Virus record (IMG/VR): IMGVR_UViG_3300022932_000001
Coordinates: 62,001-126,000 of that record
Reading direction: 5' to 3' (one strand)
Length of the DNA stretch: 64,000 bases
From: a virus
Part shown: in pieces, positions 1 through 64,000 of the stretch
How positions within the stretch are numbered: position 1 is the first letter of the stretch
How the letters are laid out: each line of letters starts with the position of its first letter
The notes under the pieces: model-generated
The model's database searches: none
Seen by the model: the letters and a program-made list of their open reading frames with translations, nothing else
Told to the model about the DNA's origin: nothing
Translations under genes and position numbers: made by a program

Positions 1-211
1 AAAGACCTAATGCTATTTCTTCAACACTATCATTTAATAGTTTACCTTCAGCTAATGCAGATTGTATATATGGAGTACTAGCTATTACTTTTGCTGCACC
101 TTTATCTTGTACATACTTAACTAAGTCTTTGTATAAGATTGATGGTTGCTCATTAGTAGCTAGTACCTTTTCTATTTTATCTTCACTACGATACACTTGG
201 CATGCTGCCAT
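1..211 (-). CDS. Partial virion-region protein, runs off left end
   Basis: Start of an open frame read leftward and cut by the window edge; 70 residues are visible, beginning MAACQVYRSEDKIEKVLATN. The ATG lies 16 bp past the stop of the giant polymerase gene, so it should be the next gene of the same late transcript. The visible part is soluble and helical, with no signal peptide or membrane segment. In crAss-like phages large virion or injected proteins often sit beside the polymerase gene, but nothing in this fragment identifies a family. Function unknown. Confidence 0.6.
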   Translation of the reverse strand, partial: MAACQVYRSEDKIEKVLATNEQPSILYKDLVKYVQDKGAAKVIASTPYIQSALAEGKLLNDSVEEIALGL

Positions 212-227
212 ATTTTATTAATTTAAA

Positions 228-3200
228 TTATGCACAATTATCATCTAATGGATTATTATTGTTCTTAAACGTTGACTTAAATAGATCTGCAAAATCTTTC
301 ATTCTATCTTGATCAACATCTGCTTGATCTGCATTAGCATTAAAGAATGAGTTGAGCATATTAGATGCTAAATCATCTTGTTCTGGTAATGGAACTTCAT
401 TATACATATCAGCAGATGGTTCTGATTGATAACTTGTAATTGCTTCAGCAGAGTCTTCTGAATTATATCCAAATAAATTAAGTAAATCCAATGGAGTTTT
501 GACACTATCTTTTAATTCTTGTGTTAAGTCATTATATAACCCCCCACTAAAAGATACACCTTTGTTTGTTACTTTAGATGTTATACCAAACTTTTTAGCT
601 AAAACATCTACTGGAGATTCACTATTTGTAAAGTTAATATTATTTCCTGATAATGCACCAGTTTTCTTAACAGTTTCACCAATAGGTGCAAGTCCCATAC
701 GTTGTTCAATATCTGAAGCATCCATATTAGAATATCTTCCAGTATTCTCTTGAGCATTACCAAATTGTTTTCTAACTCTTGGTTTCTTAGGTATTACTGG
801 AATAGGTCCAAATAACTCTCCAATCATAGTAGATTTTCTACTTCCTGTAGGAGTGTATTCTTCATATATAGCTCCTAATCCATTAGCAACATATTCACCT
901 TTTTGAATAAGTCTATTTGGATTTGATTCATCTACTGTAATATCACCAACTTTCTTTTTGTCTTTACTATCTTTAGTAACAGCTATAAGTTTATAATAAG
1001 TTCTTTTACCTTGAATATTACTATCTACAATTACATAAGGAAATGCATATTTACCTAGAGCATTAGAACGAAAACCTTTAGCATCTAATAAAGCTTTATT
1101 TTTTTTAAGTTTAGCTTTCTCAGCATCATTAAATTTACCAGTTCTTTTTATTTGTATTATACCTTGAGTAGTACCAGTATCAAACATTTCTTTTTCATCT
1201 CTGATACCTGCCCATAAGTTAATAGTTATACGAGCTTTAGGTAATTCAACTTCAGGAGTTTTAGTAGTATCATCTTTAACTTTTGGATCAAGTTGGGCTA
1301 ACTTTTCTCTTAAAGTAAGTTCTTTAACTGATTCATCTTTTTTAATTTGTCCAGATTTAGTATAAGATTGAGGAACAAATTTCTTTACATCAGGATCTTG
1401 CGTTTCTTCAAATACAGGATTTCTATTCATGATCTTTGTAATCTCAAAAGTATTACCTATATGAGAAGTATAGGATTTCATAAATTCATTAAACAAATCA
1501 GTAGATTGAACACCAAATGTATCAGAATATTTCTGATCAATACCTTTTGTATCAAGTGGCATTTTCAATACACTATTAACTTGTTCAGTAGATTTAAGTA
1601 AATCACCAAACATAAATGTAGGTATATATCTTATGAATGAATTAGACTTGAACTGTCCAGCATCTTTAACTAAAAGATAGTTAAATATATCTACAGCATT
1701 AGCTCTAGTATCATCATTCTGATATATCTCTAAGAAACTATCTTTAAGTTTTTCAACCTGATACTCACTTAATTTAGCCCAAGTATTAGCTTCAGCTTTA
1801 TTAATACCATCTCTGTTAAGATCATTCATTGCAGTAACTTTATCATTGTTAGTTACTTGTGTAGAAATAATATTAACAAATTTAGAAGCAAAGTAGTTAT
1901 CAGGAAGTTTAGCTCTGATAGTTTTAAATGTATCTATAATATCATTGAAATCTTCACCTTTTAGTTTAGCAGACTCATCATAAATCATTGCATTATCTAA
2001 AGTAGATAGTGTTCTCAATTTATTATTGTCTAATAAAGACTTCATATAAGCTTTTATAGAAAGGTAAGATAACAAGTCTCTTTTTAGAATTGTATTAAAT
2101 TCTTTTTCTGTAGATTTTCTTACACTAAGATTTTCTTTGACTATAGTAGATATACGTTGGAATACGGGAGTTTTCTCTATAAACATAGTTTGAGACATAT
2201 GATCAATTTGATCAGCAGTCTGAATATAGTTATACATAAACTCATGATATGGTCTAGATTTATTAGTAGCCATAAATACTTGACGTAAATCAAATGGTAG
2301 TTTAGATTTATAGAAATCTGAATTATCCATTCTTAACCCAAGCTCTTCTATAGTAGTTTTAATATCTGCTAAGTTTTCAAAGCTTGTTCCAAGACCTTTA
2401 GTTAATTTAAGTACTTTAGCTACTTTAGAGAAATTAGCTGCTTGTGCTTTAATACCTTTGAATGATTGTAATACTGCATATTGTAAATCAGCATTATCTC
2501 CATTTGTATTAAGACCATCATCTAATAAATCATCTGTAAGATCCATAATTTCTTCTTCAGATCTTAACTTACTATATTTTTCTATAATGTTATCTAATAA
2601 TTCACCTTTCTTAATTTGTTGTTCTGTACCAGTTTTAATTTTGTTATTAGCAATCTTAATCTGTGCAAAGTACTCTCTTATAGAAGGTTGTAATAAAAAT
2701 CTAATCGCAGATTTAATAGGTACACCTTGTGCAAGCATATTAGTAACATATCCAATAGCTTCTATATTAAGACCTAATCTAGCTGCTAATCTTTCCTTAG
2801 CATTATCTGTCATTGCAGATACTACTGTAGAAATAGATCCAAATATTCTATCACCAGTATAATCTCCTGTAATAGGATCAAAAGCTTTTAATGACTCTTT
2901 ACCTGATTTATCTCTAGGAGAATATGTATTAAATGTATGACCATTTAATTTGAATAAGAATAAGTCTTCATAATTAGGAACTCTTGTTACTTTACCATCT
3001 TCAGCTACTTCTTCAGATATAGCAGATATGTATGAGCTTCTTAAGTTTATATTGAATGAACTTAAGATAGAGTATGCTAAGATAGAGTTTACAGCAGGAC
3101 CAATATTTCTAGATCCCTCTTTATTGTTTGTAAAGGATTTATACTTACCTATTATACTATCTGTATCTACAGCACCCTCATTAACAATATCAACTATTTC

Positions 3201-6200
3201 AGGTACTTCAGAGAAGTCACTTAGTAATTCATTTACTATGTTTTTTAATGGATCTACTGATGCAACTTCAAATGCAATTGGAGCTCTACCTTCTTCTTGT
3301 TCATTAACCATATATTCATTACTAACTAAAGCAATTTTCTGAGCTAATATTCTGTTGTTAAGAACACCAGTGTTTATTTCACCATTTACTTTAACGTAAT
3401 CTATATATTCTTTAGGAGTTGAAGGTAATCCAATAAGTCTCAATGCTTCTTTATATAGAACCATTTTATCATCAATTGTTTCAACTGATAATACATCAGA
3501 TAATATACCTAATGCTTCTCCTGGTTCTAAATCATCAGATATTGTAGACTCAGTAATATCTTTTTTAAGTTCTCTAATAGTTAATTTAAAATCTTTATTA
3601 TTACCAAGCATATAAGTTACATATTCATCAAATTTCTCTTCTGTAGTAACTGCTGTGCCATAAGCTAATCTTTTACCATCTTTACGATAAGTATCAGCTA
3701 TATGCATATATAGCTTATCAATATCAAAATCGGCTCCTGATATCTCTATAAGTTCGTGTGGATATATACCTGTACTACCATAAAAAGCTGGCATTGTATC
3801 AACCATTCTTAATGATATAGTTGAGTGTTTATCCTGTGATGGAATACGTACACCAAAAGCTTTAGCTAAAGCTTCTGGTATTTTTTCACCAGGTTTTAGA
3901 TCCATTAGTTCAGCAAAGTGAGGAGGAAGTACAAATTCAGAGTATCTTCCAATTATATTACCTTTCTCATCATACTCAGCTACATTGTGACGTAAATCAT
4001 CTATGTAATAATCACCAACTTTAAGTCCTTCAAACTCTCTATCTAATACATTATTCCATTCATTAGCTTCAGCATAATCATTTGGAGATAATTTAACTTC
4101 ATCTGTTCTGATTATATTCCAAGCTATTGGTTGATTAGTAACAGGATCTAACTTAGTTACTTGTTTAACTACTTTATATCCATAGTTAGACATCAATGCT
4201 ATTGAATGTCCAGGTACTTTCTCACTCATTACTCCTTTAGAGAAATAAGCTAAGAATAATTGAGTATACTTATCTAGAGTAATTGGATTATTTAAGTTAT
4301 ACTTAGGTTTACCAGTTTTATCTACTTCAAAGAAATCAATCAATTGTGAGTCAGCTCCAGTAGCTCTAAGATTATCTACAGCTCTTTTCTGAAACTTAGC
4401 TAACTTAGGAGTTACATTTTCTAAATTAATAGATGATGATAACTCTTCAAATGCACCTTCAATATCAAAGATCTCATTTCTAGCAGTCATATAATTATTC
4501 TTAACACGTTGAGCTGTATCTGCAAGATACAATTGTTTAAGAGCTCCTATGCTTGTCTTGTTACCTAAGAAATCTACTTCAGTATCATCATTTTGTTCAG
4601 CTAATATTAACTGTTTAGCTTGAGTTGGATCTGTAATAACTAACTTGTTACTTGGATTTTCTAACTGTAATCTCCAGAATTTAGTTTCCTGACGTTGGAA
4701 GTTGTGATCTTTAGCTTCTTTAGCAGATGCTGCAACATTAACTTTCAATCCTTTGGAAGCCGATTTAGGTACAGAATATGCAATAGTATTATTTCTAGAC
4801 TCAAAGTCTTCTAACTTTTCTCTAAGATCATGTAATTCTTGTTTACCTGGTAAAGCTTTCCAGGTCCCATTATCGTTATATGAAGTTAATTCTTTAGTAA
4901 GCATAACAAATGATGTCTTGATATACATCTTTCCATCATAGTATACTAACTTCATTGAGTTGAACATGGAATGAAGATCTTTAAGACCATCTATCTTATT
5001 ACCAGTTTTAGGATCAGTAGTACCAAAGATTTCTTTAGCAGTAAGCTGTTCACCATTCTCAATCTTATCAAGCATTTTAGCTGTAAATGGATCTAATTTA
5101 CCTAGACCATGCAAAGTATATCTCATACTTTTTACAGTACCCCAAGTTTGAGCATCAGCTTTTTCACCAATACCACCACTATATTTACCTCTATATTGAG
5201 GATCTTCAAATTGAAGTATATAACTTTCAGTAAATTGTTCAGTAATACCCACTTGTGGTGCTATTACAGTACTTTCTAATGATGCTCCAGATGCATTTGC
5301 ACCTCTAGCTCTTTTAACTTCATCAACACCATCTTTTAATGATGCTGCTTGATCTCCTAATAATAGTTGGTTTAATGATAATGTATTGATATAATCATTT
5401 ACTAGTACTTGACCAATATTATGTTCAATCTTATTATATATAATATTTAATTGAGAGTTCTTTCTTTCATTAGATACTTTCTTTTTACCTTCTTGAGTAT
5501 AGAAACCATCTTGAATATAATTATCAATTAAGTTATTTGTATATGTTTGTTTTACTCCTGAATTTAAATCTACTTGATTCTTAGTAATTACTCCTGTAGA
5601 AGATAATAACTCAACAGTATCAGCAATCTGACCTTCCCAATAAGCTTTAATCTGATTAGTGATCTCAGATTTCATTGAGCTAATATTAAACTCTTCATTT
5701 AATGCAGACTCTTCTATAGAAGTTTTAAGATCACCTAACATAAGACCAGTTTTATATAGAGTTAATCCTCTACCTTTAGAGTAATCTCTTTTACCTGTAG
5801 TCTTATTAGTACCATAGTGGTAACCATCAATCTCATCAATTATTCTATCACCAGCTCCTATATTGTTTATTTCATCTTTAACTCTTTTAATTCTTTCAAA
5901 TTCATTAACTACTTCGTTATATAATATATCAGCAGCCTCATCAGATACTTTTACGTTTTCTGATTTATCTAAAGTAACCGCTTTAATTACAGGAAGTCCT
6001 AATGTATCTCCAGTATTACTAGCTTCTAGTACTCTAATAAGATGTTGAGCTGTTCTAAATGTTCCACCATCTTCAGTTTTATATTCTTTACCATAAGCAT
6101 ATACATCAAATAAACTGGTTAAGAATTCTCTGTTAGAGAATGACCCATAAGTGATACCTTTATTTTTATTAGCTGATATACCTTTATCCTCTCTTATAGA

Positions 6201-9200
6201 ACCATCTTCTTCAGATTTACTTAATACAGAAGATTTAGCTCCGTCAATACGTTTAATACTTAAGTCACCTTGAAGTACTTCAAATTTCTCTGAGTTTAAT
6301 AAATAGTTGTTCTCTAAGAAAGGATCTGCTTTAAGTTCATCAATATAAGCATCACTATTAAGTTGTTGTATTCTTACTAAGTGATAAGTAGGTAATTGGT
6401 GAGCATATACTAATTCACCATCAGCATTTTTCCATGATGAGCTGTAAACAGTTTCATCAAATACTCCATTACCTTTAGCTAAATTATTAATACGTGTTAT
6501 TACACCACCTTTACCAAGATCATTAACAGCTTCTTCAGCTTCTTCTTCACCTTCTTCAAGATTTACTGGATCAGTATTTCTTTGATCATCAATATTTTTA
6601 GAGAATGGATCTTCACCAGATTGAATAGATCTTATTATTTGTTGTATATCTTCTCTAGTAGCAAAGTATGTTTCAGCATATGCATTAATTAAAGTCTTTT
6701 GAGCCTCAGTTAATACAGATGCATCTTTATTAGATACAATAGAAAACTTAACAAATGCTGGATCTAATGATATACCTATATCATTCTTAAGTTGATTTGA
6801 TATTTCTTTAGATTGAACCTCCAACTTGTCATCTTCTATAGATAGGTCTTTATCCATTAAAGTATATAAATCTTTTAATGATCCAACTCTATCATCATAG
6901 AATTCACTTCTAGCATCAGCATTTCTTAAAGTTAATACTTGATCCTGAAATACTCTTACATATGCATTTTGCCATGCAGAGAATTGTGTCTTAGCAGAAT
7001 CCCTTCTATTAGCTAACATGACATTACTCATTTTAGCTTCTTCACGTATATCTTTGTTAATAAACAAATAATCTACTGAGTATTGATTAAATCCTTTTAT
7101 AACTTGTTGTACAAGTCTAGCTCTTTGAGGATTTGTAGATACCCAAGTTCCATCTTCATTGAATTCAATACCTGCATCATTAAAGAATTTAGTAATAAAT
7201 TTACCAGTTTCAGTTTCATCAGACTTTAATAATCTAAGTCTGTTCATAACCATATTCTGATCACCAATATTAGCTACAGCTTTAAGCATACCATTGTATA
7301 CAAGGTTTGCATTAACAGCTTGTAATAAAGGTACACCATCTTTTAATTGGCTATTACCAAACTCATCTACGTATTCAAATGTAGTTGTTGCTATATATTG
7401 TCTTAAGAAGTTTGATAATGAACCAAATCCACCAATGGAATGTGTTTCTTTCCAAGAGTCAGTAGTTACTCTGTCTCCATATTCATCAACAGCTTCATCA
7501 AATACATCACTATCTAGACTTTGTTTAAAGCCCATTAATCTTAAATGTACATCAACTGCTTCTAATAAAGAAGCTCTATTTTCTTCTTCAGAGAAGACTG
7601 TATATCTATCTTGTAATCTTTGAAGATAATTTTCCATGTCAGCCTCTTGACTTTCATCAGGAAATAATCTATCTATTTCATTAGAATAGTAATCATCCTC
7701 TCTATAAGGATTATACAATTCTTTATATTCATCCAGAATACTTTCTAGTAATTGTTTTTTATTATACTGCTCTACTTGGGATAATCTATCATAGAATATA
7801 GAACTAATACTAGCAGCTAGTTGATCCCCTTCTTGTTGAGATAAATATCTGTCAATTACTATATCATTACCATTTTCATCTTGTACAATATCTTCACCTA
7901 CTTTAATTACTTTTAAAGCTGGTGTAGTAATCATATTTGATTCTTCCCTGGTAAATTGATTTTGTTGTAAATTACTATTTCTGTATTTACCATTATCAAT
8001 ATCACTGAATAGATTTTCTATATCAGTAAATGATCTTCCAGTAAATAATCTTTTAATCCACTCCATTATTTTAGCAAAGAAACCTTTAGCTACATATGAA
8101 GTATTAACTTTATTATCTGACTTCCAATCATCAAACCTATCTGCTAAATATTCTTCATAATAAAGCTCTTCCAATTCTGTTGGAGTTAGATTATCATATG
8201 AAGGATGTAATTGTTTGAATTCCTCTAAAGCAGATTTAATATTAACTTTATTAGCTTTTAATTCACGTTTAGCTATATCTCTTAATTGAGTTATTTGCTT
8301 ATCATTAAGTAATAACCTAAATGCAGCATGGAAAGCCTCATGATATTTATAAGGAGTATTTTCACCAATATTAATTCTACCTTTTATAGTAGTATTACCA
8401 TCTCTTAGTGTATCTAAATAAGATACAAACATACCTACAGTAATCTTATTAGTAGATAGGTTTTTAGTTAAATCATTAACTTCTTCTACAGAAATAAACT
8501 CAGGTAAGTTATCTTTTACCCAAGTATTAAATTTATCAATATGTTCTACATCAGATGCTTCAAATTTCTCTCTTGATATAACTTTAAATGCTCTACCATT
8601 CTTTACATTAAGTTTAGCTTTAAGTTCATCTAATTGTTTACCATATATAACTTTAGCTTGTTGAGTAGCTTGTATTCTAGCCTTACCAGCAGTTAATCCT
8701 TCAGCTATTAACTCAGCAGATTTAGTTCTAATATATTCCATCTGATTAGCTTTGATCTCATCAGATAGTTCTTTAAATGAACCTGTTTGTGCAGGAGCTG
8801 TTTGTGTTGGATTAGATTGAATTGCTTTTACAGCATTATCAATAGCTTGTATAAAATTAGGTCCTAAACCATTTATAACACTTTCTCTACTCTCACCATT
8901 AACAATACGTTGAGCATATTTTTGAACTGCATCAGTTGATCCGTTTTCAATACTTCCAGCTATAGCATCAAATGCTGCTGTAACTTGTTCTCCAACACTT
9001 AATGTATTTTGTACAGTTTTAGATGCAGCTATCTCACCTAATATCTGAGCCCTTAAAGCTTCATCAATAGGTACACCCATGTTATCCTGACTAGTAGCTT
9101 GATTAAGTTCTTTAACTTTAGCAGGATCTACTTTATAAGTCTTAGGATTTACTACATCATATTGTATTCTTGTGTCAACTGCTTGAGCAGGAGTAGCAGG

Positions 9201-12200
9201 AATAACAGCTTCAATAGTATCTTTAGGATTATATGTTAATTGTATATTTTTAACTACTGGAGGATTTAAGAAAGTACTTAAGTTGTTAACTCCAGCTGAT
9301 CCTATATCACTACTAATAGCATTTTTGAAATTATCTTTAGTTAAAGTAACTGTAATAAATTCACTAGGATTTTTAGCGGTCTGATTATATTTAACTATAG
9401 CTTCATTTATTCTACTAATAACTTGGTCTATATCTTCAAAGTTAAGTGGAATATCTTCTTCACTTTCTTTTACAACTATAGAATGTTTAATAGTATTAGA
9501 ACCTTGTGGTATATTAAATTTAAGCTGTAGATTTCCCATAGCATTTACGTAGAAATCTACATAAGTACCTCTATTTTCTAAAGGAAGAGCTATGAATAAC
9601 TTACTAGCTATTTCATCATTTAATACATCATTATATGTTTCATCTTTACCACCAGTATATTTAGGTTTAGTTACATTACCTTTTGAGTCATATACTTCAA
9701 CTGTTTTAGATTCTTTAACAGTTAAGTTGTTCTCTTTAGATAATTTAGATCTTTCATTAATCTTAGATACTAAATCACTAAACTGTGTATCATTCCATGG
9801 ATCAGATGATAATTGTACAAATCTTATTGTACCATTAGGAAGTTTAACTACAGCTACGTATCTACCTAACTGTTCTGTTAAATCTCTACCTTGAGCTTTA
9901 GCTTCTTTAACTTCTTTTGCTATTTGTTTAGCATCAGCTCCAATAGCATTTGTAATAGGAATTACTTGAGTAGTAAATTTACCATTTTTATATTTTCTTA
10001 CTCTATCTAATACATAAGTATAACCATTGATAGTACTATGTTCTAGTTCAGATAGTTTAACACCTTCTTCAGAAAGAGCATTATCAAATTCACCAACAGA
10101 TATATTAAGATCTAACATCTGTTCTATTTGTGGTTCAGTTAATTTAGTAGATACACTATTACCTAATACTTTAGATAAAGTACTAAATAGTCTTCTACCT
10201 TTAATAAAATTTTGTTTAAAAGTATCTAATGCTTGCTTAGCATCTACTCCTGTAGTATCAAATATTTCTGAAAATTGAGCTATTGTTAATTTCTCTATAG
10301 GAACATTCTTACCTTGTTTATCTCTTACAGAATAATGAGTATAATTAGTTATGTAACCAATAGGTAAACCAGCATATTCTAATCTTACATTTAAATAATC
10401 ACTATTAACTTCTAAATTACCATTAGGATTACCTGTAGATTCACCAGCAAGAGTTGTACTTCTAGGACCTCCTTTAGAGACAGTCATAGTTAACCTATCA
10501 GCTATATCTTCTTTAGTCATATTAGCTAAGAATTCATCCAATCTTTTTTGAGCTGCTGGTATACTTTCACGCTTACCATTAACTTCATTTTGATGTGGAT
10601 ATATTCTAATTAGTTCATTTACTCTTTTAATCTTAAATTTATTAGGACCATTAAGATCTACTGGAGGTAAGTTAGCAGGAAGTACTTCAGTTTCTGTTTG
10701 TAGTCCTTCTAATACTAATCCATCTAATGAAGTAATTGATTTAGTATCATTTGCATCATTAACATTTTTAATACGTATAGCAAATACATTTAAACCTGCT
10801 TCAGGTGATTCACTAACAACTTCATATTTTTTACCAGTTGAAGTCTCATTAAATATAAAACCTTTCTTTATATTCTGACCATCAAATACATAAAAACCTG
10901 TTACATTATCTTCTGATGCAACAACTTCTGGATTATTAGGAGCTGGAGTTTCTGTTAAAGGGGTTGCTTCATTGTTTAATGATTTAATCTCCTGATCAGT
11001 ATCTTCATTAATTTTATTAATACGTTGTTGTATAGTATCTAATTGATCTTTTAATTCATCAGATATTTGTCCAGGAACAAGATCTTCAAGTCTAGTTTCT
11101 ACACCTGTTTTAATATTAGTTATTACTATACCATCTTTAGATAATTCAACTACATGTTCACCATCCTCTTCATACAGTTCTTCAAGTTCTTCTATAGAGG
11201 AGTCTCTACGATCATTAATTTCCTTAATCCTTGGATCATTAGGATCAACTTGAGGTGTAGTAACTTGTAAGTTTTCTCTTACTTCTTCTTCTTGAAGATG
11301 TTGATTAATAGGTGCAACAATTTCTTGTTCAATAGAATCTCTAAAGTTCTTTAATCCATTTTTAGTATCTGCATATAATGCAAATTCTAATCCCATAGCT
11401 CTAGCAGTATTTTGATACTGAGCTTTTTCCATCAAAGCTTTTTGATAAGCTATATTTAATGAACTAGTATTCTTAGCTGAATTTTCATAACCATAATATC
11501 CTCCTTCAGAGGGGGGTAGATTTTCTAATGATAAACTATTATCTTTAAGATGTTTATTTTTTTCTTTATTAAGTTCTGCTAATAGTTGTCTAGCTACCTT
11601 TAATTTAGTAGAGTTATTAGAACCTGCTTCTAGAGCAGTAATAAAAGCTTTTTGTGAATCAATTCTAAATTGCAAAGAATTAACTGCATCAACACTCATG
11701 TCAGATAAGTTTGATGTTTCTGGTGAAAGTGTTTGAGCTTTAATAGCTTCAACATCTTTATTAATAGTATTTACTATTCCAGTAAGAATACTTTGCTCAT
11801 CAGCTAATCCTGTTAATCTATTTATTCTAGCATTCTCTTCAGCAGGTTTACCTGTAATAAGAATACTATTCTTAATTAAGTTATTTTGAGCAATAATTTG
11901 TTTAGCTAAGGTTTTATATTCACCTATATCTTCTCTACTAGATGGATCAAATCCCATTTTAGCTAATGCTTCAGGTGAAGCATTACTAGCTTGATCTAAT
12001 TTCTCAGTTAAAGTATCTTCTATACCAGCTTCAATATGAGCTTGTACATAATTTCTAAATGATATATCTCTTAAATATTTAGCTTGATTTTTATCTTTAA
12101 GTGTATCAGCTAACTCAGCCATAGTTGAGTTTAAACTAAAGTTAGTAATAATTTCACCTAGTTTACTTTCATTAACTATAGGTTGATTATTTTCATCTAA

Positions 12201-13721
12201 CTTTAATTTAGATATTTTTTCTCCAGTTGGATTACCTTCTGTATCTAATATATCATCTTCTATTGTATCATATAAATTACCAAACTTTAACCATTGACCT
12301 TGTGATTCATTAAGTCTTTGTATAGCTTGGTCTGTAGTAATTCTATCTCTTCCAAGTTGTTTAGCATTACCTATACCACCCATTACACCACCAAGTATAG
12401 CACCAAGTCCAATACTTGTAGCAGCTTCTTGATCATCTCCCATTGTAGCATCAACAATCTGTTTTCCAGCTTTTTTAAGTACTTGAGTATAGTCTTCAAT
12501 ACCTGCTACTTTTCCAGCCCCACCAAATTCCTGATTTAATCTTTGTATAGCTAACTGTGTGTTTTCTTCAACATAACCTTCAGATAAAGTTCCAATTGCT
12601 ACACCTTTAGCAAATTGACCATATCCTGTATCTAAGAATTTACCCCATTTAGTTTTAGCAACACCTCTTTCAAATGTATCTCCAGCAGTATTTGCAGTTA
12701 CTCTACCTACAGTAGATTCAGCTACACCTAATGCTTTAAATAAATACTTCATCTGTAAAGCATTTGTAGCTCCAAGTAATGCTGCATTCATTAAGAATGT
12801 ATTACGTGCTGCTCCACCTGCTGCAACTTTTTTTTCTTCTTCTGTATATTCTACTCCTGTAGTAGGATTTATCTTACCATCTAATGATGCTAACACATTC
12901 TTTCTAACATCAGAAGCTTCATACATTGACTCAGAAGCAGTAGCTATTGCCCAAGTAGTAGCAGCATCAAATCCTTTAGCAAACTTTTGTGCAGATCCAA
13001 GATATCTTTGAGCTGTTTCTAATCCATTTACAACCTCACCAGCAGCATTAACACCCATTCTAGTTCTAGACAGCATTTGAGCTAATTTAGCTCCTGTACC
13101 AAGCTTAGATAAAGCCATACCAGGTATAAATGCTGATGCCATAAATGCTGCACCATCAACTACGTCATTTGTCCAAAAGTCTAAGTCAGTAAATGCCCTA
13201 GAAAAGAATCCTTTATTAACATCTGCTGCTTCTTGAAATGTAGGTAAGAATTCATTCTTTACTGTTTCTTCAGCAGATTCGGCCCATTTAGATATAGCAT
13301 TATCTGAAGCAGATGCAATAAATCCATCTTCTGATGTCCAGTTAGTAGGATTTAATAGAGATGTTACAAAACCTAATCCACCAATAGTTTTAGTAGCAGC
13401 CAATGCTGGTAATTTTAAACCAACTGCTGATACTAAGTCTACAAGATCTCCACCTATACCTTGTTGTTGAGCATAGAAATCTTCATTATCTCTATTCTTA
13501 GAAAAACCATAAGATTGATCTAAATATTTTTTAGCTTGAGAATAATCTACTTGAGATGGAGCTAAAGTACCTGTACCATAAAATGGTGTTGATGTAGCCG
13601 TCTTAGTCTTCAAAGCTGACATAGCTTCTTCATAAGTAGGCTCAGGTTTTTTAACAGGAGGGGTTGTAGAAGTAACGGGTTTAGTAGGATCTATTAATGG
13701 AGTATTAACTTCTTCAGTCAT
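228..13721 (-). CDS. Giant virion RNA polymerase fusion with zincin protease motif (4,497 aa)
   Basis: Uninterrupted 13.5 kb frame. Around residue 3,328 it has GADFDIDKLYMH; DFDID is the metal-binding catalytic loop of the crAss-like virion RNA polymerase (type protein gp66 of Cellulophaga phage phi14:2), which is packaged and injected to transcribe early genes. Around residue 1,790 lies YKYHEAFHAAF, a clean HExxH zinc-protease motif, followed about 45 residues later by an acidic stretch (LYYEEYLADRF) that could give the third ligand. The first 500 residues hold several hydrophobic or glycine-rich stretches (ILGGVMGGIG near 440), as in injected cargo proteins; long charged coiled-coil stretches follow. 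So it appears to be cargo, protease and polymerase in one chain. Many relatives split these over two or three genes. The motifs are seen; self-processing is inference. Fourth gene of the 910/817-residue cargo operon. Confidence 0.9.
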   Translation of the reverse strand: MTEEVNTPLIDPTKPVTSTTPPVKKPEPTYEEAMSALKTKTATSTPFYGTGTLAPSQVDYSQAKKYLDQSYGFSKNRDNEDFYAQQQGIGGDLVDLVSAVGLKLPALAATKTIGGLGFVTSLLNPTNWTSEDGFIASASDNAISKWAESAEETVKNEFLPTFQEAADVNKGFFSRAFTDLDFWTNDVVDGAAFMASAFIPGMALSKLGTGAKLAQMLSRTRMGVNAAGEVVNGLETAQRYLGSAQKFAKGFDAATTWAIATASESMYEASDVRKNVLASLDGKINPTTGVEYTEEEKKVAAGGAARNTFLMNAALLGATNALQMKYLFKALGVAESTVGRVTANTAGDTFERGVAKTKWGKFLDTGYGQFAKGVAIGTLSEGYVEENTQLAIQRLNQEFGGAGKVAGIEDYTQVLKKAGKQIVDATMGDDQEAATSIGLGAILGGVMGGIGNAKQLGRDRITTDQAIQRLNESQGQWLKFGNLYDTIEDDILDTEGNPTGEKISKLKLDENNQPIVNESKLGEIITNFSLNSTMAELADTLKDKNQAKYLRDISFRNYVQAHIEAGIEDTLTEKLDQASNASPEALAKMGFDPSSREDIGEYKTLAKQIIAQNNLIKNSILITGKPAEENARINRLTGLADEQSILTGIVNTINKDVEAIKAQTLSPETSNLSDMSVDAVNSLQFRIDSQKAFITALEAGSNNSTKLKVARQLLAELNKEKNKHLKDNSLSLENLPPSEGGYYGYENSAKNTSSLNIAYQKALMEKAQYQNTARAMGLEFALYADTKNGLKNFRDSIEQEIVAPINQHLQEEEVRENLQVTTPQVDPNDPRIKEINDRRDSSIEELEELYEEDGEHVVELSKDGIVITNIKTGVETRLEDLVPGQISDELKDQLDTIQQRINKINEDTDQEIKSLNNEATPLTETPAPNNPEVVASEDNVTGFYVFDGQNIKKGFIFNETSTGKKYEVVSESPEAGLNVFAIRIKNVNDANDTKSITSLDGLVLEGLQTETEVLPANLPPVDLNGPNKFKIKRVNELIRIYPHQNEVNGKRESIPAAQKRLDEFLANMTKEDIADRLTMTVSKGGPRSTTLAGESTGNPNGNLEVNSDYLNVRLEYAGLPIGYITNYTHYSVRDKQGKNVPIEKLTIAQFSEIFDTTGVDAKQALDTFKQNFIKGRRLFSTLSKVLGNSVSTKLTEPQIEQMLDLNISVGEFDNALSEEGVKLSELEHSTINGYTYVLDRVRKYKNGKFTTQVIPITNAIGADAKQIAKEVKEAKAQGRDLTEQLGRYVAVVKLPNGTIRFVQLSSDPWNDTQFSDLVSKINERSKLSKENNLTVKESKTVEVYDSKGNVTKPKYTGGKDETYNDVLNDEIASKLFIALPLENRGTYVDFYVNAMGNLQLKFNIPQGSNTIKHSIVVKESEEDIPLNFEDIDQVISRINEAIVKYNQTAKNPSEFITVTLTKDNFKNAISSDIGSAGVNNLSTFLNPPVVKNIQLTYNPKDTIEAVIPATPAQAVDTRIQYDVVNPKTYKVDPAKVKELNQATSQDNMGVPIDEALRAQILGEIAASKTVQNTLSVGEQVTAAFDAIAGSIENGSTDAVQKYAQRIVNGESRESVINGLGPNFIQAIDNAVKAIQSNPTQTAPAQTGSFKELSDEIKANQMEYIRTKSAELIAEGLTAGKARIQATQQAKVIYGKQLDELKAKLNVKNGRAFKVISREKFEASDVEHIDKFNTWVKDNLPEFISVEEVNDLTKNLSTNKITVGMFVSYLDTLRDGNTTIKGRINIGENTPYKYHEAFHAAFRLLLNDKQITQLRDIAKRELKANKVNIKSALEEFKQLHPSYDNLTPTELEELYYEEYLADRFDDWKSDNKVNTSYVAKGFFAKIMEWIKRLFTGRSFTDIENLFSDIDNGKYRNSNLQQNQFTREESNMITTPALKVIKVGEDIVQDENGNDIVIDRYLSQQEGDQLAASISSIFYDRLSQVEQYNKKQLLESILDEYKELYNPYREDDYYSNEIDRLFPDESQEADMENYLQRLQDRYTVFSEEENRASLLEAVDVHLRLMGFKQSLDSDVFDEAVDEYGDRVTTDSWKETHSIGGFGSLSNFLRQYIATTTFEYVDEFGNSQLKDGVPLLQAVNANLVYNGMLKAVANIGDQNMVMNRLRLLKSDETETGKFITKFFNDAGIEFNEDGTWVSTNPQRARLVQQVIKGFNQYSVDYLFINKDIREEAKMSNVMLANRRDSAKTQFSAWQNAYVRVFQDQVLTLRNADARSEFYDDRVGSLKDLYTLMDKDLSIEDDKLEVQSKEISNQLKNDIGISLDPAFVKFSIVSNKDASVLTEAQKTLINAYAETYFATREDIQQIIRSIQSGEDPFSKNIDDQRNTDPVNLEEGEEEAEEAVNDLGKGGVITRINNLAKGNGVFDETVYSSSWKNADGELVYAHQLPTYHLVRIQQLNSDAYIDELKADPFLENNYLLNSEKFEVLQGDLSIKRIDGAKSSVLSKSEEDGSIREDKGISANKNKGITYGSFSNREFLTSLFDVYAYGKEYKTEDGGTFRTAQHLIRVLEASNTGDTLGLPVIKAVTLDKSENVKVSDEAADILYNEVVNEFERIKRVKDEINNIGAGDRIIDEIDGYHYGTNKTTGKRDYSKGRGLTLYKTGLMLGDLKTSIEESALNEEFNISSMKSEITNQIKAYWEGQIADTVELLSSTGVITKNQVDLNSGVKQTYTNNLIDNYIQDGFYTQEGKKKVSNERKNSQLNIIYNKIEHNIGQVLVNDYINTLSLNQLLLGDQAASLKDGVDEVKRARGANASGASLESTVIAPQVGITEQFTESYILQFEDPQYRGKYSGGIGEKADAQTWGTVKSMRYTLHGLGKLDPFTAKMLDKIENGEQLTAKEIFGTTDPKTGNKIDGLKDLHSMFNSMKLVYYDGKMYIKTSFVMLTKELTSYNDNGTWKALPGKQELHDLREKLEDFESRNNTIAYSVPKSASKGLKVNVAASAKEAKDHNFQRQETKFWRLQLENPSNKLVITDPTQAKQLILAEQNDDTEVDFLGNKTSIGALKQLYLADTAQRVKNNYMTARNEIFDIEGAFEELSSSINLENVTPKLAKFQKRAVDNLRATGADSQLIDFFEVDKTGKPKYNLNNPITLDKYTQLFLAYFSKGVMSEKVPGHSIALMSNYGYKVVKQVTKLDPVTNQPIAWNIIRTDEVKLSPNDYAEANEWNNVLDREFEGLKVGDYYIDDLRHNVAEYDEKGNIIGRYSEFVLPPHFAELMDLKPGEKIPEALAKAFGVRIPSQDKHSTISLRMVDTMPAFYGSTGIYPHELIEISGADFDIDKLYMHIADTYRKDGKRLAYGTAVTTEEKFDEYVTYMLGNNKDFKLTIRELKKDITESTISDDLEPGEALGILSDVLSVETIDDKMVLYKEALRLIGLPSTPKEYIDYVKVNGEINTGVLNNRILAQKIALVSNEYMVNEQEEGRAPIAFEVASVDPLKNIVNELLSDFSEVPEIVDIVNEGAVDTDSIIGKYKSFTNNKEGSRNIGPAVNSILAYSILSSFNINLRSSYISAISEEVAEDGKVTRVPNYEDLFLFKLNGHTFNTYSPRDKSGKESLKAFDPITGDYTGDRIFGSISTVVSAMTDNAKERLAARLGLNIEAIGYVTNMLAQGVPIKSAIRFLLQPSIREYFAQIKIANNKIKTGTEQQIKKGELLDNIIEKYSKLRSEEEIMDLTDDLLDDGLNTNGDNADLQYAVLQSFKGIKAQAANFSKVAKVLKLTKGLGTSFENLADIKTTIEELGLRMDNSDFYKSKLPFDLRQVFMATNKSRPYHEFMYNYIQTADQIDHMSQTMFIEKTPVFQRISTIVKENLSVRKSTEKEFNTILKRDLLSYLSIKAYMKSLLDNNKLRTLSTLDNAMIYDESAKLKGEDFNDIIDTFKTIRAKLPDNYFASKFVNIISTQVTNNDKVTAMNDLNRDGINKAEANTWAKLSEYQVEKLKDSFLEIYQNDDTRANAVDIFNYLLVKDAGQFKSNSFIRYIPTFMFGDLLKSTEQVNSVLKMPLDTKGIDQKYSDTFGVQSTDLFNEFMKSYTSHIGNTFEITKIMNRNPVFEETQDPDVKKFVPQSYTKSGQIKKDESVKELTLREKLAQLDPKVKDDTTKTPEVELPKARITINLWAGIRDEKEMFDTGTTQGIIQIKRTGKFNDAEKAKLKKNKALLDAKGFRSNALGKYAFPYVIVDSNIQGKRTYYKLIAVTKDSKDKKKVGDITVDESNPNRLIQKGEYVANGLGAIYEEYTPTGSRKSTMIGELFGPIPVIPKKPRVRKQFGNAQENTGRYSNMDASDIEQRMGLAPIGETVKKTGALSGNNINFTNSESPVDVLAKKFGITSKVTNKGVSFSGGLYNDLTQELKDSVKTPLDLLNLFGYNSEDSAEAITSYQSEPSADMYNEVPLPEQDDLASNMLNSFFNANADQADVDQDRMKDFADLFKSTFKNNNNPLDDNCA

Positions 13722-13730
13722 GTGTTTTGT

Positions 13731-16184
13731 TTATTTCATAATGGCATTAGCTAAATCTGGATTAGCTGCCATTTGTTGTGAAAATTGATATGCATCAAAT
13801 GCAGATCTAAATGTCTCTCTTACAGGAGTATTAGATCCTGATGGGTAAAGATAATAAATATTATCATTATCTGATCCAAATTTTTTATCTATTCTGTAAG
13901 CACTTTTAACCCCATTGTTATTAAAGTTATAAAAAGTAGATTGATATTTACTTCCTGGTTTACCTGTTCTATTCTCTAGAGTAGATATTAGTTGTCTACT
14001 ATAACCAGACATATTAGCAAATGGATCTAAGTGTGTATCTAATGATTTATTAGTTACTTCAAATTGACCTGTCTGTTCATTGAATGTTGTAGGATAGCCT
14101 TTAGTAGTTAATTTATTAACTACAGCTTCTGTATCAATTTTACCTTCAGGATCTTGTACACTAAAATATATTTTATTTCTATCAGCATTAGGAGAATAAC
14201 TTACTTCTGTAAGTTTACTCATATCTAATCCTGTAAGTGATGTAAGTTTGTTCTTAGTAGCTTTAACGTTATCTGAGTCATCTCTAAATGTAAATGCTTT
14301 ACGTTGATCAACTTTCTTTTCACCAAAGTACTGAGCTATATATTCATTATACTTTTTAGTGTCTTTATTGCTATTTAAGAATTTTAATACTTCTGCTGCT
14401 GTTCCAGCTATACCACCTAGTGTACCAGTCTTATTATCAGCTTGTCTATATGATTTACCTCCTATAGAAATATTAAAAGCATCACCTCTTTTTGGTGCAA
14501 TAGAAAATTCTTTATTAGCAACCATTTCCATAACTCTTTTAGGACTTACAGTAATTGAGCTACCATCTTCTCCTTGTAAAGTATAAGTATCTGTTTTAGC
14601 TAAGTTATTTAATACATTATCCACCTGTTTAGATTTAGCTACATATCCAGGCATTTTACTTTCAGCATATTGTTGAGCTTGTCTTCTAGTATTTGATGCA
14701 TCATCAATAGTAAGATGTCTCATATTACTTCTTTGATTGAATTCAAGTACAGCATTATCTTGTTTTCCTTTAGGAGATTCCATATACATTTTGACTTGTT
14801 TAGCAGTCAATTTATTTAATGGAACACCACTTACTTCAGATATATGTTCTTTTAAATTAACACTATCTTGATAACCTTGTCTTTGAACTACTCTTACTTG
14901 ATCATCTAATCCAGTTAAAGAAGTAGTACCTAATACATCTCCAGGTCCAGCGGGTAAATCTATAACAACAGCTTCACCATTTTTATCTTTACCTTCTTTT
15001 TGTTCCTTAAGAGCATCTAATCTTAACTTTTGACCAAACCTACGATCTTCACCAGCTTCTCTAAGATTAGCTCTATAGTTTTCATTCTGTTCACCAATCA
15101 TGAATCTCTTCATGTCCTGAGCATCTTTCCACATACCAAAAGCTACAGTATCTTCTGTAATCTCTTGTTTGATATCTTGATGTTCAAAACCTTTAGATAC
15201 ACCATCTATAACAGAATTATAATATAGATTATAAGCTAATTTTTCTTGATTAGCTTTAATATAGTTTAAATCACCTTTAGATATTTTATCAGAGTCTTCT
15301 CCTATAGATTGTATAGAAGCAGATAATTGATTTTTAAGATCAATTAATTTATCTCTCTGTACAGGATCTTTAGTTGTTTTAATAAGATTATCTGTATCAT
15401 TAATCTTATCTTGTAACTGAGATATATCTTTATTAGCTGTATCTCTATACATAGAAGCTATAGTATTAGGATCACCTAATCTTACTGTTGCTTCAATTTG
15501 TAATTGTCTTTTAGCTTTATCTGATAATACTCCATTAAGATAATCTTTAATTTCAGATTGTCTCCAACTTTTATCATCAACAGTTTCTTTATAAAAACCA
15601 TTTAATCTAACTAAAGAAGATGAAGAAGGTTTAAACTTCTCCATAACTTCTCTTATTTCTTTTTTAGTATCATAATATGGTTCATAGTATCTTTTATTAG
15701 AATAATACTTTTTCCATGAATCAGGAGAACCATCATTTATGTATTCGGCTTTTTGTTGTCTTACATAATTTAAATTATCAATACTAAAGTCTTTACCTCC
15801 ATCTTGTTGACGTAAAGAATCAGCATACTGTTCTTGTTGCTGATAATGTTTACTTATAGAAGAATTACCAAGAAACTCTGTATCATTATATAAAGGAGCA
15901 AATACGTTATTAGCAGATGCTACATTTTCAGGTAAAGATAAATCAACAGAAGATAAGTCTCCTAGATTTTTAAATGCATCTTTTAAAAACTTATCACGTT
16001 TAGATATTTGATCTTGTTTTAATTGAGGCATATTCAATAATCCAGAATAAGTCCCCTGTAGGGAGGAATACCCTTGATCATAAGATCCTTGTTTTAATCT
16101 TAAGGTCTTATCAACCACATCCCAATTTGGTTGAAATGGTTGAATATCTGGTATGAAATCTGGTTGCCCTAAATAATTAGCCAT
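13731..16184 (-). CDS. Putative virion cargo protein (817 aa)
   Basis: Large hydrophilic protein just upstream of the polymerase gene (9 bp gap). It opens with MANYLGQPDFIPDIQPFQPN; the middle third (about residues 230-400) is charged and probably coiled coil (LQDKINDTDNLIKTTKDPV). No catalytic motif, signal peptide or membrane segment is visible. Genes of this size and position in crAss-like phages encode proteins stored in the head or tail and ejected with the genome; that role is inferred from context. The ATG is preceded by an AT-rich run ending ATTATAATATAACAT that resembles the upstream element of other late genes here, so it may have its own promoter. Confidence 0.7.
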   Translation of the reverse strand: MANYLGQPDFIPDIQPFQPNWDVVDKTLRLKQGSYDQGYSSLQGTYSGLLNMPQLKQDQISKRDKFLKDAFKNLGDLSSVDLSLPENVASANNVFAPLYNDTEFLGNSSISKHYQQQEQYADSLRQQDGGKDFSIDNLNYVRQQKAEYINDGSPDSWKKYYSNKRYYEPYYDTKKEIREVMEKFKPSSSSLVRLNGFYKETVDDKSWRQSEIKDYLNGVLSDKAKRQLQIEATVRLGDPNTIASMYRDTANKDISQLQDKINDTDNLIKTTKDPVQRDKLIDLKNQLSASIQSIGEDSDKISKGDLNYIKANQEKLAYNLYYNSVIDGVSKGFEHQDIKQEITEDTVAFGMWKDAQDMKRFMIGEQNENYRANLREAGEDRRFGQKLRLDALKEQKEGKDKNGEAVVIDLPAGPGDVLGTTSLTGLDDQVRVVQRQGYQDSVNLKEHISEVSGVPLNKLTAKQVKMYMESPKGKQDNAVLEFNQRSNMRHLTIDDASNTRRQAQQYAESKMPGYVAKSKQVDNVLNNLAKTDTYTLQGEDGSSITVSPKRVMEMVANKEFSIAPKRGDAFNISIGGKSYRQADNKTGTLGGIAGTAAEVLKFLNSNKDTKKYNEYIAQYFGEKKVDQRKAFTFRDDSDNVKATKNKLTSLTGLDMSKLTEVSYSPNADRNKIYFSVQDPEGKIDTEAVVNKLTTKGYPTTFNEQTGQFEVTNKSLDTHLDPFANMSGYSRQLISTLENRTGKPGSKYQSTFYNFNNNGVKSAYRIDKKFGSDNDNIYYLYPSGSNTPVRETFRSAFDAYQFSQQMAANPDLANAIMK

Positions 16185-16240
16185 ATGTTATATTATAATA
16201 TACTTATTAAAATCTGTAAAGTTTAATAAACTTTTATTGT

Positions 16241-18973
16241 TTATCCACCTTGAGATCTTAATATTTGCATTAGTTGTTGAGGTGTTGGACCATTATATGT
16301 GGATCTTACATCTCCATCACTATTAACTGTATTTCTAGCTTGTCCTGTTAGTTGTTTAGCTTGTTCTCTAAGAACTTCATCTGCAACATTAGGATTTTGT
16401 TGTTTCAATTGTTTATATACATCCAAGTAACTTTGTGGTGCTTGACCTCCTGGAGTTACTCCACTACGTCCAGTACCTTCAGCAAAGTTCACATATCCTG
16501 AAGAAGGATCAATATCAAATTGTGGATACCATGAATTCATCCATTGAGTAGTTTGTCTATTATTCAAAGCACCAACAGCATTCTTTCTAATAACATCATT
16601 AGCTTGTGATCTAGAGTTATCATATTGTTGATTAGCCATTACATTACCATCATACAATTGTTTAGCTCTAGCTGATTGAGCATTTTGTAAGTTATTCATA
16701 ATCTCAGCATTCATCCCAGCATATTGATTAGCTACACCTACATTCTGATTATCATATCTTCCTAGTATATTAGCTGCATTAGCTGCTGATTGTCCTGCTA
16801 CAGAGGAATTACGTACTCCAGCAGATTGAGGACCTGAGAATTGATTAGTATACATCATTTCAGTATTCATCATTTCAGCATTAGATGCTAATTCTCTAGT
16901 CGGATCATAAAATGTTGGATCAGCAGTGATTCCCACAACAGGTGCAGCCCAAGGTAAATACTTTTTAATATTAGCTTTATTTTGTAAAGCATAACCCATA
17001 TTAATTTTATCTTGAGTCCAAAAATCTGTTGGAGCTTGTTGTCCAGTCTTAGAAGTAAATATATTAGGTTGTAAACTATTGTCTGGTATAACAGGTTTAG
17101 TTCTATCAGTAAATTCTGGTGGTGCAACTACAGGAGTCCTATCTCTAGGATTAACTAAAGTCCTTGTATTAGATTGTGGATCTAATTGTCTAACTCCAAA
17201 GTATCCATCTGTAAATGCATCTTGTAACTTATTTAGATTATCTGGAGTAAGTACAGATTGATCTAATACACCATTTTTAGATAATGAAGCTAGATCTTTA
17301 TTTTTTAATCCTTTAGCAGTAAGACCATAAGTACTCCACATATCTTTTATAGAATCTGGATTATTTGTAAGGTTATACTGATACATTAAAGCTTGAGCTT
17401 TAGTATTATCCATAGTTCTAATACCTGGTATAATACTTTCCCATTCAGTTAAATGATCTTTAGGTCTATTATATGGATTTATTTTACCAGTTGGAGTTAT
17501 AGTACCTTGTTTAGTTTTACCACCTTTATATGGATCAACTAACGGATTTAATGAAAATGGATTATATTCACCACCAGTAGCAAATACTGTTTCAGATGAC
17601 TGTGACTCATCAAATGATTGAGGACCTACTTGTGTTATTAAATATGGTATAGCAACTTGTGGTATTCCATTAGGAAAATCTTTCTTTTCTTCCTGTAGAA
17701 GGGCTAACTTACCAAGCTTTTGATTATAGTTTTCTATCATCATTTCTGCTGTACGTATCTTAATAGGATCTGCATCCTTATCATCAAGCATAGCTTTATA
17801 TTTATTTATATCATACTTCTTAGCTAATTCAGCTGGAGTATATTTCTTTTTATCATTTTCAGATTTACCAAAATCAATAAGTTCTTCTCCTTTAAACTTG
17901 ATATCTTTTGAATCAGAAAATATAAATGAAGCTGGAGGAGCATATAATGGTGTACCACCTTGTGAATGTTTTTTACCACCAATATTCATATGTTCATTAA
18001 TACCATCTTCATCAAAGTCACCAAATATAGTTTCACCTAATTCAGCTTCTATATTAGATTCATCTTCATCAACAGCATTAAGTGTTTTACTTATAGCTCC
18101 TCTAGTTCCTTTTAGACTTGATTTGATATTAGTAAGATCTAAACCAAATCCAGTTTGTCCACCATACTCTAGTTTAGCATTCTTAGTTAGATTTCTAAAT
18201 TCTTTAATATCATTTCTAATTTCATTTGCAAATGACTCACCTGGAGCAAAGTTATCTTTACCTTGAACTTTATCTGAATATACATCAGGATAACCCCTTT
18301 TCTTTTTACTGTAATCCCATTCATCCTGAGTCATAACTTCACCCATTCTTCCAAAAGGATAAGTTACTACACTTTTAGTTGGTTGAGGTATTGGAGATGC
18401 AAATTGATCTAACCACTCTCCATACTGTTGAGGATTATCCCATTTAATACCTGTAGAGCTATATGTCTTATCTAAATCTTCTTGAGTTATAACATTTCCT
18501 TTAGGAGAAGTATAAATTTTATTGCCTCCTTGTACTGCTTTCTTTTTTGGTTTTGGTTCACCACCTTTTTCCATAGAAGGATAATATATACCCTGTACAC
18601 CATATGGAGATTTAGCTCCCATCTGGTCAGGTCTTAACATTCCATATGCTGATCCATTTACAGTATAATCACCTCTATCTCCTCCTGGATTAACAGTAGC
18701 AAATTGGTCTGTATTAGTTTGTGATTGTAACCACTCTTCTTGTTGTTTATTAGAATTACCAAAAGCTCCAATAGCTGCATCAGCATAACCTAATGTATTA
18801 TATAAACTTGTTGGATCTACAAAACCATTCATAAGATTACTTGTCATCTTAGGCATAGCTTTTTTACTAACATCTAACCAGTCTTTAATTTTCATTGGTG
18901 GTTTAGATCCAACAGCAAATTCATCAGAGGTATCTAATGTTAAACCATTCTGTGCTTTTTTTAGTTTCTTCAT
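16241..18973 (-). CDS. Putative virion cargo protein with GGT/SFIFSD motif (910 aa)
   Basis: Starts MKKLKKAQNGLTLDTSDEFA; its ATG overlaps the stop of the 1,535-residue tail gene, showing translational coupling. Near residues 330-355 it carries KKHSQGGTPLYAPPASFIFS, a Gly/Pro-rich block that I recall as recurrent in large cargo-type virion proteins of crAss-like phages. The C-terminal third is rich in Gln and Asn (NLQNAQSARAKQLYDG; NAVGALNNRQTTQW). No enzyme motif seen. By position between the muzzle-type protein and the polymerase it is most likely a capsid-stored, ejected protein. The family assignment rests on order and motif, not on a search. Confidence 0.7.
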   Translation of the reverse strand: MKKLKKAQNGLTLDTSDEFAVGSKPPMKIKDWLDVSKKAMPKMTSNLMNGFVDPTSLYNTLGYADAAIGAFGNSNKQQEEWLQSQTNTDQFATVNPGGDRGDYTVNGSAYGMLRPDQMGAKSPYGVQGIYYPSMEKGGEPKPKKKAVQGGNKIYTSPKGNVITQEDLDKTYSSTGIKWDNPQQYGEWLDQFASPIPQPTKSVVTYPFGRMGEVMTQDEWDYSKKKRGYPDVYSDKVQGKDNFAPGESFANEIRNDIKEFRNLTKNAKLEYGGQTGFGLDLTNIKSSLKGTRGAISKTLNAVDEDESNIEAELGETIFGDFDEDGINEHMNIGGKKHSQGGTPLYAPPASFIFSDSKDIKFKGEELIDFGKSENDKKKYTPAELAKKYDINKYKAMLDDKDADPIKIRTAEMMIENYNQKLGKLALLQEEKKDFPNGIPQVAIPYLITQVGPQSFDESQSSETVFATGGEYNPFSLNPLVDPYKGGKTKQGTITPTGKINPYNRPKDHLTEWESIIPGIRTMDNTKAQALMYQYNLTNNPDSIKDMWSTYGLTAKGLKNKDLASLSKNGVLDQSVLTPDNLNKLQDAFTDGYFGVRQLDPQSNTRTLVNPRDRTPVVAPPEFTDRTKPVIPDNSLQPNIFTSKTGQQAPTDFWTQDKINMGYALQNKANIKKYLPWAAPVVGITADPTFYDPTRELASNAEMMNTEMMYTNQFSGPQSAGVRNSSVAGQSAANAANILGRYDNQNVGVANQYAGMNAEIMNNLQNAQSARAKQLYDGNVMANQQYDNSRSQANDVIRKNAVGALNNRQTTQWMNSWYPQFDIDPSSGYVNFAEGTGRSGVTPGGQAPQSYLDVYKQLKQQNPNVADEVLREQAKQLTGQARNTVNSDGDVRSTYNGPTPQQLMQILRSQGG

Positions 18974-21900
18974 TATCTTAAACTTTGTGATAATTTTGTG
19001 TTAATCAACTTTAAATTCATTTTTACTTCTCCTGAAACAACTTTCCTTAGAAAAACTTTATTGGTATACATCCTAAACTTCTTATGTTGAGTGGAACCCT
19101 TACTATAATCTAAGTATTTATTATTTAATTGATATATATAACCATTAGATTGAGATATAAACATTGATTTATCATTACCAGTAAACTCACCTCTATCTTT
19201 AGTTAGATCAAAAAATTGATTAAATCTGTATTTATTTTCTTCTTTTGAGTATAATATATCTGTAAAGTTTAAACCTATAATTGGATATTTAAGACCAGCA
19301 ATAGGATTTCCTTTAGGAAAAAGATTTAGTTTTAACATACCAGAGTTTTGTTCAGAGTTATATACTATAGCTCTATCAAAATTATAATCCAGAATATGAA
19401 ATCTATCTTGACAACCATTTGAATATTTATAACACTCTAATATATATTCTACACTTTTTACTGTATTTACAGTTTGTCCTGTAGATGAAATATATTCTAT
19501 TTCAAATGGATAATCTATTCCATAGAAATTACAATAAGAATCACATATATTATTATGTGTCCATACTGAATTTGTATTAACAGTCATAAAATGGTTTCTT
19601 CCTGGAATCATAAATGTTGGATGCCAATCATGGTGGGATAACCATTGTTTACTTTTGGGATCATAACTCATAGTCCAAGAAGCATCTTCAAAATATGTTT
19701 CATCTCCTAATGTAACTTGTAATCCATTATATAAAAATTGATTACTATTTACATATACTAATTGACCTTTAAATTCATCTCTTACTTTATAATCTTTTTT
19801 AGAGAAGTATGTAATTTCATTAGTGTTATCATATATAGCTTGACATCCTATACCTATAACAGGGTTATCTGTTAATTCGAAATTAGGGAAATCTTTAAGT
19901 AAATATGATGGAAGATATTGTGAGAACCAAAACTTATTGCCATTCCTAGATATCTCATCTAATCCTCCAGCATAATTAAATATTTTACCCTGATTTTGTG
20001 ATATATAGAATACTCCTTGTGGAGTAGCTATAGTTCCAAATTTAGATTGAGATGATCCATATTCATATGCTTCATCTGCATTAACTAAATTTTGTAAAGG
20101 TCTAGCAAACAAACCACCATCACCAATTGTAATCTTTGCTCCTGAAGTAGTTTGTAATTCATCTACTCCAGCAAATTGTAAAGGACTCTGACTTTTCATC
20201 ATTATAAGAGCTCCAGATTTACCAATTGATTTAATTGAAGTTACATCACTAGGCATATCTTTATAATTATTAACTAAAAATGAAGCCCAGTTATCTTTCT
20301 TTAATTCTGTTTGTTGAGGTAAAGAATAATGTATACGTTTAGGATAATATGCAAAACATGTTTCTGCTACTAAAGGATCATAGTCTCTAGGCAATACATC
20401 TCCCCATGTAATGTATGAGTTAAATATTCTACTATTACTTAAAGAATAATCATATTTATAAAAGTTATTGGACTTGACAATATCAGATCTTAACAAACTA
20501 GAAAGATCTGTATACTCATAAGGATCATAATGACGTTTTGAATCAGTATCTTCCCAATCTCTTAAAGCTAAATTAATTTCAGATTCAACAAAGAAATCTC
20601 TTATTCCATTACAGAATAAATAGAAGTATCCTTTTTTTACATAAAATGTAGATGATTCTCTATCGTTTAAATGTCTCTGTCCTGTTGAATTACTTGAAAA
20701 TAAACTATAATTACCTTTCTCAAAGTTTACCCAATATCTTGGATAAGGACCATTAATATAATTTCTATAGTCATGTTCATATTCATCTGGTTGTCCTAGT
20801 AACCAATCATTAAAAAAGAAATAAGTATTTTTCTCTGTAAATCTATTTATATAAGTATCACCTCCAAATAATATATCAGACTTAAATTTCTGATTTTTAA
20901 CTGGAGTGATTTTCTGAATACATGTAGATATAGGTAATTGTTTAACAGATCCTATCTGTCCATATTGTGCTGGTAAATTAGTTTTTAAAGCAGCATAATG
21001 AGATGATATTGTAGATGTAAATGTATCATTTATCTCTCCATTAAATTGATCACCTTTTATCCTATTCCTAGATTTATCTTCTACAGAAGGATTACTAATT
21101 TCTTGATTAAGTTTTAATACTACATAATTAGGTCTATATAAATTATTAATTCTAAATTCTCCTGTAAAACTTTGTACATTAGAACCTACGTAATTTGATT
21201 GTGTTATTGATCTTCTATGATTAGATGAAACATTAGTAGATATTACCTTATCATAAAACCCATGTGAATTATATTGTAAAGCATACTGTCTAGTAGGAAT
21301 TAATCCCATTATAACATTAAATAACTTTTCACTTGTTGCTGATGCAGTTACAGTACTTAATGCTATTACCATAGCTGCATTACCAATAGTTATAGCAGTA
21401 TTAGCCGCTTGTCTTTTTATAGCTGCTGCACCACCAGCTCCTGGTACACCAACAGAGTTAACAAATCCATTAGATAAACCAAAGAAAGTACCAGCAAACA
21501 TTTCAGCTCTATGTTGAGCTAATAAATTTTGAGTTAAAGGAATATCTTCTGTTCCTTCTAATTGTAATACACCATCAGCTCCTGTTAATGCTCCAAGTAA
21601 AGAATTAAGAGTAGCAAGTACTCCAATTACTTTACTTATCGTATCTGAAAATCCTGTTGCTAATTTATGTTTAGGATGTTTATAAGGAACTTCAAATTTA
21701 CCAGTAGTAGTACCATGAACTTCTTGATATACTTTTAATTCATTTCCACTTAAAAATGGTTTACTGAAAGTTGTTTCTGGTGAGTGAAATGAAAATATAT
21801 CTTTCCTATAATTAGTTAGAGGTTCAATAGATGAATCTGCTCCCCCTGAAGGACCTTTACGAGATAATTCTTTATTAGAAGTTAAATAATAATCAGGTCT

Positions 21901-23580
21901 TAAATCATTATATGGATAATTAGCATATAAACCTTTTACATCATTATTCTCAATATCATATTCTCTCATGTTAGAGATTAATCCTTTTGCTATAATTGAT
22001 CTCTGACCTTCTCTACTTCCTCTTAATATTTCATAACCTATAATAGATTCAATAACATTTCCTGCATTATCTACTGGAGGAGTAATATTTTCAAACTTTA
22101 CTCCTAATATGTTTATACTTTCACCTCCACTATTAAAATGGTTACAAGTTATATCAACAGTATTATCAGGAAACTTATGAAGTCTTATATTTTTACCACA
22201 AAGATCACCCCATATTTCTGGTTGATTATCAGGATACTTTTCAGTACTCTCATAATAGCCTGTAAGTCCTTCAGAGATAACAACTCCTCCATCTGGTAGT
22301 GTTACTCCAGGAGATAGATTAGTGACTGTAGAAGTGTTATAAACCTGCCATCTTTTAGATACTAATCCTTGTTGTGATTCTAAAGCATCAGCATTAGATA
22401 CAACTTGATTATCAGATACTATAGGTTCCCTTCCAGATATAAAATAACTAGCAGACTTATCTCCAGTATTATAAATCCATCTTATAAAAAATACACCTTG
22501 TTCATCTCTCATGTATGAGGCTTTATTACCTCCTTTATGATAATAGTCAGCAGGATATTTTACAGATACCCATTTTGTTACTATATTATTTGCTTGTATT
22601 TGATAATTAAAATCAGGTTTTGTATATATACCAACTCTTAATAAATAATCATTCACAGTATACATTGCATCAGATCTATCTATTGCATATGTTCTCAATG
22701 GTATTAAGTTTAAAGGTACTGTAGGTAGACTTGGATCTATGGTATCAATATAAATTGTAGTAGATTTTGTAGAATAAATACCTAATCTTTTTGCAACAGT
22801 TTGTTGATTAACAGATGTTATAATAACTAATTCAAATTCACCATAATCCTGATCTAATCCAGTTACATCTAGTTCTAAAGAGCCTGATATATTCTGATGA
22901 CTAAATATAGGTTGTACTTCTGATTGAGCAATAAAGTCTGTAACCCTTATATCATTTACAGTATATGCAATAACAACCTGATAAGATCCATTAGCTAATG
23001 TTCCTGATGATTTTCCTCTTCGTAATGTTAAACATGGTACATCTAATATTGCAGCTAATCTTAATTGTTCACAATCTAAATCTTTAGTATCAGTTTCAAT
23101 ATAACAATCACCTTGTTTAACACGTTTCTTTTTAAATGGTATATTATCTAAATTAAGCTTACGTGAAGGATTATTTGTATCATCCCAGTATATTTCCCTA
23201 CCACAATCAAAACGTTTCTTATATGCCCCTATAATTAAGTTCTTTCTATTGAACTTAAGACAAGAATCATTTACTACTTTCGTATATGTACATTTAGCTT
23301 CATTGAATATACCTATCTCAGAATTAAGATCATCAGTTGTGAATACAGCCCACTCATCATCTCCTATAGGAATAGACCCAATAAATGTGTAAGGAAGATT
23401 TACGCATAGAATATTACTAGGTTCATTACCAATAACACCTAATTCCCCATCATGTGAATTAGTTACAAGGTTTCTACCATGAGTCCATGACTGATTATCT
23501 ACATAAGTATCATTTAAGTCTTTTTGTAACCCTTTAGTAAAGCTGTTAGTATTTATATTAAGATTTGATTGTTCAGCCAT
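18973..23580 (-). CDS. Large tail tip (muzzle/hub-type) protein (1,535 aa)
   Basis: Begins MAEQSNLNINTNSFTKGLQK, followed by a beta-rich region (residues 40-420) with repeated blade-like segments (GSIPIGDDEWAVFTTDD; GEFELVIITSVNQQTV). Residues about 700-780 are hydrophobic, with a Gly/Ala-rich stretch (GVPGAGGAAAIKRQAANT), perhaps a gated or membrane-interacting element. The C-terminal part is again beta-rich (WLSHHDWHPTFMIPGRNHF). It sits after two ring-type genes and before the cargo genes, where crAss-like phages encode the large protein closing the short tail. It probably forms the muzzle or hub; no enzymatic motif was recognised. Stop and next start overlap at 18973. Confidence 0.72.
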   Translation of the reverse strand: MAEQSNLNINTNSFTKGLQKDLNDTYVDNQSWTHGRNLVTNSHDGELGVIGNEPSNILCVNLPYTFIGSIPIGDDEWAVFTTDDLNSEIGIFNEAKCTYTKVVNDSCLKFNRKNLIIGAYKKRFDCGREIYWDDTNNPSRKLNLDNIPFKKKRVKQGDCYIETDTKDLDCEQLRLAAILDVPCLTLRRGKSSGTLANGSYQVVIAYTVNDIRVTDFIAQSEVQPIFSHQNISGSLELDVTGLDQDYGEFELVIITSVNQQTVAKRLGIYSTKSTTIYIDTIDPSLPTVPLNLIPLRTYAIDRSDAMYTVNDYLLRVGIYTKPDFNYQIQANNIVTKWVSVKYPADYYHKGGNKASYMRDEQGVFFIRWIYNTGDKSASYFISGREPIVSDNQVVSNADALESQQGLVSKRWQVYNTSTVTNLSPGVTLPDGGVVISEGLTGYYESTEKYPDNQPEIWGDLCGKNIRLHKFPDNTVDITCNHFNSGGESINILGVKFENITPPVDNAGNVIESIIGYEILRGSREGQRSIIAKGLISNMREYDIENNDVKGLYANYPYNDLRPDYYLTSNKELSRKGPSGGADSSIEPLTNYRKDIFSFHSPETTFSKPFLSGNELKVYQEVHGTTTGKFEVPYKHPKHKLATGFSDTISKVIGVLATLNSLLGALTGADGVLQLEGTEDIPLTQNLLAQHRAEMFAGTFFGLSNGFVNSVGVPGAGGAAAIKRQAANTAITIGNAAMVIALSTVTASATSEKLFNVIMGLIPTRQYALQYNSHGFYDKVISTNVSSNHRRSITQSNYVGSNVQSFTGEFRINNLYRPNYVVLKLNQEISNPSVEDKSRNRIKGDQFNGEINDTFTSTISSHYAALKTNLPAQYGQIGSVKQLPISTCIQKITPVKNQKFKSDILFGGDTYINRFTEKNTYFFFNDWLLGQPDEYEHDYRNYINGPYPRYWVNFEKGNYSLFSSNSTGQRHLNDRESSTFYVKKGYFYLFCNGIRDFFVESEINLALRDWEDTDSKRHYDPYEYTDLSSLLRSDIVKSNNFYKYDYSLSNSRIFNSYITWGDVLPRDYDPLVAETCFAYYPKRIHYSLPQQTELKKDNWASFLVNNYKDMPSDVTSIKSIGKSGALIMMKSQSPLQFAGVDELQTTSGAKITIGDGGLFARPLQNLVNADEAYEYGSSQSKFGTIATPQGVFYISQNQGKIFNYAGGLDEISRNGNKFWFSQYLPSYLLKDFPNFELTDNPVIGIGCQAIYDNTNEITYFSKKDYKVRDEFKGQLVYVNSNQFLYNGLQVTLGDETYFEDASWTMSYDPKSKQWLSHHDWHPTFMIPGRNHFMTVNTNSVWTHNNICDSYCNFYGIDYPFEIEYISSTGQTVNTVKSVEYILECYKYSNGCQDRFHILDYNFDRAIVYNSEQNSGMLKLNLFPKGNPIAGLKYPIIGLNFTDILYSKEENKYRFNQFFDLTKDRGEFTGNDKSMFISQSNGYIYQLNNKYLDYSKGSTQHKKFRMYTNKVFLRKVVSGEVKMNLKLINTKLSQSLR

Positions 23581-23582
23581 AA

Positions 23583-24440
23583 TTAGTTTGAAGCAAAAGC
23601 TCTGTAGTATTTGTTGTGCATAGCTTTTCTATTCATATCATGAATAGCTTTAAGTTCTGCAAAATCAGGAGTATTAACAATACTCAATGCATTATTACGA
23701 GCTGATCTTAACTCTTGTTTCATATACATTAGTTTCTGTTCAACAGTTTCACCATTCATATATAGATTCTCAAGAATTTTAACCTTCATTGCTGCTTCAT
23801 AATAGTCATTAATCATTGGATGATCTAATACTAATAAATTACCATCTTCATCTTCTAATGATCCTTCATAAGATATATATATTTTACCATCTTCGATATT
23901 AAGATATATATAACCATTTTTTATTTCACCATGATGCCCACATATATATTTTTTATTAGGACAAAATGAGGATAGATTATTACCTGATAAAGATAATTTT
24001 TCTGTTTCATCATAGACTCTAACCTCATGTTTAATTGTTTGAACTACTTGATAATCTTCATTACAAGATACCTTACATTTTTGAGGACATGGACAGCTAC
24101 AATCTTGTGGTGGTTCTTCACATTTAGGACAACAATCAGGAATTAATACATCTTCTGTATGTCTACCCATTGGTACTTCACTATGTATTTTATATCTATG
24201 ACAAAGTAATGCATGATTCATCACATAGAAGTCTGAAGGTAATTTTGCTTTACCATGTTCTACATCTATAAGATCTTCTTTAGATTGATGTATACGTAAG
24301 CCTAAATCATAATTTACACGTGTAGCTACTTTAATTAATTGAGCTGGTTCAATCATACCCTCCATAGAGAATAATGTAAAATCAACACTTACTTCATCTA
24401 AGAGTTCATTAAATGTACGATAGTTTATCTGTGTCTTCAT
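23583..24440 (-). CDS. Tail ring/tubular-type protein with Cys-rich insert (285 aa)
   Basis: N-terminal MKTQINYRTFNELLDEVSVD and the helical C-terminus (ENLYMNGETVEQKLMYMKQE) look like head-to-tail adaptor or tail-tube proteins of podoviruses. In the middle (about residues 95-125) is a dense cysteine block (PDCCPKCEEPPQDCSCPCP then QKCKVSC) with nine Cys in about 26 residues, likely a metal-binding or disulfide knot. The flanking beta strands (IYLNIEDGKIYISYEGSLED) fit a ring fold. Its start shares bases with the stop of the preceding ring gene, so the two are made together. Ring assignment is from context and general look. Confidence 0.68.
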   Translation of the reverse strand: MKTQINYRTFNELLDEVSVDFTLFSMEGMIEPAQLIKVATRVNYDLGLRIHQSKEDLIDVEHGKAKLPSDFYVMNHALLCHRYKIHSEVPMGRHTEDVLIPDCCPKCEEPPQDCSCPCPQKCKVSCNEDYQVVQTIKHEVRVYDETEKLSLSGNNLSSFCPNKKYICGHHGEIKNGYIYLNIEDGKIYISYEGSLEDEDGNLLVLDHPMINDYYEAAMKVKILENLYMNGETVEQKLMYMKQELRSARNNALSIVNTPDFAELKAIHDMNRKAMHNKYYRAFASN

Positions 24441-25123
24441 TAACCTCTTAAATTAGATTGTTTATCATTAGTATTATCAGTTGGTATTTGATGTAGACCC
24501 ATTAATTCTTGTCTAGCAAAATTTTCAAGTTCACCCATTAAATAATCAGGTATATTGAATCTTCTCTCTTGAGCAGATTTACATTTACCTTTTTTACAAT
24601 CATCACATTTATAATCTGATATATCAGATTTAAATATACCTTCAACTTTTACAGCATCCCAATCTATATTAGGAAAGTATAAGTAACCATCTTCAAACCA
24701 ATAATACTTAGTCTTATTATATTTATAGTTTTTACTATTAGCTAGTTTAGTATATTGAACTGCTGTAGTAGGATAAATTTGTTCTGATCCATCTAAAGAA
24801 CTTATAGTTCTAATTAATGGTCCAAAATATCCTTCATATAAATCAGGTATCTTCTCATCTGATCTCATTATAATACAATTACTTTTAATACCAGCACATC
24901 CAGCTGATACTTTATCTACTTCAATTAGATCAACTAAATCTAAAGATTCGTATGCAGATATCATTCTTATTAACTTCATAGTATTATCTTCTCTACGAAG
25001 TAACCATGCTCCATGTTTATTTACTACACTATAAATAAGTCTATCTGTAATAAAAGCATCTTGATTTTCAGCTTTAATAAGTTTTCTAATTCTTGATACT
25101 ACACTTCCTATTGTATTATTCAT
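24440..25123 (-). CDS. Tail ring-type protein with CDDCKKGKC motif (227 aa)
   Basis: Opens MNNTIGSVVSRIRKLIKAEN, an N-terminal helix typical of phage connector and ring proteins, then a beta-rich core (NYKYNKTKYYWFEDGYLYFP). A short cysteine motif, CDDCKKGKC, lies at about residues 174-182, echoing the larger Cys block in the next gene. The C-terminal helix reads LMGELENFARQELMGLHQIP. Probably one of the stacked rings joining portal and muzzle in crAss-like virions. Tight spacing to both neighbours indicates one operon. Exact ring identity cannot be told from sequence alone. Confidence 0.66.
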   Translation of the reverse strand: MNNTIGSVVSRIRKLIKAENQDAFITDRLIYSVVNKHGAWLLRREDNTMKLIRMISAYESLDLVDLIEVDKVSAGCAGIKSNCIIMRSDEKIPDLYEGYFGPLIRTISSLDGSEQIYPTTAVQYTKLANSKNYKYNKTKYYWFEDGYLYFPNIDWDAVKVEGIFKSDISDYKCDDCKKGKCKSAQERRFNIPDYLMGELENFARQELMGLHQIPTDNTNDKQSNLRG

Positions 25124-25129
25124 CTTTCT

Positions 25130-25714
25130 TTATGAAAAGTCAAATTCATCATATGTTTCTAATTGTGAAACAACTTCTTTTTCAACTATTGATTTATATA
25201 CTTGTTTCCTAAATAACTTAGATATCTTTTGGTTGTTATCTATTACTATATAATTCTTCCATTGATGTGGATATATCTTAGCAACAGACCTTTTAAAATC
25301 TCTTAAAGCTGTAAACGACCATAACTCATGAAATCTAAATCTATATTTAGACTCATAATTAGTATAGAATATTTTAGCTAAGTATTCGTCAGATTCCCAA
25401 TTCTTGTTCTGAACTTTATATCCTACTTCTATTGATTTTTTATAATCAATATTATCTCCAATTTTCTTTGGTGCTGATCCTAAAAAAATATATCCTAATT
25501 GTTCAGGTAGTTGTATACCTTCTCTATTATCTATTACTGTCTGCCATATTTTACCATTATAAGCTTTTATAATAGCTTTTACTTGATCAGGAGTAATATC
25601 TTTATATTTAGGATAAGCTTTTATAAATCTTTTATAGAAAGCAGAATTTAATATACTTTGTTTTTTAGGTCTAAATCTTGGAGCATTAAGATCTGGTTTT
25701 TTAAATTCCTTCAT
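25130..25714 (-). CDS. Conserved-type virion/tail protein, unknown (194 aa)
   Basis: I choose the ATG at 25714 (MKEFKKPDLNAPRFRPKK). A GTG five codons upstream would lengthen it, but it lies inside an AATTATAGTG element that looks promoter-like. The protein is basic and aromatic (IYPHQWKNYIVIDNN), with an N-terminal helical part that mentions no known motif. It is the first gene after a strong terminator and heads the ring, muzzle, cargo and polymerase transcript. A tail-assembly role is inferred from position. A structural ring protein or an assembly factor are both possible. Confidence 0.65.
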   Translation of the reverse strand: MKEFKKPDLNAPRFRPKKQSILNSAFYKRFIKAYPKYKDITPDQVKAIIKAYNGKIWQTVIDNREGIQLPEQLGYIFLGSAPKKIGDNIDYKKSIEVGYKVQNKNWESDEYLAKIFYTNYESKYRFRFHELWSFTALRDFKRSVAKIYPHQWKNYIVIDNNQKISKLFRKQVYKSIVEKEVVSQLETYDEFDFS

Positions 25715-25724
25715 ATAAGCAGGG

Positions 25725-25742
25725 TACACTATAATTTACAAA
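25725..25742 (-). promoter_or_regulatory. Candidate late promoter element
   Basis: Leftward strand reads TTTTTGTAAATTATAGTG just upstream of the 194-residue gene and after a terminator. It resembles TGTATATTATATTG upstream of the 59-residue gene at 30.9 kb and GTATATTATAATG upstream of the 180-residue gene at 40 kb. Recurrence after terminators suggests a promoter; no experimental support. Confidence 0.4.
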
Positions 25743-25788
25743 AATTTATTGAGTTTATTATATTAAACCTCAAGTGTTTAACAATAAC

Positions 25789-25822
25789 AAAAAAGCACCA
25801 GCAATATACTCACTGGTGCTTA
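25789..25822 (-). terminator. Intrinsic terminator after metallophosphoesterase gene
   Basis: Perfect 9-bp stem AAGCACCAG/CTGGTGCTT with an 11-nt loop, followed in the leftward direction by TTTTTTG. It lies 18 bp past the stop of the phosphoesterase gene. Confidence 0.9.
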
Positions 25823-25839
25823 AATTGAATTAATTTATA

Positions 25840-27099
25840 TTATTCGAAATATTGAAATGTTCCTGTTACACCCTTAGTTTTACTATGTAATTCGATTATA
25901 CCACCTCTACGATTATTTGTCCATTTATTTTGATAGTGATATTTATCTACTTTAGTCAAAGAAGGTAATACTTTTATAGTAAATCCATTAACTTCATCTG
26001 TAGTTATATATTCAACTTTCTTTTCTTTATGTGTATGACCTATATATAAAGTTCTATTAGTAGCTTCTCCCCACTGTTTAGCAAACTCAGTAGCAAATAC
26101 AAAGAATGATCTATTAGTATTAAAATCTCCATGTTCTACACATATCATTGAGTTACCATATGATATAGCTTTTCTTTCAGCATAATCTACATTCCATGTT
26201 ATATTGGGATCTATAATAGATTTAGATAAAGCATATGCTATATGGGCTTCAGATAATCTAGAATGATTACCTGGAATATAAACTACTTCTAGTTCTTTAC
26301 AATATTGTTTAAGATAATTAACACACCAGAACATAAGATCAAATGCTATCTTATATGCATTATATGAGTCTGTATTATTATCTACTGGAGTACCACCCGT
26401 AGTTGTTCCAGAATATGTATCCATATTAATAAGATCTCCTCCAAGAACGAATATAATCTTATCTAGTTTAGAGCTGTAGTAGCTTCTCATAATAAGACTT
26501 TTAACACATTTCTTAACTGATTCGACTATATCTTCTGGACCAGAACCATCTAAATTCTCCTTACCTATATGAATATCTTGTAAAGATAATACTGCACATG
26601 TATCTTCCTCATGAACTGAGTTAATAAATACTTGTGTAGTAGGGTCTACTTCAGGAATATATTCTAATTTAATTGAATCAAATACAGATCTAACAGTTTC
26701 AGCTTGTGTTAACTTAATTTGAGATACATTAGCTGATATTAACCAGTTACCATTTGACTGTTGTTTATTCCAGTAAGAAGATAATCTCCATTTAGTAGTA
26801 TCTAAATTTAATAGTTTTTCAATGTCTTCTGATGTTTTTGGTTCTTCTGTAGAGATTGCTTTATATTCTGCTTGTCCCTTTTCTATAGCATATTTATAAT
26901 CAAATACTCCAGGATGTGATGTATCAACTTTTGATGTAGAAACATTTGGATTTGATTTAACTTTATTTGAAATGGCTAGTTGTTTTAATTCTCTATATTT
27001 TAAGATATCTATACCTAATCTTTTAGCTGATTTATGATCTGATTGTTTCCATTTTAATGACTTGTAAACTTTGTCTAATAATTCTGAATCTGAATTCAT
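25840..27099 (-). CDS. Calcineurin-like metallophosphoesterase (419 aa)
   Basis: All motifs of the calcineurin-like phosphoesterase superfamily are present in order: SLQDIHIG (DxH at 174-176), GGDLINMD (220-222), PGNHSR (GNH at 277-279), EHGD (His323) and IGHTHK (GHTH at 354-357). This predicts a two-metal phosphodiesterase or phosphatase. Residues 1-130 form a separate helical N-terminal part, possibly DNA-binding (KSAKRLGIDILKYRELKQLA looks like a helix-turn-helix). The gene is isolated between two terminators inside the structural block, so it may be expressed separately. Substrate unknown: nucleic acid processing is likeliest, while nucleotide-signal hydrolysis as counter-defence is possible. 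Family call is firm, role is not. Confidence 0.9.
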   Translation of the reverse strand: MNSDSELLDKVYKSLKWKQSDHKSAKRLGIDILKYRELKQLAISNKVKSNPNVSTSKVDTSHPGVFDYKYAIEKGQAEYKAISTEEPKTSEDIEKLLNLDTTKWRLSSYWNKQQSNGNWLISANVSQIKLTQAETVRSVFDSIKLEYIPEVDPTTQVFINSVHEEDTCAVLSLQDIHIGKENLDGSGPEDIVESVKKCVKSLIMRSYYSSKLDKIIFVLGGDLINMDTYSGTTTGGTPVDNNTDSYNAYKIAFDLMFWCVNYLKQYCKELEVVYIPGNHSRLSEAHIAYALSKSIIDPNITWNVDYAERKAISYGNSMICVEHGDFNTNRSFFVFATEFAKQWGEATNRTLYIGHTHKEKKVEYITTDEVNGFTIKVLPSLTKVDKYHYQNKWTNNRRGGIIELHSKTKGVTGTFQYFE

Positions 27100-27115
27100 A
27101 AGGTCTTTTAAATTA

Positions 27116-27150
27116 ATGATTTACATAACAAATGTATATTAATAAATTAT
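27116..27150 (-). promoter_or_regulatory. AT-rich leader/promoter candidate of phosphoesterase gene
   Basis: Between the terminator at 27.2 kb and the phosphoesterase ATG, the leftward strand contains TATACATTTG, which fits the Bacteroidota -7 consensus TAnnTTTG. No convincing -33 TTG was found at the right distance, so this is tentative. Confidence 0.3.
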
Positions 27151-27181
27151 ATTTATATATTTAACTTATTAACAATGGTTT

Positions 27182-27218
27182 AAAAAGGGAAATCCCTGAA
27201 AGTATTATCTCCCAGGGA
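27182..27218 (-). terminator. Intrinsic terminator after tail surface operon
   Basis: Leftward strand: TCCCTG stem, loop, CAGGGA, then TTTCCCTTTTT. It lies 46 bp past the stop of the 156-residue fibronectin-like protein and closes the 40-27 kb tail module. Confidence 0.75.
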
Positions 27219-27263
27219 CCTATACCCCTTATCAGAATAAACCAACAAAATTCTGAATTTATA

Positions 27264-27734
27264 TTATATTCCACATACTGTATTAGTAGATGAGCCAACC
27301 ACTCCTCCAGAGATATTATATATTACTCCTAAAGAATTTAATATATAAGATGGTCCAGTAAGTAAGGTTGTTAATTGTTGATTTGTATATACTGATACTC
27401 CAGAAGATATATCACTATATGCATTACTTATGAATAATTGTGGAGGAACACCTCCAGAACAAACTGTAGTAGTATTACTACCATATGGTGCATATATTTG
27501 TACAGATCCATAAGCTAAAAAATTAGTTTCTGGACTAGATGATGCATTACCACAATCTGATTTAATTACTCCTTCATATGATTCTCCAGCTGGTACAGTA
27601 ATTAATATGGGAGATGTTGTAGGATTTGGATATACTGTAGAGTATGTACTTGTTCCTATTTTTCTATATTTAACAGAAAATCCATTTACTGGAACAGGTG
27701 TAGGAGCTGTAAAGTCTATTGTTAAAGTTGCCAT
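27264..27734 (-). CDS. Fibronectin-III-like surface protein (156 aa)
   Basis: MATLTIDFTAPTPVPVNGF followed by VKYRKIGTSTYSTVYP reads as a fibronectin type III-like beta domain (residues 1-70: strand, YRK, Pro-rich turn, VPAGESYEGVIKSDC). The C-terminal half is Ser/Gly/Thr-rich beta (SNAYSDISSGVSVYTNQQL). It closely resembles in style the N-terminus of the preceding 536-residue protein, suggesting a duplicated domain. It is the last gene of the surface module and is followed by a terminator. Likely a small virion decoration or fibre-tip protein; no enzyme motif. Confidence 0.68.
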   Translation of the reverse strand: MATLTIDFTAPTPVPVNGFSVKYRKIGTSTYSTVYPNPTTSPILITVPAGESYEGVIKSDCGNASSSPETNFLAYGSVQIYAPYGSNTTTVCSGGVPPQLFISNAYSDISSGVSVYTNQQLTTLLTGPSYILNSLGVIYNISGGVVGSSTNTVCGI

Positions 27735-29344
27735 TATGATACTGTTAAGGTTTTTGCTGCTACATTATAAACAAATGTATATATATCTGATCCTATATTA
27801 ATTCCAATACTTCCATTAGCTCCTGCTTGTACTGCATTATCAGGAAGATCTTCTGTTGTTAAATTACTTGTAGCTGCTGTGGATGGTATGTAACTTCCTG
27901 GAGAACCTTGCATTGTCATATTACCAACATCTGCTCCTTTAAGTGCATATAATCCACCAGCTAAACTTTGAGATGTAGATCTACCTTTTATTTTAATAAC
28001 AAACTCTGTTTCTAGAGGATATGTGTTAATTAATCTTGCTATATTAACTTCAAATCTATAATCTAATGGATCACTTGTGACTAAGTCTGAAGCTAATAAC
28101 CAGCAGTTTTCTGGTGCAGTTCCATCATTAGGATAAAAATTATTACCCATTTTATATACTGGATGCTGATAAGCTAATGTTGCTCCTGGTGTATCTATAT
28201 AACAACAAGCATCTAATCCTGGATTACCATAAATATCAATAACAGCTATACCTACAGCATCTGAAGGTAATGGAGGATTACATATACCATTTGTATTTGC
28301 ATTAGCTTGTCCTTGTGTATCAAATACAGAATCATCAGCAGCAGCCTGAGCTTGTGCATCAGCTAAAGATATTGAAGAATTATATGTTTTACTAAATGTT
28401 ACAATAGAACCTGTTTCTCCAAATCCAGCACAATTATTCTTCTGAAAATCAGATGTCTTAACATAAGTATATGTAAGATTAGCAGGACAAGATAAATTAT
28501 AATTCCAAGCAGTTCCTGATATAGGAGCATAAACTCTTACTATTGCAGTACCAGTTGTAGTTGATTTGTTAAAGTTTAACGTTCCAGCTCCTCCACTAAT
28601 AATTGTTTCTGATGGTAAACCTCTAGCAGCTAATGCTATATCTAATTCTGATTGTTGAGCACTATCTCCTCTATAACCTGTATTAATTACTTCTACTCCA
28701 TCATATATTACAATAAATTTATCAGGAACACTTATAGCATCAAATGATAAAGTTACTGTTCCAGTTCCATTTCCTAATGTAATAATATTTTCTGAAGGAA
28801 ATGCTTCTCCACCACTATAAGCTGTAGAACTTCCACATGGTATAATAGGTACTGTTGTTGAAAAATTAATAGGTGGACAAATCTTATTTCCTACTGGAGA
28901 TACTACTATAAGCTTAAGTTTATAGGATGTACTACCTGTTAATCCACTAAATGTTCCAGATATAAATGTACTAGCTGATTTATTTTGTGTTTGTAATATA
29001 ACATTTGATGAATTCAATAATTGAACTGTATAAGATGTTACTCCAGTAATAGTCCCTGAAAAAGAGTATACCATACTGTTTTCACCAGGAGTTATTGATA
29101 AAGTAGGACATGTCATTGCTATTACAGAATCCTTAGAACTAATAACTACACCATATGTACAATTATTTAATATTCTTACATCGTATAAAACATTGTTATT
29201 TAATCCAGTTATAACTGCATTAGTATCACTAGGAGATACAATAGAATGAGTAGCCCAAGTTGAACTTGATGCCTGCTTATACTGTACTTCCTGATTTATT
29301 GAATTAAGAATACTTGGTATCCAGTTAATAGTTATTGATGCCAT
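27734..29344 (-). CDS. Fibronectin-III / DUF5977 multidomain surface protein (536 aa)
   Basis: N-terminal fibronectin III-like repeats (residues 1-90 and about 80-165: EVQYKQASSSTWATHS; GLTGSTSYKLKLIVVSP). A central beta domain follows (190-280), then near residues 300-355 a block KNNCAGFGETGSIVTFSKTY ... ADAQAQAAAD ... GQANANTNG that matches the DUF5977 repeat found in Bacteroidota surface and phage proteins. The C-terminal 180 residues hold several Cys and a large beta domain (NCWLLASDLVTSDPLDYRFE). No signal peptide. Probably a virion fibre or decoration protein that binds host or mucus glycans; binding is inferred from the fold type. Start and stop overlap its neighbours. Confidence 0.75.
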   Translation of the reverse strand: MASITINWIPSILNSINQEVQYKQASSSTWATHSIVSPSDTNAVITGLNNNVLYDVRILNNCTYGVVISSKDSVIAMTCPTLSITPGENSMVYSFSGTITGVTSYTVQLLNSSNVILQTQNKSASTFISGTFSGLTGSTSYKLKLIVVSPVGNKICPPINFSTTVPIIPCGSSTAYSGGEAFPSENIITLGNGTGTVTLSFDAISVPDKFIVIYDGVEVINTGYRGDSAQQSELDIALAARGLPSETIISGGAGTLNFNKSTTTGTAIVRVYAPISGTAWNYNLSCPANLTYTYVKTSDFQKNNCAGFGETGSIVTFSKTYNSSISLADAQAQAAADDSVFDTQGQANANTNGICNPPLPSDAVGIAVIDIYGNPGLDACCYIDTPGATLAYQHPVYKMGNNFYPNDGTAPENCWLLASDLVTSDPLDYRFEVNIARLINTYPLETEFVIKIKGRSTSQSLAGGLYALKGADVGNMTMQGSPGSYIPSTAATSNLTTEDLPDNAVQAGANGSIGINIGSDIYTFVYNVAAKTLTVS

Positions 29345-29544
29345 TATGGAGCTAGTAATGCATTTAATTTAATTAATATACTATTTAAAGTTTCACCATC
29401 TACAACTCCTAAATTAGTAAGAGGAGATCCTTTATATACTATACATCTACTATAATTAATTTCTGCACAATATTCTGGATTATCACATGCTGGAATTAAA
29501 GGTTCGATTGGATCACAATCTCTACATTGTTGACAAGTAGCCAT
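29344..29544 (-). CDS. Small Cys-rich virion anchor-like protein (66 aa)
   Basis: MATCQQCRDCDPIEPLIPAC carries two CxxC-type pairs, followed by CIVYKGSPLTNLGVVDGETL and a short helix (NSILIKLNALL). The CIVYKG...GETL...L part resembles the N-terminus of the preceding 400-residue protein (CVIYQGPCLDCINVNTGDTV), so both may use the same docking module. A stand-alone anchor or adaptor for the adjacent surface protein is a reasonable guess. Function otherwise unknown. Confidence 0.6.
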   Translation of the reverse strand: MATCQQCRDCDPIEPLIPACDNPEYCAEINYSRCIVYKGSPLTNLGVVDGETLNSILIKLNALLAP

Positions 29545-29552
29545 ATATATTA

Positions 29553-30755
29553 TTAGTTAATTGTTGCCACTACATTAGTTGGTATACTACAAACACTCTG
29601 TGGAACAGATGCAGTTTTTGGTACTGTTTTGTTACAAGTTAGTGTTCCATTTGTTAAACAAGATGCTAATGTAAAAGTAAATGTTCCTGAATTACTTAAA
29701 GGAGTATCTGCTACATTAACTGTTATAGGAGCTGGATTATTAGCAGCTACAGGTATATCTATATTTAAATTATAACTACCACCTAAACCATCACTAATAT
29801 TCATAACTGATCCTGATGGATTACAGCTTGTAAATCCTGAAGGTATATTAGAATATCCTGAAAAGTATATTCTTAATGTTGCTCCATTATCTACTATAGT
29901 TACAATATAATCAACTAATATATCTTGACATGTAATACTGCAACAAGTTTGTACTGCTTGTACTGCTGCTCTCATATCACATATTGTCAACCATAGATTT
30001 GTTAATGAATCTGCAACTGTAGAAACAGTAGTTTTCCATCCAGCAATACTTGACATTGTTCCTGATCCACTTAATTTAGGACTAGTATTTAATGATGTAC
30101 ACTGGTTAGTAATACCTTGTGATAATGCTGTAGGTGTACCTGTTACAGTTCTTAATTGACAGAATTGATCTTCAAGTGCCTCTAACACAATATCCATATC
30201 AGTAGCTACTGCTGGAGTGACGACACAATTAGGAGTAACTTTTGGTAATACTACAACAGGTTCCTCATTTTCTAATGCTATTATTCTAGTCTCATGATTA
30301 GCTATAGTACTAGTATGTTGATTTACTAAACTTTGTAATGTACATACTTTAATACCAATAGCTTTTGCATAATCAGAAACTTTCATGGAAGTAACCAAAT
30401 CTCCATTCAAATCAGTTGTCTGAAAACAAGATGCTATAGTAACAATTACTTCTCCTGTATCTGGATCAGGACCTGGTGTTGGATCAATAGAACATAACTT
30501 ATCTATTATAAGTTGTAATATAATTTCTATTGTTCTTTCAGGATCTGATGTATTAACTAAACAGTCTAAATCTAGTACACTTAGATCATATTGATCTTTT
30601 ACTTCACATAATACTGTAGCCAATTCAAACATTACATCAGAAACAGTATCACCTGTATTAACGTTGATACAATCAAGACAAGGGCCTTGATAAATTACAC
30701 AATTAGATGATACAGGTGTACATCCTTGATTTTTGATTGAATTAACTGATTTCAT
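29553..30755 (-). CDS. Putative head/tail fibre protein with anchor domain (400 aa)
   Basis: Start taken at the ATG at 30755 (MKSVNSIKNQGCTPVSSNC); a longer TTG-initiated frame would overlap the upstream gene by 50 bp. Residues 8-50 form the Cys-containing anchor (CVIYQGPCLDCINVNTGDTV), followed by helical and coiled segments (residues 130-175: LQSLVNQHTSTIANHETRII, probably a trimeric stalk), a second mostly helical part with Cys (CDMRAAVQAVQTCCSITCQD), and a C-terminal beta sandwich (300-400). This anchor, stalk and knob order is typical of phage fibres. Head-fibre or tail-fibre location cannot be decided. Confidence 0.66.
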   Translation of the reverse strand: MKSVNSIKNQGCTPVSSNCVIYQGPCLDCINVNTGDTVSDVMFELATVLCEVKDQYDLSVLDLDCLVNTSDPERTIEIILQLIIDKLCSIDPTPGPDPDTGEVIVTIASCFQTTDLNGDLVTSMKVSDYAKAIGIKVCTLQSLVNQHTSTIANHETRIIALENEEPVVVLPKVTPNCVVTPAVATDMDIVLEALEDQFCQLRTVTGTPTALSQGITNQCTSLNTSPKLSGSGTMSSIAGWKTTVSTVADSLTNLWLTICDMRAAVQAVQTCCSITCQDILVDYIVTIVDNGATLRIYFSGYSNIPSGFTSCNPSGSVMNISDGLGGSYNLNIDIPVAANNPAPITVNVADTPLSNSGTFTFTLASCLTNGTLTCNKTVPKTASVPQSVCSIPTNVVATIN

Positions 30756-30756
30756 A

Positions 30757-30936
30757 TTATTCTGGTAAATCTTCTTGAGATGTAGTTTCTTCTCCAGGTA
30801 CTTCTCCAACTGTTTCTTTTTCAGAAGGAGGAATATTATTTAAGAAGTTTATAATAGGTAAGCCGTATTTAACAGGCATTTCCTGTATAAAAGAATCTAA
30901 TTGTTTTAAATGTTCTTCTGATAATGTAATACTCAT
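30757..30936 (-). CDS. Small acidic protein, unknown (59 aa)
   Basis: MSITLSEEHLKQLDSFIQEM then VKYGLPIINFLNNIPPSEKE and an acidic tail rich in Glu and Thr. The ATG is preceded by the AACCAATAAT leader seen before many genes here and by a TGTATATTATATTG element. Its stop is followed one base later by the start of the fibre gene. One amphipathic helix at the N-terminus and a disordered acidic C-terminus; possibly a fibre chaperone or linker, which is a guess from size and position. Confidence 0.6.
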   Translation of the reverse strand: MSITLSEEHLKQLDSFIQEMPVKYGLPIINFLNNIPPSEKETVGEVPGEETTSQEDLPE

Positions 30937-30950
30937 ATTATTGGTTTTAT

Positions 30951-30970
30951 GTTACAATATAATATACAAA
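30951..30970 (-). promoter_or_regulatory. Candidate late promoter element
   Basis: Leftward strand TTTGTATATTATATTG about 15 bp upstream of the 59-residue gene. It is similar to elements upstream of the genes at 25.7, 40.0, 46.3, 52.5 and 55.5 kb. Confidence 0.4.
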
Positions 30971-30996
30971 TAATTATCAATAATACCTTTAAAAGA

Positions 30997-31512
30997 TTAC
31001 GTTAAGTTTAACTCTACTAATTTTGTTATAATGCTTGTAGTAGTAGATAATCCCCCAAATTGAGCAGTAACTGCTAAAGTTTGATCTACTGTAGTATCAA
31101 CAGTCCAACTAGTATCTGTTATTAAAAAACTTGAAGATAATCCAGCAAATATTAATAATCCACTATTATTTAATACTTTAACAGTTACATATTGATTACT
31201 ATTTCCTTGATTAGCAATCTTAGCTTCTATAAGTAAAGGTCTATCAGTTAAATTAGCTGATATTAATCCAGTAGCTAACACTACGGATGCTGATCCAAAT
31301 TCTAATCTTAATGCTAAAGAAGGTATTGATAAAGCAGGAGTAGTTAATTGACAAGTTAATTCTAATTTTAATATTTTATTACTACCCATCTTTCCTCCTG
31401 GTATTACAGTAGTAAACAATGGACTTTTATTTATTGTATTAGATATTGTGTTTCCACCAGTTTCCATAACTGCATATCCTCTATTTCCTTCTAATTTTGT
31501 TGTATTTGGCAT
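30997..31512 (-). CDS. Beta-sandwich fibre-associated protein (171 aa)
   Basis: MPNTTKLEGNRGYAVMETGG followed by alternating beta strands (NKILKLELTCQLTTPALSIP; KIANQGNSNQYVTVKVLNNS) and a Thr-rich C-terminus. The look is that of a jelly-roll domain found at phage fibre tips or as a fibre partner. It lies directly after (8 bp) the 1,325-residue fibre, a usual place for a fibre-bound accessory or a separately encoded tip. No catalytic motif. Function inferred. Confidence 0.62.
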   Translation of the reverse strand: MPNTTKLEGNRGYAVMETGGNTISNTINKSPLFTTVIPGGKMGSNKILKLELTCQLTTPALSIPSLALRLEFGSASVVLATGLISANLTDRPLLIEAKIANQGNSNQYVTVKVLNNSGLLIFAGLSSSFLITDTSWTVDTTVDQTLAVTAQFGGLSTTTSIITKLVELNLT

Positions 31513-31519
31513 ATACTTT

Positions 31520-34500
31520 CTATGCTATAGTTAACGTTCCTCTATTTGCTACAATACTCCACTCATTAGTAGTTATTTTTTCAACTACAACAGTATCATA
31601 TCTTGATTGTGCCTGAAGGTATCCAGCAGTTCCTACTGTGGTATCACTTGCTCCATGGATAACTTGTAATGCATTCTGAGCTAATCTCCATAATCCAGCT
31701 CCTAAACCTCTTATTGCTACTTGATCACCTATATTAGCATTTACATCCAAAGGAAGTGTAATTGTAACAAGTGCAGCATTATTTGTAATGTATTTAGTAT
31801 TAACAGTTGCTTGTTGTGTAGTTGTTGTTACAGTAACAGGAGTATTAGGTAAATTAGCTTTTAAATCTAATTCTACTTTTCTAACTACATCAGTTGGATT
31901 AGTTGGAGCTAAAGCAACTGTTAATTTACCAGTAGCTCCATTTAACCTCACAGCCTCTGTGTTGACGCTATTTACTGTAGTACCCGAAGTAGCTGTTGGT
32001 GAGTAAAATAAAACAATATCTCCTGTTGTTCCTGACCCTGTTGCAGCACCGCCTCTTAAGTTAATAGGTCTTCCGTTATTATTTGTCCCTGATCCTGATC
32101 CACCGTATAAGTTTAGCGGTTGAAAAGACGCTATACCACTAGTATTTGATATACCTCCACCTACCAAATTACTAGTTAGTATATTGACTGATGTGTCCAT
32201 TACAAAGTATCTGCTTCCTGCTCCTCCCACAGAATTTAGGATATCACCTCCCATCCCTGTATCTCCAAATGAAGCATTCCAATTTGAACCAAAACCTATT
32301 ACTACGGGGCCTACATTGGGATTAAATAAAAGTCCGTTAATAACACCATTTCCACTTCCAATTCTTAATTGAAGAGTTTTAGCAGGGCCTGCATTTCCCC
32401 CATCATTACCAATCTGTCCACCACCAATGTTAGGGTTGTCTGTAAATAATATACGATTCCTAATATTAAGGTCTTGAGCCCTTCCTACTCCACTTATATT
32501 GAAGTTTGAACTTGCTTGCATGACAGTAGTGTTTTGGATATAGCTAGTAGAAGCATCTACTTTTGAAAGTAATCCAGCATTAGCTGCATCAACTGTTAAG
32601 TACTTAACTCCAGTACCATCAACTGTTAATGAGTTTTGTTTATTAGCTAATAACTCATATGGAGTTAGTGCTGATGATGTAAGAATACTACTATCTACTT
32701 GTGCAGAAGTTACTTTACCCCAAATAGGTGCTATACCAATACCCTGAGATAATAATACATTACCTGTTGCTACAGCAGCTCTTTTAGACAAAGCTGAAGT
32801 AGTGCTAGCATATAATAAATCTCCTATTGCATATACAGTTTGTCCAGTACCTCCATTAGCTGCCGCTATTGTAGTAGCGTTCCAAATACCAGTAGTTACA
32901 GTACCTAGAACAGTAGGTCTCGAAAGTTGATAAGATACTCCTGATTGTCTAGTCCAAAGATTATTACTTTGTGACCAAACATCTCCATTTGTCCATGTAG
33001 TTGGTGTTATTGATTCTAGATTAATAGCTGCTGATTCAAATACAGCTGAATTTTTTATAACCCCTGTGTAACCTCGAGTGGCTACTTGGCCTATAAAACC
33101 ACTACCTAACCCTGATCCATCAAAAGATGGGTTAACTGTAAATGTGTGAGACCCAGTATAACTTCTACCTCCTGTAGTTGGTACGACACTGATTACTACA
33201 CCTCCAGAAACTGTTACTGTTCCTATTGCCCCAAATCCAGCAGCGCCAGCTAAAGTCAGTAAAGGAACACCTGTATAAACTCCGTCAAGATAGCCTGTTC
33301 CTCCACTGTTTATATTCGCAGTTAACATTCCAGAACCACTATTGAAACTAGCCCCAAACCTATAACCCACTAACCTGTCGTTATTAGCTATCGGAACTAA
33401 ACTTGTCTTTATATAACCAGCCTTTGCTTCTCCTGCGTTAGGATAAACTGCTCCTGCTATTGTCTGAGTACTTAGAAACGTATTAGCAGAATTGGTTTTA
33501 GCATATTCTCCCTCTACACTCAAGATGGCATCAGATTGAGTACTGTCTTTTAACGGTAAATATCCGCTATTAATCAGCTTATCCGCAATTAACCGAGCAC
33601 CTGATACGTTAGGATGTACGCCATCACCAGCTAAGTGAATAGCATTGTCCCATTCAGGTGAAACATCTACAACTTTAGTATAATTTGCTACAATCCAGTT
33701 ATACAAGGCTGACTGATTAGCAGTCACTGTTTCTGGAATCGGTAATAAATGTATAACTGTAAAACCTGCTGTTTCTAGTAAGGTGACAGCTGATGTGTAG
33801 TTACCTTGCCATACTTCACTAGGAATACCAGTGGCTAGATCGTTTCGTCCATAATTGACTGTTACTACGCAAGGGGCATTATACATAATGATATAAGGTA
33901 CTGCTGCTAAGAATTCTGATGTTCTATCGCTACCACCTACATATGGACTTACAATACCAACTTTTTGCATAAACGAAGGGACTCTCTGTAATACAGGGAT
34001 AGTCATTTTACTATCTCCCATTACAATCGTGTCAGGTGTTCTGTTGCTCGCAGTAGTGACTTTTATCTGCGAGATCTCTATACTACCTCCATAGTTGTAT
34101 ACAACTATATTAGAAGTATTAATATATAAACCTGGTCTGTAAGATATAACGGATTTAGCTTGACTAAGGTTAGTGAACTTAGCAGTTAATTGATTCCCTC
34201 GTTGAGATAGCTTTATAATACAATAATCTCCAGGATCAGTAGTAAAATCACTTATAGTATTTGCTATAGAATTTAGTTCTCTCGATGTTTGTAAACTGTT
34301 AGCAAGAATGTTATAACCTACAGTTCCGTTATTAGCTCCGAATAACGATTTTTTGCCAATAGCAATACCGTATCCAGTAATATCTAAAACTCTAAACATT
34401 ACCTCAATATCGATGTTGTCATCGTTATTAACGAGCCCATTTAAAATGATGTACTTTGTAGCATCTTCTGATCCACCATTAAAAACTAGTCCTTTATTCG

Positions 34501-35497
34501 AAGATATAGTTGGAGTGAATCCTGTAGCTGTAAAGTCCGTTAGATCATTCCAACTAGACTTACTATAAAGAGTAGTTCCATATGGTTGTTTTGTAGTAAG
34601 ATTTTCTAAAATTGGAGTTAAATCCTGATCACCTGTATTTAGTCCTGAGAGATTTGGAGCAGCTATGTTTCCAGTAAAAGTTGCACCTGATAAACTGGCT
34701 AATCCTGATAAATCTTGATCACCAGTATTAACACCAGATAGATTAGGAGCTGATATATTACCTGTAAATACTTGTCCTGAAACATTTGCTTTATTATTTA
34801 ATAAACTATCTGAATCTTCTTTAGTATAATAATCTGAAAGATCAACATCAATATATTCATCTATATTATTAGCATGTATAATTTCATATTGTTGATCTTC
34901 ATCGGCATCAAATTGAATTATTACTCTTTTATCTCCAGCAGGTGCTGTTAATATTCTAGATTTTTCTACAAAATTACCTTCCTCATCAATATATGTCCAA
35001 ACTATATCTCCACTATCTTGATCTGGACTATTTGGATCTGCAACAAAATATAAATTTAAACCATTACTAATAAATAGGTTTTCTTTTATATCCATATGAA
35101 ACAATCCAATAGCTTTCCAGTTAATCATATCATTACTAGGAGGCTGATTGTTATTATCTACAAGAGATTGAAATAAATAGGTAGTATTATTTACTTGATA
35201 AGCATAAAAAGAAAATTTAGGAACTATACTTCCTGGAACATAATAATCTATTGTAGATAGTTTTTTTTCTACTAATTGATTATCTAATATGCCATCTCTC
35301 CACCAGTATTCTGTTAATTGACCATCTTTTAATATATAGATAGTTAGACCTCTATTTCTATAGGTTAACTTATCACTAGCTAATGCTTCAGCTATATTAT
35401 TCCAAGGTCTCCACACACCAGATTGAAAAACACCTGTTTTGTCATTCTGATCTTTTGGAGATTTATTAAAAATATTATCATTAAGTGTTATAGACAT
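31520..35497 (-). CDS. Tail fibre with SGNH/GDSL hydrolase domain (1,325 aa)
   Basis: N-terminus (1-130) shares with the neighbouring 870-residue fibre a W-x-x-DGI element (YWWRDGILDNQLVEKK). Two repeats of APNLSG-x-NTGDQDL follow at about 245-295. Near residue 490 begins an SGNH hydrolase domain: block I IVMGDSKM, block III VNYGRNDL (about 547) and block V DGVHPN (about 625), giving the Ser, Gly, Asn, Asp/His set of GDSL esterases. Then come AANGGTGQ and a module (SALSKRAAVATGNVLLSQG) duplicated in the neighbour, Gly-rich beta repeats, and a typical fibre C-terminus (GYLQAQSRYDTVVVEK). Likely receptor binding with removal of acyl groups from capsule or mucin glycans. Codon use in the middle is less AT-biased than in the neighbours. 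Confidence 0.85.
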   Translation of the reverse strand: MSITLNDNIFNKSPKDQNDKTGVFQSGVWRPWNNIAEALASDKLTYRNRGLTIYILKDGQLTEYWWRDGILDNQLVEKKLSTIDYYVPGSIVPKFSFYAYQVNNTTYLFQSLVDNNNQPPSNDMINWKAIGLFHMDIKENLFISNGLNLYFVADPNSPDQDSGDIVWTYIDEEGNFVEKSRILTAPAGDKRVIIQFDADEDQQYEIIHANNIDEYIDVDLSDYYTKEDSDSLLNNKANVSGQVFTGNISAPNLSGVNTGDQDLSGLASLSGATFTGNIAAPNLSGLNTGDQDLTPILENLTTKQPYGTTLYSKSSWNDLTDFTATGFTPTISSNKGLVFNGGSEDATKYIILNGLVNNDDNIDIEVMFRVLDITGYGIAIGKKSLFGANNGTVGYNILANSLQTSRELNSIANTISDFTTDPGDYCIIKLSQRGNQLTAKFTNLSQAKSVISYRPGLYINTSNIVVYNYGGSIEISQIKVTTASNRTPDTIVMGDSKMTIPVLQRVPSFMQKVGIVSPYVGGSDRTSEFLAAVPYIIMYNAPCVVTVNYGRNDLATGIPSEVWQGNYTSAVTLLETAGFTVIHLLPIPETVTANQSALYNWIVANYTKVVDVSPEWDNAIHLAGDGVHPNVSGARLIADKLINSGYLPLKDSTQSDAILSVEGEYAKTNSANTFLSTQTIAGAVYPNAGEAKAGYIKTSLVPIANNDRLVGYRFGASFNSGSGMLTANINSGGTGYLDGVYTGVPLLTLAGAAGFGAIGTVTVSGGVVISVVPTTGGRSYTGSHTFTVNPSFDGSGLGSGFIGQVATRGYTGVIKNSAVFESAAINLESITPTTWTNGDVWSQSNNLWTRQSGVSYQLSRPTVLGTVTTGIWNATTIAAANGGTGQTVYAIGDLLYASTTSALSKRAAVATGNVLLSQGIGIAPIWGKVTSAQVDSSILTSSALTPYELLANKQNSLTVDGTGVKYLTVDAANAGLLSKVDASTSYIQNTTVMQASSNFNISGVGRAQDLNIRNRILFTDNPNIGGGQIGNDGGNAGPAKTLQLRIGSGNGVINGLLFNPNVGPVVIGFGSNWNASFGDTGMGGDILNSVGGAGSRYFVMDTSVNILTSNLVGGGISNTSGIASFQPLNLYGGSGSGTNNNGRPINLRGGAATGSGTTGDIVLFYSPTATSGTTVNSVNTEAVRLNGATGKLTVALAPTNPTDVVRKVELDLKANLPNTPVTVTTTTQQATVNTKYITNNAALVTITLPLDVNANIGDQVAIRGLGAGLWRLAQNALQVIHGASDTTVGTAGYLQAQSRYDTVVVEKITTNEWSIVANRGTLTIA
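32690..32790. repeat. Diverged direct repeat, copy A (fibre module)
   Basis: About 95 bp encoding RAAVATGNVLLSQG...WGKVTSAQVD. It is clearly related at DNA level (including TTTACCCCAAATAGGTGCTA) to copy B at 35820-35915. Marks duplication or exchange between the two fibre genes. Confidence 0.8.
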
Positions 35498-35507
35498 TTT
35501 TTTATGA

Positions 35508-38120
35508 TTACCAAGTTGTTAAGGCTGTTCTTACCCAAGTATTAGTTGCTGTACACACATATATAAATCCAGATGTTACTCTTATTTCTCCTGTAGTACC
35601 AGTTGATGTACTACTAGCAGGTGCAGTATTTAATGCTGACAAACTATAAGCTGGACTAGTTACAACACCTGTAAATATAGGTGAAGCTATATTAGCCTTT
35701 AAATTATCTGCTGCTGTAGCAAAAGCAGTAGTAGCAATTTGGGTAGTATTAGTACCTGGTGTTGCTGTAGTTGACAATGGTGTACCTGTAAATGTAGGAG
35801 AAGCTGTAATAGCAATTGTAGTATCTACCTGAGCAGATGTAACTTTACCCCAAATAGGTGCTACCCCAACACCCTGTGATAATAATACACTACCAGTAGC
35901 TACAGCAGCTCTTCTTGCAAGCGTTGTTGTAGTAGCTGCATAAGTCAAATCACCTATAGCATAAACACTTATACCATTACCACCATGTGTAACATCTACA
36001 ACAGGTAGATCCAAATTATCTATTACTCTAGAACCAAAAGGTCCTGTAGCTCCTGTAGGAGTAGCTAAGAATTTACGTTGTCCTCTATCTGTAGACGTAT
36101 TAACATTTAACATCTGAACACCATTTCCATTAGCGATGATTATAGTGTTCGACATATTAATTGCTAATCCATTGACGTTACCACCTATGATAACATTAGC
36201 ATTTGCATTTAGTTGTAAGCCTCCACCGATTTTTGGACCAATGAATATATTTCTTATACCTAATTGAAGATCGTTTGCATTACCACCACCTATATTTACA
36301 TTATCATCAGAACCATAAGCAAGACTAGCAAAAGAATTATTACCAAAACTATGATTATTGTTTCCTGTGGCATACTTACCTGCTTCACTACCAATAAATA
36401 AAGATGGAGTTAATCCAGTAGGGCCTATTCTAACAGTGTATTCATCATTTTGTGAAGAGATAATAGGTAATTTATAATTAACTGTTTTTAAAGAAACAAT
36501 AACAGCTCCATCAAAATCTGTAGTAGGTATTATAATTAATCCCGTAGTAGCAATTGCTTTGAAATAGTATTTTCTTCCTACAATATTTGAACCTACACCA
36601 CCTATAGAGTAACCACCTACTGATATATTTGCACTACCTAATGTTCTACCAGACATAGTTAAATCTAGAACATACCAAGTATTAACAATAGGTGCAAATG
36701 AATTTATTAGATTTTCAATGTTACCAATCGTATGTACAAATCCTGTGGTTTGATCTCCTGACCATCCAGCTCCTAGAGTAAATAAAGAACTATCAAATAA
36801 CTCTAAACCAATTATAGTAGGCAGAGAATACTTAGGATCAAAGGTACTATATCTACTAGCACCTCTTTGATACATATCTGTTAAGTACATTGTATCTGTA
36901 AATTCAGATGTTCCTTTTACGCTTAATCTTGTAAAATTACCTTTACCTTGTACATCTAACTTATCATATCCAATTTTATAAAACTCGTTTTGTAATATTG
37001 CTTTTTTAAATACATCTCTTATAAGCAGATGTCCTGTATCTGGTGATACATGTAAAGATGTAGTACCATCTACAAATAATGAAGTAGAATATACATTTTT
37101 AAAAGCAGTATATAGATCTACAAAATTTACTTGTTTATTAATTGATATATCTGCAACTAAGTCTCGCATGAGTGCTAAGTTAGTAGCATATAGAGCATTA
37201 GCTTCACCTCTATACATTGGTGATGTTATATAGATTCTATCTAAAGGCCATCCAAGATTTAGGTGTGCATAATCAATAATCTCATTATAACATTGTGTAA
37301 ACTTAGATGAGTTGAATGGATTAAAGACAACATCGTTTGTACCTAAGTTTATAATCATCAAAGGTGTTAGAAAGTTACTTATAAATGGAGTCATTGAATC
37401 CATTCTTCTGTACAATGAGTTATCTGTTGGTGAAGGTGGTATTGCTGATGATTGTAGTCTTGCCCCAGCTATTGATCTATTAATTACATTAACATTCAAA
37501 TCTTGACCTAATAAAGTTACCCAACTCTTAGCTGGATAAATAACAAAACTATCATTAGCATCTCCACCATTACTATCAGTATAGACTACTATGTTTCTAT
37601 TTGGATCTATATACTGATCATAATTCTCATCTATATTTAATGTAATAGATTCAACTGATTGATTACCTTCTTTCAGTACTTCATCTAAGTTCTGATCACC
37701 TGTATTATTACCTGAAAGATTAGGAGCAGATATATTACCTATAAAGTCTGCTCCAGTAAGACTTGCTTTTGCATCTAATAAATTATCTGTCTGTGTTATT
37801 GTATAATAATTAGTAAGATCTCCTCCACCACTAGATTTAATATTTAAATTAGAATCTGCTATACCATCTTTAAACCACCAAACAGAGTTTGATCCACCAA
37901 TAACTACACCTTCTGTTAAAGTACCGCCTGTATTAATTAATATATCAAAATTACCTTTTCTATTATCTCCAATAAAGTAATTTAATACCTCATTATTAGA
38001 TATAAATGGTCTATATTTAAAATAAACTTTATCATAAAACATAAATTTACCATCCAGAGGCTTATCATATGCACCTAAAGGTATATTTTGAGCTGAATGA
38101 TCTGTTGGATTATATGGCAT
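35508..38120 (-). CDS. Tail fibre with SGNH hydrolase domain, paralogue (870 aa)
   Basis: Residues 75-100 hold the W-W/F-x-DGI element (NSVWWFKDGIADSNLNIK); 130-145 hold ISAPNLSGNNTGDQNL. An SGNH hydrolase domain spans about 175-375: block I VVYTDSNGG (Ser183), block III INLGTNDV (260-264) and a C-terminal block V TSLHVSPDTGH (His357). The usual Asp-x-x-His is replaced by a Ser-x-x-His-like spacing, so the triad may differ. The C-terminal half is Gly/Ser/Asn-rich beta with the duplicated RAAVATGSVLLSQG module, and the tip ends TNTWVRTALTTW. Like its neighbour it probably binds and deacylates surface glycans. Its ATG overlaps the stop of the 379-residue gene. Confidence 0.83.
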   Translation of the reverse strand: MPYNPTDHSAQNIPLGAYDKPLDGKFMFYDKVYFKYRPFISNNEVLNYFIGDNRKGNFDILINTGGTLTEGVVIGGSNSVWWFKDGIADSNLNIKSSGGGDLTNYYTITQTDNLLDAKASLTGADFIGNISAPNLSGNNTGDQNLDEVLKEGNQSVESITLNIDENYDQYIDPNRNIVVYTDSNGGDANDSFVIYPAKSWVTLLGQDLNVNVINRSIAGARLQSSAIPPSPTDNSLYRRMDSMTPFISNFLTPLMIINLGTNDVVFNPFNSSKFTQCYNEIIDYAHLNLGWPLDRIYITSPMYRGEANALYATNLALMRDLVADISINKQVNFVDLYTAFKNVYSTSLFVDGTTSLHVSPDTGHLLIRDVFKKAILQNEFYKIGYDKLDVQGKGNFTRLSVKGTSEFTDTMYLTDMYQRGASRYSTFDPKYSLPTIIGLELFDSSLFTLGAGWSGDQTTGFVHTIGNIENLINSFAPIVNTWYVLDLTMSGRTLGSANISVGGYSIGGVGSNIVGRKYYFKAIATTGLIIIPTTDFDGAVIVSLKTVNYKLPIISSQNDEYTVRIGPTGLTPSLFIGSEAGKYATGNNNHSFGNNSFASLAYGSDDNVNIGGGNANDLQLGIRNIFIGPKIGGGLQLNANANVIIGGNVNGLAINMSNTIIIANGNGVQMLNVNTSTDRGQRKFLATPTGATGPFGSRVIDNLDLPVVDVTHGGNGISVYAIGDLTYAATTTTLARRAAVATGSVLLSQGVGVAPIWGKVTSAQVDTTIAITASPTFTGTPLSTTATPGTNTTQIATTAFATAADNLKANIASPIFTGVVTSPAYSLSALNTAPASSTSTGTTGEIRVTSGFIYVCTATNTWVRTALTTW
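35820..35915. repeat. Diverged direct repeat, copy B (fibre module)
   Basis: Partner of copy A at 32690-32790. Same reading frame and strand; encodes RAAVATGSVLLSQG...WGKVTSAQVD in the 870-residue fibre. Confidence 0.8.
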
Positions 38121-39259
38121 TATATAGTTTTTATAATAATAGGGTTATCAAATTGGGTAGCATATTCTGTATCATAAAATCTTAGAGATCCCACTGTAAT
38201 AGCAGGTCCAAACAAATCATCAGTTGAACCTATAAATCCATTATTAATTGGTACAATACTATCCTGCCATTTTGTTTTAATTGGTTCCATTAATTTCTCT
38301 GCAAACCAAACATATCCTAAACCTGTAGCATTCTGGAATGGTAATGTATAAGCACTTTGATTATTATTTATTACAATATAAGATGATGCTAATATTTGAG
38401 ATTCATTAAGAACTGTATCATCAGATTTAAATCCATAGTATACTCTATATTCTTCAGATAATATATTTACAGTAACATTATCAGAATAAGAATTACTATT
38501 AGAATCAAATACTGTTAATTTTAATAAATAAACACCTTCTGTAGTTGCAGTATAATTAGTTGTTAAGCTAGTTGGATTACTAAATGTAATGCTAGGACCT
38601 GAAATTTTAGACCATATATAATTTATGATAGGATAAGTACCTGGTGTTACTGTACCCGATAATGTACCCGAAACTATAGGATATTGTTTATTTTGATCTG
38701 TACCTGCATTTACTATTGGATCTACTGGAGATATACCACTAGAGAAGAATTTTATTTTTGTAGTCTCATCTACATAATATTTATCTCTTGTTAAATAATA
38801 ATCATAGCTTCCTATAGTTTTTTTATTTCTCCAAATAACATCTGGTATAGTTCCATTATTGTTATCGTTATTATACCAATTTGTAAAAATTGGTTCATCA
38901 GAAGGAATTCTCCAAAATAAATACTTTCCAGCAGAAGATTGTGTAAAATCTAATTCGACTTCTAAACTTCCTTTATCATATGTAGATTGAAATTGAAAGA
39001 ATAAACTCTCTTCTGATTCAAATGGATCAGTATCTACATATCCCCATAATAAATTATATGTAGTTGGTATAGGTGTAGGATTATAAATATCATCTAAATT
39101 TTTACACCATTCTAATAACTCATATCTAATAATAGCTAAGTCATCACATACTGGTCTAGAACATCTTTTAATTCCGAATCTTAATTTATAGAAACGATCA
39201 GATATAGCATCAGTAAAATCATTAAGTATTTTAGATTCTAAATCTAATATATTCTTCAT
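38120..39259 (-). CDS. Ig/PKD-domain virion protein (379 aa)
   Basis: Residues about 1-60 are helical with a Cys pair (GIKRCSRPVCDDLAIIRYEL). Two beta regions follow; residues about 180-270 form a PKD/Ig-like domain (NAGTDQNKQYPIVSGTLSGT ... YIWSKISGP ... YLLKLTVFDSNS), with the Asp-Ser turn typical of PKD domains. The C-terminal part is beta-rich. It is placed just upstream of the two SGNH fibres and translationally coupled to the first. Probably a fibre base, adaptor or decoration protein that binds carbohydrate. Domain call good, role inferred. Confidence 0.72.
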   Translation of the reverse strand: MKNILDLESKILNDFTDAISDRFYKLRFGIKRCSRPVCDDLAIIRYELLEWCKNLDDIYNPTPIPTTYNLLWGYVDTDPFESEESLFFQFQSTYDKGSLEVELDFTQSSAGKYLFWRIPSDEPIFTNWYNNDNNNGTIPDVIWRNKKTIGSYDYYLTRDKYYVDETTKIKFFSSGISPVDPIVNAGTDQNKQYPIVSGTLSGTVTPGTYPIINYIWSKISGPSITFSNPTSLTTNYTATTEGVYLLKLTVFDSNSNSYSDNVTVNILSEEYRVYYGFKSDDTVLNESQILASSYIVINNNQSAYTLPFQNATGLGYVWFAEKLMEPIKTKWQDSIVPINNGFIGSTDDLFGPAITVGSLRFYDTEYATQFDNPIIIKTI

Positions 39260-39396
39260 TAGGATTCTTTAACTTTTTCTTGTTGTAGTTTTAATTCATA
39301 TGCTGCTACACAGGCAGAACATACACTTACTCCATTTGATGCTGTTCTTAATTTACAAGAACAAGATAAATTTGCTTTACAGTTATTACAGATCAT
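39259..39396 (-). CDS. Small zinc-ribbon-like protein (45 aa)
   Basis: Not found by a 60-codon cut-off. MICNNCKANLSCSCKLRTAS then VCSACVAAYELKLQQEK: CxxC, CSC and CxxC patterns suggest one bound zinc, followed by a basic helix. The ATG is preceded by the leader AACCAATAATT, and the stop TAA overlaps the next ATG (TAATG), both of which support a real gene. Possibly a virion assembly or regulatory mini-protein. Confidence 0.65.
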   Translation of the reverse strand: MICNNCKANLSCSCKLRTASNGVSVCSACVAAYELKLQQEKVKES

Positions 39397-39411
39397 AATT
39401 ATTGGTTTTAA

Positions 39412-39954
39412 TTATTTACAGCAGCTTTTTTGATAAGCTGTTAATTTTTTATTAGCATATTTGAATAGATCTATACCATCTGATAATAGATTATAATATT
39501 CTACTTTAGCTTTAGCTACATCTACAAATGATTTAAATTCTCTTAAATCATGTAATCTTTTCTTTAAACAATCATCAGTTGGACAACCTTGTAGTTCTAG
39601 TAATCCTAGTTCTTTAAAATAAGAATTCAATGTATTTGTTACTCTTAAATAATTATATTCTACAACTACTTCAGTATTAGGAGATACAGAATATTTTATA
39701 TTATATACTCCATCAGGGATAGTATATTGAACTTCTCCACAATCTTCACTTTGAAAACCTAGACTACAAGCATTTAATACTAAAGAAAAATTAGGATTAA
39801 CCTCTATCTGTACAGGATTTATAAATCCTGGTCCTGTAATTTGTAGATAACCACAAGTAACTTGAAGATCTTCTACATAAGTAGAAGTATCAATAACTCT
39901 TAATATTTTACAATTATAAGTATCAGGAACTTCAAGACTTAATTGGTGTTTCAT
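39412..39954 (-). CDS. Conserved-type virion protein, unknown (180 aa)
   Basis: MKHQLSLEVPDTYNCKILRV begins a beta domain (residues 1-105) with several Cys (VTCGYLQITGPGF; NACSLGFQSEDCGEVQYTIP), then a helical C-terminus (LRVTNTLNSYFKELGLLEL; KAKVEYYNLLSDGIDLFKYA) ending KSCCK. The layout of beta head plus helical tail suggests a virion adaptor. It is the first gene after the terminator at 40.0 kb, preceded by a candidate promoter. Function unknown; a fibre-attachment role fits its place. Confidence 0.62.
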   Translation of the reverse strand: MKHQLSLEVPDTYNCKILRVIDTSTYVEDLQVTCGYLQITGPGFINPVQIEVNPNFSLVLNACSLGFQSEDCGEVQYTIPDGVYNIKYSVSPNTEVVVEYNYLRVTNTLNSYFKELGLLELQGCPTDDCLKKRLHDLREFKSFVDVAKAKVEYYNLLSDGIDLFKYANKKLTAYQKSCCK

Positions 39955-39969
39955 AAGGATTTTTATAGG

Positions 39970-39990
39970 GAGTACTCATTATAATATACA
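39970..39990 (-). promoter_or_regulatory. Candidate late promoter element
   Basis: Leftward strand ATGTATATTATAATGAGTAC, directly downstream of a terminator and upstream of the 180-residue gene. It matches the element at 30.95 kb in at least 10 core bases. Confidence 0.45.
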
Positions 39991-40011
39991 TATATTATTC
40001 TAATAAATGAA

Positions 40012-40045
40012 ACAAAAAAGGGGAGAACCTAAGTCCACCCCTTTA
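40012..40045 (-). terminator. Intrinsic terminator after 462-aa virion protein
   Basis: Stem AAAGGGG/CCCCTTT with a 14-nt loop followed leftward by TTTTTTG, 22 bp past the stop. It separates the head genes from the tail surface module. Confidence 0.88.
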
Positions 40046-40065
40046 ATTATTTATTGATATTAGTA

Positions 40066-41454
40066 TTAGAATTGTTCTAATGCTGTCGGATTACCACCAG
40101 CAGTTAAAATGTTACTTACTAAAGTAGTAAATGTAGTAGTAACAGTACCTGTTGGTACATTAACAACTAATAGGTATTGATCATCATCAAATGTACCTGA
40201 TGGGTTATTAAACCTTGGAACACTGTGTAGAATACACACTTGATCATAAAGACCTGTTCTAGCTACAGTACCCAATGATGGATCAAGTTGAACTTCTCTC
40301 ATCCTTAAACTATCAACAGATGCTCCTTCAGGGAACGGATCTTGAAGATAACGCATGAATAAAGTAAGATCTCTTAATACTGATTCACCAGTTCCAGATG
40401 CTTGACGAGCAGCTTGAATCTCAGTTACACCAACACCAGTTGAACTATTAATTATATTTTTAACTGCACATGGATCACCTGTTTCATCTACAGCAGATAC
40501 ATATAGACGTAATGGAGCTAATTCATAATGATCAGTTACTGAGAAAGTACAATCACCAAATTTAGTATCCTCATAAGCAGCTTCAATCCTTAAATGACCA
40601 ACTACAGCAGCAGCACCAGCTCCAGTTACTGGAACATAAGTACCAGCTACGAGAGGTTTAGAGAATTGAATTGCAACTCCTGTACCAGCAGCAGTGCTTG
40701 GTTTATCAACAGTTACTTGAGTACCTGAATCAACAGTTACTACTTTAGCACCAGCTCCAACACCAGGACCAGTCACATAATCACCAACAGCTACACCAGC
40801 TGTAGAAGCTAATGCTGTAATCCTTACGTTAGCAGGAGCAGCAGCTACAGAAGTAGTACCTGTAGTAGTCAATGAGTTATTCAATACATATGCTCTAACA
40901 AAAAGAGATATAATTGGATCTTCATTAATTTGAGCAGCCCATTGTAACAAAATTACATTCTCATCTACTGGATCACCATTACATGGTGCATCACAACCAT
41001 CAGCACAGCAACCTGCAAATGCATCTAGTGTATGATAAGCATTACGTTTTAGAGTTCTTAAAGCAGGAGATCCTTTAATATCTAACCTCAGTTGATAAGT
41101 ATTTCCACAAGTAATATCTAAACCAGATACATCAATAATTTGACTTAATGGTGTAACAGCATTTACTTTAAAGAAACGACTAACATACTTAGGGTTAATT
41201 GTTTTTGATTTGATAGATTCTTTATATCCACCATGAAACTTACCAATTTTATCTTGAGTACGGTAACTACCTTGAGCTAAGATAAAAGGTTGATTAACTG
41301 CACCAGCAGCTGCAATAGCAGCATAGGTCTTAGCATCAAACAATCCCAACTGTCCAGCAGTTAGATCTTGAGTTGATCCTGTAGTTCTTAAAGATATAGC
41401 ACCTGCATTCACTGCTGATACGTATACTTTTTTAAATGCATGATTAAAATACAT
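40066..41454 (-). CDS. Head-proximal structural protein (auxiliary capsid or tail type, 462 aa)
   Basis: MYFNHAFKKVYVSAVNAGAI opens a mixed alpha/beta protein. Residues about 150-160 have CCADGCDAPCNGDP. Residues about 205-290 are a Gly/Ala/Val/Thr-rich beta insert (GVAVGDYVTGPGVGAGAKVV; TQVTVDKPSTAAGTGVAI) that looks like an inserted Ig-like decoration domain. The core resumes with EAAYEDTKFGDCTFSVTDHY and ends in a conserved-looking segment (VREVQLDP, FDDDQYLLVVNVP). It lies after the connector gene and before a strong terminator, as expected for an abundant virion protein. Auxiliary capsid protein is the likeliest role; a tail-sheath-like fold is an alternative. Confidence 0.68.
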   Translation of the reverse strand: MYFNHAFKKVYVSAVNAGAISLRTTGSTQDLTAGQLGLFDAKTYAAIAAAGAVNQPFILAQGSYRTQDKIGKFHGGYKESIKSKTINPKYVSRFFKVNAVTPLSQIIDVSGLDITCGNTYQLRLDIKGSPALRTLKRNAYHTLDAFAGCCADGCDAPCNGDPVDENVILLQWAAQINEDPIISLFVRAYVLNNSLTTTGTTSVAAAPANVRITALASTAGVAVGDYVTGPGVGAGAKVVTVDSGTQVTVDKPSTAAGTGVAIQFSKPLVAGTYVPVTGAGAAAVVGHLRIEAAYEDTKFGDCTFSVTDHYELAPLRLYVSAVDETGDPCAVKNIINSSTGVGVTEIQAARQASGTGESVLRDLTLFMRYLQDPFPEGASVDSLRMREVQLDPSLGTVARTGLYDQVCILHSVPRFNNPSGTFDDDQYLLVVNVPTGTVTTTFTTLVSNILTAGGNPTALEQF

Positions 41455-41489
41455 AGGTTATAAAAATTTAGGGTTATAAATAAAAAATT

Positions 41490-42188
41490 TTAATTGTTTC
41501 TTTCAGCTTGTGCTGATAATCTTTGTGTTTGTATACTTTCTAAGTCACCAGTTATAATTGCTGCTGCCTCATCTACTATTAATTCTACTATATCTGTTTT
41601 GAATTCACACTCTTGTTCAATAGTATTATTCTCACCAGTATCAAGATTTATAGTTCCTAAAAATTTAATTTCTTTAGGTTGTCTATAATATATAAGTTTT
41701 GGTTCCTTTAAAATAAATTCTCCATTAGTATATATTCTAACCTTGTTATTAATTAAGGTACAAAAAGTTTCTCTCCAGTCAAAACTTGGTTTATAATTTT
41801 CATCAGATAATAGTACTTCTGTATTAGACTCCTCTGTTAAAAATACTTTAAATCCATCTACAGTACATTTATCTTTAGTACCTTGTATAATTACTTTATT
41901 AAATTCAAAGTAATCTTTGGGTAGATTGGTAGATTCAAAATATATACTAGTAGATTCTCCAGTAAGTTTATATGGTGTTAATAATTGTTGTAAGTCATCA
42001 ATTCTCCTAATACTTTGTTCAGCCCCTTCACGATATTGATTTCCACCATGTAATTGTCTCCTACAGAATTCTGTCTGAGCCTTATTCATAGCTTCTTGTA
42101 TTACCCAACTTTCTAAGTTATCATAGTCATTACTGTCTATTTTATTACAACGTTGTTTAACCTTTATCTGAACTTTGTTATTAGTCAT
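41490..42188 (-). CDS. Head-tail connector / first ring protein (232 aa)
   Basis: N-terminal helices (ESWVIQEAMNKAQTEFCRRQ; IRRIDDLQQLLTPYKLTG), a central beta part (SIYFESTNLPKDYFEFNKVI; VRIYTNGEFILKEPKLIYYR) and a long C-terminal helix (VELIVDEAAAIITGDLESIQ) reproduce the helix, beta, helix plan of podovirus head-tail adaptors and tail tubular proteins. Position two genes after the capsid protein agrees. It probably makes the first ring below the portal. No search was possible; the fold argument is by eye. Confidence 0.72.
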   Translation of the reverse strand: MTNNKVQIKVKQRCNKIDSNDYDNLESWVIQEAMNKAQTEFCRRQLHGGNQYREGAEQSIRRIDDLQQLLTPYKLTGESTSIYFESTNLPKDYFEFNKVIIQGTKDKCTVDGFKVFLTEESNTEVLLSDENYKPSFDWRETFCTLINNKVRIYTNGEFILKEPKLIYYRQPKEIKFLGTINLDTGENNTIEQECEFKTDIVELIVDEAAAIITGDLESIQTQRLSAQAERNN

Positions 42189-42196
42189 AATTTATG

Positions 42197-43213
42197 TTAT
42201 GCATTCCAATACTTCTCTGTTTTAGCAGTAATATCTTTTAAGATTTCTTCATTAAGAGGATTCTTTAAATATTCTACTACATCAGCTAATGTTCTTCCCA
42301 TTAAAGCTGAACTCTGCATATGATATATAAAACCATCTGACTTAGTAGCTATCTGTTTAAAATAAGAAGCATCTTTAGCTAAGGCTTTAAGTTTCAATGT
42401 TTCCATATCTAACTCTGATGTTTCTAAAAACTTAGTAGCTGTTTTACGTTTATCTTTATCAATAAGTTCTCCAGCAATATATCTATCCATATTATCATAT
42501 ATAATATCATTAGGAGTAGATTTCTTATATTGAGCACTATCTGGATCTAGAATCTTAGCAACATAAAATAACTTATTCTGATTTTTATCAAATAGTTTTT
42601 GTAATTCTGCTGCTGCTTTATTTCTAAGTTTTTTAACTTCAGTATTTGTATTAGCTGTTTTTTCTAGTTTATCTAAATAGAACTTAGGAGGAGTTGCCAT
42701 ACTTCTAGCTTCTTCCAATGATTTAGCTACTATAGAGAAACCTCCAGCTTCAATTGCATATAATTTAATAAGATCAAATGGATCTTTATCAGGTTCTAAA
42801 AAGATGGGTTGATTACCACATCTGATCTTAATTTTATCCCAAAATTCATGATTGTCTGCTCTTACTATTTTTAATTTACTATAAAAATCTTTGTCATTAA
42901 CATCAATTACATTACCTGCTAATTCACCTTCTATAGAAGATAATACAGATCTAATCTGCTTACCTTTTGCTTCTCTTTCATCTTCTGGAAGTTTCTTAAC
43001 TTCAATTGCATGTTCGTTAAGTCCTGTTAGGTATCTTTTAATACCATTCTGTTCTAAACATGCTAATTGCTCTTCATGTATTGCTCCATCAAATAATGAT
43101 AAACCATATTTCTGAAGTCCCATATTATCTACACTTGGATCAAAATATGGTCTGATAGCTATTGTAGAACGTTTATTATGTTGATGTTTCTCAACTAATG
43201 TAAATTCACTCAT
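42197..43213 (-). CDS. Virion protein downstream of capsid gene, unknown (338 aa)
   Basis: MSEFTLVEKHQHNKRSTIAI then a mostly helical, charged protein (EVKKLRNKAAAELQKLFDKN; ETSELDMETLKLKALAKDAS) without membrane segments or catalytic motif. Leader AACCAACAAT precedes the ATG. It is encoded directly after the capsid gene, separated only by two hairpins. In crAss-like phages this slot usually holds a conserved virion or cargo protein, and I infer the same here. Confidence 0.66.
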   Translation of the reverse strand: MSEFTLVEKHQHNKRSTIAIRPYFDPSVDNMGLQKYGLSLFDGAIHEEQLACLEQNGIKRYLTGLNEHAIEVKKLPEDEREAKGKQIRSVLSSIEGELAGNVIDVNDKDFYSKLKIVRADNHEFWDKIKIRCGNQPIFLEPDKDPFDLIKLYAIEAGGFSIVAKSLEEARSMATPPKFYLDKLEKTANTNTEVKKLRNKAAAELQKLFDKNQNKLFYVAKILDPDSAQYKKSTPNDIIYDNMDRYIAGELIDKDKRKTATKFLETSELDMETLKLKALAKDASYFKQIATKSDGFIYHMQSSALMGRTLADVVEYLKNPLNEEILKDITAKTEKYWNA

Positions 43214-43236
43214 ATTGTTGGTTTTTGGTTTAATAT

Positions 43237-43300
43237 ATAAGACTAAAGTCTTATTGATCCCCTGAAGAGTTACGAGCTCTTCAAGATACGTAATCAGGGG
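43237..43300 (-). promoter_or_regulatory. Tandem hairpins after the capsid gene
   Basis: Reading leftward: CCCCTGA/TCAGGGG enclosing GAAGAG/CTCTTC, then an 8-bp palindrome ATAAGACT/AGTCTTAT with a 2-nt loop. No clean U-run follows the first, so a partial terminator or an RNA processing/stability element limiting downstream expression is more likely than full termination. Confidence 0.6.
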
Positions 43301-43312
43301 ATTTATTATTAT

Positions 43313-44926
43313 TTAGAATGATCCACCAGTAATTGGATTTCTCATTACAATTTTCAATACTTTAGTAGGATCTTTAACCCATACTGCTGGCATTGTTTGA
43401 CTCATCATTACACGATAACCATTGAATTGACCTGATGATTGGAATCCTTGGGTACGACCCATATAATCCATCGTACCATTTTGATACCACCATTTCAATT
43501 GATTATCCCATTTAAGTTTCAACAAGAAGATGTTGTCATTAGTATTATCAGTGATATCAAAGATAATAAAGTTATATGAACTTAGTGGGAAACCATCTAT
43601 AATTGGATTCTCAATATCACTTGTATGAATATTATCAAATGCTGGATTCAATACAAATTGTACGTTAGCCAAGAATGGAATAATATAAGAAGTGTATGAG
43701 TAACCAAAGTTTAGATCCATACCTTGACCTGAGATAGCACCAATATCACTAGCATTAATTACTAAACCAGAGTTAACTGCTTCACGTTTAATAGCTTCAT
43801 TGATCAATTTCATACCACCCATACCAGTTTGAACAACTAGTTTACGTTTTGGATCTGGTCCTTTAAACTCAACTTTACCATTGTAGAAATTAAATAATTC
43901 AGATTTGAACAAATCTAAAGTAAATGAACCTTTGTTATAGATACGTTTATAAGCATTATCTAATTGTTTCCAAAGACCCACAGATAATCTCATATCATCT
44001 GGACCATCTTGTTTAATCCTACCACCATGTCCCCACATCAAGTAAGATTCAATATCATTAGATATTTTACTTAAGTGAGCTGATTCAAGGTTGGTTAAGA
44101 AGGTACGTGACAATGTTCCTTTTGCATAAGCATTTTTAACATAGTCTTTACCCATTTTATTAGCCATATCTTCAATAGAAGTAATTGAAGGATCAATACC
44201 TTTATCAAAGTTACGCCATACTTCTGTTACAGGAATAGTACCTGAAGCAGTCATACCACCTTTGATCATTAGATCTGCTCTAGAAGAAATAGAATAATGA
44301 ACGTGGGCTTCTGATCCACCAACATAGTTATAGAATTCACGGAATCCTGAACCTACTTGGATATCAGAGAAACGTTCTCCATATTCACCCCTAGCAGAAC
44401 CTTTACGGAAGAATTGAGTTCCAGTTTTAAGATACTTGTTATCCAAGAACTTAAGACTGTCATTGTTAACTAGGGTTACAGTATGAATCCATCCATCACC
44501 AGTTGGGATAGTATCTTCAGCTGTAATATAAAGCTCTGCACCATTGTATTTATCATAACTGATAATATCACCATGTCCAAACCTTTTATTTAATTTAATC
44601 TGAAATGGTTTACCATCAATACCTTTTGTAGTATTTCCTGGTTCTACATCTTCCAGAATATAAGGAAGATCCTGAACTACTGGTACAGACCATTTGTATT
44701 CACCACGAGCATTATCTACTTCGATAACGTTCTTTCCACCAAATGAACTCATTTGATATAGTGGCATTTCTACTTTCTGAGCCATTGCCCATAAATCCAC
44801 TGGACCTAAATCCATAGGATCAGAGCTTTTTAGCATCTGAGTCATGTGATAGGAATCCACATGTGAGCTCACTTCATATTGAGTATCACGTAGGAAAATC
44901 CCGTTATTCAAAGTTGGTGTTGCCAT
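43313..44926 (-). CDS. Major capsid protein (HK97-fold, 537 aa)
   Basis: MATPTLNNGIFLRDTQYEVS is followed by a sequence with the overall plan of crAss-like major capsid proteins: N-terminal arm (1-75), then EVDNARGEYKWSVPVVQDLP, an E-loop-like stretch (PFQIKLNKRFGHGDIISYDK), a long middle domain with helices (LTNLESAHLSKISNDIESYL) and a beta-rich A-domain end (GQFNGYRVMMSQTMPAVWVK). Length is close to that usual for the group (about 490-540). Position after portal and scaffold candidate, and hairpins downstream, support it. There is no long delta domain or protease nearby, so maturation cleavage cannot be judged. Confidence 0.9.
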   Translation of the reverse strand: MATPTLNNGIFLRDTQYEVSSHVDSYHMTQMLKSSDPMDLGPVDLWAMAQKVEMPLYQMSSFGGKNVIEVDNARGEYKWSVPVVQDLPYILEDVEPGNTTKGIDGKPFQIKLNKRFGHGDIISYDKYNGAELYITAEDTIPTGDGWIHTVTLVNNDSLKFLDNKYLKTGTQFFRKGSARGEYGERFSDIQVGSGFREFYNYVGGSEAHVHYSISSRADLMIKGGMTASGTIPVTEVWRNFDKGIDPSITSIEDMANKMGKDYVKNAYAKGTLSRTFLTNLESAHLSKISNDIESYLMWGHGGRIKQDGPDDMRLSVGLWKQLDNAYKRIYNKGSFTLDLFKSELFNFYNGKVEFKGPDPKRKLVVQTGMGGMKLINEAIKREAVNSGLVINASDIGAISGQGMDLNFGYSYTSYIIPFLANVQFVLNPAFDNIHTSDIENPIIDGFPLSSYNFIIFDITDNTNDNIFLLKLKWDNQLKWWYQNGTMDYMGRTQGFQSSGQFNGYRVMMSQTMPAVWVKDPTKVLKIVMRNPITGGSF

Positions 44927-44967
44927 AATTGAATTATTGTTTTGTTTTAAGTTAATTAATTAATTGT

Positions 44968-46254
44968 TTATCTTTTAAAAATATTTGTTTGTCTTGTAGG
45001 TTTTAAACTTCTAGATTTATCTTCTAAAACTCCAGAACCTGTAACTTTTTTACGTGATTCTTCAGTTTTTAACTTTCTTGCTACATCTTCTATAACTGAA
45101 TTCTTACTAACTTTTGCAAGATTCTCTCTATATTCAGTTGGATTAGAAAGTAACCATAATGCTTCAGCTATAAGGGCTTGATTAGGTTCAACAAATTGAT
45201 ACTTTTCAAGTAAATGTCCTAGTAAATTAGTAGGATTACCATTAACTGAAGTATATTGAGGTTTAACTAAACCAGTATATAATTGAGATTGTACTTTTTT
45301 ATCTAGTTTAATACCATTTAATTCACCAGTTTTTAGAGCTTCAAAAGTATTGTTTACATATGTAGTAGCAGCTTCCTCTTGTTTTTTCTTATTAAGTTCT
45401 TGAGTTGCAATTCTGTTAGCAACTTGTTGTTCTTGCATAGCATCTAACTTAGGTTTAAATTGTTTAGCTTTCTTTTCTAAACTACCTAGATTCTTCCACT
45501 CATCTATTTCTTCATCAATTTCAGATTCATCTCCAAAATTAGTAGCTAATAGATAGTTCCTAACTATATGTTCTTGATCATCTTCAGCTTCTGGATCTAA
45601 TGATCTAGTTTCTTCTACATGAGCCAATGCTTTAAATAAACCTTTAAGATCATCTCCACCATCCATTACATACTTTGCAGCATATTGTAATTCCTTTGGT
45701 AGGGAATCATAAAACTGTTGTGGAGTTTCTACTGCAACCTTAGTTTTAATAGTATCCATATTAGCTTTCCATAGCTCTTCAATATCATTTTCAGACATTG
45801 CACCTAAATACTCATCTAAATCTCCAGTCTCATCATCAAAGTCATCAAATGTTTCCATTTCTTTCTCTGTAATACGTTTCTTTAAAAACTCTACTAGTCC
45901 AGATTTTTCTGTTTTAGGTCTACCACCTTTAGATTTATCTACTTGTTGTTCAGTTTCTAAATCATCAGCAGGTTCATTTGTTAGTTCATTTAAAAAGTCA
46001 TCCGACTTCTGAGTGATTTTTTCTGTTTTAACAGAACCATCTTCATTTAGTTCCTCTTTTTGAACTATAATTTCATCAACCTTATCAACATCATCAATAA
46101 AGTCTAAATTAAGTTTTTCTCTAGGAGCAAATATATTAGATGGTTTTACTTTAGTATCTTTTGGTAATGTAATTTGATCACCTCCTGGAGCAGCTAACCA
46201 AGAATCTATATCTAGATCTACTTCTTGAGTTATAATTGTATTTTCTGTGGACAT
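44968..46254 (-). CDS. Putative scaffolding / head-assembly protein (428 aa)
   Basis: Very acidic and rich in Lys, Glu, Asp and Gln: FDDFDDETGDLDEYLGAMSE, then coiled coil (KAKQFKPKLDAMQEQQVANR; ATQELNKKKQEEAATTYVNN) and a basic tail (SRSLKPTRQTNIFKR). An N-terminal disordered acidic part, coiled-coil middle and short basic C-terminus encoded between portal and capsid is the classic scaffold layout. Leader AACCAACAATAAT precedes the ATG. No protease motif. The role is inferred from composition and position. Confidence 0.68.
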   Translation of the reverse strand: MSTENTIITQEVDLDIDSWLAAPGGDQITLPKDTKVKPSNIFAPREKLNLDFIDDVDKVDEIIVQKEELNEDGSVKTEKITQKSDDFLNELTNEPADDLETEQQVDKSKGGRPKTEKSGLVEFLKKRITEKEMETFDDFDDETGDLDEYLGAMSENDIEELWKANMDTIKTKVAVETPQQFYDSLPKELQYAAKYVMDGGDDLKGLFKALAHVEETRSLDPEAEDDQEHIVRNYLLATNFGDESEIDEEIDEWKNLGSLEKKAKQFKPKLDAMQEQQVANRIATQELNKKKQEEAATTYVNNTFEALKTGELNGIKLDKKVQSQLYTGLVKPQYTSVNGNPTNLLGHLLEKYQFVEPNQALIAEALWLLSNPTEYRENLAKVSKNSVIEDVARKLKTEESRKKVTGSGVLEDKSRSLKPTRQTNIFKR

Positions 46255-46269
46255 ATTATTGTTGGTTTA

Positions 46270-46362
46270 AATAATCTCTACATTAATAATATAGGATTTT
46301 AAACTTATAAACTTTAAACTACAATAATATTACTATATCGGTTGTAGGATGATATAGCTATA
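46270..46362 (-). promoter_or_regulatory. Hairpin and promoter-like element between portal and scaffold genes
   Basis: A 7-bp hairpin CTATATC/GATATAG (46333-46357) lies just past the 76-residue gene. Leftward of it stands CCTATATTATTAATGTAG, similar to the candidate late promoter. Possibly a weak terminator plus promoter for the scaffold and capsid genes. Confidence 0.4.
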
Positions 46363-46363
46363 C

Positions 46364-46594
46364 TTATGGATTTATAATTCCAGCAGCTCTCAATTTTGCT
46401 AATAAAGAATTAAAGTCATTTACTAACCCAGCAACATCAACAGCTGTAGAGTTAGGTTGAGCTGCACCTTTATTTGCAGTTAGTTTAGTATCAAGACCTG
46501 TTTGTATATTACTATTAGATTTTTGTAAACTACCTAAAGCAGACCAAAGCTTTTTAATGTTATCTATAGTAGGATAATATTTTAAATTTGTCAT
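46364..46594 (-). CDS. Small helical head-region protein, unknown (76 aa)
   Basis: MTNLKYYPTIDNIKKLWSAL then LQKSNSNIQTGLDTKLTANK and a final helix (NDFNSLLAKLRAAGIINP). Probably a short coiled-coil protein; it starts 9 bp after the portal stop. Small helical proteins here may be assembly cofactors or head decoration. No family recognised. Confidence 0.6.
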   Translation of the reverse strand: MTNLKYYPTIDNIKKLWSALGSLQKSNSNIQTGLDTKLTANKGAAQPNSTAVDVAGLVNDFNSLLAKLRAAGIINP

Positions 46595-46602
46595 ATAATT
46601 AA

Positions 46603-49338
46603 TTATTTACGATCATATTTGTTTTTGTTTTCCTTAGCTACTTGAAGTTGTTTATTAGCAATATCTTTTCTAGCTTGTAATTCTTCTTTTTGTATATTTA
46701 ACTTTTCACGTTCAGTAAGTTGTTTATTAACTTCTTTCTCACGATCAAAATTCATTTGTTCTCTATAGTTATCTTGTTGCTGTATTAATTTAGCAGCATC
46801 AATTTGATCATTTTGACTATTAGAATTCATATCAGATTTATTACTACCAATACTAGTAGTTGCTCTAATTTCTGCAACAAGTATATCTTTTTGACGATCT
46901 TTCTCTTTTTGATCAGCTTCAAATTGTAAAGCCATCATTTTTTGTTTCTCTTGAGATTCAATCTGAGCATTAACATTATCTTGTTCAGCTTGTTGTTGTT
47001 GTTGAATAGCAGCTTGAGCTTTTTCTTCAGCAGATTTCAATACAGTAGTTAATTCAGCTATAGAATCAGCTTTAATTACATTACCTAAATCAAATATAGA
47101 TGCACCAGTAGTATTATTATTAAGAGCTAAACTTCTAAGTTGTTCCATAATAGCTCTTGAGTTATTATTAGTTACAGCATATATATTAAAATCTCTCATT
47201 AATAATTTTGTACCATTTATCTGGAAATTAACCTTTTCATCAGCAGATGTAATATATTGTAATCTTACAGAAGGTTTGGTAGAAACATAGTATTGAGCAA
47301 GGTCAGTTCTCATTTGATGCACTCTTGGCATCAAATAGTCAGAATGCTGAGTGAAATATACCTCTGTTTGTGCATAAGAAGCTGTTACAGCTTGTTCTAC
47401 ACCAGTAGCAGTAGTATTACCCAATTGTTGTCCAAGTCTCTGAGGATTGATCCCAATAACCTCAAATGCTTGAGCTTTAAAGTATGTTGCTAATTGTATT
47501 CTAGAAAGCAATCTATTAGTCTGTGAAAGATCTAAAGCTTGGTAATGTTGAAAGTTTAATGCATTCTCTGTATTAGTAATAGTAGTATCTAAAGGAAGCA
47601 TTTGAAAATCTTTCATAGCAACGTAAGCTTTAGCTAAATTACCTTTACCCCAATCTTCTCCCATAGAATGTCTAGGTAAACCATTCTGATCAAATACAAT
47701 TACAGTACCTAATTCATCTACTAATATATCTGCTATTTGATTATTAACTATATTATAACCTATTTGAAATGGTTTCATACTATCTACCATAGCAACAGAT
47801 TTTGTATTTCTATCACTAAAAACACAACCTTCTACAGGAAGCTTGCATCCATATAAACTATTATCTCCTTTAAACTGGAAAGGTACTCTTGATGGTTTAC
47901 TATTTCTTATACCTAAATATATAGGATCAAAAGCATTTGAATTATTAGATCCATTCCAATTTGTTGGTCTATTAGCTCCAATTTTTACACCACCCCACGT
48001 TTCATTTAACCATATCCAATCTATATGTTCACCAAAAATTAAATTATCTTTTGTTTTTGTTTTGTATACATTAGTATTATAAATTGGTTTATCAGTTACT
48101 AGATAATTTTCATCAATAATATCTTGAATCATTTCACCAGATTCAAGTATTTTAGTAAGATGTCCATACTTCCTTTGAGTTTTCCAGTATATAGTTGATA
48201 CACGTAGTAATCCTTTCTTAAAGTGATCATTTTCTGAATCATCATTCATTATCCAATCAACAATATCACCATTTACTGCACCTTCACCAAATACAGAGTT
48301 ATATTGTTTCATCCCTAGTGAATCAGGAATATTAGTATTCCATTCATGTGATTTACTAGCATCATAAAATGATCCATCATTTTGTACACCCATTGTTGCA
48401 TAAGGAGCACCAGAAGTTGGATAAATACTTTCTAAAGATTCAAGTTGGGCTTGATTCATTCTATATCCATATTTATCTATAACGTCTGATATAGATAACA
48501 TTTCAATCATACCAACACTATTACCTGCTGATATGTATTTACTTTCAGGAGATTTATTAAAAAAAGTTAATACAGGATTCCATATTTCTACTTCATAGTC
48601 ATCTTCCATCATTTTAAAATGCCAGAATTCTCTATCAGTAATTAACATATCTCTGAATCCAGTTTCTTCTAATTCATCCATCTTAAAACGTTCTTTATCA
48701 ACAGCCATTTGATGTACTGCCCATTCTTCAGGAACGTTTCTATATGTTTTTTTGAAGTGATCTTCAATCTCAGGTAAACTCATAAGAGTTTGTTGAGAAG
48801 TCATTTGTTGAGCTTCTTCTGAATCAGGTTCTAAACCCATTTCAATTAACTTAGCTTGTTGCTTCATCATAGCATCTTGCAACAATCTCTGAGTTATCAT
48901 CTCTTTTTTAGCTTCTAACATCTCATTATATGAGGTATCATCAACTGCTCTAAACATTATTTTAGATGCTCTCTTAGAAAATTCTGTAGTAAGAACATTT
49001 ACTACATTAGGTATAATAGGATAAAATTTGAGTTCTAATGCTGAATCATCTTCTTTAGTTAAGATTTCGATCATATCTGCCATAGCATTATCATCCTCAA
49101 CTATATAATCTGATTTCTCTATTATGCCTTTAGCTAATTTATAATTTTTAATTAATCTTCTAGCATTATGTTTTAATTGTCTAACACCTTGGAGTTCAAT
49201 AAAATCCATATTACTAGCTCTCCAATCATCATCCTTATCTTTTTCAGAGAGAAATTGAATAGGTTGAGTTAAATTAGAGAATGTATTTTTAGTTACTTTT
49301 GCACCAGCTTTTAACTGCATGGCATTTAATATTTGCAT
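46603..49338 (-). CDS. Portal protein (911 aa)
   Basis: Follows TerL by 1 bp. The N-terminal part (LQGVRQLKHNARRLIKNYKL) leads into a long alpha/beta clip and wing region with conserved-looking blocks (EEWAVHQMAVDKERFKMDEL; DVIDKYGYRMNQAQLESLES; NIVNNQIADILVDELGTVIV; GINPQRLGQQLGNTTATGVE). The last 170 residues are a Gln/Glu/Lys-rich coiled coil (EEKAQAAIQQQQQAEQDNVN; ERKLNIQK-like), suited to the crown or barrel. Size and order (TerL, portal, small gene, scaffold, capsid) match crAss-like phages. The dodecameric ring through which DNA is packaged. Confidence 0.88.
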   Translation of the reverse strand: MQILNAMQLKAGAKVTKNTFSNLTQPIQFLSEKDKDDDWRASNMDFIELQGVRQLKHNARRLIKNYKLAKGIIEKSDYIVEDDNAMADMIEILTKEDDSALELKFYPIIPNVVNVLTTEFSKRASKIMFRAVDDTSYNEMLEAKKEMITQRLLQDAMMKQQAKLIEMGLEPDSEEAQQMTSQQTLMSLPEIEDHFKKTYRNVPEEWAVHQMAVDKERFKMDELEETGFRDMLITDREFWHFKMMEDDYEVEIWNPVLTFFNKSPESKYISAGNSVGMIEMLSISDVIDKYGYRMNQAQLESLESIYPTSGAPYATMGVQNDGSFYDASKSHEWNTNIPDSLGMKQYNSVFGEGAVNGDIVDWIMNDDSENDHFKKGLLRVSTIYWKTQRKYGHLTKILESGEMIQDIIDENYLVTDKPIYNTNVYKTKTKDNLIFGEHIDWIWLNETWGGVKIGANRPTNWNGSNNSNAFDPIYLGIRNSKPSRVPFQFKGDNSLYGCKLPVEGCVFSDRNTKSVAMVDSMKPFQIGYNIVNNQIADILVDELGTVIVFDQNGLPRHSMGEDWGKGNLAKAYVAMKDFQMLPLDTTITNTENALNFQHYQALDLSQTNRLLSRIQLATYFKAQAFEVIGINPQRLGQQLGNTTATGVEQAVTASYAQTEVYFTQHSDYLMPRVHQMRTDLAQYYVSTKPSVRLQYITSADEKVNFQINGTKLLMRDFNIYAVTNNNSRAIMEQLRSLALNNNTTGASIFDLGNVIKADSIAELTTVLKSAEEKAQAAIQQQQQAEQDNVNAQIESQEKQKMMALQFEADQKEKDRQKDILVAEIRATTSIGSNKSDMNSNSQNDQIDAAKLIQQQDNYREQMNFDREKEVNKQLTEREKLNIQKEELQARKDIANKQLQVAKENKNKYDRK

Positions 49339-49339
49339 A

Positions 49340-51637
49340 TTATCTTAGATTTTTAAAAGCACTTCGTGAAGATTTATGACTATTAGGATTAGAATTTGAA
49401 CCACCTAAATGACGAAAAGGACTCATATTTAATTTACTCATTTTTGATGAATTATACAAATCATCATTTTTAACTTCAATTCTTTTTTGTATACCTCTAT
49501 TAGATTGTTGTACTATAGCAAAAGCTACTAATGCAGCAAATGATACAAGTCTATCCACGTTGAGTCCTGGTTGATATTGTGAACATTCTTCAAGTAACAT
49601 GGGATCAGGTATTCTTTCTACTCCATAACTTAGTTTACTTATAGTACCATCAATAGTTGTTTCTACATCAAGTTCCTCCTGGAAAAACTGTATGGCATAA
49701 GATATAAGATGGACTTTAAAAAATGTTCCTGTATTCTTCCAACCATATGCTTGATATGTATTAGAGTTAGTAAGATCTTTCATAAAGATCATTTGATCTT
49801 TTGGTACAAGATATTTCTGTTTTCTTTGAGCTATCATGTATTCAATAAATAGTGATACGTTAACCTCTACAATTGTCCATGCATTATACCACTCTATAAT
49901 AGCTTCTAATCTTTGATGTGTTTTATTTAAGTCATCAAACCTTCCACACCATACAGCTACAATTTTATCTCTTTCTACATAGTTAGTAAGATTACCATTA
50001 CCATCATTCTTAACTACCTCTATAGGATTTTTATATACAATTATACTACATAATGAATCACTTGTAGTTGTTTTACCTTCACTAATAGGGTCAATAGATG
50101 CATAATAAGTTCCCCAAGATGAATTTTCTATAGGTCTTTCGTATACACATATTACACCTTCTTTATCTTCTGTTTTTTTACTTACAGGGAATTCTTTAAT
50201 AGGACCTTTATTGGATTTAATAGCTTTTAATTTACCTTCACTAGTTCTTTCTAGATCTAAGTATTCTACAGGATATTCTCCATCAGCTATTCTCTGTTTT
50301 TGTTGAGCTATTAAGTGCGGTGGAAATATAGATACTTTACGTGTAGCAAATGCTTCAGCTATATTAGTAGGTGCTTGAGATTTACGTAATTGAAACTGCT
50401 CTGGAGTAAGATCTTTCTTTTCTTGAATTCTTTGACGTTGAATAAATTCCAATGATCCCATTTTAGGATCATATTGAGCCATATCTAAACCTAACTCAAC
50501 CCACTTAGTCAATATATCTTTTGCTTGACTTTCTGTAGGAGTGAATACAACTGAATTACCATATCTATCTATAAAAGGTGGCATACTCCACTGCTCTGGA
50601 ATAAATAAAGCTGATATACCTAAAGTACCTGAATCATCTAAAAGATTTGTATCTATACCATAAATGTCATTATTATTAGGTTGTAAGATCATGTTTTTTA
50701 ATGGTTCACATTGATCTAATTCACCTACTGATCCAGCAGCTATAAATAATCCTGTAGTAATATTACCTGATTTTAATGCTGGTCTAATATACTCAAATGT
50801 AACATCCATCTTAGGAGCAATACCTGCTTCTTCATGGAAGAATATAGATACTGGTCCCCCAACACCATTTGTTGGATCTTTTTCAAAGGACATACCTGAA
50901 TAACTTGATTTAAGTCCTTTAAATGTATCTCTACCTCCAACACGAACTTTAATCTGTTGTTGCCAAGTTAATACTTTATCTGGTTCATTAGGACGATACC
51001 AAGCTGTATGTTCATTAAGAAAGTTTCTATATTCATTAAGAAATCTCCATGAGCCTTTCTCGTTGATATAATCTTTCATGGATGCACCAATTTTTAATAC
51101 AGCACCTTCTTCAAACCAATAAAGATTAAGTTGTTTAGCCATATGAAAATATGATGAACCAAACTGTCTTTTCTTTACAATGGCAGCATGTTTATAATGT
51201 AACTCAGCTAAGAGTTCGTATAATGCCATATGATATTGAGAATCCCATAGATTAGGAAACTTATATTTCTTATCTACTTTATCATATATAGGAAGAAAAT
51301 TTATCCACATATAATAATCTCTGGAGATGTAGTATTCAGTATCTCCATTAGTAACAAATATTCCTTTTCTACACTTTATTTTCTGATCATCCCAATACTT
51401 AATAAAGTCTTTGGTCATCCATGGTGCAGAACAATAAAACCCATTCTTATTGAATAGGTTTCCTTGTTGATTAAATATCTCTGAACTTTCATCAAAATTA
51501 TATTCTCCTGGAACTTTAAATAAAGATAAAATCTTAAATTTAAAAACATCTCTAGATGAGAATGTTTGTGTACTCCAAACTCCAGTACTATAATTATATG
51601 ATGGTATATTTTCCCATAAAGGGGTATTAACTGTCAT
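49340..51637 (-). CDS. terL: Terminase large subunit (765 aa)
   Basis: ATPase half: a Walker A-type element VKKRQFGSSYFHM at 154-166 keeps Arg-Gln of TerL P-loops but lacks the canonical GK[ST]; a Walker B-like strand SIFFHEEAG lies near residue 268; a coupling segment AAGSVGELDQ is near 312. Nuclease half: TYYASIDPISEG (first acidic residue, about 530), WTIVEVNVSLFIEYM (second) and VDRLVSFAALVAF (last Asp), the RNase H-like set of TerL. It cuts and pumps concatemeric DNA into the prohead with the portal next door. It overlaps the preceding 170-residue gene by 11 bp. Confidence 0.9.
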   Translation of the reverse strand: MTVNTPLWENIPSYNYSTGVWSTQTFSSRDVFKFKILSLFKVPGEYNFDESSEIFNQQGNLFNKNGFYCSAPWMTKDFIKYWDDQKIKCRKGIFVTNGDTEYYISRDYYMWINFLPIYDKVDKKYKFPNLWDSQYHMALYELLAELHYKHAAIVKKRQFGSSYFHMAKQLNLYWFEEGAVLKIGASMKDYINEKGSWRFLNEYRNFLNEHTAWYRPNEPDKVLTWQQQIKVRVGGRDTFKGLKSSYSGMSFEKDPTNGVGGPVSIFFHEEAGIAPKMDVTFEYIRPALKSGNITTGLFIAAGSVGELDQCEPLKNMILQPNNNDIYGIDTNLLDDSGTLGISALFIPEQWSMPPFIDRYGNSVVFTPTESQAKDILTKWVELGLDMAQYDPKMGSLEFIQRQRIQEKKDLTPEQFQLRKSQAPTNIAEAFATRKVSIFPPHLIAQQKQRIADGEYPVEYLDLERTSEGKLKAIKSNKGPIKEFPVSKKTEDKEGVICVYERPIENSSWGTYYASIDPISEGKTTTSDSLCSIIVYKNPIEVVKNDGNGNLTNYVERDKIVAVWCGRFDDLNKTHQRLEAIIEWYNAWTIVEVNVSLFIEYMIAQRKQKYLVPKDQMIFMKDLTNSNTYQAYGWKNTGTFFKVHLISYAIQFFQEELDVETTIDGTISKLSYGVERIPDPMLLEECSQYQPGLNVDRLVSFAALVAFAIVQQSNRGIQKRIEVKNDDLYNSSKMSKLNMSPFRHLGGSNSNPNSHKSSRSAFKNLR

Positions 51638-52139
51638 ATGCTAAACGTTGTGAACCTCTAACTTTAGATTCTTGTTCTTCTTGTAAATCTTTAAAGACTC
51701 CTTTATAAGATTGCCTAATGCTATCAAAACTTTTTGCAACATTTGTTAGCTGAGTTATATTACCATCTCTACCATCTGTTATAGAGGTATTAGCCATATA
51801 TTTTGCAATATTATCCAAAGCTTTTTTAATACCATTATATGCTCTTGATGTTTCAGTCTCATATAATTTTCTACACATATCCAGTGCATGTATTACATCA
51901 TCATCCTCTGTAGAAAAGTCTGCTTCTATTTCATCTAAAATTATATCTTCTCTTTCTTCTTCTACAGTATGAAAGAATGGATTAAGATCAGGATCAGGAC
52001 AAGTCATATAGAATAAATATTTGTATACAGTTATATGATTATCTGGATAGTTATCCATTATCCTTTTTAAAAAGTATAAAGCATAACAATGTTCAGTAGG
52101 TACTAATACTTTATTTTGAACATCGAATAATTTAATCAT
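51627..52139 (-). CDS. Protein upstream of TerL, possible small terminase (170 aa)
   Basis: MIKLFDVQNKVLVPTEHCYA, acidic stretch in the middle (EEEREDIILDEIEADFSTED), then helices (VIHALDMCRKLYETETSRAY; NGIKKALDNIAKYMANTSIT; KSFDSIRQSYKGVFKDLQEE). Overlap with TerL and helical oligomer-like C-terminus make a small terminase subunit plausible, but no helix-turn-helix is obvious. Could equally be a packaging cofactor. Confidence 0.6.
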   Translation of the reverse strand: MIKLFDVQNKVLVPTEHCYALYFLKRIMDNYPDNHITVYKYLFYMTCPDPDLNPFFHTVEEEREDIILDEIEADFSTEDDDVIHALDMCRKLYETETSRAYNGIKKALDNIAKYMANTSITDGRDGNITQLTNVAKSFDSIRQSYKGVFKDLQEEQESKVRGSQRLAYDS

Positions 52140-52287
52140 TTGGTTCTGTATAAATACTATTTAGATTATATTGTAAATTTGTGTTAGGTAAAGCAATACT
52201 ATCTCTTTGTAAGATTAGTACTTCTTCAAAGGTTATATATCCTGATTCATATAATCTATGAATCAATTGTTCTTTGTTATCTGTCAT
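52132..52287 (-). CDS. Small protein in terminase operon, unknown (51 aa)
   Basis: MTDNKEQLIHRLYESGYITF then EEVLILQRDSIALPNTNLQ. It overlaps the previous gene by 4 bp and the next by 8 bp, which supports translational coupling. One helix-turn-helix-like pair at the N-terminus (LIHRLYESGYITFEEVLIL). Too short to assign. Confidence 0.6.
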   Translation of the reverse strand: MTDNKEQLIHRLYESGYITFEEVLILQRDSIALPNTNLQYNLNSIYTEPND

Positions 52288-52484
52288 AATGCTCTTATAT
52301 TCTTTTCCACTGTCATTTCAAAATCATAGAAGTGGCATTGTACATCATTATTAGTTACTTGATATGTTAAATGTCCTGGTCTAACAGTTATTGCTGTTAC
52401 TATATATGGTCTTTGTTCCATATCAGTTTTCACATATATTGTTTGACCTAATTCAAAATCTGCACTGATTAGCATTGATCCCAT
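52284..52484 (-). CDS. Small SH3-like beta-barrel protein (66 aa)
   Basis: MGSMLISADFELGQTIYVKT then EQRPYIVTAITVRPGHLTYQ: five short strands in the order GQxVYVKTD, PYIVTAI, TYQVTN, CHFYDFE are typical of small SH3/KOW-like proteins common in phages. Either ATG (codon 1 or 4) could be used. Upstream is TTAAATTATAGTATAGAC, similar to the late promoter candidate. Function unknown. Confidence 0.6.
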   Translation of the reverse strand: MGSMLISADFELGQTIYVKTDMEQRPYIVTAITVRPGHLTYQVTNNDVQCHFYDFEMTVEKNIRAL

Positions 52485-52519
52485 ACTTTTAAAATTTAAA
52501 TGTCTATACTATAATTTAA

Positions 52520-53344
52520 TCATTTCTTTTTGATCTTAGCTCTATTATCTTTAAGATATGCTAATAGTGTTATAATCTCAGACTTCATATATGGTAATTC
52601 ATGCACTGTTACAGACTCTACAACAGGGTTTCCTTGTTCATCTAGATAAGTTATAGGGTAATCATATTTATCTCTTCCTGCCTCTTTAAATTTGATATGT
52701 TCAATAGCTAATGTTCCTGGTTTTAATTTTGGATTATGCTTTAAAATCATATACATATACAAACTTAGTTGTAAAGCATAATGAGTCATATGACAATCTT
52801 CAAGATGTTGTAAAGGAGCTTGCATCTTCTGAGCTATTCCCTCCCAATTTATATAACCTCTATGTTTGATTTCTTTATTAGTCTTATAATCTCTAATATG
52901 TACTACATCATAAACAACTTCTGTTCTATCTGATTGACCACATACTCCAGCTGATTGTAAATACATAAAATGTTCAGGATATATCCCTGTAGTAAGTTTT
53001 TGATCAGGTGCATACTTGATACCCTCATTATATGTTGGAGTAAATATTGGTAATTCTGTCCCTTCCCTCTCTATAGTAGATACTTCACATAGTAATTTTT
53101 CTTGTTGATTATGATACCATGTACCAAGATCTGTAGCTCTTTTAGCTTCTTTACTCCATAGAGATAAAATATCAGGTTCAGATAAACCATACCATTTACT
53201 TTTCTTATTCTTAGAAGATTTAGCAGCTTGATCTGGACTAAATGGTTGTTTAAAAGCACTTATTAATGTAGTTGCAGAAATCCAATCAATATCTTCTTCA
53301 GGAGATATGTACTCATGCTTTTCTTCGTGGAATTGTAATTTCAT
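52520..53344 (-). CDS. PD-(D/E)XK nuclease, Cas4/RecB-like (274 aa)
   Basis: Motifs of the RecB/Cas4-type nuclease fold are visible: ATDLGTWYHNQQEKL (motif I Gly/His helix, about 68-82), VCGQSDRTEVVYDVVHIRDY (motif II Asp in GQSD and motif III Asp in RDYK; Lys follows as DYKTNKEIK, about 133-160), and ALQLSLYMYMILKHNPKLKP (Gln/Tyr helix motif, about 187-207). It lacks the four-Cys iron-sulfur cluster of full Cas4. Likely a DNA exonuclease or end-processing enzyme used in replication, recombination or host DNA degradation. Such nucleases are conserved near the packaging genes of crAss-like phages. Confidence 0.85.
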   Translation of the reverse strand: MKLQFHEEKHEYISPEEDIDWISATTLISAFKQPFSPDQAAKSSKNKKSKWYGLSEPDILSLWSKEAKRATDLGTWYHNQQEKLLCEVSTIEREGTELPIFTPTYNEGIKYAPDQKLTTGIYPEHFMYLQSAGVCGQSDRTEVVYDVVHIRDYKTNKEIKHRGYINWEGIAQKMQAPLQHLEDCHMTHYALQLSLYMYMILKHNPKLKPGTLAIEHIKFKEAGRDKYDYPITYLDEQGNPVVESVTVHELPYMKSEIITLLAYLKDNRAKIKKK

Positions 53345-53345
53345 A

Positions 53346-53663
53346 TTATTGACTTAATTTATCTTCTTGTTCTTCACTCATAACAGCCTTCCACTTCCCT
53401 AGTGGACATTCTGTAGACATTGCTCTCAATTTAAATGCTAAAGAACAACCACATTCAGCACAACAAGGTTGAGATCCAGTTACCATACATTTATCTCCTA
53501 CATAATCTATTTTAGGACACATCTCACAAATAGATAATCTAGATAAAGCTACGTCTTCTACATATGAATCAAACTTAATAAACTTAAAGTATAATCCTTG
53601 TAGTATAGCTTTTCTATTCTTGAATATCTGAATCAAATTCTTTAATAATTTTTTTATGTTCAT
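53346..53663 (-). CDS. Cys-cluster protein (105 aa)
   Basis: Start taken at ATG 53663 (MNIKKLLKNLIQIFKNRKAI) because the longer frame begins at TTG and overlaps more of the upstream gene. Residues about 40-90 hold CEMCPKIDYVGDKC, PCCAECGCSLAFKLRA and CPLGKW: a compact zinc-binding set (CxxC, CC, CxC, C) with a GKW end, a pattern I know from small Bacteroidota phage proteins. Probably nucleic-acid or protein binding. Exact role unknown. Coupled to the IHF-like gene (overlap 50 bp). Confidence 0.68.
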   Translation of the reverse strand: MNIKKLLKNLIQIFKNRKAILQGLYFKFIKFDSYVEDVALSRLSICEMCPKIDYVGDKCMVTGSQPCCAECGCSLAFKLRAMSTECPLGKWKAVMSEEQEDKLSQ

Positions 53664-54006
53664 ATATAAAATCTTTACGTTGTTTCTCCTCTTCAACTTG
53701 TAACTTAATATTACTAATCATACTCATACGCTCCTCAATAGTAATACCTGATACATATTTAGATTTAATTAGATCTTTATTTTTAAGTTTAAGATTGGTG
53801 CATTTAAGTATTTCTTTTTCTAGTAACCAATGCTTTATATTAAAATCTCCTAAGTTTTCTATATGTACTTTAGGAGAAGATAAAGATGTAAGATTCTGCC
53901 ATACTTCTTTCCAGTAAAGTTTTGTTACAGCTTCTACTAGATTTTGTGACACTGACAAATCATCAGCAACTTCTTCAATAAGATCTTTTGATTTCCTAGG
54001 ATTCAA
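53614..54006 (-). CDS. IHF/HU-like DNA-binding protein (130 aa)
   Basis: KDLIEEVADDLSVSQNLVEA, VTKLYWKEVWQNLTSLSSPK and VHIENLGDFNIKHW follow the HU/IHF plan: two N-terminal helices, then beta strands with the GDF turn preceding the DNA-binding arm. The C-terminal 60 residues are charged helices (EERMSMISNIKLQVEEEKQR), longer than in a bare HU. IHF-like proteins are a known crAss-like phage gene. Likely DNA bending in packaging, replication or transcription. Confidence 0.75.
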   Translation of the reverse strand: MNPRKSKDLIEEVADDLSVSQNLVEAVTKLYWKEVWQNLTSLSSPKVHIENLGDFNIKHWLLEKEILKCTNLKLKNKDLIKSKYVSGITIEERMSMISNIKLQVEEEKQRKDFIYEHKKIIKEFDSDIQE

Positions 54007-54358
54007 CTGCTAAAAATTTATAATCTAATAATATATTACCTAATACTTGTACTTGTAATTCAGGATTAATAGAAATCTTTTTTTTACTTCTACCTTGTTT
54101 AAGTATCAACTCTTTCTTTTCAGCTTTACTTAGAGCATTTCTTACAGTCTGTGATGACTGAAATATATTTCTAGTATGTACTTCTGTACAAAAGGTAGTA
54201 AGCTCTTGTTCTCCATTGATAGATAGTAGAGTTAAACATTCTAAATCAGAATCACTAACAGTAATTTTCTTTAAGTAACAGTATGTAAGAATTTGATATT
54301 TAACTATATCCCATTTAGACATCTGTACTTTCTTTAATATTTGATTTACTCGTGCCAT
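53996..54358 (-). CDS. Winged-helix DNA-binding protein (120 aa)
   Basis: Residues about 65-100 read SSQTVRNALSKAEKKELILK followed by QGRSKKKISINPELQVQV: recognition helix, Leu-Ile, basic wing and strand as in winged-helix regulators (compare 'TVRNALxxLExKGLI'). The N-terminal helices (WDIVKYQILTYCYLKKITVS) complete the fold. It overlaps the IHF-like gene by 11 bp. Possibly a transcription or replication-initiation factor. Confidence 0.65.
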   Translation of the reverse strand: MARVNQILKKVQMSKWDIVKYQILTYCYLKKITVSDSDLECLTLLSINGEQELTTFCTEVHTRNIFQSSQTVRNALSKAEKKELILKQGRSKKKISINPELQVQVLGNILLDYKFLAVES

Positions 54359-54561
54359 TATTTTATAACTTTGATATCACTACCTGAGTATGTAAAAAGA
54401 GGAGTACTTACAGTGTGTCCCCATAATTTAGAAGGAACTAAATCACATTGTGGAATTCTATACATACCATTAACAAGCTTATTATCTTCTGATAGAGTAA
54501 AATTAATTTGTGTTACTTTAACTGGATCTGTTATTAATGCTTCAATATCTGTATTATTCAT
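54358..54561 (-). CDS. Small protein, unknown (67 aa)
   Basis: MNNTDIEALITDPVKVTQIN then LVNGMYRIPQCDLVPSKLW and a beta-rich end (TYSGSDIKVIK). The leader AACCAACACTT before the ATG and the overlap with the next start (54358) support it. No family recognised. Confidence 0.58.
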   Translation of the reverse strand: MNNTDIEALITDPVKVTQINFTLSEDNKLVNGMYRIPQCDLVPSKLWGHTVSTPLFTYSGSDIKVIK

Positions 54562-54584
54562 AAGTGTTGGTTTATTTATATATG

Positions 54585-54655
54585 AGGCAAATACTAGATT
54601 CGAACTAGTGTAAACAGTTTTGCAGACTGTCAGTTAACCACTCACCCAATTTGCC
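54585..54655 (-). tRNA. tRNA-Cys (GCA), class I
   Basis: Acceptor stem GGCAAAT/ATTTGCC, anticodon stem ACAGT/ACTGT with loop CTGCAAA, T-loop TTCGAAT, and U73 (a Cys identity base). No encoded CCA. Lies between two small genes on the same strand. Confidence 0.9.
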
Positions 54656-54662
54656 TTATTGA

Positions 54663-54899
54663 TTATTTACTTTGTAATAGATAACCTTCTAGTTCCCATA
54701 CTTTATCTAAAGCTCTTTGTTTAGCATATGGCTTACCTACTTCTAAATTATAGTTAGCTGGATCTACAGCAGCTGATGTTCCTATAACTTCAAATCCGTT
54801 TTTAAGTGTTAATATACATGCCGCTGTTTTAACTCCTAATGTAACATATTCTTCCTTTAGAATAGCATTATTTACATCTTCAATTGTTACTGTTTTCAT
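54663..54899 (-). CDS. N4 gp49 / Sf6 gene 66 family protein (78 aa)
   Basis: VTIEDVNNAILKEEYVTLGV, CILTLKNGFEVIGTSAAVDP, NYNLEVGKPYAKQRALDKVW then ELEGYLLQ match the pattern of the phage N4 gp49/Sf6 gene 66 family (T-x-x-D-x-x-x-A-I, TLKNGF-x-V-x-G-x-SA, A-x-x-KA-x-D-x-W-x-LEGYL). The family is widespread in phages and its biochemical role is unknown. Leader AACTAACAAT precedes the ATG. It sits between two tRNA genes. Confidence 0.82.
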   Translation of the reverse strand: MKTVTIEDVNNAILKEEYVTLGVKTAACILTLKNGFEVIGTSAAVDPANYNLEVGKPYAKQRALDKVWELEGYLLQSK

Positions 54900-54912
54900 A
54901 TTGTTAGTTTAG

Positions 54913-54985
<73 letters not shown>

Positions 54986-55012
54986 ATAAGAGGGTATTTA
55001 AACCCTCTATGT

Positions 55013-55486
55013 TTAATCTTTTACTACTGATAGATTAGATTTAACATCTTCTCTAGCTTCATCTAACTCTGAATCTTTTTCAGAAGGTGGATCTATTTCA
55101 TCTTTAACAGCATCATCTTCAAGGGATACTTTATTAGCTAAGTTTAAATTAGTATACACTTCTTTAGGAATACCAATTTCTTGTCCTACTTTAATACCAG
55201 CTTCTTTAATCTCAGGATTAAGATCAATATCTTCTTGTGTAATAGTATGTTTAACTATATTCTCCATTTGAAATTGCTCTTGAGCTCTTTGAGCTTCCAT
55301 TTGAGCTTGTTCAAATTGTTGTAATTTATTTACAGCTTCATGTTCTCTTACTTTTAATTCTGCAAATGTTGTATTAAGATTCTGTAACTCAACTTGAAGT
55401 CTTTTTAAAGGCATCAATTGTTTTAATGCATTAACTTGTTCTGCTTGAGTTGGTACTCTTTCTTCCGTATTATTTTGTGGTTTCAT
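55013..55486 (-). CDS. Coiled-coil protein, unknown (157 aa)
   Basis: Residues 1-80 are a long Gln/Glu/Leu coiled coil (LKQLMPLKRLQVELQNLNTT; KLQQFEQAQMEAQRAQEQFQ). Residues 85-125 contain a compact part (NPEIKEAGIKVGQEIGIPKE). The end is acidic (DPPSEKDSELDEAREDVKSN). It resembles scaffold-like or nucleoid-associated phage proteins in composition only. Its ATG is preceded by AAGTATATTATAAT, a promoter-like element. Confidence 0.6.
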   Translation of the reverse strand: MKPQNNTEERVPTQAEQVNALKQLMPLKRLQVELQNLNTTFAELKVREHEAVNKLQQFEQAQMEAQRAQEQFQMENIVKHTITQEDIDLNPEIKEAGIKVGQEIGIPKEVYTNLNLANKVSLEDDAVKDEIDPPSEKDSELDEAREDVKSNLSVVKD

Positions 55487-55586
55487 ATTATAATATACTT
55501 ATTAAGTTTAAACATTACAAATTTATTCTAATTATAGATATAAACTAGTAATAGTTATTATAATTTATATTAAGTTATAAACAATA

Positions 55587-55622
55587 AAAGCTAGTATAAA
55601 TTAATATACTAGCTTTACTATG
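55587..55622 (-). terminator. Intrinsic terminator of the tRNA cluster
   Basis: Perfect 12-bp stem AAAGCTAGTATA/TATACTAGCTTT with a 6-nt loop, followed leftward by TTTTATTGTTT. Starts 7 bp past tRNA-Trp. The remaining 100 bp up to the 157-residue gene are AT-rich without a gene. Confidence 0.88.
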
Positions 55623-55695
55623 CGCCAGAGGTAGGAGTCGAACCTACTTTCTTTGGGGTTGGAATCCAATGCTTGACCAATTAAGCTTCCCTGAC
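55623..55695 (-). tRNA. tRNA-Trp (CCA), probable
   Basis: Acceptor GTCAGGG/CTCTGGC, D-stem GCTT/AAGC, T-loop TTCGACT, G73. Anticodon loop TTCCAAC gives CCA, but the last pair of the anticodon stem (A31-C39) is a mismatch. Reading the loop one base earlier would give UCC (Gly) with a much worse stem. Confidence 0.75.
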
Positions 55696-55698
55696 AAA

Positions 55699-55770
55699 GG
55701 TGTCTAGTCAGATTCAAACTGACCCTAACAAAACCACAATTTGTCGTGCTATCACTAACACTATAGACAC
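55699..55770 (-). tRNA. tRNA-His (GTG)
   Basis: Acceptor GTGTCTA/TAGACAC, anticodon stem ACAAA/TTTGT with loop TTGTGGT, T-loop TTTGAAT, and C73 as usual for His. The base before position 1 is U, so G-1 is not encoded. Confidence 0.88.
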
Positions 55771-55772
55771 AG

Positions 55773-55843
55773 TTGCTCTAAATGGAATCAAACCATTTCT
55801 AAGAAGACCAAAACTTCTTGTACTATCAATATACTATAGAGCA
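55773..55843 (-). tRNA. tRNA-Gln (TTG)
   Basis: Acceptor TGCTCTA/TAGAGCA, D-stem GTAT/GTAC, anticodon stem AGAAG/CTTCT with loop TTTTGGT, T-loop TTTGATT. Anticodon UUG, not a suppressor. Confidence 0.85.
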
Positions 55844-55849
55844 ATATAG

Positions 55850-55923
55850 TATTCAGAACTGGATTTGAACCAGTGACCTACAAGGTATAAGCTTGTTGCT
55901 CTCACCAACTGAGCTATCTGAAT
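55850..55923 (-). tRNA. tRNA-Ile (TAT)
   Basis: Acceptor ATTCAGA/TCTGAAT with A73, D-stem GCTC/GAGC, anticodon stem ACAAG/CTTGT with loop CTTATAC, T-loop TTCAAAT. Anticodon UAU reads AUA directly. Confidence 0.88.
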
Positions 55924-55928
55924 ATATG

Positions 55929-56000
55929 TGGAACCAATAGGATTCGAACCTATGACCAACTCCTCTTCAGGGAATCACTCTACCACTGAGTTACAGTTCC
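55929..56000 (-). tRNA. tRNA-Phe (GAA)
   Basis: Acceptor GGAACTG/TGGTTCC, D-stem ACTC/GAGT, anticodon stem ATTCC/GGAGT with loop CTGAAGA, T-loop TTCGAAT, A73. Confidence 0.9.
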
Positions 56001-56004
56001 AATT

Positions 56005-56035
56005 ACACTTCCATTCTCGTTCGAATGTTTAGTGT
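56005..56035 (-). other. Hairpin spacer between tRNA-Pro and tRNA-Phe
   Basis: Two stacked 5-bp stems, ACACT/AGTGT enclosing CATTC/GAATG, with small internal bulges and a 6-nt loop. It occupies most of the 49-bp gap, where other gaps in the cluster are 2-6 bp. A tRNA-processing guide or a decayed tRNA arm are possible. Confidence 0.6.
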
Positions 56036-56049
56036 GAACCCATAATCAG

Positions 56050-56125
56050 TCTTGTGGGAGGGATTTGAACCCCCGTACTCCTCAGTCCAATTGAGGTTAG
56101 ATAAACCAGACTCCTATACCACAAG
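56050..56125 (-). tRNA. tRNA-Pro (TGG)
   Basis: Acceptor CTTGTGG/CCACAAG, A73, anticodon stem CCTCA/TGAGG with loop ATTGGAC, T-stem GGGGG/CCCTC with loop TTCAAAT. The D-arm is irregular (only TAG/CTA pairs well). Confidence 0.82.
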
Positions 56126-56141
56126 ATAAATTCTCCTTAAA

Positions 56142-56175
56142 CAAAAAACCCCTAATCAATTAAGACTAGGGGTTT
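56142..56175 (-). terminator. Intrinsic terminator upstream of tRNA cluster
   Basis: Stem AAACCCCTA/TAGGGGTTT (9 bp, 12-nt loop) followed leftward by TTTTTTG. It ends the small-gene unit at 57.6-56.2 kb, so the tRNA cluster depends on read-through or an unseen promoter. Confidence 0.85.
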
Positions 56176-56212
56176 ACCTTCGGGAGAAAGGGTAATATTT
56201 TATATTAAACCT

Positions 56213-56284
56213 TTACACACAAATATAACCCCCGTAATAAAACGGATGCCATTGTTGTTGTATAAAGATTTGTTGTACTTTCAT
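56213..56284 (-). CDS. Micro-ORF (23 aa), doubtful
   Basis: MKVQQIFIQQQWHPFYYGGY then ICV and stop. It is in line with the operon and just before the terminator, aromatic and Gln-rich. Could be a leader or micropeptide, or chance. Confidence 0.3.
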   Translation of the reverse strand: MKVQQIFIQQQWHPFYYGGYICV

Positions 56285-56306
56285 ATAGTAAATATAGTGA
56301 TTATTA

Positions 56307-56471
56307 TTAATATCCCCAAAACATTTTTCTTTTATTCTCTCTATCTAATTTTATTAGATATAATAACTCATTTAACATTATCCAATCTTTACCATTAGTA
56401 TATGTTTTACTATCTTCTTTAACTGGATAATAACCTAATCTAGTTATTTCATCTTGATCTTCTATTGTCAT
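56307..56471 (-). CDS. Small protein, unknown (54 aa)
   Basis: MTIEDQDEITRLGYYPVKED then YTNGKDWIMLNELLYLIKLD and a basic, aromatic end (RENKRKMFWGY). It begins 21 bp after the stop of the 70-residue gene. Amphipathic helix in the middle; no family recognised. Confidence 0.55.
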   Translation of the reverse strand: MTIEDQDEITRLGYYPVKEDSKTYTNGKDWIMLNELLYLIKLDRENKRKMFWGY

Positions 56472-56492
56472 TAATCTTCTATTCCTTCCCAG

Positions 56493-56705
56493 TTAGTCTT
56501 CATATATAATTTTTCTAGCATCTTCGAGTTCTTTTTCTTTAATAGTAGTTTCTAAAGTAATAGTCATTAACTTAAATGCATCTTGAACAGCCTTATCAAT
56601 CATAGCTTTTCCTCCACTACCTGTATGTACAGCAATAGATTTTACTGAATGACCATTACTTGTAAATATATCTTTTAAATATTGCTCTATATCTTTACTC
56701 TCCAT
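56493..56705 (-). CDS. Small helical protein, unknown (70 aa)
   Basis: MESKDIEQYLKDIFTSNGHS, then GSGGKAMIDKAVQDAFKLMT and a Glu/Lys helix (IKEKELEDARKIIYED). Its start overlaps the end of the 57-residue frame upstream. Possibly a DNA-binding or phage-regulator fragment; not identified. Confidence 0.55.
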   Translation of the reverse strand: MESKDIEQYLKDIFTSNGHSVKSIAVHTGSGGKAMIDKAVQDAFKLMTITLETTIKEKELEDARKIIYED

Positions 56706-56868
56706 ATATAAAGATACGTATTTCTTCTAGATCTTTCTTAAATCTTTCTTCAGGAGTAATTAATATATCTTCATTATTAAAATCTAAAAATACTAATCTA
56801 AAAGATTGTAAGGGTCCTGTACCTGGACCATTAAGCTTTAATAATTTCTCTGATTCGTTCCAACTCAT
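56695..56868 (-). CDS. Small overlapping gene, unknown (57 aa)
   Basis: MSWNESEKLLKLNGPGTGPL then QSFRLVFLDFNNEDILITPE and ERFKKDLEEIRIF. The ATG lies inside the end of the 132-residue gene (38-bp overlap) and the stop lies inside the start of the next (11-bp overlap). It fills an otherwise empty 125-bp gap, and the sequence looks protein-like (beta strands then a charged helix). Confidence 0.55.
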   Translation of the reverse strand: MSWNESEKLLKLNGPGTGPLQSFRLVFLDFNNEDILITPEERFKKDLEEIRIFIYGE

Positions 56869-57229
56869 CTTGTTTATCTGTGGTTATTTTACTAATCATA
56901 TCAAATAATTGATTAGACATTTCTTTAAGTTTATTTACTTCATCTTTAAGGCTTTTAATCTCTCCTTCAGCTACTGCTAATTTAATAGATGTTGGATCTG
57001 TATATGTTGTGCCTGTACTTGGTGCTGCTATTGTAGTCCATGCTGTTGTACCTTGTATAGTTAAACTATTTTTCCCCATCATTATACCTGAGTTATTATG
57101 AGCTGATTGTATATATTCTTTAGCTGATTGAGCTATTTGATCTACATATTTTTGTTTCTGTTCTTGAGTAGGTATTGCTCTACTTGAATAATCCTGTAAT
57201 TTTGCTGTCTCATCTAATGTTGCACTCAT
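56831..57229 (-). CDS. Coiled-coil small protein, unknown (132 aa)
   Basis: N-terminal helix (QEQKQKYVDQIAQSAKEYIQ), a Thr/Gly-rich central part (LTIQGTTAWTTIAAPSTGTT) and a C-terminal coiled coil (EIKSLKDEVNKLKEMSNQLF). Compact central beta part plus coiled coil resembles small phage trimeric or assembly proteins. Coupled to the 59-residue gene upstream by a 4-bp overlap. Confidence 0.6.
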   Translation of the reverse strand: MSATLDETAKLQDYSSRAIPTQEQKQKYVDQIAQSAKEYIQSAHNNSGIMMGKNSLTIQGTTAWTTIAAPSTGTTYTDPTSIKLAVAEGEIKSLKDEVNKLKEMSNQLFDMISKITTDKQDELERIREIIKA

Positions 57230-57405
57230 ATATCTTCTTTTAAATATTGTCTAATATTATACAATTCTAATAATCTATTTATTTCTTTAGCATCTCCAAG
57301 AGATATTATATCAAATTTAGGATTATATACAGTAGTTACTTTTATACCATTATAAATATAAGTATTTAATATTTCTCCTGTATCATTATCTATCTCCCAA
57401 GCCAT
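57226..57405 (-). CDS. Small protein, unknown (59 aa)
   Basis: MAWEIDNDTGEILNTYIYNG, then KVTTVYNPKFDIISLGDAKE and a helical end (INRLLELYNIRQYLKED). Leader AACCAATAATAATAAT precedes the ATG; the stop overlaps the next ATG (ATGA). Not identified. Confidence 0.6.
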   Translation of the reverse strand: MAWEIDNDTGEILNTYIYNGIKVTTVYNPKFDIISLGDAKEINRLLELYNIRQYLKEDI

Positions 57406-57471
57406 ATATTATTATTATTGGTTGTCGACGCTAACTTATAAAGGACTACCTTAATAAATCAAATATACTAA

Positions 57472-57636
57472 TTATTTATAATAAAGTTCTATCTCATCAA
57501 CTTTAACTTTAATATCTATAAAATCCATAGATTCTATTGGATCATTTGACATAATCTTTATTATAAATCCATCCTCTAATACATTCCATATAATACATTT
57601 CTTATTATTCCATATTACTCTATCATGTTTCTTCAT
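57472..57636 (-). CDS. Small KOW/SH3-like protein (54 aa)
   Basis: MKKHDRVIWNNKKCIIWNVL then EDGFIIKIMSNDP and KVKVDEIELYYK. Basic N-terminus and strand pattern (DRVIW, CIIWNV, FIIKIM, IDIKV, EIELYY) resemble a mini SH3/KOW domain. First leftward gene at the divergent junction; TATATTTG lies 2 bp before the ATG, so the mRNA may be nearly leaderless. Confidence 0.55.
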   Translation of the reverse strand: MKKHDRVIWNNKKCIIWNVLEDGFIIKIMSNDPIESMDFIDIKVKVDEIELYYK

Positions 57637-57759
57637 GTACAAATATAAAAATTTTTACCCATAATTTTTATAGTGTGTTTTAGTGTGTATGTGGGTACTA
57701 CTCAATGCTCCCCGTCTTACTATTAGCGGCAATGGTGCCCCACTTTAAACTATATTATT
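57637..57759. promoter_or_regulatory. Divergent promoter region
   Basis: 123 bp between oppositely read genes. On the right-hand strand it holds GTGTGTTTTAGTGTGTATGT followed by GGGTACTACTC, and AACTATATTATT directly before the 91-residue gene. On the left-hand strand it has TATATTTG (Bacteroidota -7 type). The GT-rich part recurs at 58.84 kb. Confidence 0.5.
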
Positions 57760-58035
57760 ATGGCTGAATTAAGCAATCAAGGATTAATTCCTTTAGACAG
57801 ATTTATGAAAGTAGCAGGATTGGATGGACTTCAATTCAAAAAAGGTAAAGGCAGACAATTCTGTTCTACACCTGTTGGAGTAGTCTTTATGGCTGACAAA
57901 TTCAACAAAGATGATGTACAGAAATTCATTACTGTAGCTGGTCCAGGTGTTGAAACCAAACAAGGTGTATCTTTAGAAGGCACATTGTGGTTGGTGAATG
58001 CTCAAGTAGAAGATGGTGATTTAATTGGTGCTTAA
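57760..58035 (+). CDS. First rightward gene, unknown (91 aa)
   Basis: MAELSNQGLIPLDRFMKVAG, then FKKGKGRQFCSTPVGVVFMA and an acidic end (WLVNAQVEDGDLIGA). Basic middle loop (KKGKGRQF) and alternating strands suggest a small beta protein. Codon use is less AT-rich than its neighbours, and the position directly at the divergent promoter suggests strong early expression. Candidates are a nucleic-acid-binding or host-takeover protein. No family recognised. Confidence 0.65.
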   Translation: MAELSNQGLIPLDRFMKVAGLDGLQFKKGKGRQFCSTPVGVVFMADKFNKDDVQKFITVAGPGVETKQGVSLEGTLWLVNAQVEDGDLIGA

Positions 58036-58059
58036 TCAACACCACTCCTACGGGAGTTC

Positions 58060-58535
58060 TAATGGGTACACAAGCATGTTATAATAGACATGCTTGTTAC
58101 TTAAACTATCATTATGTGATAGACTAATGTTCTACCTATATTATGTTCTTTATTAATATAGTTAATTATAACATCTAATTGGGTCTCAAATACTATGAAG
58201 AGAACAAGACAGCTAAACCATGGAGGAAGTTGATGTTATATTAATCTTTTATAGAGAGTGATTCATTGTAAGCTTCTTACTTTGTCCACATTGTGGTTCT
58301 ATTCTCTATTATTAATACTATAGATCTTATTAGTCTGGTTTTATGTGAAGGCCAGCAACCTATGATGACTCCTTGAGTAGGCTAATAGACATAGTATATT
58401 AACTACTATAGACATGTTATTTGGATTAAGTTATAAGATCTATGATCAATCAGCCAATAATACATCATCTATAGTAGTTATTTTCTTTAAAGTAAAATAT
58501 GTTTCATACTCATCCTGTGATAAAGTATAAACATC
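58060..58535 (+). ncRNA. Candidate large structured RNA A
   Basis: No coding frame over 12 codons runs through this 476-bp block. It holds many perfect or near-perfect helices: ACAAGCATGT/ACATGCTTGT (58070-58097); CTATCA/TGATAG (58106-58122); TATAACATC/GATGTTATA (about 58167-58240); ATAGAGA/TCTCTAT (58251-58309) enclosing GTAAG/CTTAC and CCAC/GTGG; ATAGATCTTAT/ATAAGATCTAT (11 bp, 58320-58443) enclosing CTGG/CCAG, ACTC/GAGT and ATAGTA/TACTAT; and GTTT-ATACT/AGTATAAAC (58501-58532). Such nested, multi-branched pairing is typical of large phage RNAs such as GOLLD or ROOL. I cannot assign it to either. Strand follows the neighbouring genes. Confidence 0.6.
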
Positions 58536-58584
58536 TGAAATATAATTAACTATCAATTAACTAATAATAACTAAACTTCTACCT

Positions 58585-58839
58585 ATGAAACTGATTTCCC
58601 TTATAAAAAGAAACAAAACAGAGTTATTTAATTGTTTATTATTATCTCTGTCTATATATATACTACTAGCTCTGTTGTTATATACTGTTGATCATCTAAT
58701 TACTCCAGAACATATAACACCAAACACTTTCTTACAATGTTTATCTAATACATTCGTTGTATATTCTGCACTTATCTACTCTTTTATTAGTTGTTATATC
58801 TATATAATCGACGTTAAAACATGTTTAGAGGACGTTTAG
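58585..58839 (+). CDS. Small two-helix membrane protein (84 aa)
   Basis: Two predicted membrane segments: about 16-38 (LFNCLLLSLSIYILLALLLY) and about 57-77 (FVVYSALIYSFISCYIYIID), with a basic N-terminus (KLISLIKRNK) likely cytoplasmic. It could be a holin-like, superinfection-exclusion or membrane-targeting protein; topology with short loops fits small holins. No lysis enzyme is adjacent, so this stays open. Confidence 0.6.
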   Translation: MKLISLIKRNKTELFNCLLLSLSIYILLALLLYTVDHLITPEHITPNTFLQCLSNTFVVYSALIYSFISCYIYIIDVKTCLEDV

Positions 58840-58952
58840 GTGTGAGTGAGTGTGTGGGTATTATCAAGAAGAACAATCCATAACAAGTTAGATTAGTCTA
58901 ACTTTACCAATTAGAGATAACTAACTAATAGCTATAAACTAATCTAACTCAA
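58840..58952 (+). promoter_or_regulatory. GT-rich intergenic region with leader
   Basis: Begins with GGTGTGAGTGAGTGTGTGGG then TATTATC, close to the GT-rich stretch at 57.68 kb, and ends with the leader AATAGCTATAAACTAATC before the 92-residue gene. Confidence 0.4.
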
Positions 58953-59231
58953 ATGAGAACACCAAAACTAATATGTCCAATACATTCTAATATAGTAGAT
59001 TGTGAAGAATATGAAATGGGTATTATAATACCTTATCAAGTAAATGATATATATACTATTACTAATTGGATTGATACAAATATGGATTCAAGACTAGTAA
59101 ATAAAGCATATGAAGTGTATGGTGATTGTATTATAACTCATATGATTGTTATAGAAAGACTTGATAATGAAGTATTCAATAATGATCTAATTGCTAAATG
59201 TATTATTATTAATCAAGATATACAGTTATAG
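58953..59231 (+). CDS. Small protein, unknown (92 aa)
   Basis: MRTPKLICPIHSNIVDCEEY then MGIIIPYQVNDIYTITNWID and KCIIINQDIQL. Three Cys in the first 45 residues and mixed alpha/beta character. No family recognised. First gene of the run of small genes with short recurring leaders. Confidence 0.55.
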   Translation: MRTPKLICPIHSNIVDCEEYEMGIIIPYQVNDIYTITNWIDTNMDSRLVNKAYEVYGDCIITHMIVIERLDNEVFNNDLIAKCIIINQDIQL

Positions 59232-59277
59232 TATCCTTCACAACTAATTGATTATCAACCTTTTAACAAATACGACA

Positions 59278-59481
59278 ATGAAAAAGATATTAATTGCTAA
59301 CTTGGTATACTTACCAATAGTAAATACAAACAAATATGTAGCTGGTGATATTAGTGGTAATATATATCTTAATGAGATATATACTCTAGATGAGATTAGA
59401 GATAAACATAAAACTAGTACTAATAAGTTACATGAACTAGATAACTTACATGAATTAACTAAAGCTTGGGGAACTAGATAA
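59278..59481 (+). CDS. Small protein, unknown (67 aa)
   Basis: Start chosen at the ATG after the leader TACGACA (a longer TTG frame exists). MKKILIANLVYLPIVNTNKY, then VAGDISGNIYLNEIYTLDEI and a charged helix (RDKHKTSTNKLHELDNLHEL). Its stop overlaps the next ATG (TAATG). Unknown. Confidence 0.6.
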   Translation: MKKILIANLVYLPIVNTNKYVAGDISGNIYLNEIYTLDEIRDKHKTSTNKLHELDNLHELTKAWGTR

Positions 59482-59720
59482 TGAAGAGATACTATATAAC
59501 AATTATAGATCTTTCTACAGGAAGTAGAAGAGATTATACTAGAAATACAGCTGCTGAAACTATACCTGTTATTAATGATCACTTAGGTGGTTTTAATAAC
59601 ATAGGTGGAAGTAGAGAAGCTCAAAAGGTTAGTGATATTGGTAGTGATTACTGTTTAACAGGATTTACTAAAGATAATACCAAAGCTTATTCTATTATAT
59701 GTATTACTTTACCTGAATAG
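59481..59720 (+). CDS. Small protein, unknown (79 aa)
   Basis: MKRYYITIIDLSTGSRRDYT, then RNTAAETIPVINDHLGGFNN and a beta-rich end (TKAYSIICITLPE). Alpha/beta ferredoxin-like order is possible. Coupled to the previous gene. Confidence 0.58.
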   Translation: MKRYYITIIDLSTGSRRDYTRNTAAETIPVINDHLGGFNNIGGSREAQKVSDIGSDYCLTGFTKDNTKAYSIICITLPE

Positions 59721-59770
59721 TTCTTTCTTCAGGAAATAGAGACGGAGGCTTTTAACTAAATTAAATAATC

Positions 59771-59947
59771 ATGACAAAGGAAGAAAAACAATTATTACCT
59801 ATGATTCCTCATAATGCATTAAATAATGCTATTAGATGGGATATAGAATCTAGTAGTATTAAACAAGATTTATATCATTTTAGTTATGATGGTAAGTTTG
59901 TTTATATACATTTTGATAAACGTGAATCACGTAGGTATTCTATTTAA
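59771..59947 (+). CDS. Small protein, unknown (58 aa)
   Basis: MTKEEKQLLPMIPHNALNNA then IRWDIESSSIKQDLYHFSYD and basic end KRESRRYSI. Leader AACTAAATTAAATAATC immediately before the ATG matches the one at 60.05 kb, which supports the start. Not identified. Confidence 0.58.
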   Translation: MTKEEKQLLPMIPHNALNNAIRWDIESSSIKQDLYHFSYDGKFVYIHFDKRESRRYSI

Positions 59948-59958
59948 TCAAATAATAA

Positions 59959-60041
59959 GGTCATATGTCAGAGTGGTAATGAGATGGTCTGCAACACCAT
60001 TAAAACCGAAAGGAACGTTGGTTCGAATCCAACTATGACCT
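59959..60041 (+). tRNA. tRNA-Cys (GCA), class II-like variable arm
   Basis: Acceptor GGTCATA/TATGACC, anticodon stem ATGGT/ACCAT with loop CTGCAAC (anticodon GCA), T-stem GTTGG/CCAAC with loop TTCGAAT, U73. Between anticodon and T arms are 16 nt (TAAAACCGAAAGGAAC) with a small CC-GAAA-GG hairpin instead of the usual 4-5. D-arm TCA/TGA only. U73 and GCA both support Cys despite the long arm. Confidence 0.85.
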
Positions 60042-60066
60042 CAAATATTAACTAAATCAAATAATC

Positions 60067-60288
60067 ATGAAAATATTAACATTAGAGTCATCAGCTCATA
60101 ATTCTGATAGAACTATTATTATAGCTGACAATCCATTACAACCAGAATTAGTTCAAATAACAAGTTATAATCAGAATAATGAAGGTTATGGAAGTTCTAT
60201 TAACAGAGAACAAGCTATTGAACTTATAAACTATTTAGGAGATAGGTTTGGATTGACAGCTTATCATACTACATTATTAACCAAATAA
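60067..60288 (+). CDS. Small protein, unknown (73 aa)
   Basis: MKILTLESSAHNSDRTIIIA, then DNPLQPELVQITSYNQNNEG and helix (YGSSINREQAIELINYLGDR). Leader AACTAAATCAAATAATC. Two beta hairpins followed by a helix; similar small proteins occur in many Bacteroidota phages but I cannot name a family. Confidence 0.6.
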   Translation: MKILTLESSAHNSDRTIIIADNPLQPELVQITSYNQNNEGYGSSINREQAIELINYLGDRFGLTAYHTTLLTK

Positions 60289-60309
60289 TTAACTCTTAAA
60301 ACTACGACA

Positions 60310-60456
60310 ATGATAACATTCTTAATAATGCTATACTTAGCATTTACATTAACATTAACATTTGCAATAATAAAAAATAAGGAAATATCAGATCCTTTAT
60401 CTATAGTAGTTATATCGTTATTATGGTCTATTTGGTATATGTATTTAATTAACTAA
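60310..60456 (+). CDS. Small membrane protein (48 aa)
   Basis: MITFLIMLYLAFTLTLTFAI forms one membrane helix, and a second hydrophobic stretch (SIVVISLLWSIWYMYL) follows after KNKEISDP. Leader CTACGACA. Possible membrane-targeting or exclusion peptide. Unknown. Confidence 0.55.
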   Translation: MITFLIMLYLAFTLTLTFAIIKNKEISDPLSIVVISLLWSIWYMYLIN

Positions 60457-60458
60457 TT

Positions 60459-60857
60459 ATGTCAACATATATTATATTATTATTTATTGCAGTTATAGCA
60501 ATATATGTTGCAGCTCTATATTATGTTATAACTAATCCCAATTGGGGTAGAATTAAGATTACACCTGATATTCTTCTACAGAAGGGATTTATAGCTAGAC
60601 CAAGTCTAATTCAAGATAGTTATGAGTTAATACTTATTGATACTGATGAAGAAGATCCACTTACTCCTGGAGGAAGATATATTACATATAAATCTATAAC
60701 ATTGACTGTATGCAATGATAAAGGAAAGGGTGAATATTATGTCTTTATAAGAGAGGGATCAACAGCTCAAAGACATGAAGATGAGGTAAATACTATAACT
60801 AGAAACATGTTATATGTAGATGATCTTATTAAATTAATATACATACTTAAACTATAA
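60459..60857 (+). CDS. Membrane-anchored small protein, unknown (132 aa)
   Basis: One N-terminal membrane helix (about 3-26: YIILLFIAVIAIYVAALYYV), then a soluble alpha/beta domain (residues 30-132) with acidic strand (YELILIDTDEEDPLTPGGRY) and TLTVCNDKGKGEYYVFIRE. The soluble part faces the cytoplasm or periplasm depending on topology. Unknown. Confidence 0.6.
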   Translation: MSTYIILLFIAVIAIYVAALYYVITNPNWGRIKITPDILLQKGFIARPSLIQDSYELILIDTDEEDPLTPGGRYITYKSITLTVCNDKGKGEYYVFIREGSTAQRHEDEVNTITRNMLYVDDLIKLIYILKL

Positions 60858-60861
60858 TATT

Positions 60862-61077
60862 ATGGGATGGAAATCATCATTATGTCTAACTAAAGCAGAA
60901 GCTGCTCAAGCTATTAGACAGTGTCAACCAGATGACTTAGAATCATTATCTATTAAAGAATTAGAAGATATAATGTATAATCTAGATATTGGAGATGATA
61001 CAAATAAACCATATTATGGTTATAATTTCAGGATAGTAGATACACAAGAAGAAAAAGATAAGTGGAATAACTCATAA
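60862..61077 (+). CDS. Small acidic protein, unknown (71 aa)
   Basis: MGWKSSLCLTKAEAAQAIRQ then QPDDLESLSIKELEDIMYNL: helical and acidic, ending EEKDKWNNS. Follows the previous gene by 4 bp. Unknown; could be an inhibitor-like mini-protein, by size and charge only. Confidence 0.58.
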   Translation: MGWKSSLCLTKAEAAQAIRQCQPDDLESLSIKELEDIMYNLDIGDDTNKPYYGYNFRIVDTQEEKDKWNNS

Positions 61078-61080
61078 GAT

Positions 61081-61113
61081 GGGATAAAGCTGATATATAA
61101 GGAATCAGCTCCC
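61081..61113 (+). promoter_or_regulatory. Hairpin between small genes
   Basis: GGG/CCC plus AGCTGAT/ATCAGCT with a 4-nt bulge and a 9-nt loop; no U-run. Likely an mRNA stability or processing element. Confidence 0.5.
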
Positions 61114-61152
61114 ACTATTTAACTAATCAATCACAATTTAAAATACGACAAC

Positions 61153-61602
61153 ATGAAAAAGTTCAATCAAGAAATTAAAATCACAGTACAAGTAGACACT
61201 ATTGCTAACAATCTATTAGCATCATTTGATAAGTCATTTCCTCATGCTGAGATGTTGACTGAGACTATTATTGCTATAGGAATAGAGAAGGATACAATTA
61301 GTCTTATCTATAATAATCTTTGTGGATTTACTAATGATATTGACTTTAAAATAGGTCAAGAAGTAGTATGTTCAGATAAGATATATGGATATGTACCTAA
61401 AACAACTAGAGAATTAGGTGTTCCAGTTACATATGATCAAGAATATGTAGTTATAGGTAATTGTGTTATCACAGATATCAATACTATTAAAGATAGTAAA
61501 GTACAAATTAAATACTCTGCACTTAATAGAAGAGGAGAATCTGAACAACTAGAGAAATGGGTATCACATACTACATTAACTTTAGTTGAAATAGCAGAAT
61601 AA
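61153..61602 (+). CDS. Beta-rich small protein, unknown (149 aa)
   Basis: N-terminal helical/strand part (EIKITVQVDTIANNLLASFD), then from residue 60 an SH3/KOW-like run (IGQEVVCSDKIYGY; YVVIGNCVITDINTIKDSKV; QIKYSALNRRGESEQLEKWV). Leader AATACGACAAC. May bind nucleic acid or a host protein. No family recognised. Confidence 0.6.
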   Translation: MKKFNQEIKITVQVDTIANNLLASFDKSFPHAEMLTETIIAIGIEKDTISLIYNNLCGFTNDIDFKIGQEVVCSDKIYGYVPKTTRELGVPVTYDQEYVVIGNCVITDINTIKDSKVQIKYSALNRRGESEQLEKWVSHTTLTLVEIAE

Positions 61603-61651
61603 TAAGATACTAATTAAGCTAGTTTATGAACAGCAACACAAAATCCTGAAA

Positions 61652-61720
61652 ATGTGTAATGGATGTCCTTTAAAAGGAGGTTTCAATAAAGGATGTGAAA
61701 GAGGTGTGATTCCTTATTAA
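61652..61720 (+). CDS. Cys-rich micropeptide, possible (22 aa)
   Basis: MCNGCPLKGGFNKGCERGVI then PY. CxxC plus one more Cys and a Gly-rich loop. It lies in the 166-bp gap between two genes, with a weak CTC/GAG hairpin downstream. Could be a real micro-protein; the evidence is the Cys pattern only. Confidence 0.35.
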   Translation: MCNGCPLKGGFNKGCERGVIPY

Positions 61721-61768
61721 ACTAATTAATCTCTGGATAATTCTGGAGACTAATTTAATAGCTATAAC

Positions 61769-61921
61769 ATGGAATCAAATAAAAAAAGGTATAGACAGAA
61801 TAGAATAAATGGTTATACTAATAGAAGTAATAGTTTAGCTTATATAAGATTTGAAATAGGTAGGAGATGGTTTTATAAAGACCATCCAACAGAATGTTAT
61901 CATCATAAACTATTTAACTAA
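61769..61921 (+). CDS. Small basic protein, unknown (50 aa)
   Basis: MESNKKRYRQNRINGYTNRS, then NSLAYIRFEIGRRWFYKDHP and TECYHHKLFN. Strongly basic, with Cys-x-x-His-like end, so nucleic-acid binding is plausible. Leader AATAGCTATAAC also occurs at 58.93 kb. Stop overlaps the next ATG. Confidence 0.58.
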   Translation: MESNKKRYRQNRINGYTNRSNSLAYIRFEIGRRWFYKDHPTECYHHKLFN

Positions 61922-62085
61922 TGGATACTACAGAGATAAATAACATTCTTCAGAAAGCAACACATGATGATCTTATATCTATTAAATTAGATTTAGTTGA
62001 TATTAAGAACCATGGATTTTTATATGGTACTACGATAGATATATTTAACGAAATTATCAAGCAAGTAGATATTAGAACAAAATAG
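61921..62085 (+). CDS. Small helical protein, unknown (54 aa)
   Basis: MDTTEINNILQKATHDDLIS then IKLDLVDIKNHGFLYGTTID and FNEIIKQVDIRTK. Two helices around a short turn. Start and stop are tightly fitted between neighbours, and it lies directly upstream of the antitoxin-like gene. Unknown. Confidence 0.57.
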   Translation: MDTTEINNILQKATHDDLISIKLDLVDIKNHGFLYGTTIDIFNEIIKQVDIRTK

Positions 62086-62086
62086 T

Positions 62087-62272
62087 ATGAATAAGATACA
62101 AGTATATAAACATGCTATAGATGTATTTGGTAAAGAGAAAGCTAAGAGATGGTTTAATAGTAATATTAGAGCATTAAATGGTAAGACACCAGCTCAGTAT
62201 ATGAAGTTTCCTGGAGGAATAGTAGAAGTAGATAATATACTTGGTAGAATAGAATATGGCTTATATAGTTAG
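62087..62272 (+). CDS. Orphan MbcA/ParS/Xre-type antitoxin domain (61 aa)
   Basis: AIDVFGKEKAKRWFNSNIRA then LNGKTPAQYM, GGIVEVDNILGRIEYGLYS fits the C-terminal toxin-binding domain of the MbcA/ParS/Xre antitoxins (DUF2384): A-x-x-x-FG-x-x-x-A-x-x-W-x-x-x-x-x-x-x-L-x-G-x-TP, then G-x-x-x-V-x-x-x-LG-x-I-x-x-G. In that family this part binds RES-domain NAD-depleting toxins. No RES toxin or N-terminal helix-turn-helix lies nearby, so it is a free domain. It may neutralise a host RES toxin (anti-defence), which is inference. Preceded by a 1-bp gap. Confidence 0.75.
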   Translation: MNKIQVYKHAIDVFGKEKAKRWFNSNIRALNGKTPAQYMKFPGGIVEVDNILGRIEYGLYS

Positions 62273-62277
62273 ATATT

Positions 62278-62613
62278 ATGATACCTGATATAATTACAAA
62301 ATATATATTTATAAAATGTAATGATGATTTAGAATTTAAACAAGCTAATGAATATTTAAATTCTATAGATATAAAATATTACAGTCCTTCTAAAACTAGA
62401 TATTCAGAGGAACAAAAAGATTATAATTCTTATATATATTTAACAGAAGATAATAAAAATTTATTTATGGTCCATTATGATCTTAAAAAAGAGGTTTCTA
62501 GGAATAATATAATATATACTTGGTCATATATAAAAGAGGAAATTGGTTATAAAGACTTTAATATAGATGAAATAATATCTAATCTAGATAAGTTAGAAGA
62601 TAAATATAAATAA
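62278..62613 (+). CDS. Small protein, unknown (111 aa)
   Basis: MIPDIITKYIFIKCNDDLEF, then QANEYLNSIDIKYYSPSKTR, a beta segment (NSYIYLTEDNKNLFMVHYDL) and an acidic helix (DEIISNLDKLEDKYK). Not a RES toxin: it lacks the Arg-Glu-Ser motif. Six-base gap to the antitoxin-like gene, so probably co-expressed with it. Confidence 0.6.
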   Translation: MIPDIITKYIFIKCNDDLEFKQANEYLNSIDIKYYSPSKTRYSEEQKDYNSYIYLTEDNKNLFMVHYDLKKEVSRNNIIYTWSYIKEEIGYKDFNIDEIISNLDKLEDKYK

Positions 62614-62614
62614 T

Positions 62615-62812
62615 ATGACTAAAGAAGAAATTATAGAAGCATATGGTGTGTATTGGCAACATGTATCAGATTTTGTAGATGAAGAAGGTTGGGCTAGTAC
62701 TAAAGATACAGGTCTTATTGATGCATATTATGAACATAATACTGGTAATCCAATACAATTTGAGAAACATCCTAAAAGAAGATGGAGACCATTAATGTTA
62801 AAAGATAAATAA
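62615..62812 (+). CDS. Small protein, unknown (65 aa)
   Basis: MTKEEIIEAYGVYWQHVSDF, then VDEEGWASTKDTGLIDAYYE and basic end (FEKHPKRRWRPLMLKDK). The YGVYW...V.EEGW pattern reminds me of short phage proteins of Bacteroidota phages; no function known. Last gene before the second gene-free block. Confidence 0.6.
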   Translation: MTKEEIIEAYGVYWQHVSDFVDEEGWASTKDTGLIDAYYEHNTGNPIQFEKHPKRRWRPLMLKDK

Positions 62813-62824
62813 AGATATGTTCTG

Positions 62825-63260
62825 GCGAACAAGTGTAATTCAAACTTCAGGATTGAAGCAGTTATAGTCTGTATAGTAATGTATCATTCTCAGAGGGTTT
62901 TAATTCTTCTAATTAATTATTAAATACAATCAAGGTGACCAAATAAAAGTAGGTCTTAAGCATTAAAGCACGATTAAGTAATTGTAGATTAATTAAAGGG
63001 TTAAAATCCTCCTGATATTCAAAACGGTGACGAGGATTATATCCAAGATAAGCTAGATTTGTATCAGCTTCCAAAGGGTGAGCTAATATAATATAGTAGT
63101 TCAGTGTAGAACATAGCAACTATTTAGCTAAGGTCGATAGGAGACAATACTATACCTATCCTATATTATATTAGAATACAGATGGCTGTAATTAAATCAT
63201 AGGAAGAGCTGTAAAGGGAGGTCCGTCAAAAGCTTAAACGAGAGGGAGTAATAATTAATT
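62825..63260 (+). ncRNA. Candidate structured RNA B
   Basis: About 440 bp without a convincing gene on the reading strand. Helices: CTTCA-GGAT-TGAAG (62845-62858); GACC/GGTC (62937-62955); CTTAA/TTAAG (62955-62978); AATCCTC/GAGGATT (63005-63038); AAGCT/AGCTT (63050-63070); GTTC/GAAC (63099-63112); GATAGG/CCTATC (63136-63160); TACAG-ATGG-CTGTA (63177-63190) inside CCTAT/ATAGG (63160-63203). The right end is G-rich (GGGAGGTCCGTC). It does not resemble structured RNA A in primary sequence. Function unknown; strand by neighbours. Confidence 0.5.
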
Positions 63261-63311
63261 CACGTCTTATATGATTTATAAATAAATAATAAAAAACTTA
63301 AACATAAAACT

Positions 63312-63656
63312 ATGGAAACATTAATGATAATATTTTTTATTAGCCTAATTATAACAATAATAGGTCTAGTAATTGATTCAGAGATTGCAGGTTCAATAGG
63401 TATGATAGGTATGATAATATCATTCTTAATAATAATTGCTATTGCAATAACATCAGATCAAAAAGATAAACGACATACAAAGAATAAATATATTTATCAA
63501 GTAAGAGAACTTGAAAGAAATACAGTATTTAATATAACTGATAGTATTGGTGGATTTTCTGCTAAAGATACAGTATATATTAATATGTCTAAATTAACAA
63601 TAGATCCTAAAGATTCTGTTGCTATGATAGGAGTAATAGTAAAAGAGATTAAATAA
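63312..63656 (+). CDS. Two-helix membrane protein (114 aa)
   Basis: Membrane helices at about 5-22 (LMIIFFISLIITIIGLVID) and 28-48 (AGSIGMIGMIISFLIIIAIA), then a basic linker (DQKDKRHTKNKY) and a 60-residue cytoplasmic-type domain (YQVRELERNTVFNITDSIGG). Could be a membrane-anchored host-interaction protein. Unknown. Confidence 0.6.
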   Translation: METLMIIFFISLIITIIGLVIDSEIAGSIGMIGMIISFLIIIAIAITSDQKDKRHTKNKYIYQVRELERNTVFNITDSIGGFSAKDTVYINMSKLTIDPKDSVAMIGVIVKEIK

Positions 63657-63672
63657 CTTAAAACCACATATT

Positions 63673-63765
63673 ATGACAACTCAAGAGAAAGTACAATTGA
63701 AAAGACTTAAAAAGTCACTAGTTAGATTTAACAACAAGGTTGTATATACTAACAAACTTAAGTAA
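63673..63765 (+). CDS. Micro-protein, basic helix (30 aa)
   Basis: MTTQEKVQLKRLKKSLVRFN then NKVVYTNKLK. Strongly basic, one amphipathic helix. Tight between two genes. Might bind nucleic acid or RNA polymerase. Confidence 0.45.
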   Translation: MTTQEKVQLKRLKKSLVRFNNKVVYTNKLK

Positions 63766-63773
63766 TTAACCAT

Positions 63774-64000
63774 ATGGTTATTGTTTCTATAGGAGATGAT
63801 AACCATATTAAAACAAAATTTATGTTAGTATATATAGAAGTATTAGATGTAAATCAATTTTTACTTACTACTAGATTATTAAGTAGCATGGCTATATTTG
63901 GATCATATTCCATAGGTCACATGGAGAAATATAATACTATACGTTATAATATTGAAAATTATATACTATATGATGATGAATTATATTGTATAGATCCTAA
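63774..64000 (+). CDS. Partial small protein, runs off right end
   Basis: MVIVSIGDDNHIKTKFMLVY, then IEVLDVNQFLLTTRLLSSMA and more; 75 residues visible, frame open at the edge. Mixed alpha/beta; no motif recognised. Confidence 0.55.
   Translation, partial: MVIVSIGDDNHIKTKFMLVYIEVLDVNQFLLTTRLLSSMAIFGSYSIGHMEKYNTIRYNIENYILYDDELYCIDP

What the first reader, a model, noticed from the sequence alone, without database searches (positions are those of the whole stretch)
228..13721. Cargo, HExxH protease and virion RNA polymerase fused in one 4,497-residue chain
One frame carries the DFDID polymerase loop near residue 3,328 and an HEAFH zinc-protease motif near 1,790, with glycine-rich hydrophobic stretches in the first 500 residues. 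Many crAss-like phages split these parts between genes. A built-in protease could release an active polymerase after packaging or injection.
Basis: partly seen in the sequence, partly recalled or inferred. Interest (0 to 1): 0.7.

Follow-up and report, generated by a model that had tools for sequence, protein, structure and literature searches.

The report
Giant virion RNA polymerase with built-in protease
This is a crAss-like phage's packaged RNA polymerase, fused in one huge protein to the part that probably helps it enter the cell and to a protease-like module; the fusion is ordinary for such phages, but the protease module turns out to recur, in two types and several positions, in virion polymerases and related injected proteins, and what it cuts is unknown.

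Summary
A single 4,497-residue frame (minus strand, 228-13721) carries HEAFH at 1794 and DFDID at 3331. It is not an assembly artefact: 31 of 35 related contigs hold both motifs in one 3,900-5,515-residue frame.

The chain is colinear with two neighbouring phi14:2 proteins: gp67 (residues 18-589) and gp66, the solved two-barrel RNA polymerase (54 bits). The HEAFH module sits before the junction. It folds confidently (pLDDT 84, pTM 0.82) as beta-sheet, HExxH helix and Glu helix. It carries the gluzincin pattern HExxH...ExxA[D/E], and its weak structural neighbours are mostly zincins.

The fusion is not new. Five known Suoliviridae encode the same 4,272-4,502-residue chain, unrecognised in annotation. 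Giant fused crAss-like polymerases and a crAssphage zincin annotation already exist.

The release idea is weakened. In 13 of 63 contigs the same module lies on a separate, oppositely oriented gene. A second zincin type in these gene blocks matches the N4 virion polymerase and other podophage internal virion proteins. N4 polymerase works full-length, membrane-tethered.

Most likely this is a single-chain, ejected, tethered polymerase whose protease serves entry rather than mandatory release. The substrate is unknown.

The parts
228..13721 (-). Single 4,497-aa chain: N-terminal cargo part + zincin module + two-barrel virion RNA polymerase
   Evidence: ORF; homology; same architecture in 31 IMG/VR loci and five known Suoliviridae
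11232..13688 (-). Residues 12-830: N-terminal part homologous to phi14:2 gp67 (18-589) and to the separate upstream proteins of L003/L004 (42% identity); glycine-rich hydrophobic stretches in residues 1-520
   Evidence: E 9e-27 to gp67, E 3.5e-164 to L004_1842; for glycine and hydropathy
8622..8921 (-). Residues 1601-1700: variable linker before the zincin (lowest conservation up to that point, indels)
7923..8615 (-). Residues 1703-1933: zincin-A module, HExxH + ExxA[D/E]; most densely invariant stretch of the chain
   Evidence: alignments; AF2 model (pLDDT 83.7, pTM 0.82); fold searches
8328..8342 (-). HEAFH, residues 1794-1798 (two predicted zinc ligands and catalytic Glu)
8139..8153 (-). 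EYLAD, residues 1857-1861: predicted third zinc ligand E1857 with D1861 four residues on (gluzincin signature)
   Evidence: E1857 in 73/75, A1860 in 73/75, D/E1861 in 73/75; this motif was not a search pattern, the scan that supplied most of the rows
7452..7922 (-). Residues 1934-2090: poorly conserved junction; split relatives end or begin hereabouts (crAss001-type zincin protein ends 153 residues after its HExxH; gp66 residue 1 extrapolates to about W 1970)
   Evidence: junction position is an inference from offsets
1422..7454 (-). Residues ~2090-4100: RNA polymerase part, colinear with phi14:2 gp66
   Evidence: 54 bits, E 8e-14 scaled to PDB size; gp66 is identical to PDB 6vr4 chain A
3717..3731 (-). 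DFDID, residues 3331-3335: catalytic Mg-binding loop of the beta'-type double-psi barrel
   Evidence: alignment to gp66 SDFDID
231..1421 (-). Residues 4101-4497: variable C-terminal tail
1..211 (-). 5' end of the downstream 1,515-aa gene (G000:C1:57664-62211), homologous to phi14:2 gp65 'RNA polymerase associated protein'; no HExxH here
   Evidence: no zincin-B found in this contig
13731..16184 (-). 817-aa upstream neighbour, probable cargo/ejection protein (homologues in the same place in L003/L004)
   Evidence: no family match
16241..18973 (-). 910-aa upstream neighbour, probable cargo/ejection protein
   Evidence: no family match

Best explanation
It is the virion RNA polymerase of an uncultivated crAss-like phage, made as one chain. 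The N-terminal, glycine-rich part (phi14:2 gp67-like) is packaged as cargo and on ejection probably inserts into or sits at the cell envelope. A gluzincin-type protease module follows on flexible linkers. The C-terminal two-barrel RNA polymerase refolds in the cytoplasm and transcribes early genes while still tethered at the entry site, much as N4 gp50 does. The protease most likely serves entry (trimming cargo or envelope proteins, possibly including its own linkers) rather than being required to free the polymerase. Shown here: homology of the parts, clade-wide fusion, predicted fold and conserved catalytic signature of the module. Inferred: membrane role of the N-terminus, tethering, protease activity and its substrate.
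For: Parts: gp67, E 9e-27; gp66, 54 bits; gp66 = 6vr4. Fusion in 31 of 35 loci; in five known Suoliviridae. Module fold; viral structure matches at probability 1.00 to crAss-like giants; second look in PDB dominated by zincins, though all Z < 5. Signature. 63 of 67 module-bearing contigs also encode this polymerase; the module is kept even when on a separate opposite-strand gene, 13 of 63. The zincin-B module of crAss-like blocks matches N4-type vRNAP family phrog_2206, E 9e-9, and PDB internal virion protein 9sfn, E 1.2e-8, and N4 vRNAP, E 0.001. N4 vRNAP is active at full length, its N-terminal domain enters nanodiscs, and it is modelled as staying membrane-anchored (PMC12633501). Coupling of vRNAP fusions to DNA entry was proposed in PMC10770324.
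Against: No wet data. The hydrophobic N-terminal windows are only moderate (KD 1.33-1.49) and not conserved as such in all relatives, so the membrane role is weakly supported. Foldseek found no PDB match at E < 0.001. Zincin-A and zincin-B are only remotely comparable (hhalign 87% over 36 columns), so the N4 analogy is by architecture for this chain, not by homology of its own module.
Confidence: 0.55

Rival explanations
1. One reading: the zincin cuts its own chain in the flanking linkers after packaging or injection and so releases an active polymerase, restoring the two-protein state seen in phi14:2 and crAss001.
For: The module sits just before the junction, flanked by variable linkers; the split relatives have chain ends near that place; phi14:2 gp66 is active as a separate protein (review PMC10136315).
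Against: The module persists in split systems, 13 of 63 on the opposite strand, where there is no polymerase on the chain to release; fused N4 vRNAP is active and tethered at full length; no conserved cut-site motif was recognised in the linkers.
Confidence: 0.25
2. The zincin is an injected effector that cuts a host protein (defence, cell-wall or transcription factor) after entry; its place on the polymerase chain is only a ride.
For: Catalytic signature strongly conserved while position and chain vary; related zincin-B modules occur on virion proteins of other podophages without polymerase.
Against: One expects faster change of a host-facing protease; instead the module is among the most conserved parts of the chain. 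No substrate known.
Confidence: 0.2
3. The zincin fold is only structural (a dead or scaffold domain).
For: The N4 paper reports the C1 HExxH motif but no protease activity in the passages read.
Against: HExxH found at the expected place in five known fused Suoliviridae chosen without reference to it; third ligand E1857 in 73 of 75 and D/E1861 in 73 of 75.
Confidence: 0.1
4. Sequencing or assembly error joined two genes.
For: L003/L004 relatives are split.
Against: 31 of 35 loci fused; five known genomes fused; L002 is 99% identical from residue 1872 on, through the junction.
Confidence: 0.01

Closest known systems
Suoliviridae fused proteins, e.g. Buorbuivirus hominis cr4_1 KNV51_gp26 (YP_010112556.1, 4,491 aa, 'hypothetical protein'); also cr6_1, cr10_1, cr114_1, cr125_1
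   Same: One chain; HE[AG][FWY]H at 1739-2015; DFD[IV]D at 3242-3556; spacing 1,431-1,541 aa (window: 1,537); zincin-A profile matches
   Different: Deep sequence divergence; most show many in-frame TAG codons; several also carry a zincin-B in the downstream subunit, the window does not
Cellulophaga phage phi14:2 gp67 + gp66 (PDB 6vr4) + gp65
   Same: Colinear homology of N-terminus and polymerase
   Different: Separate genes; no zincin-A; a zincin-B in gp65 instead
crAss001-type Steigviridae (tikkala, cr112_1, cr85_1)
   Same: HEAFH zincin-A and gp66-type polymerase in the virion gene block
   Different: Zincin lies near the end of a separate 2,310-2,518-aa protein on the opposite strand from the polymerase
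crAssphage (Carjivirus communis) gp45 'RNAP associated protein fused to zincin protease' and gp44
   Same: Zincin upstream of polymerase; already annotated as zincin
   Different: Two genes; its zincin is not recognised by the zincin-A profile and, in a profile of four such proteins, compares with zincin-B (hhalign 98%), although its own leave-one-out test failed
Coliphage N4 gp50 virion RNA polymerase (Schitoviridae)
   Same: Giant single chain with N-terminal membrane part, polymerase and HExxH domain, ejected into the cell
   Different: Polymerase is of the unrelated T7-like type (general knowledge); HExxH domain lies after the polymerase and is zincin-B-like
Flavobacterium phage Fpv20 gp33 (4,419 aa, virion structural protein, cultured)
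   Same: DYDID polymerase loop and HExxH in one chain
   Different: HExxH lies after the polymerase; not classed in Crassvirales; polymerase match weaker (E 1e-7)

Membership tests
crAss-like (Crassvirales) virion RNA polymerase, phi14:2 gp66 type | DFDID/DxDxD loop of the beta'-type barrel | tested here: met
   D3331/D3333/D3335 aligned to gp66
crAss-like (Crassvirales) virion RNA polymerase, phi14:2 gp66 type | Extended sequence homology to gp66 beyond the loop | tested here: met
   Family profile vs gp66 54 bits, E 8e-14 at PDB size; blocks colinear over gp66 686-1835
crAss-like (Crassvirales) virion RNA polymerase, phi14:2 gp66 type | Two double-psi barrels in one polypeptide (fold) | not tested
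   Polymerase part was not folded; inferred from homology to 6vr4
crAss-like (Crassvirales) virion RNA polymerase, phi14:2 gp66 type | Packaged in the virion and active on early genes | not testable with these tools
   Needs virions
Crassvirales (the phage) | Crass-type TerL, portal, MCP, tail block with cargo genes next to it | tested here: met
   phrog_6681 TerL, phrog_6547 portal, phrog_11589 major head protein; TerL best hits Suoliviridae, with other Crassvirales and Flavobacterium Fpv phages, at 23-24%. Placement within or beside the order unresolved: its polymerases form their own clade, 100/100
Gluzincin-type zinc metallopeptidase (clan MA) | HExxH on a helix after a beta-sheet | tested here: met
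   AF2 model: strands 12-18, 45-49, 61-73, 79-87, then helix 94-106 with HExxH at 96-100
Gluzincin-type zinc metallopeptidase (clan MA) | Third ligand Glu in a downstream helix with Asp/Glu four residues on | tested here: met
   E1857 in 73/75 and D/E1861 in 73/75, in helix 149-172 of the model; geometry around zinc not measured
Gluzincin-type zinc metallopeptidase (clan MA) | Clear structural match to a solved zincin | tested here: inconclusive
   Foldseek none at E < 0.001; VIA second look led by M34, ACE2, MATCAP, BlaR1 and 3e11 zincins but Z <= 4.9
Gluzincin-type zinc metallopeptidase (clan MA) | Zinc binding and proteolysis | not testable with these tools
   Needs purified module
N4-type vRNAP (phrog_2206) | T7-like single-subunit polymerase core | tested here: not met
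   Polymerase is of the gp66 two-barrel type; the window chain has no phrog_2206 match

The most novel reading that the evidence does not exclude
A gluzincin protease module is a shared, movable component of phage internal/ejection proteins, carried by crAss-like two-barrel polymerases, N4-type T7-like polymerases and other podophage internal virion proteins alike, and it performs one common proteolytic step of genome entry that has not been described.
Probability: 0.35. Interest if true: 0.75.

Novelty: new member of a known kind. Interest (0 to 1): 0.48.

Why it matters
Virion polymerases start infection for the commonest gut phages, yet what else rides on these giant chains is mostly unexplained. 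The survey shows a protease-like module in every crAss-like virion-polymerase block examined, with its type and position changing but its presence kept, and a related type in N4 vRNAP. N4 is grown on laboratory E. coli, so whether an injected zincin is needed for entry, processing or polymerase activity can be tested directly by inactivating its HExxH motif.

Tried and rejected
Pfam and PHROG scans of the whole chain and of the module gave nothing usable. phmmer of the chain against PDB found nothing. hmmsearch of the polymerase profile through the tool missed 6vr4 because HMMER's bias filter drops it; with --nobias or --max gp66 scores 54 bits. The first AF2 model with 14 sequences was poor (pLDDT 60) and its fold searches were meaningless; the 75-sequence model replaced it. 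A genome-contig scan found no cellular or prophage relative. The leave-one-out test of zincin-B failed for L004, Fpv20, crAssphage gp45 and jaberico, so those four are assigned by motif and alignment only. No zincin-B was found in the window's contig. Literature searches for Crassvirales with metalloprotease or zincin found no open paper; Yutin 2018 and Drobysheva 2021 were not held, so earlier mention there cannot be excluded. An independent-versus-ancestral origin of the fusion could not be settled: the tree needs at least two changes. Assembly error and chance motif were rejected.

Full report
CHECK. The frame is real. It runs on the minus strand from ATG at 13721 to the stop at 228 and gives 4,497 residues in the standard code. 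HEAFH starts at 1794 and DFDID at 3331. The window is part of a 134,893-base IMG/VR record. Composition predicts 0.018 HExxH in this chain; among surveyed virion-polymerase-block proteins of at least 1,000 residues, 0.9 were expected and 26 found. Residues 1-520 are glycine-rich (10.4%) and hold the chain's three hydrophobic windows.

IS THE FUSION REAL? Yes. A scan with the HEAFH region brought 35 viral loci. In 31 of them one frame of about 3,900-5,515 residues holds both PYKYHEAFH and a D[FL]DID polymerase loop; L014, L025 and L034 are cut by the contig end and L019 has one frameshift. Many of these loci are near-copies; 16 distinct full-length chains plus the window were aligned, at 24-36% identity to the window.

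WHAT THE PARTS ARE. Residues 18-589 match phi14:2 gp67 (E 9e-27), and 12-830 match the separate N-terminal proteins of two relatives at 42%. The polymerase part is colinear with phi14:2 gp66: blocks at gp66 686-1005, 1318-1384 and 1577-1835, 54 bits and E 8e-14 at PDB scale. gp66 is identical to PDB 6vr4 and its polymerase activity is published (review PMC10136315). In phi14:2 gp67 and gp66 are adjacent separate genes. The window chain is therefore gp67-like plus zincin plus gp66-like. The separate 1,515-residue gene after it matches gp65. Upstream lie two probable cargo proteins and a crass-type structural block.

THE PROTEASE MODULE. Residues 1701-1900 have the most invariant columns of the chain (18 and 13 per hundred), between two poorly conserved linkers (1601-1700 and roughly 1934-2090). 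A first model from 14 sequences was poor. With 75 sequences the model of 1699-1933 reached pLDDT 83.7 and pTM 0.82: beta strands, the HExxH helix, then a long helix carrying EExxAD. E1857 is kept in 73 of 75 and D/E1861 in 73 of 75. This is the gluzincin pattern of HExxH plus ExxxD/E (pattern from general knowledge of clan MA). The YHEAFH columns themselves were partly a search pattern, so their invariance is biased; the Glu motif was not a pattern, the scan that supplied most rows. Foldseek gave no significant PDB match. The VIA second look placed zincins first (an M34 toxin catalytic domain, Z 4.9; ACE2; MATCAP; BlaR1; a predicted zincin, 3e11), all at Z below 5, hence suggestive only. Against viral models it matched crAss-like giants with probability 1.00.

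HOW WIDESPREAD, AND WHERE. A scan with the crAss001-type module fetched 80 more loci. Of 67 contigs tested, 63 also encode the gp66-type polymerase. In 49 the polymerase lies downstream on the same strand, median about 1,390 residues on, and in 45 of those its open frame exceeds 3,000 residues; that the zincin lies in the same frame was read directly only for the loci. In 13 it is on the opposite strand, the crAss001 arrangement. Five Suoliviridae with published genomes (cr4_1, cr6_1, cr10_1, cr114_1, cr125_1) have single chains of 4,272-4,502 residues with the same order and spacing; cr131_1 and cr108_1 look the same but are interrupted near the DFDID loop, probably by introns. So the fusion is a standard arrangement that has gone unannotated. 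The window's polymerase clade is separate from all reference families (100/100), and the fused state needs at least two changes on the tree.

A SECOND ZINCIN. Another HExxH module (zincin-B, HELxHxxT) occurs in phi14:2 gp65, in several Suoliviridae downstream subunits, inside the L003/L004 polymerase chains, upstream of the polymerase in cr116_1, and at the C-terminus of cultured Fpv20 gp33. Every crAss-like block examined has A or B or both. A profile of nine zincin-B sequences matches, in PDB, an internal virion protein (9sfn, E 1.2e-8), N4 vRNAP at its HExxH domain (E 0.001), minigluzincins (projannalysin, E 0.001; MJ1213) and a tetrameric ejection protein, gp48 (8vb2, E 0.007). Six of nine members match the N4-type vRNAP family phrog_2206, best E 9e-9; the alignment shown for phi14:2 gp65 falls at profile positions 2081-2233, the place of the HExxH domain. 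Two unrelated polymerase types therefore carry related zincins in virion chains. Zincin-A is only remotely comparable with B.

HOW IT MOST LIKELY WORKS. N4 gp50 is the nearest working model: its N-terminal domain enters membranes, its polymerase is modelled as staying tethered by a linker, its full-length form transcribes, and it has an HExxH domain for which the passages read report no activity (PMC12633501). For crAss001, virion-packed polymerase proteins are thought to unfold, pass the tail and refold (PMC10172136). PMC10770324 notes that vRNAPs fused to large proteins occur in crAss-like and N4-like phages and may couple DNA entry to transcription. The window chain fits this: an N-terminal envelope part, a protease, a tethered polymerase. 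That the protease must free the polymerase is unlikely as its general role, because it is kept where it is on another gene, and related type-B modules occur where there is no polymerase. It remains possible in fused forms. Its substrate is unknown.

NOVELTY. crAssphage gp45 is already annotated as fused to a zincin, and giant crAss-like polymerases, up to about 6,000 residues, are known (PMC10136315). This is a new, divergent member of a known kind. The recurrence of zincins across crAss-like and N4-type virion proteins seems undescribed in the open papers searched, but key subscription papers were not readable.

Noticed in passing
L142:34468-47727 (Flavobacterium phage Fpv20 gp33): A cultured phage not classed in Crassvirales has a 4,419-aa virion structural protein with a DYDID polymerase loop and a C-terminal HEVIH: a possible laboratory relative of these giant chains.
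   Followed up: partly
A4 alignment (zincin-B of crAss-like blocks) vs PDB 9sfn_G, 11gp_A, 8vb2_A: Zincin-B of crAss-like virion proteins is related to the HExxH domain of N4 vRNAP and to internal virion/ejection proteins of other podophages.
   Followed up: partly
L055:9998-17521 (cr116_1): A 2,507-aa frame has three HExxH motifs (635, 877, 2199); the first is zincin-B placed before the polymerase in the same chain, which is then interrupted at the polymerase core.
   Followed up: partly
L049 18409-18700 and L052 22317-23112: In cr108_1 and cr131_1 the polymerase frame breaks next to the DFDID region; cr131_1 has a small gene in the gap, suggesting introns aimed at the catalytic loop.
   Followed up: no
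window 31520-38120 (-): Two neighbouring large tail-region proteins (1,325 and 870 aa) each carry a GDSL lipase/acylhydrolase match (only the second passes Pfam's cut-off), perhaps capsule deacetylation.
   Followed up: no
window 54584-56125 (-) and 59959-60042 (+): A cluster of eight tRNA genes plus a second tRNA-Cys(gca) on the other strand.
   Followed up: no
L022 (65-13981): The polymerase loop reads EDLDID instead of DFDID in an otherwise fused relative on a long branch.
   Followed up: no
L144 (Pseudomonas phage KPP25): A KPP25 structural protein matched the zincin-A model with probability 1.00 in BFVD, so the module may reach beyond Bacteroidota phages.
   Followed up: no

Follow-up and report, generated by a model that had tools for sequence, protein, structure and literature searches.

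Directly downstream of the first rightward gene of a crAss-like phage we detected a gene-free block of 549 nt, which is probably one of two or more undescribed non-coding RNAs of this phage. A frame of hairpins around an exchangeable middle is supported by the data, whereas the multi-branch layout put forward in a preliminary description of this DNA is not. The phage is represented by a virus record of 134.9 kb (IMG/VR record IMGVR_UViG_3300022932_000001), of which the 64,000 nucleotides from position 62,001 to 126,000 were analysed; this whole stretch is called the window. The terminase of the phage is about 24% identical to the terminases of crAss-like phages. Genes in the window point leftward as far as 57.6 kb and rightward from there on, and the block is enclosed by the first rightward gene and a gene for a small membrane protein:

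57672-57697, plus strand: GT-rich promoter-like element GTGTGTTTTAGTGTGTATGTGGGTAC, upstream of the first rightward gene
57760-58035, plus strand: first rightward gene, 91 aa, without assigned function
58036-58584, plus strand: gene-free structured block, a candidate RNA by fold z-score and helix counts
58585-58839, plus strand: gene of an 84-aa hydrophobic protein, downstream of the block
58840-58862, plus strand: second GT-rich promoter-like element, preceding the gene at 58953-59231

As the preliminary description had stated, the block follows the first rightward gene, is free of genes and is placed near tRNA genes. The nearest of these are less than 2 kb away on either side; eight are located at 54.6-56.1 kb on the minus strand and one at 59959 on the plus strand. 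No ORF of more than 38 aa with an ATG, GTG or TTG start is present inside 58036-58584, and six-frame peptides of the block gave no convincing relative among the fetched loci of related phages (best E 0.08). A 21-codon ORF is located at 58062-58127. The window genome is gene-dense, and such gaps are absent from most of it; phages retain little DNA without use.

The only homologue of the block among phages, viral contigs and the phage's own genome was found in IMG/VR 3300023171_000029 (genome G001, loci L002/L005). Homologues of the 91-aa gene were restricted to L002/L005 and, with about 35% identity, L099/L103; its protein matched no Pfam family, and its AlphaFold model (pLDDT 53) was too poor for use. 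The sole relative of the 84-aa gene is found in L002/L004, the protein being 99% identical in L002. The motif GTGTGTGGGT (up to one mismatch) occurs at two places in the window only, the element at 57672-57697 and position 58850. GT-rich elements are also present in L018 and immediately upstream of the hatchet RNA in L015 and L058. The GT-rich element (like GTGTGTGGGTA) may be a phage promoter.

The block folds on the plus strand with -122.1 kcal/mol (z -3.1, 0/100 shuffles) and on the minus strand with a z of -2.0; the version in L002 reaches z -3.5 on the plus strand (0/100 shuffles) and -3.7 on the minus strand. Since both strands fold better than chance, folding does not fix the strand of the candidate RNA. 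Random 500-nt pieces of the genome (n=36) have a mean z of -1.1 (sd 1.3), so that a value of about -3 is notable, not extreme. The region 58060-58535 contains 14 perfect helices of at least 8 bp (4.8 in dinucleotide shuffles), 7 of at least 9 bp (1.5 in shuffles) and 5 of at least 10 bp (0.5 in shuffles), the longest with 13 bp. The number of perfect helices, given as at least ten in the preliminary description, is far above chance, as none of 100 shuffles matched the counts at any of the three lengths.

In a coarse genome scan most of the fold signal was concentrated at about 58001-58160 (z -5.1) and 58401-58560 (z -4.0), and the central 240 nt alone folded no better than shuffles (z +0.4; z -0.6 in L002). 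The fold excess of the block comes from the flanking hairpins, not from the middle. The long-range pairs had been described as nesting into a multi-branch layout; instead, two helices clash with the 13-bp hairpin 58400-58412/58468-58480, the 11-bp helix 58320-58330/58433-58443 by crossing it and the 10-bp helix 58316-58325/58467-58476 by competing with it. Judged from the alignment by eye, L002 has kept two of the seven helices of at least 9 bp, namely 58070-58097 (10 bp) and the 13-bp hairpin. The multi-branch layout is thus unsupported, most of the named long-range pairs being missing from the relative.

The flanks of the block in G001 are 99.5% identical to the window over 3.4 kb on the left and 99.3% over 0.8 kb on the right. 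Between them, 58170-58398 is swapped for 168 bases without detectable similarity, and the borders of this exchange sit near helix borders. The frame hairpins H1-H4, H8 and H9 are kept in the relative. The following parts were distinguished:

58044-58057, plus strand: hairpin H1, ACTCC-TACG-GGAGT with a UNCG-type loop, directly 3' of the stop codon, identical in L002
58063-58103, plus strand: hairpin H2, 10-bp helix ACAAGCATGT/ACATGCTTGT, identical in L002
58106-58122, plus strand: hairpin H3, with a double change from C-G to G-C in L002
58136-58161, plus strand: hairpin H4, CTATATTA/TAATATAG, identical in L002
58170-58398, plus strand: central segment, replaced by 168 unrelated bases in L002 (L002 3410-3577)
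58167-58240, plus strand: subdomain with the closing helix TATAACATC/GATGTTATA, which outscores about 98% of shuffles
58315-58397, plus strand: subdomain closed by ATACTAT/ATAGTAT, better than 86.5% of shuffles
58400-58480, plus strand: hairpin H8, 13-bp helix TAACTACTATAGA/TCTATAGTAGTTA, kept in L002
58499-58534, plus strand: hairpin H9, consensus fold, identical in L002

At the place of 58167-58240, L002 carries a shorter subdomain (CTATTGC/GTAATAG, better than about 98% of shuffles), which is presumably its equivalent, and at the place of 58315-58397 a helix AATACTAGTA/TACTAGTATT that beats 400 of 400 shuffles; the corresponding arms in the exchanged middle were picked after the fact.

Window and L002 share 320 alignable columns, 17 of which differ. 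By the local folds of the window, 4 of these 17 are paired (P 0.011); the same test with L002's own folds was not significant (P 0.30). In the 5' part 2 of 13 differences are paired, and these compensate each other, CTATC..GATAG in H3 of the window being changed to CTATG..CATAG in L002. The preliminary description had proposed to look for compensatory changes in relatives: this C-G to G-C pair in H3 is one, whereas most of the long-range pairs are absent. Two homologues are available for covariation of the block, with one clear compensatory pair. Sequence searches and covariance models of the 5' and 3' frames recovered the block itself and G001 only; two weak matches of the frame models that were inspected turned out to be a terminator and coding sequence. 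Searches for further block homologues with the 91-aa and 84-aa genes as bait led to L002 only, and the terminase used as bait in genome contigs gave no match.

Our preferred, though tentative, explanation is that the block is a co-transcribed, trans-acting and modular structured RNA of about 500 nt. It would be transcribed rightward together with the 91-aa gene, possibly with the 84-aa gene too, and would consist of a fixed frame, formed by H1-H4 on the 5' side and H8-H9 on the 3' side, and of an exchangeable middle that boundary helices hold in place. The frame might provide stability and common contacts and the middle a variable specificity, a division that would loosely correspond to that of GOLLD RNAs (conserved 3' part, variable 5' part). 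We infer rightward transcription, and a product rather than only a leader, from the neighbourhood; the strand, an action in trans and a target of the middle are likewise presumed. This explanation is favoured by the folding of both versions, the excess of helices and the missing coding signal, furthermore by the paired differences, the compensating H3 pair and the exchange borders near helix borders. Against it stand the restriction to two sequences that are nearly identical outside the exchanged part, the P of 0.30 with the relative's fold, the shuffle-like middle, the equally well folding minus strand of the relative and a neighbourhood that is mosaic anyway.

Ranked next, and rather unlikely, is gene-free filler, i.e. 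a junction prone to recombination whose hairpins arose by chance or are of the terminator type and which has no function as a unit. The exchanged middle has no structure signal of its own, gene content right of 59222 is mosaic, and no third homologue was found; however, helices exceed those of shuffles, H3 shows a compensatory pair, the frame is kept in both versions and such gaps are rare in this genome.

Ranked third, and unlikely too, is a long structured 5' UTR of the 84-aa gene that would act in cis on translation or on the stability of the mRNA and would not yield an RNA product of its own. The block runs directly to the start codon of this gene with no promoter-like GT element between them, the 21-codon ORF could encode a leader peptide, and gene-free blocks alternate with single small genes in L015 and L058, too. 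About 550 nt would be very long for a leader, though, and the middle is exchanged even though window and relative share the protein encoded downstream at 99% identity.

Further evidence for a modular RNA came from a second block of the same phage:

62813-63311, plus strand: second structured block (z -3.2), its motifs recurring in other phages
62877-62887, plus strand: 5' motif TAATGTATCAT
near 63069, plus strand: hairpin loop TTCCAAAGG
63083-63096/63161-63174, plus strand: long helix
63174-63185, plus strand: 3' core GAATACAGATGG

The consensus of its core consists of UAAUGYAYCAU, a hairpin loop UUCCMAAGG, a long variable helix and GARURCAGAKGG. In G001 the core is nearly identical and one helix domain (about 63083-63174) is exchanged. 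The core is common to at least seven other crAss-like phage records (at least eight with the window phage); outside the window, the element is located at L176 about 1890-1980 (minus strand), on a phage-like contig in a Chitinophagaceae MAG, and L185-L192. A covariance model built from seven sequences also matched two others, G013 (58.5 bits) and G014 (56 bits), and in 294 genomes of the family of the MAG it matched only that MAG's own contig. Rfam assigned no family to the second block. In eight sequences 11 of 16 pairs were changed on both sides and 92.9% of cells pair, with a covariation score of 0.49 compared to 0.19 in shuffles (0/500 shuffles) and low values in slid controls; the alignment was assembled by hand from excerpts with the variable loops cut out, which favours structure. 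This covariation already suffices for the definition of a new RNA element. A GIY-YIG-type gene (L094 8620-9177), identified by eye, lies between parts of the element in G007 (L015); it looks like a homing endonuclease gene, as though the RNA element served as its home.

That the same phage contains a second block with a conserved core, an exchanged helix and strong covariation argues for a modular RNA at 58036-58584 as well. The structured-RNA candidate of the preliminary description is supported by this second RNA, by above-chance folding of both versions and by the compensatory pair, whereas its multi-branch model of long-range pairs is not conserved.

About 160 loci were fetched with two baits, the terminase and a conserved neighbour gene of 120 aa. 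Hatchet ribozymes follow the first rightward genes in three records (L015, L058, L084), and a pistol ribozyme is located at the same place on the contig in the Chitinophagaceae MAG:

L015 2905-3042, minus strand: hatchet ribozyme
L058 3027-3165, minus strand: hatchet ribozyme
L089 (G033): hatchet ribozyme
L176 2377-2438, minus strand: pistol ribozyme
L136 6500-7780 and 1680-2146, minus strand: gene-free sequence of very stable fold and, further along, a phage tmRNA

The three hatchet records contain further gene-free structured blocks (z about -2 to -4.6), with small genes in between. In L136, about 1.3 kb at 6500-7780 are gene-free with z down to about -6 to -9; this stretch also contains a tRNA-like sequence with a long insert, and a phage tmRNA is found further along. 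Gaps of at least 300 nt were present in the scanned part of 30 of 52 loci, and 17 of 43 gaps had a z below -2.5, some of them being tRNA clusters, terminator arrays or, possibly, small genes that were not listed. Nothing structured is present at the matching place in L096/L097, the closest loci by the 120-aa neighbour gene. Judging from these counts and from L096/L097, structured blocks at the rightward start are common, not universal; the ribozymes and other blocks at this place speak for a modular RNA in the window phage, L096/L097 against it. The gene-free blocks of different phages are mostly dissimilar to one another. Another conserved gene-free stretch of about 260 nt (L094 7727-7991; L093 13732-13993) is 90% identical between L015 and L058, recurs in part at L118 6257-6347 (minus strand) and has no Rfam match. 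L091 carries small genes of about 80-108 aa in a row (2551-4706 and 7868-9736); their ends are alike (..ARKIIYED), and they probably form one family that arose by gene duplication.

Improbable, finally, is an element acting as DNA, such as a replication origin or a site of protein binding or recombination, whose inverted repeats would lie at the divergent gene boundary: inverted repeats function in DNA as well, both strands of the relative fold better than chance and gene direction switches just to the left of the block, but in the window z is beyond -3 on the plus strand only, G-U pairs of the outer H2 stem are possible in plus-strand RNA only, and similar places hold RNA elements proven by covariation or Rfam.

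A wider, more doubtful possibility is that the place where the rightward genes of these crAss-like phages begin serves as a hot spot for the mutual replacement of large structured RNAs of different kinds, some of which contain self-cleaving ribozymes. Two undescribed classes would then be present in the window phage, the one at 58036-58584 known from two phages and the one at 62813-63311, which is possibly a catalytic or protein-binding RNA of a new kind. A locus with differing structured RNAs and ribozymes, at which domains can be exchanged between nearly identical genomes, would allow function to be approached by comparison; GOLLD and ROOL, among the few large phage RNAs known, are without established function.

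The preliminary description had compared the placement of the block with that of these two RNAs and named an Rfam search as a check. Neither 58036-58584 nor the relative's version matched any Rfam family at the gathering score or E up to 10; this includes the GOLLD and ROOL models and those of group I and group II introns. The block is therefore not filed under GOLLD or ROOL, and membership in either is unsupported. GOLLD and ROOL are both large phage RNAs often found near tRNA genes or tRNA islands, and GOLLD has one conserved and one variable part (PMC12286853). Like GOLLD, the block would be a large RNA of a phage, lies near tRNA genes and has constant and variable parts; unlike it, GOLLD has many members of more than 800 nt with extensive conserved structure, and its variable part is located 5' of a conserved 3' part, whereas that of the block is central. 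With ROOL the block shares the size class, the phage home and the nearby tRNA genes, but ROOL has a complex conserved fold with multiple pseudoknots and forms an octameric cage. Hatchet (RF02678) and pistol (RF02679) ribozymes are carried by related crAss-like phages after the first rightward genes, whereas neither model matched the block or any other part of the window phage. The core of the second block shares no sequence or model match with 58036-58584 (nothing credible, best 4.7 bits, E 7), but it resembles it in being located in the same phage and on the same strand and in combining a conserved core with one exchanged helix.

What the first reader, a model, noticed from the sequence alone, without database searches (positions are those of the whole stretch)
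62087..62272. Free-standing antitoxin domain: possible anti-RES toxin protein
The 61 residues match the toxin-binding half of MbcA/ParS/Xre antitoxins, with no toxin or DNA-binding half nearby. A phage copy could bind and silence a host RES toxin that depletes NAD on infection. This would be a simple anti-defence mimic.
Basis: partly seen in the sequence, partly recalled or inferred. Interest (0 to 1): 0.75.

Follow-up and report, generated by a model that had tools for sequence, protein, structure and literature searches.

The report
Phage protein resembling half an antitoxin
A crAss-like phage carries a 61-residue gene that is just the toxin-binding half of a bacterial RES antitoxin, without its DNA-binding half or any toxin, so it probably plugs NAD-destroying toxins of the host during infection; no binding or rescue has been tested.

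Summary
[quoted passage not shown] There is no helix-turn-helix, and no RES toxin in the 134,893-base phage record. A confident AlphaFold2 model (pLDDT 91) matches 13 PDB chains, all RES antitoxins, before any other protein.

New evidence supports 'anti-RES': (1) a very distant crAss-like phage (major capsid 22% identical) carries the same domain at the matching place, with a membrane helix instead of the HTH and an almost unchanged C-terminal tail; in a solved complex the last helix enters the RES active site; (2) in sampled bacteria an intact tail goes with an adjacent RES gene (24 of 25 loci), a lost tail with none (0 of 6); (3) HTH-less antitoxin-RES pairs exist in bacteria; (4) other short phage proteins share the fold.

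Best explanation: a trans-acting antitoxin that keeps host or plasmid RES toxins off during infection (about 0.6). Not shown: binding, rescue, the host's RES toxin, expression timing, or that RES modules defend against phages. New variant of a known kind.

The parts
62087..62272 (+). 61-aa free-standing toxin-binding domain protein (stop codon included)
   Evidence: PF09722 52.5 bits; NF049845 model positions 54-112 of 112; AlphaFold2 pLDDT 91.4
62114..62260 (+). PF09722 domain, residues 10-58
62216..62269 (+). last predicted helix (residues 44-56) and tail YGLYS (57-61): the part expected to enter the RES active site
   Evidence: helix; tail conservation; role by analogy with NatR (PMC11535050)
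61921..62085 (+). 54-aa ORF of unknown function just upstream (1-base gap)
   Evidence: 94% identical in the relative
62278..62613 (+). 111-aa ORF of unknown function just downstream (5-base gap), fast-evolving; no RES match
   Evidence: 55% identical in the relative
62615..62812 (+). 65-aa ORF of unknown function
61153..61602 (+). 149-aa gene of unknown function; the only other gene of the small-ORF region shared with the distant phage L129

Best explanation
The gene encodes a trans-acting antitoxin: a free-standing copy of the toxin-binding half of a RES/Xre-type antitoxin. Made during infection from the small-ORF region that runs opposite to the structural genes, it folds as in MbcA, ParS, Xre and NatR, docks on a RES toxin and puts its last helix and tail (GRIEYGLYS) into the NAD site. 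That keeps NAD intact when the host's or a plasmid's own antitoxin is lost after host takeover, or when a RES module is triggered as a defence. Because the HTH is absent, it should not bind the toxin operon's promoter. Shown: domain, predicted fold, truncation, no toxin in the record, retention of the tail in two distant phages. Inferred: binding, neutralisation, timing and benefit.
For: Domain and truncation; no RES in the record. Confident model; PDB ranks 1-13 are all RES antitoxins, TMq 0.71-0.85. A distant crAss-like phage has the domain at the matching place with a hydrophobic N-terminal segment instead of the HTH; tail 10/11 identical, rest 13/50. Last helix of NatR enters the NatT NAD cavity (PMC11535050). 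In 31 bacterial loci 24 of 25 with a full tail have an adjacent RES gene, 0 of 6 without. HTH-less antitoxin with a full RES gene in L121; a 72-aa ParS chain solved bound to ParT, in one entry named a fragment. Phage antitoxin mimics are a known strategy (PMC11481870).
Against: No binding or rescue data; host and its RES content unknown. RES modules not known to act against phages, and NatT did not affect more than 50 phages (PMC11535050). Phage copies depart from conserved positions T41, R46 and E49. NatT's flap also contacts helix alpha-1 of NatR, so some RES toxins may need the missing half. dN/dS near 1 between the two close copies, on only 10 changes.
Confidence: 0.6

Rival explanations
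1. The domain was re-used to bind something other than a RES toxin (a phage or host protein), keeping the fold but not the target. The membrane-anchored form in the other phage would then be an adaptor.
For: Conserved middle positions differ in the phage copies; the L129 form has a hydrophobic N-terminal segment; no RES toxin is known for the host.
Against: The conserved part is precisely the toxin-plugging tail, and in sampled bacteria that tail goes with RES genes.
Confidence: 0.18
2. It is the antitoxin of a phage-borne toxin-antitoxin pair with an unrecognised toxin, most likely the 111-aa ORF that starts 5 bases downstream.
For: Antitoxin-first order and tight spacing as in RES/Xre operons; the 111-aa gene evolves fast (55%).
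Against: The 111-aa ORF has no RES match and is shorter than a RES domain (157 positions); the distant phage L129 has no counterpart of it beside its domain gene.
Confidence: 0.08
3. It is a decaying remnant of a captured RES/Xre module without a function.
For: dN/dS near 1 between the two close copies; a 61-codon solo frame without a RES gene nearby also occurs in a bacterium (L123).
Against: Open frame with the complete C-terminus in three phage records; no HTH or RES debris; codon-position GC as in the neighbour; kept at a matching place across very distant phages.
Confidence: 0.08

Closest known systems
RES/Xre type II antitoxins (MbcA, ParS, Xre of P. putida, NatR, VPA0769; PF09722, NF049845)
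   Same: Same C-terminal domain, predicted fold and tail
   Different: No HTH half, no adjacent RES toxin, encoded by a phage
HTH-less short antitoxins beside RES genes in Acidobacteriota (L121, 80 aa; L124, 74 aa)
   Same: Domain-only antitoxin of similar size
   Different: Paired with a RES gene (full in L121, partial ORF in L124); bacterial
Phage antitoxin mimics: Dmd, AdfA/AdfB, pseudo-ToxI (PMC11481870)
   Same: Small phage product proposed to neutralise a toxin of a host TA system
   Different: AdfB shows under 15% similarity to the host antitoxin DarG; here the protein is a recognisable piece of the antitoxin, and the function is not shown
Short phage proteins with the same predicted fold (A0A6J5LGC4, A0A6J5P0S5, A0A6J5L663, A0A6J7XBF0)
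   Same: Foldseek hits of 70-95 aa; A0A6J7XBF0 is named as a toxin-binding domain protein
   Different: 16-21% identity; their sequences and gene neighbourhoods were not available here

Membership tests
[quoted passage not shown]
   PF09722 52.5 bits over a 24.5 cut-off; fold matches
RES/Xre type II antitoxin | N-terminal Xre-like HTH half | tested here: not met
   Model positions 1-53 absent; no HTH in neighbours
RES/Xre type II antitoxin | Adjacent gene for a RES toxin | tested here: not met
   No PF08808 in the whole record at E <= 10
RES/Xre type II antitoxin | Last helix and tail block the RES active site | tested here: inconclusive
   Helix and tail are conserved in sequence and model; no complex could be predicted here
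RES/Xre type II antitoxin | Autoregulates its own promoter | not testable with these tools
   No HTH, so not expected
Phage antitoxin mimic (Dmd/AdfB kind) | Small phage-encoded protein without its own cognate toxin | tested here: met
   61 aa in a virus record with no RES gene
Phage antitoxin mimic (Dmd/AdfB kind) | Neutralises a host toxin and aids infection | not testable with these tools
   Needs co-expression and infection assays

The most novel reading that the evidence does not exclude
HTH-less toxin-binding domains are a recurrent phage anti-RES family, with soluble and membrane-anchored forms, and their existence means that RES/Xre modules, whose role is unresolved, do restrict phages in nature.
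Probability: 0.35. Interest if true: 0.8.

Novelty: new variant of a known kind. Interest (0 to 1): 0.6.

Why it matters
RES toxins are widespread NAD-consuming enzymes without an agreed role; the NatT study states that none had been implicated in immunity (PMC11535050). Phages that keep only the RES-binding half of the antitoxin, in two distant lineages, hint that RES toxins cost phages something, and the protein is a ready reagent to test it. The case would also be one of domain theft: a recognisable piece of the antitoxin used as the inhibitor, whereas the mimic AdfB bears no clear likeness to the host antitoxin.

Tried and rejected
tblastn in 50,697 phage records found no relative of the 61-aa protein. 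Querying with a full Xre or a consensus that I wrote by hand found only MT836610.1 above noise, whose ORFs look like ParA, MobC and RelBE genes, i.e. plasmid-like (my reading), so it was not counted. PHROGs and PADLOC have no matching family for the phage protein. Pattern scans of viral contigs with the single protein, a first alignment and the Pseudomonas-type tail added nothing beyond L002; the GRIEYG-type alignment found L129. A single-sequence AlphaFold2 run was poor (pLDDT 63) and was replaced by the four-sequence run. A functional link to the 149-aa gene was considered and weakened: two other phage records have that gene without PF09722. The papers on ParST, MbcTA and P. putida RES-Xre were not held. 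A first run on bacterial loci ignored strand and was redone.

Full report
Observation. The ORF at 62087-62272 (+) encodes MNKIQVYKHAIDVFGKEKAKRWFNSNIRALNGKTPAQYMKFPGGIVEVDNILGRIEYGLYS. It matches PF09722, the Xre/MbcA/ParS C-terminal toxin-binding domain, at 52.5 bits (E 5e-14, cut-off 24.5), and is the only such match in the 134,893-base virus record. NCBI's RES/Xre antitoxin model NF049845 aligns only from position 54 to its end at 112, and TIGR02293 from 76 to its end at 133: the protein lacks the DNA-binding half and runs to the exact C-terminus. No HTH or RES family was found in the neighbours scanned, nor a RES domain anywhere in the record at E <= 10. The record may be incomplete.

Context. 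The phage is crAss-like: its terminase matches crAss-like phages such as cr55_1 at about 24%, and its major capsid protein (MCP) has at least 598 relatives among viral contigs. The gene lies in a run of small (+) ORFs opposite to the structural genes, packed between a 54-aa ORF (1-base gap) and a 111-aa ORF (5-base gap). The nearest relative, L002, has the same order with 89% identity, plus an extra 139-aa ORF just upstream. Identities to that relative are 98% for the 149-aa gene, 94% for the 54-aa and 65-aa ones, 89% here and 55% for the 111-aa ORF. The two close copies differ at 10 bases, dN 0.056 and dS 0.060: too few changes to judge selection, and no sign of strong constraint over that short distance.

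A second phage. A search with a family alignment found L129, in a 52-kb record. It encodes 95 aa: a strongly hydrophobic segment (best 19-residue mean 2.6), a basic stretch, then the same domain (PF09722 43.7 bits). The phages are very far apart (MCP 22%, portal 27%, terminase 26%), yet collinear; among the genes detected by BLAST in the small-ORF region only the 149-aa gene (28%) and this domain (39%) are shared. In both genomes the domain gene starts about 17 kb from the MCP, on the other strand (coordinates). The last 11 residues are 10/11 identical and the rest 13/50 (Fisher p 1e-4). No RES is in that record. The 149-aa gene also occurs in two phage records without the domain, and among 47 records related by MCP only L002's has the domain, many of them fragments, so it looks like an accessory gene.

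Fold. AlphaFold2 with four natural sequences gave pLDDT 91. Its best PDB matches, ranks 1-13, are all RES antitoxins: P. putida Xre, VPA0769, ParS, MbcA and NatR, with query TM-scores of 0.71-0.85; Foldseek E-values are modest (best 0.007), as expected for 61 residues. Among predicted viral proteins the best matches include four of 70-95 aa from uncultured phages, one already named as such a domain protein, and a 136-aa putative Xre antitoxin, so stand-alone copies are probably not unique to these phages.

How it should work. In NatRT the last helix of NatR extends into the NAD cavity of NatT (PMC11535050). The phage protein keeps that helix (44-56) and the tail. In 31 bacterial loci from 199 Acidobacteriota genomes, 25 keep a full tail and 24 of these have a RES gene beside them, while none of the 6 with a lost or cut tail does (tails scored by eye, one phylum, best-scoring loci only, and loci cut by contig ends were not removed). 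The domain alone can plausibly serve: L121 has an 80-aa antitoxin with no HTH overlapping a full RES gene, L124 a 74-aa one beside a partial RES ORF, and the PDB holds a 72-aa ParS chain bound to ParT. A helper that only binds the toxin, and has lost or replaced the promoter-binding half, is what a phage would need. Two uses fit equally: countering a RES module that senses infection, or holding down RES toxins set free when host takeover stops antitoxin synthesis. RES modules are common on plasmids: 1,594 plasmid records match this query, and those listed are mostly annotated with a RES gene at the match.

Limits. No binding was shown, no host is known, and NatT was reported not to affect more than 50 phages (PMC11535050). 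Phage copies differ from the bacterial norm at T41, R46 and E49. The NatT flap contacts NatR helix alpha-1 as well, so flap-bearing toxins may be poor targets. Bacteroidota genomes could not be sampled. The pattern-based viral scans reach only sequences with near-exact motifs, so rarity is not established.

Novelty. Phage antitoxin mimics are known (AdfB, Dmd, pseudo-ToxI; PMC11481870), and RES modules in phages too (PMC9503650). In the papers searched I found no phage inhibitor of RES toxins; the library is open-access only. I call it a new variant of a known kind.

Noticed in passing
62813-63310: About 480 bases with no sizeable ORF on the + strand, right after the operon: 88% conserved in the relative G001 over 455 columns, folds better than all 100 shuffles (z -2.75), no Rfam match. 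Candidate structured RNA.
   Followed up: partly
L002 4589-5008: A 139-aa ORF with an HELCH motif and hydrophobic segments, absent from the window, is inserted just upstream of the domain gene; no Pfam match.
   Followed up: partly
61153-61602: 149-aa gene with relatives in at least three other crAss-like or similar phage records (28-45%) and no match in Pfam at a meaningful score or in 50,697 phage records.
   Followed up: partly
54584-60042: Nine tRNA genes: eight on the - strand at 54584-56125 and a second tRNA-Cys(gca) on the + strand at 59959-60042.
   Followed up: no
L121 1046-1734 (-): A natural HTH-less 80-aa antitoxin overlapping a 149-aa RES gene in an Acidobacteriota genome.
   Followed up: partly
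L128 (MT836610.1): A GenBank 'Bacteriophage sp.' record whose ORFs look like ParA, MobC and RelBE genes, so probably a plasmid fragment; it carries a short 88-aa ORF similar to this domain.
   Followed up: partly
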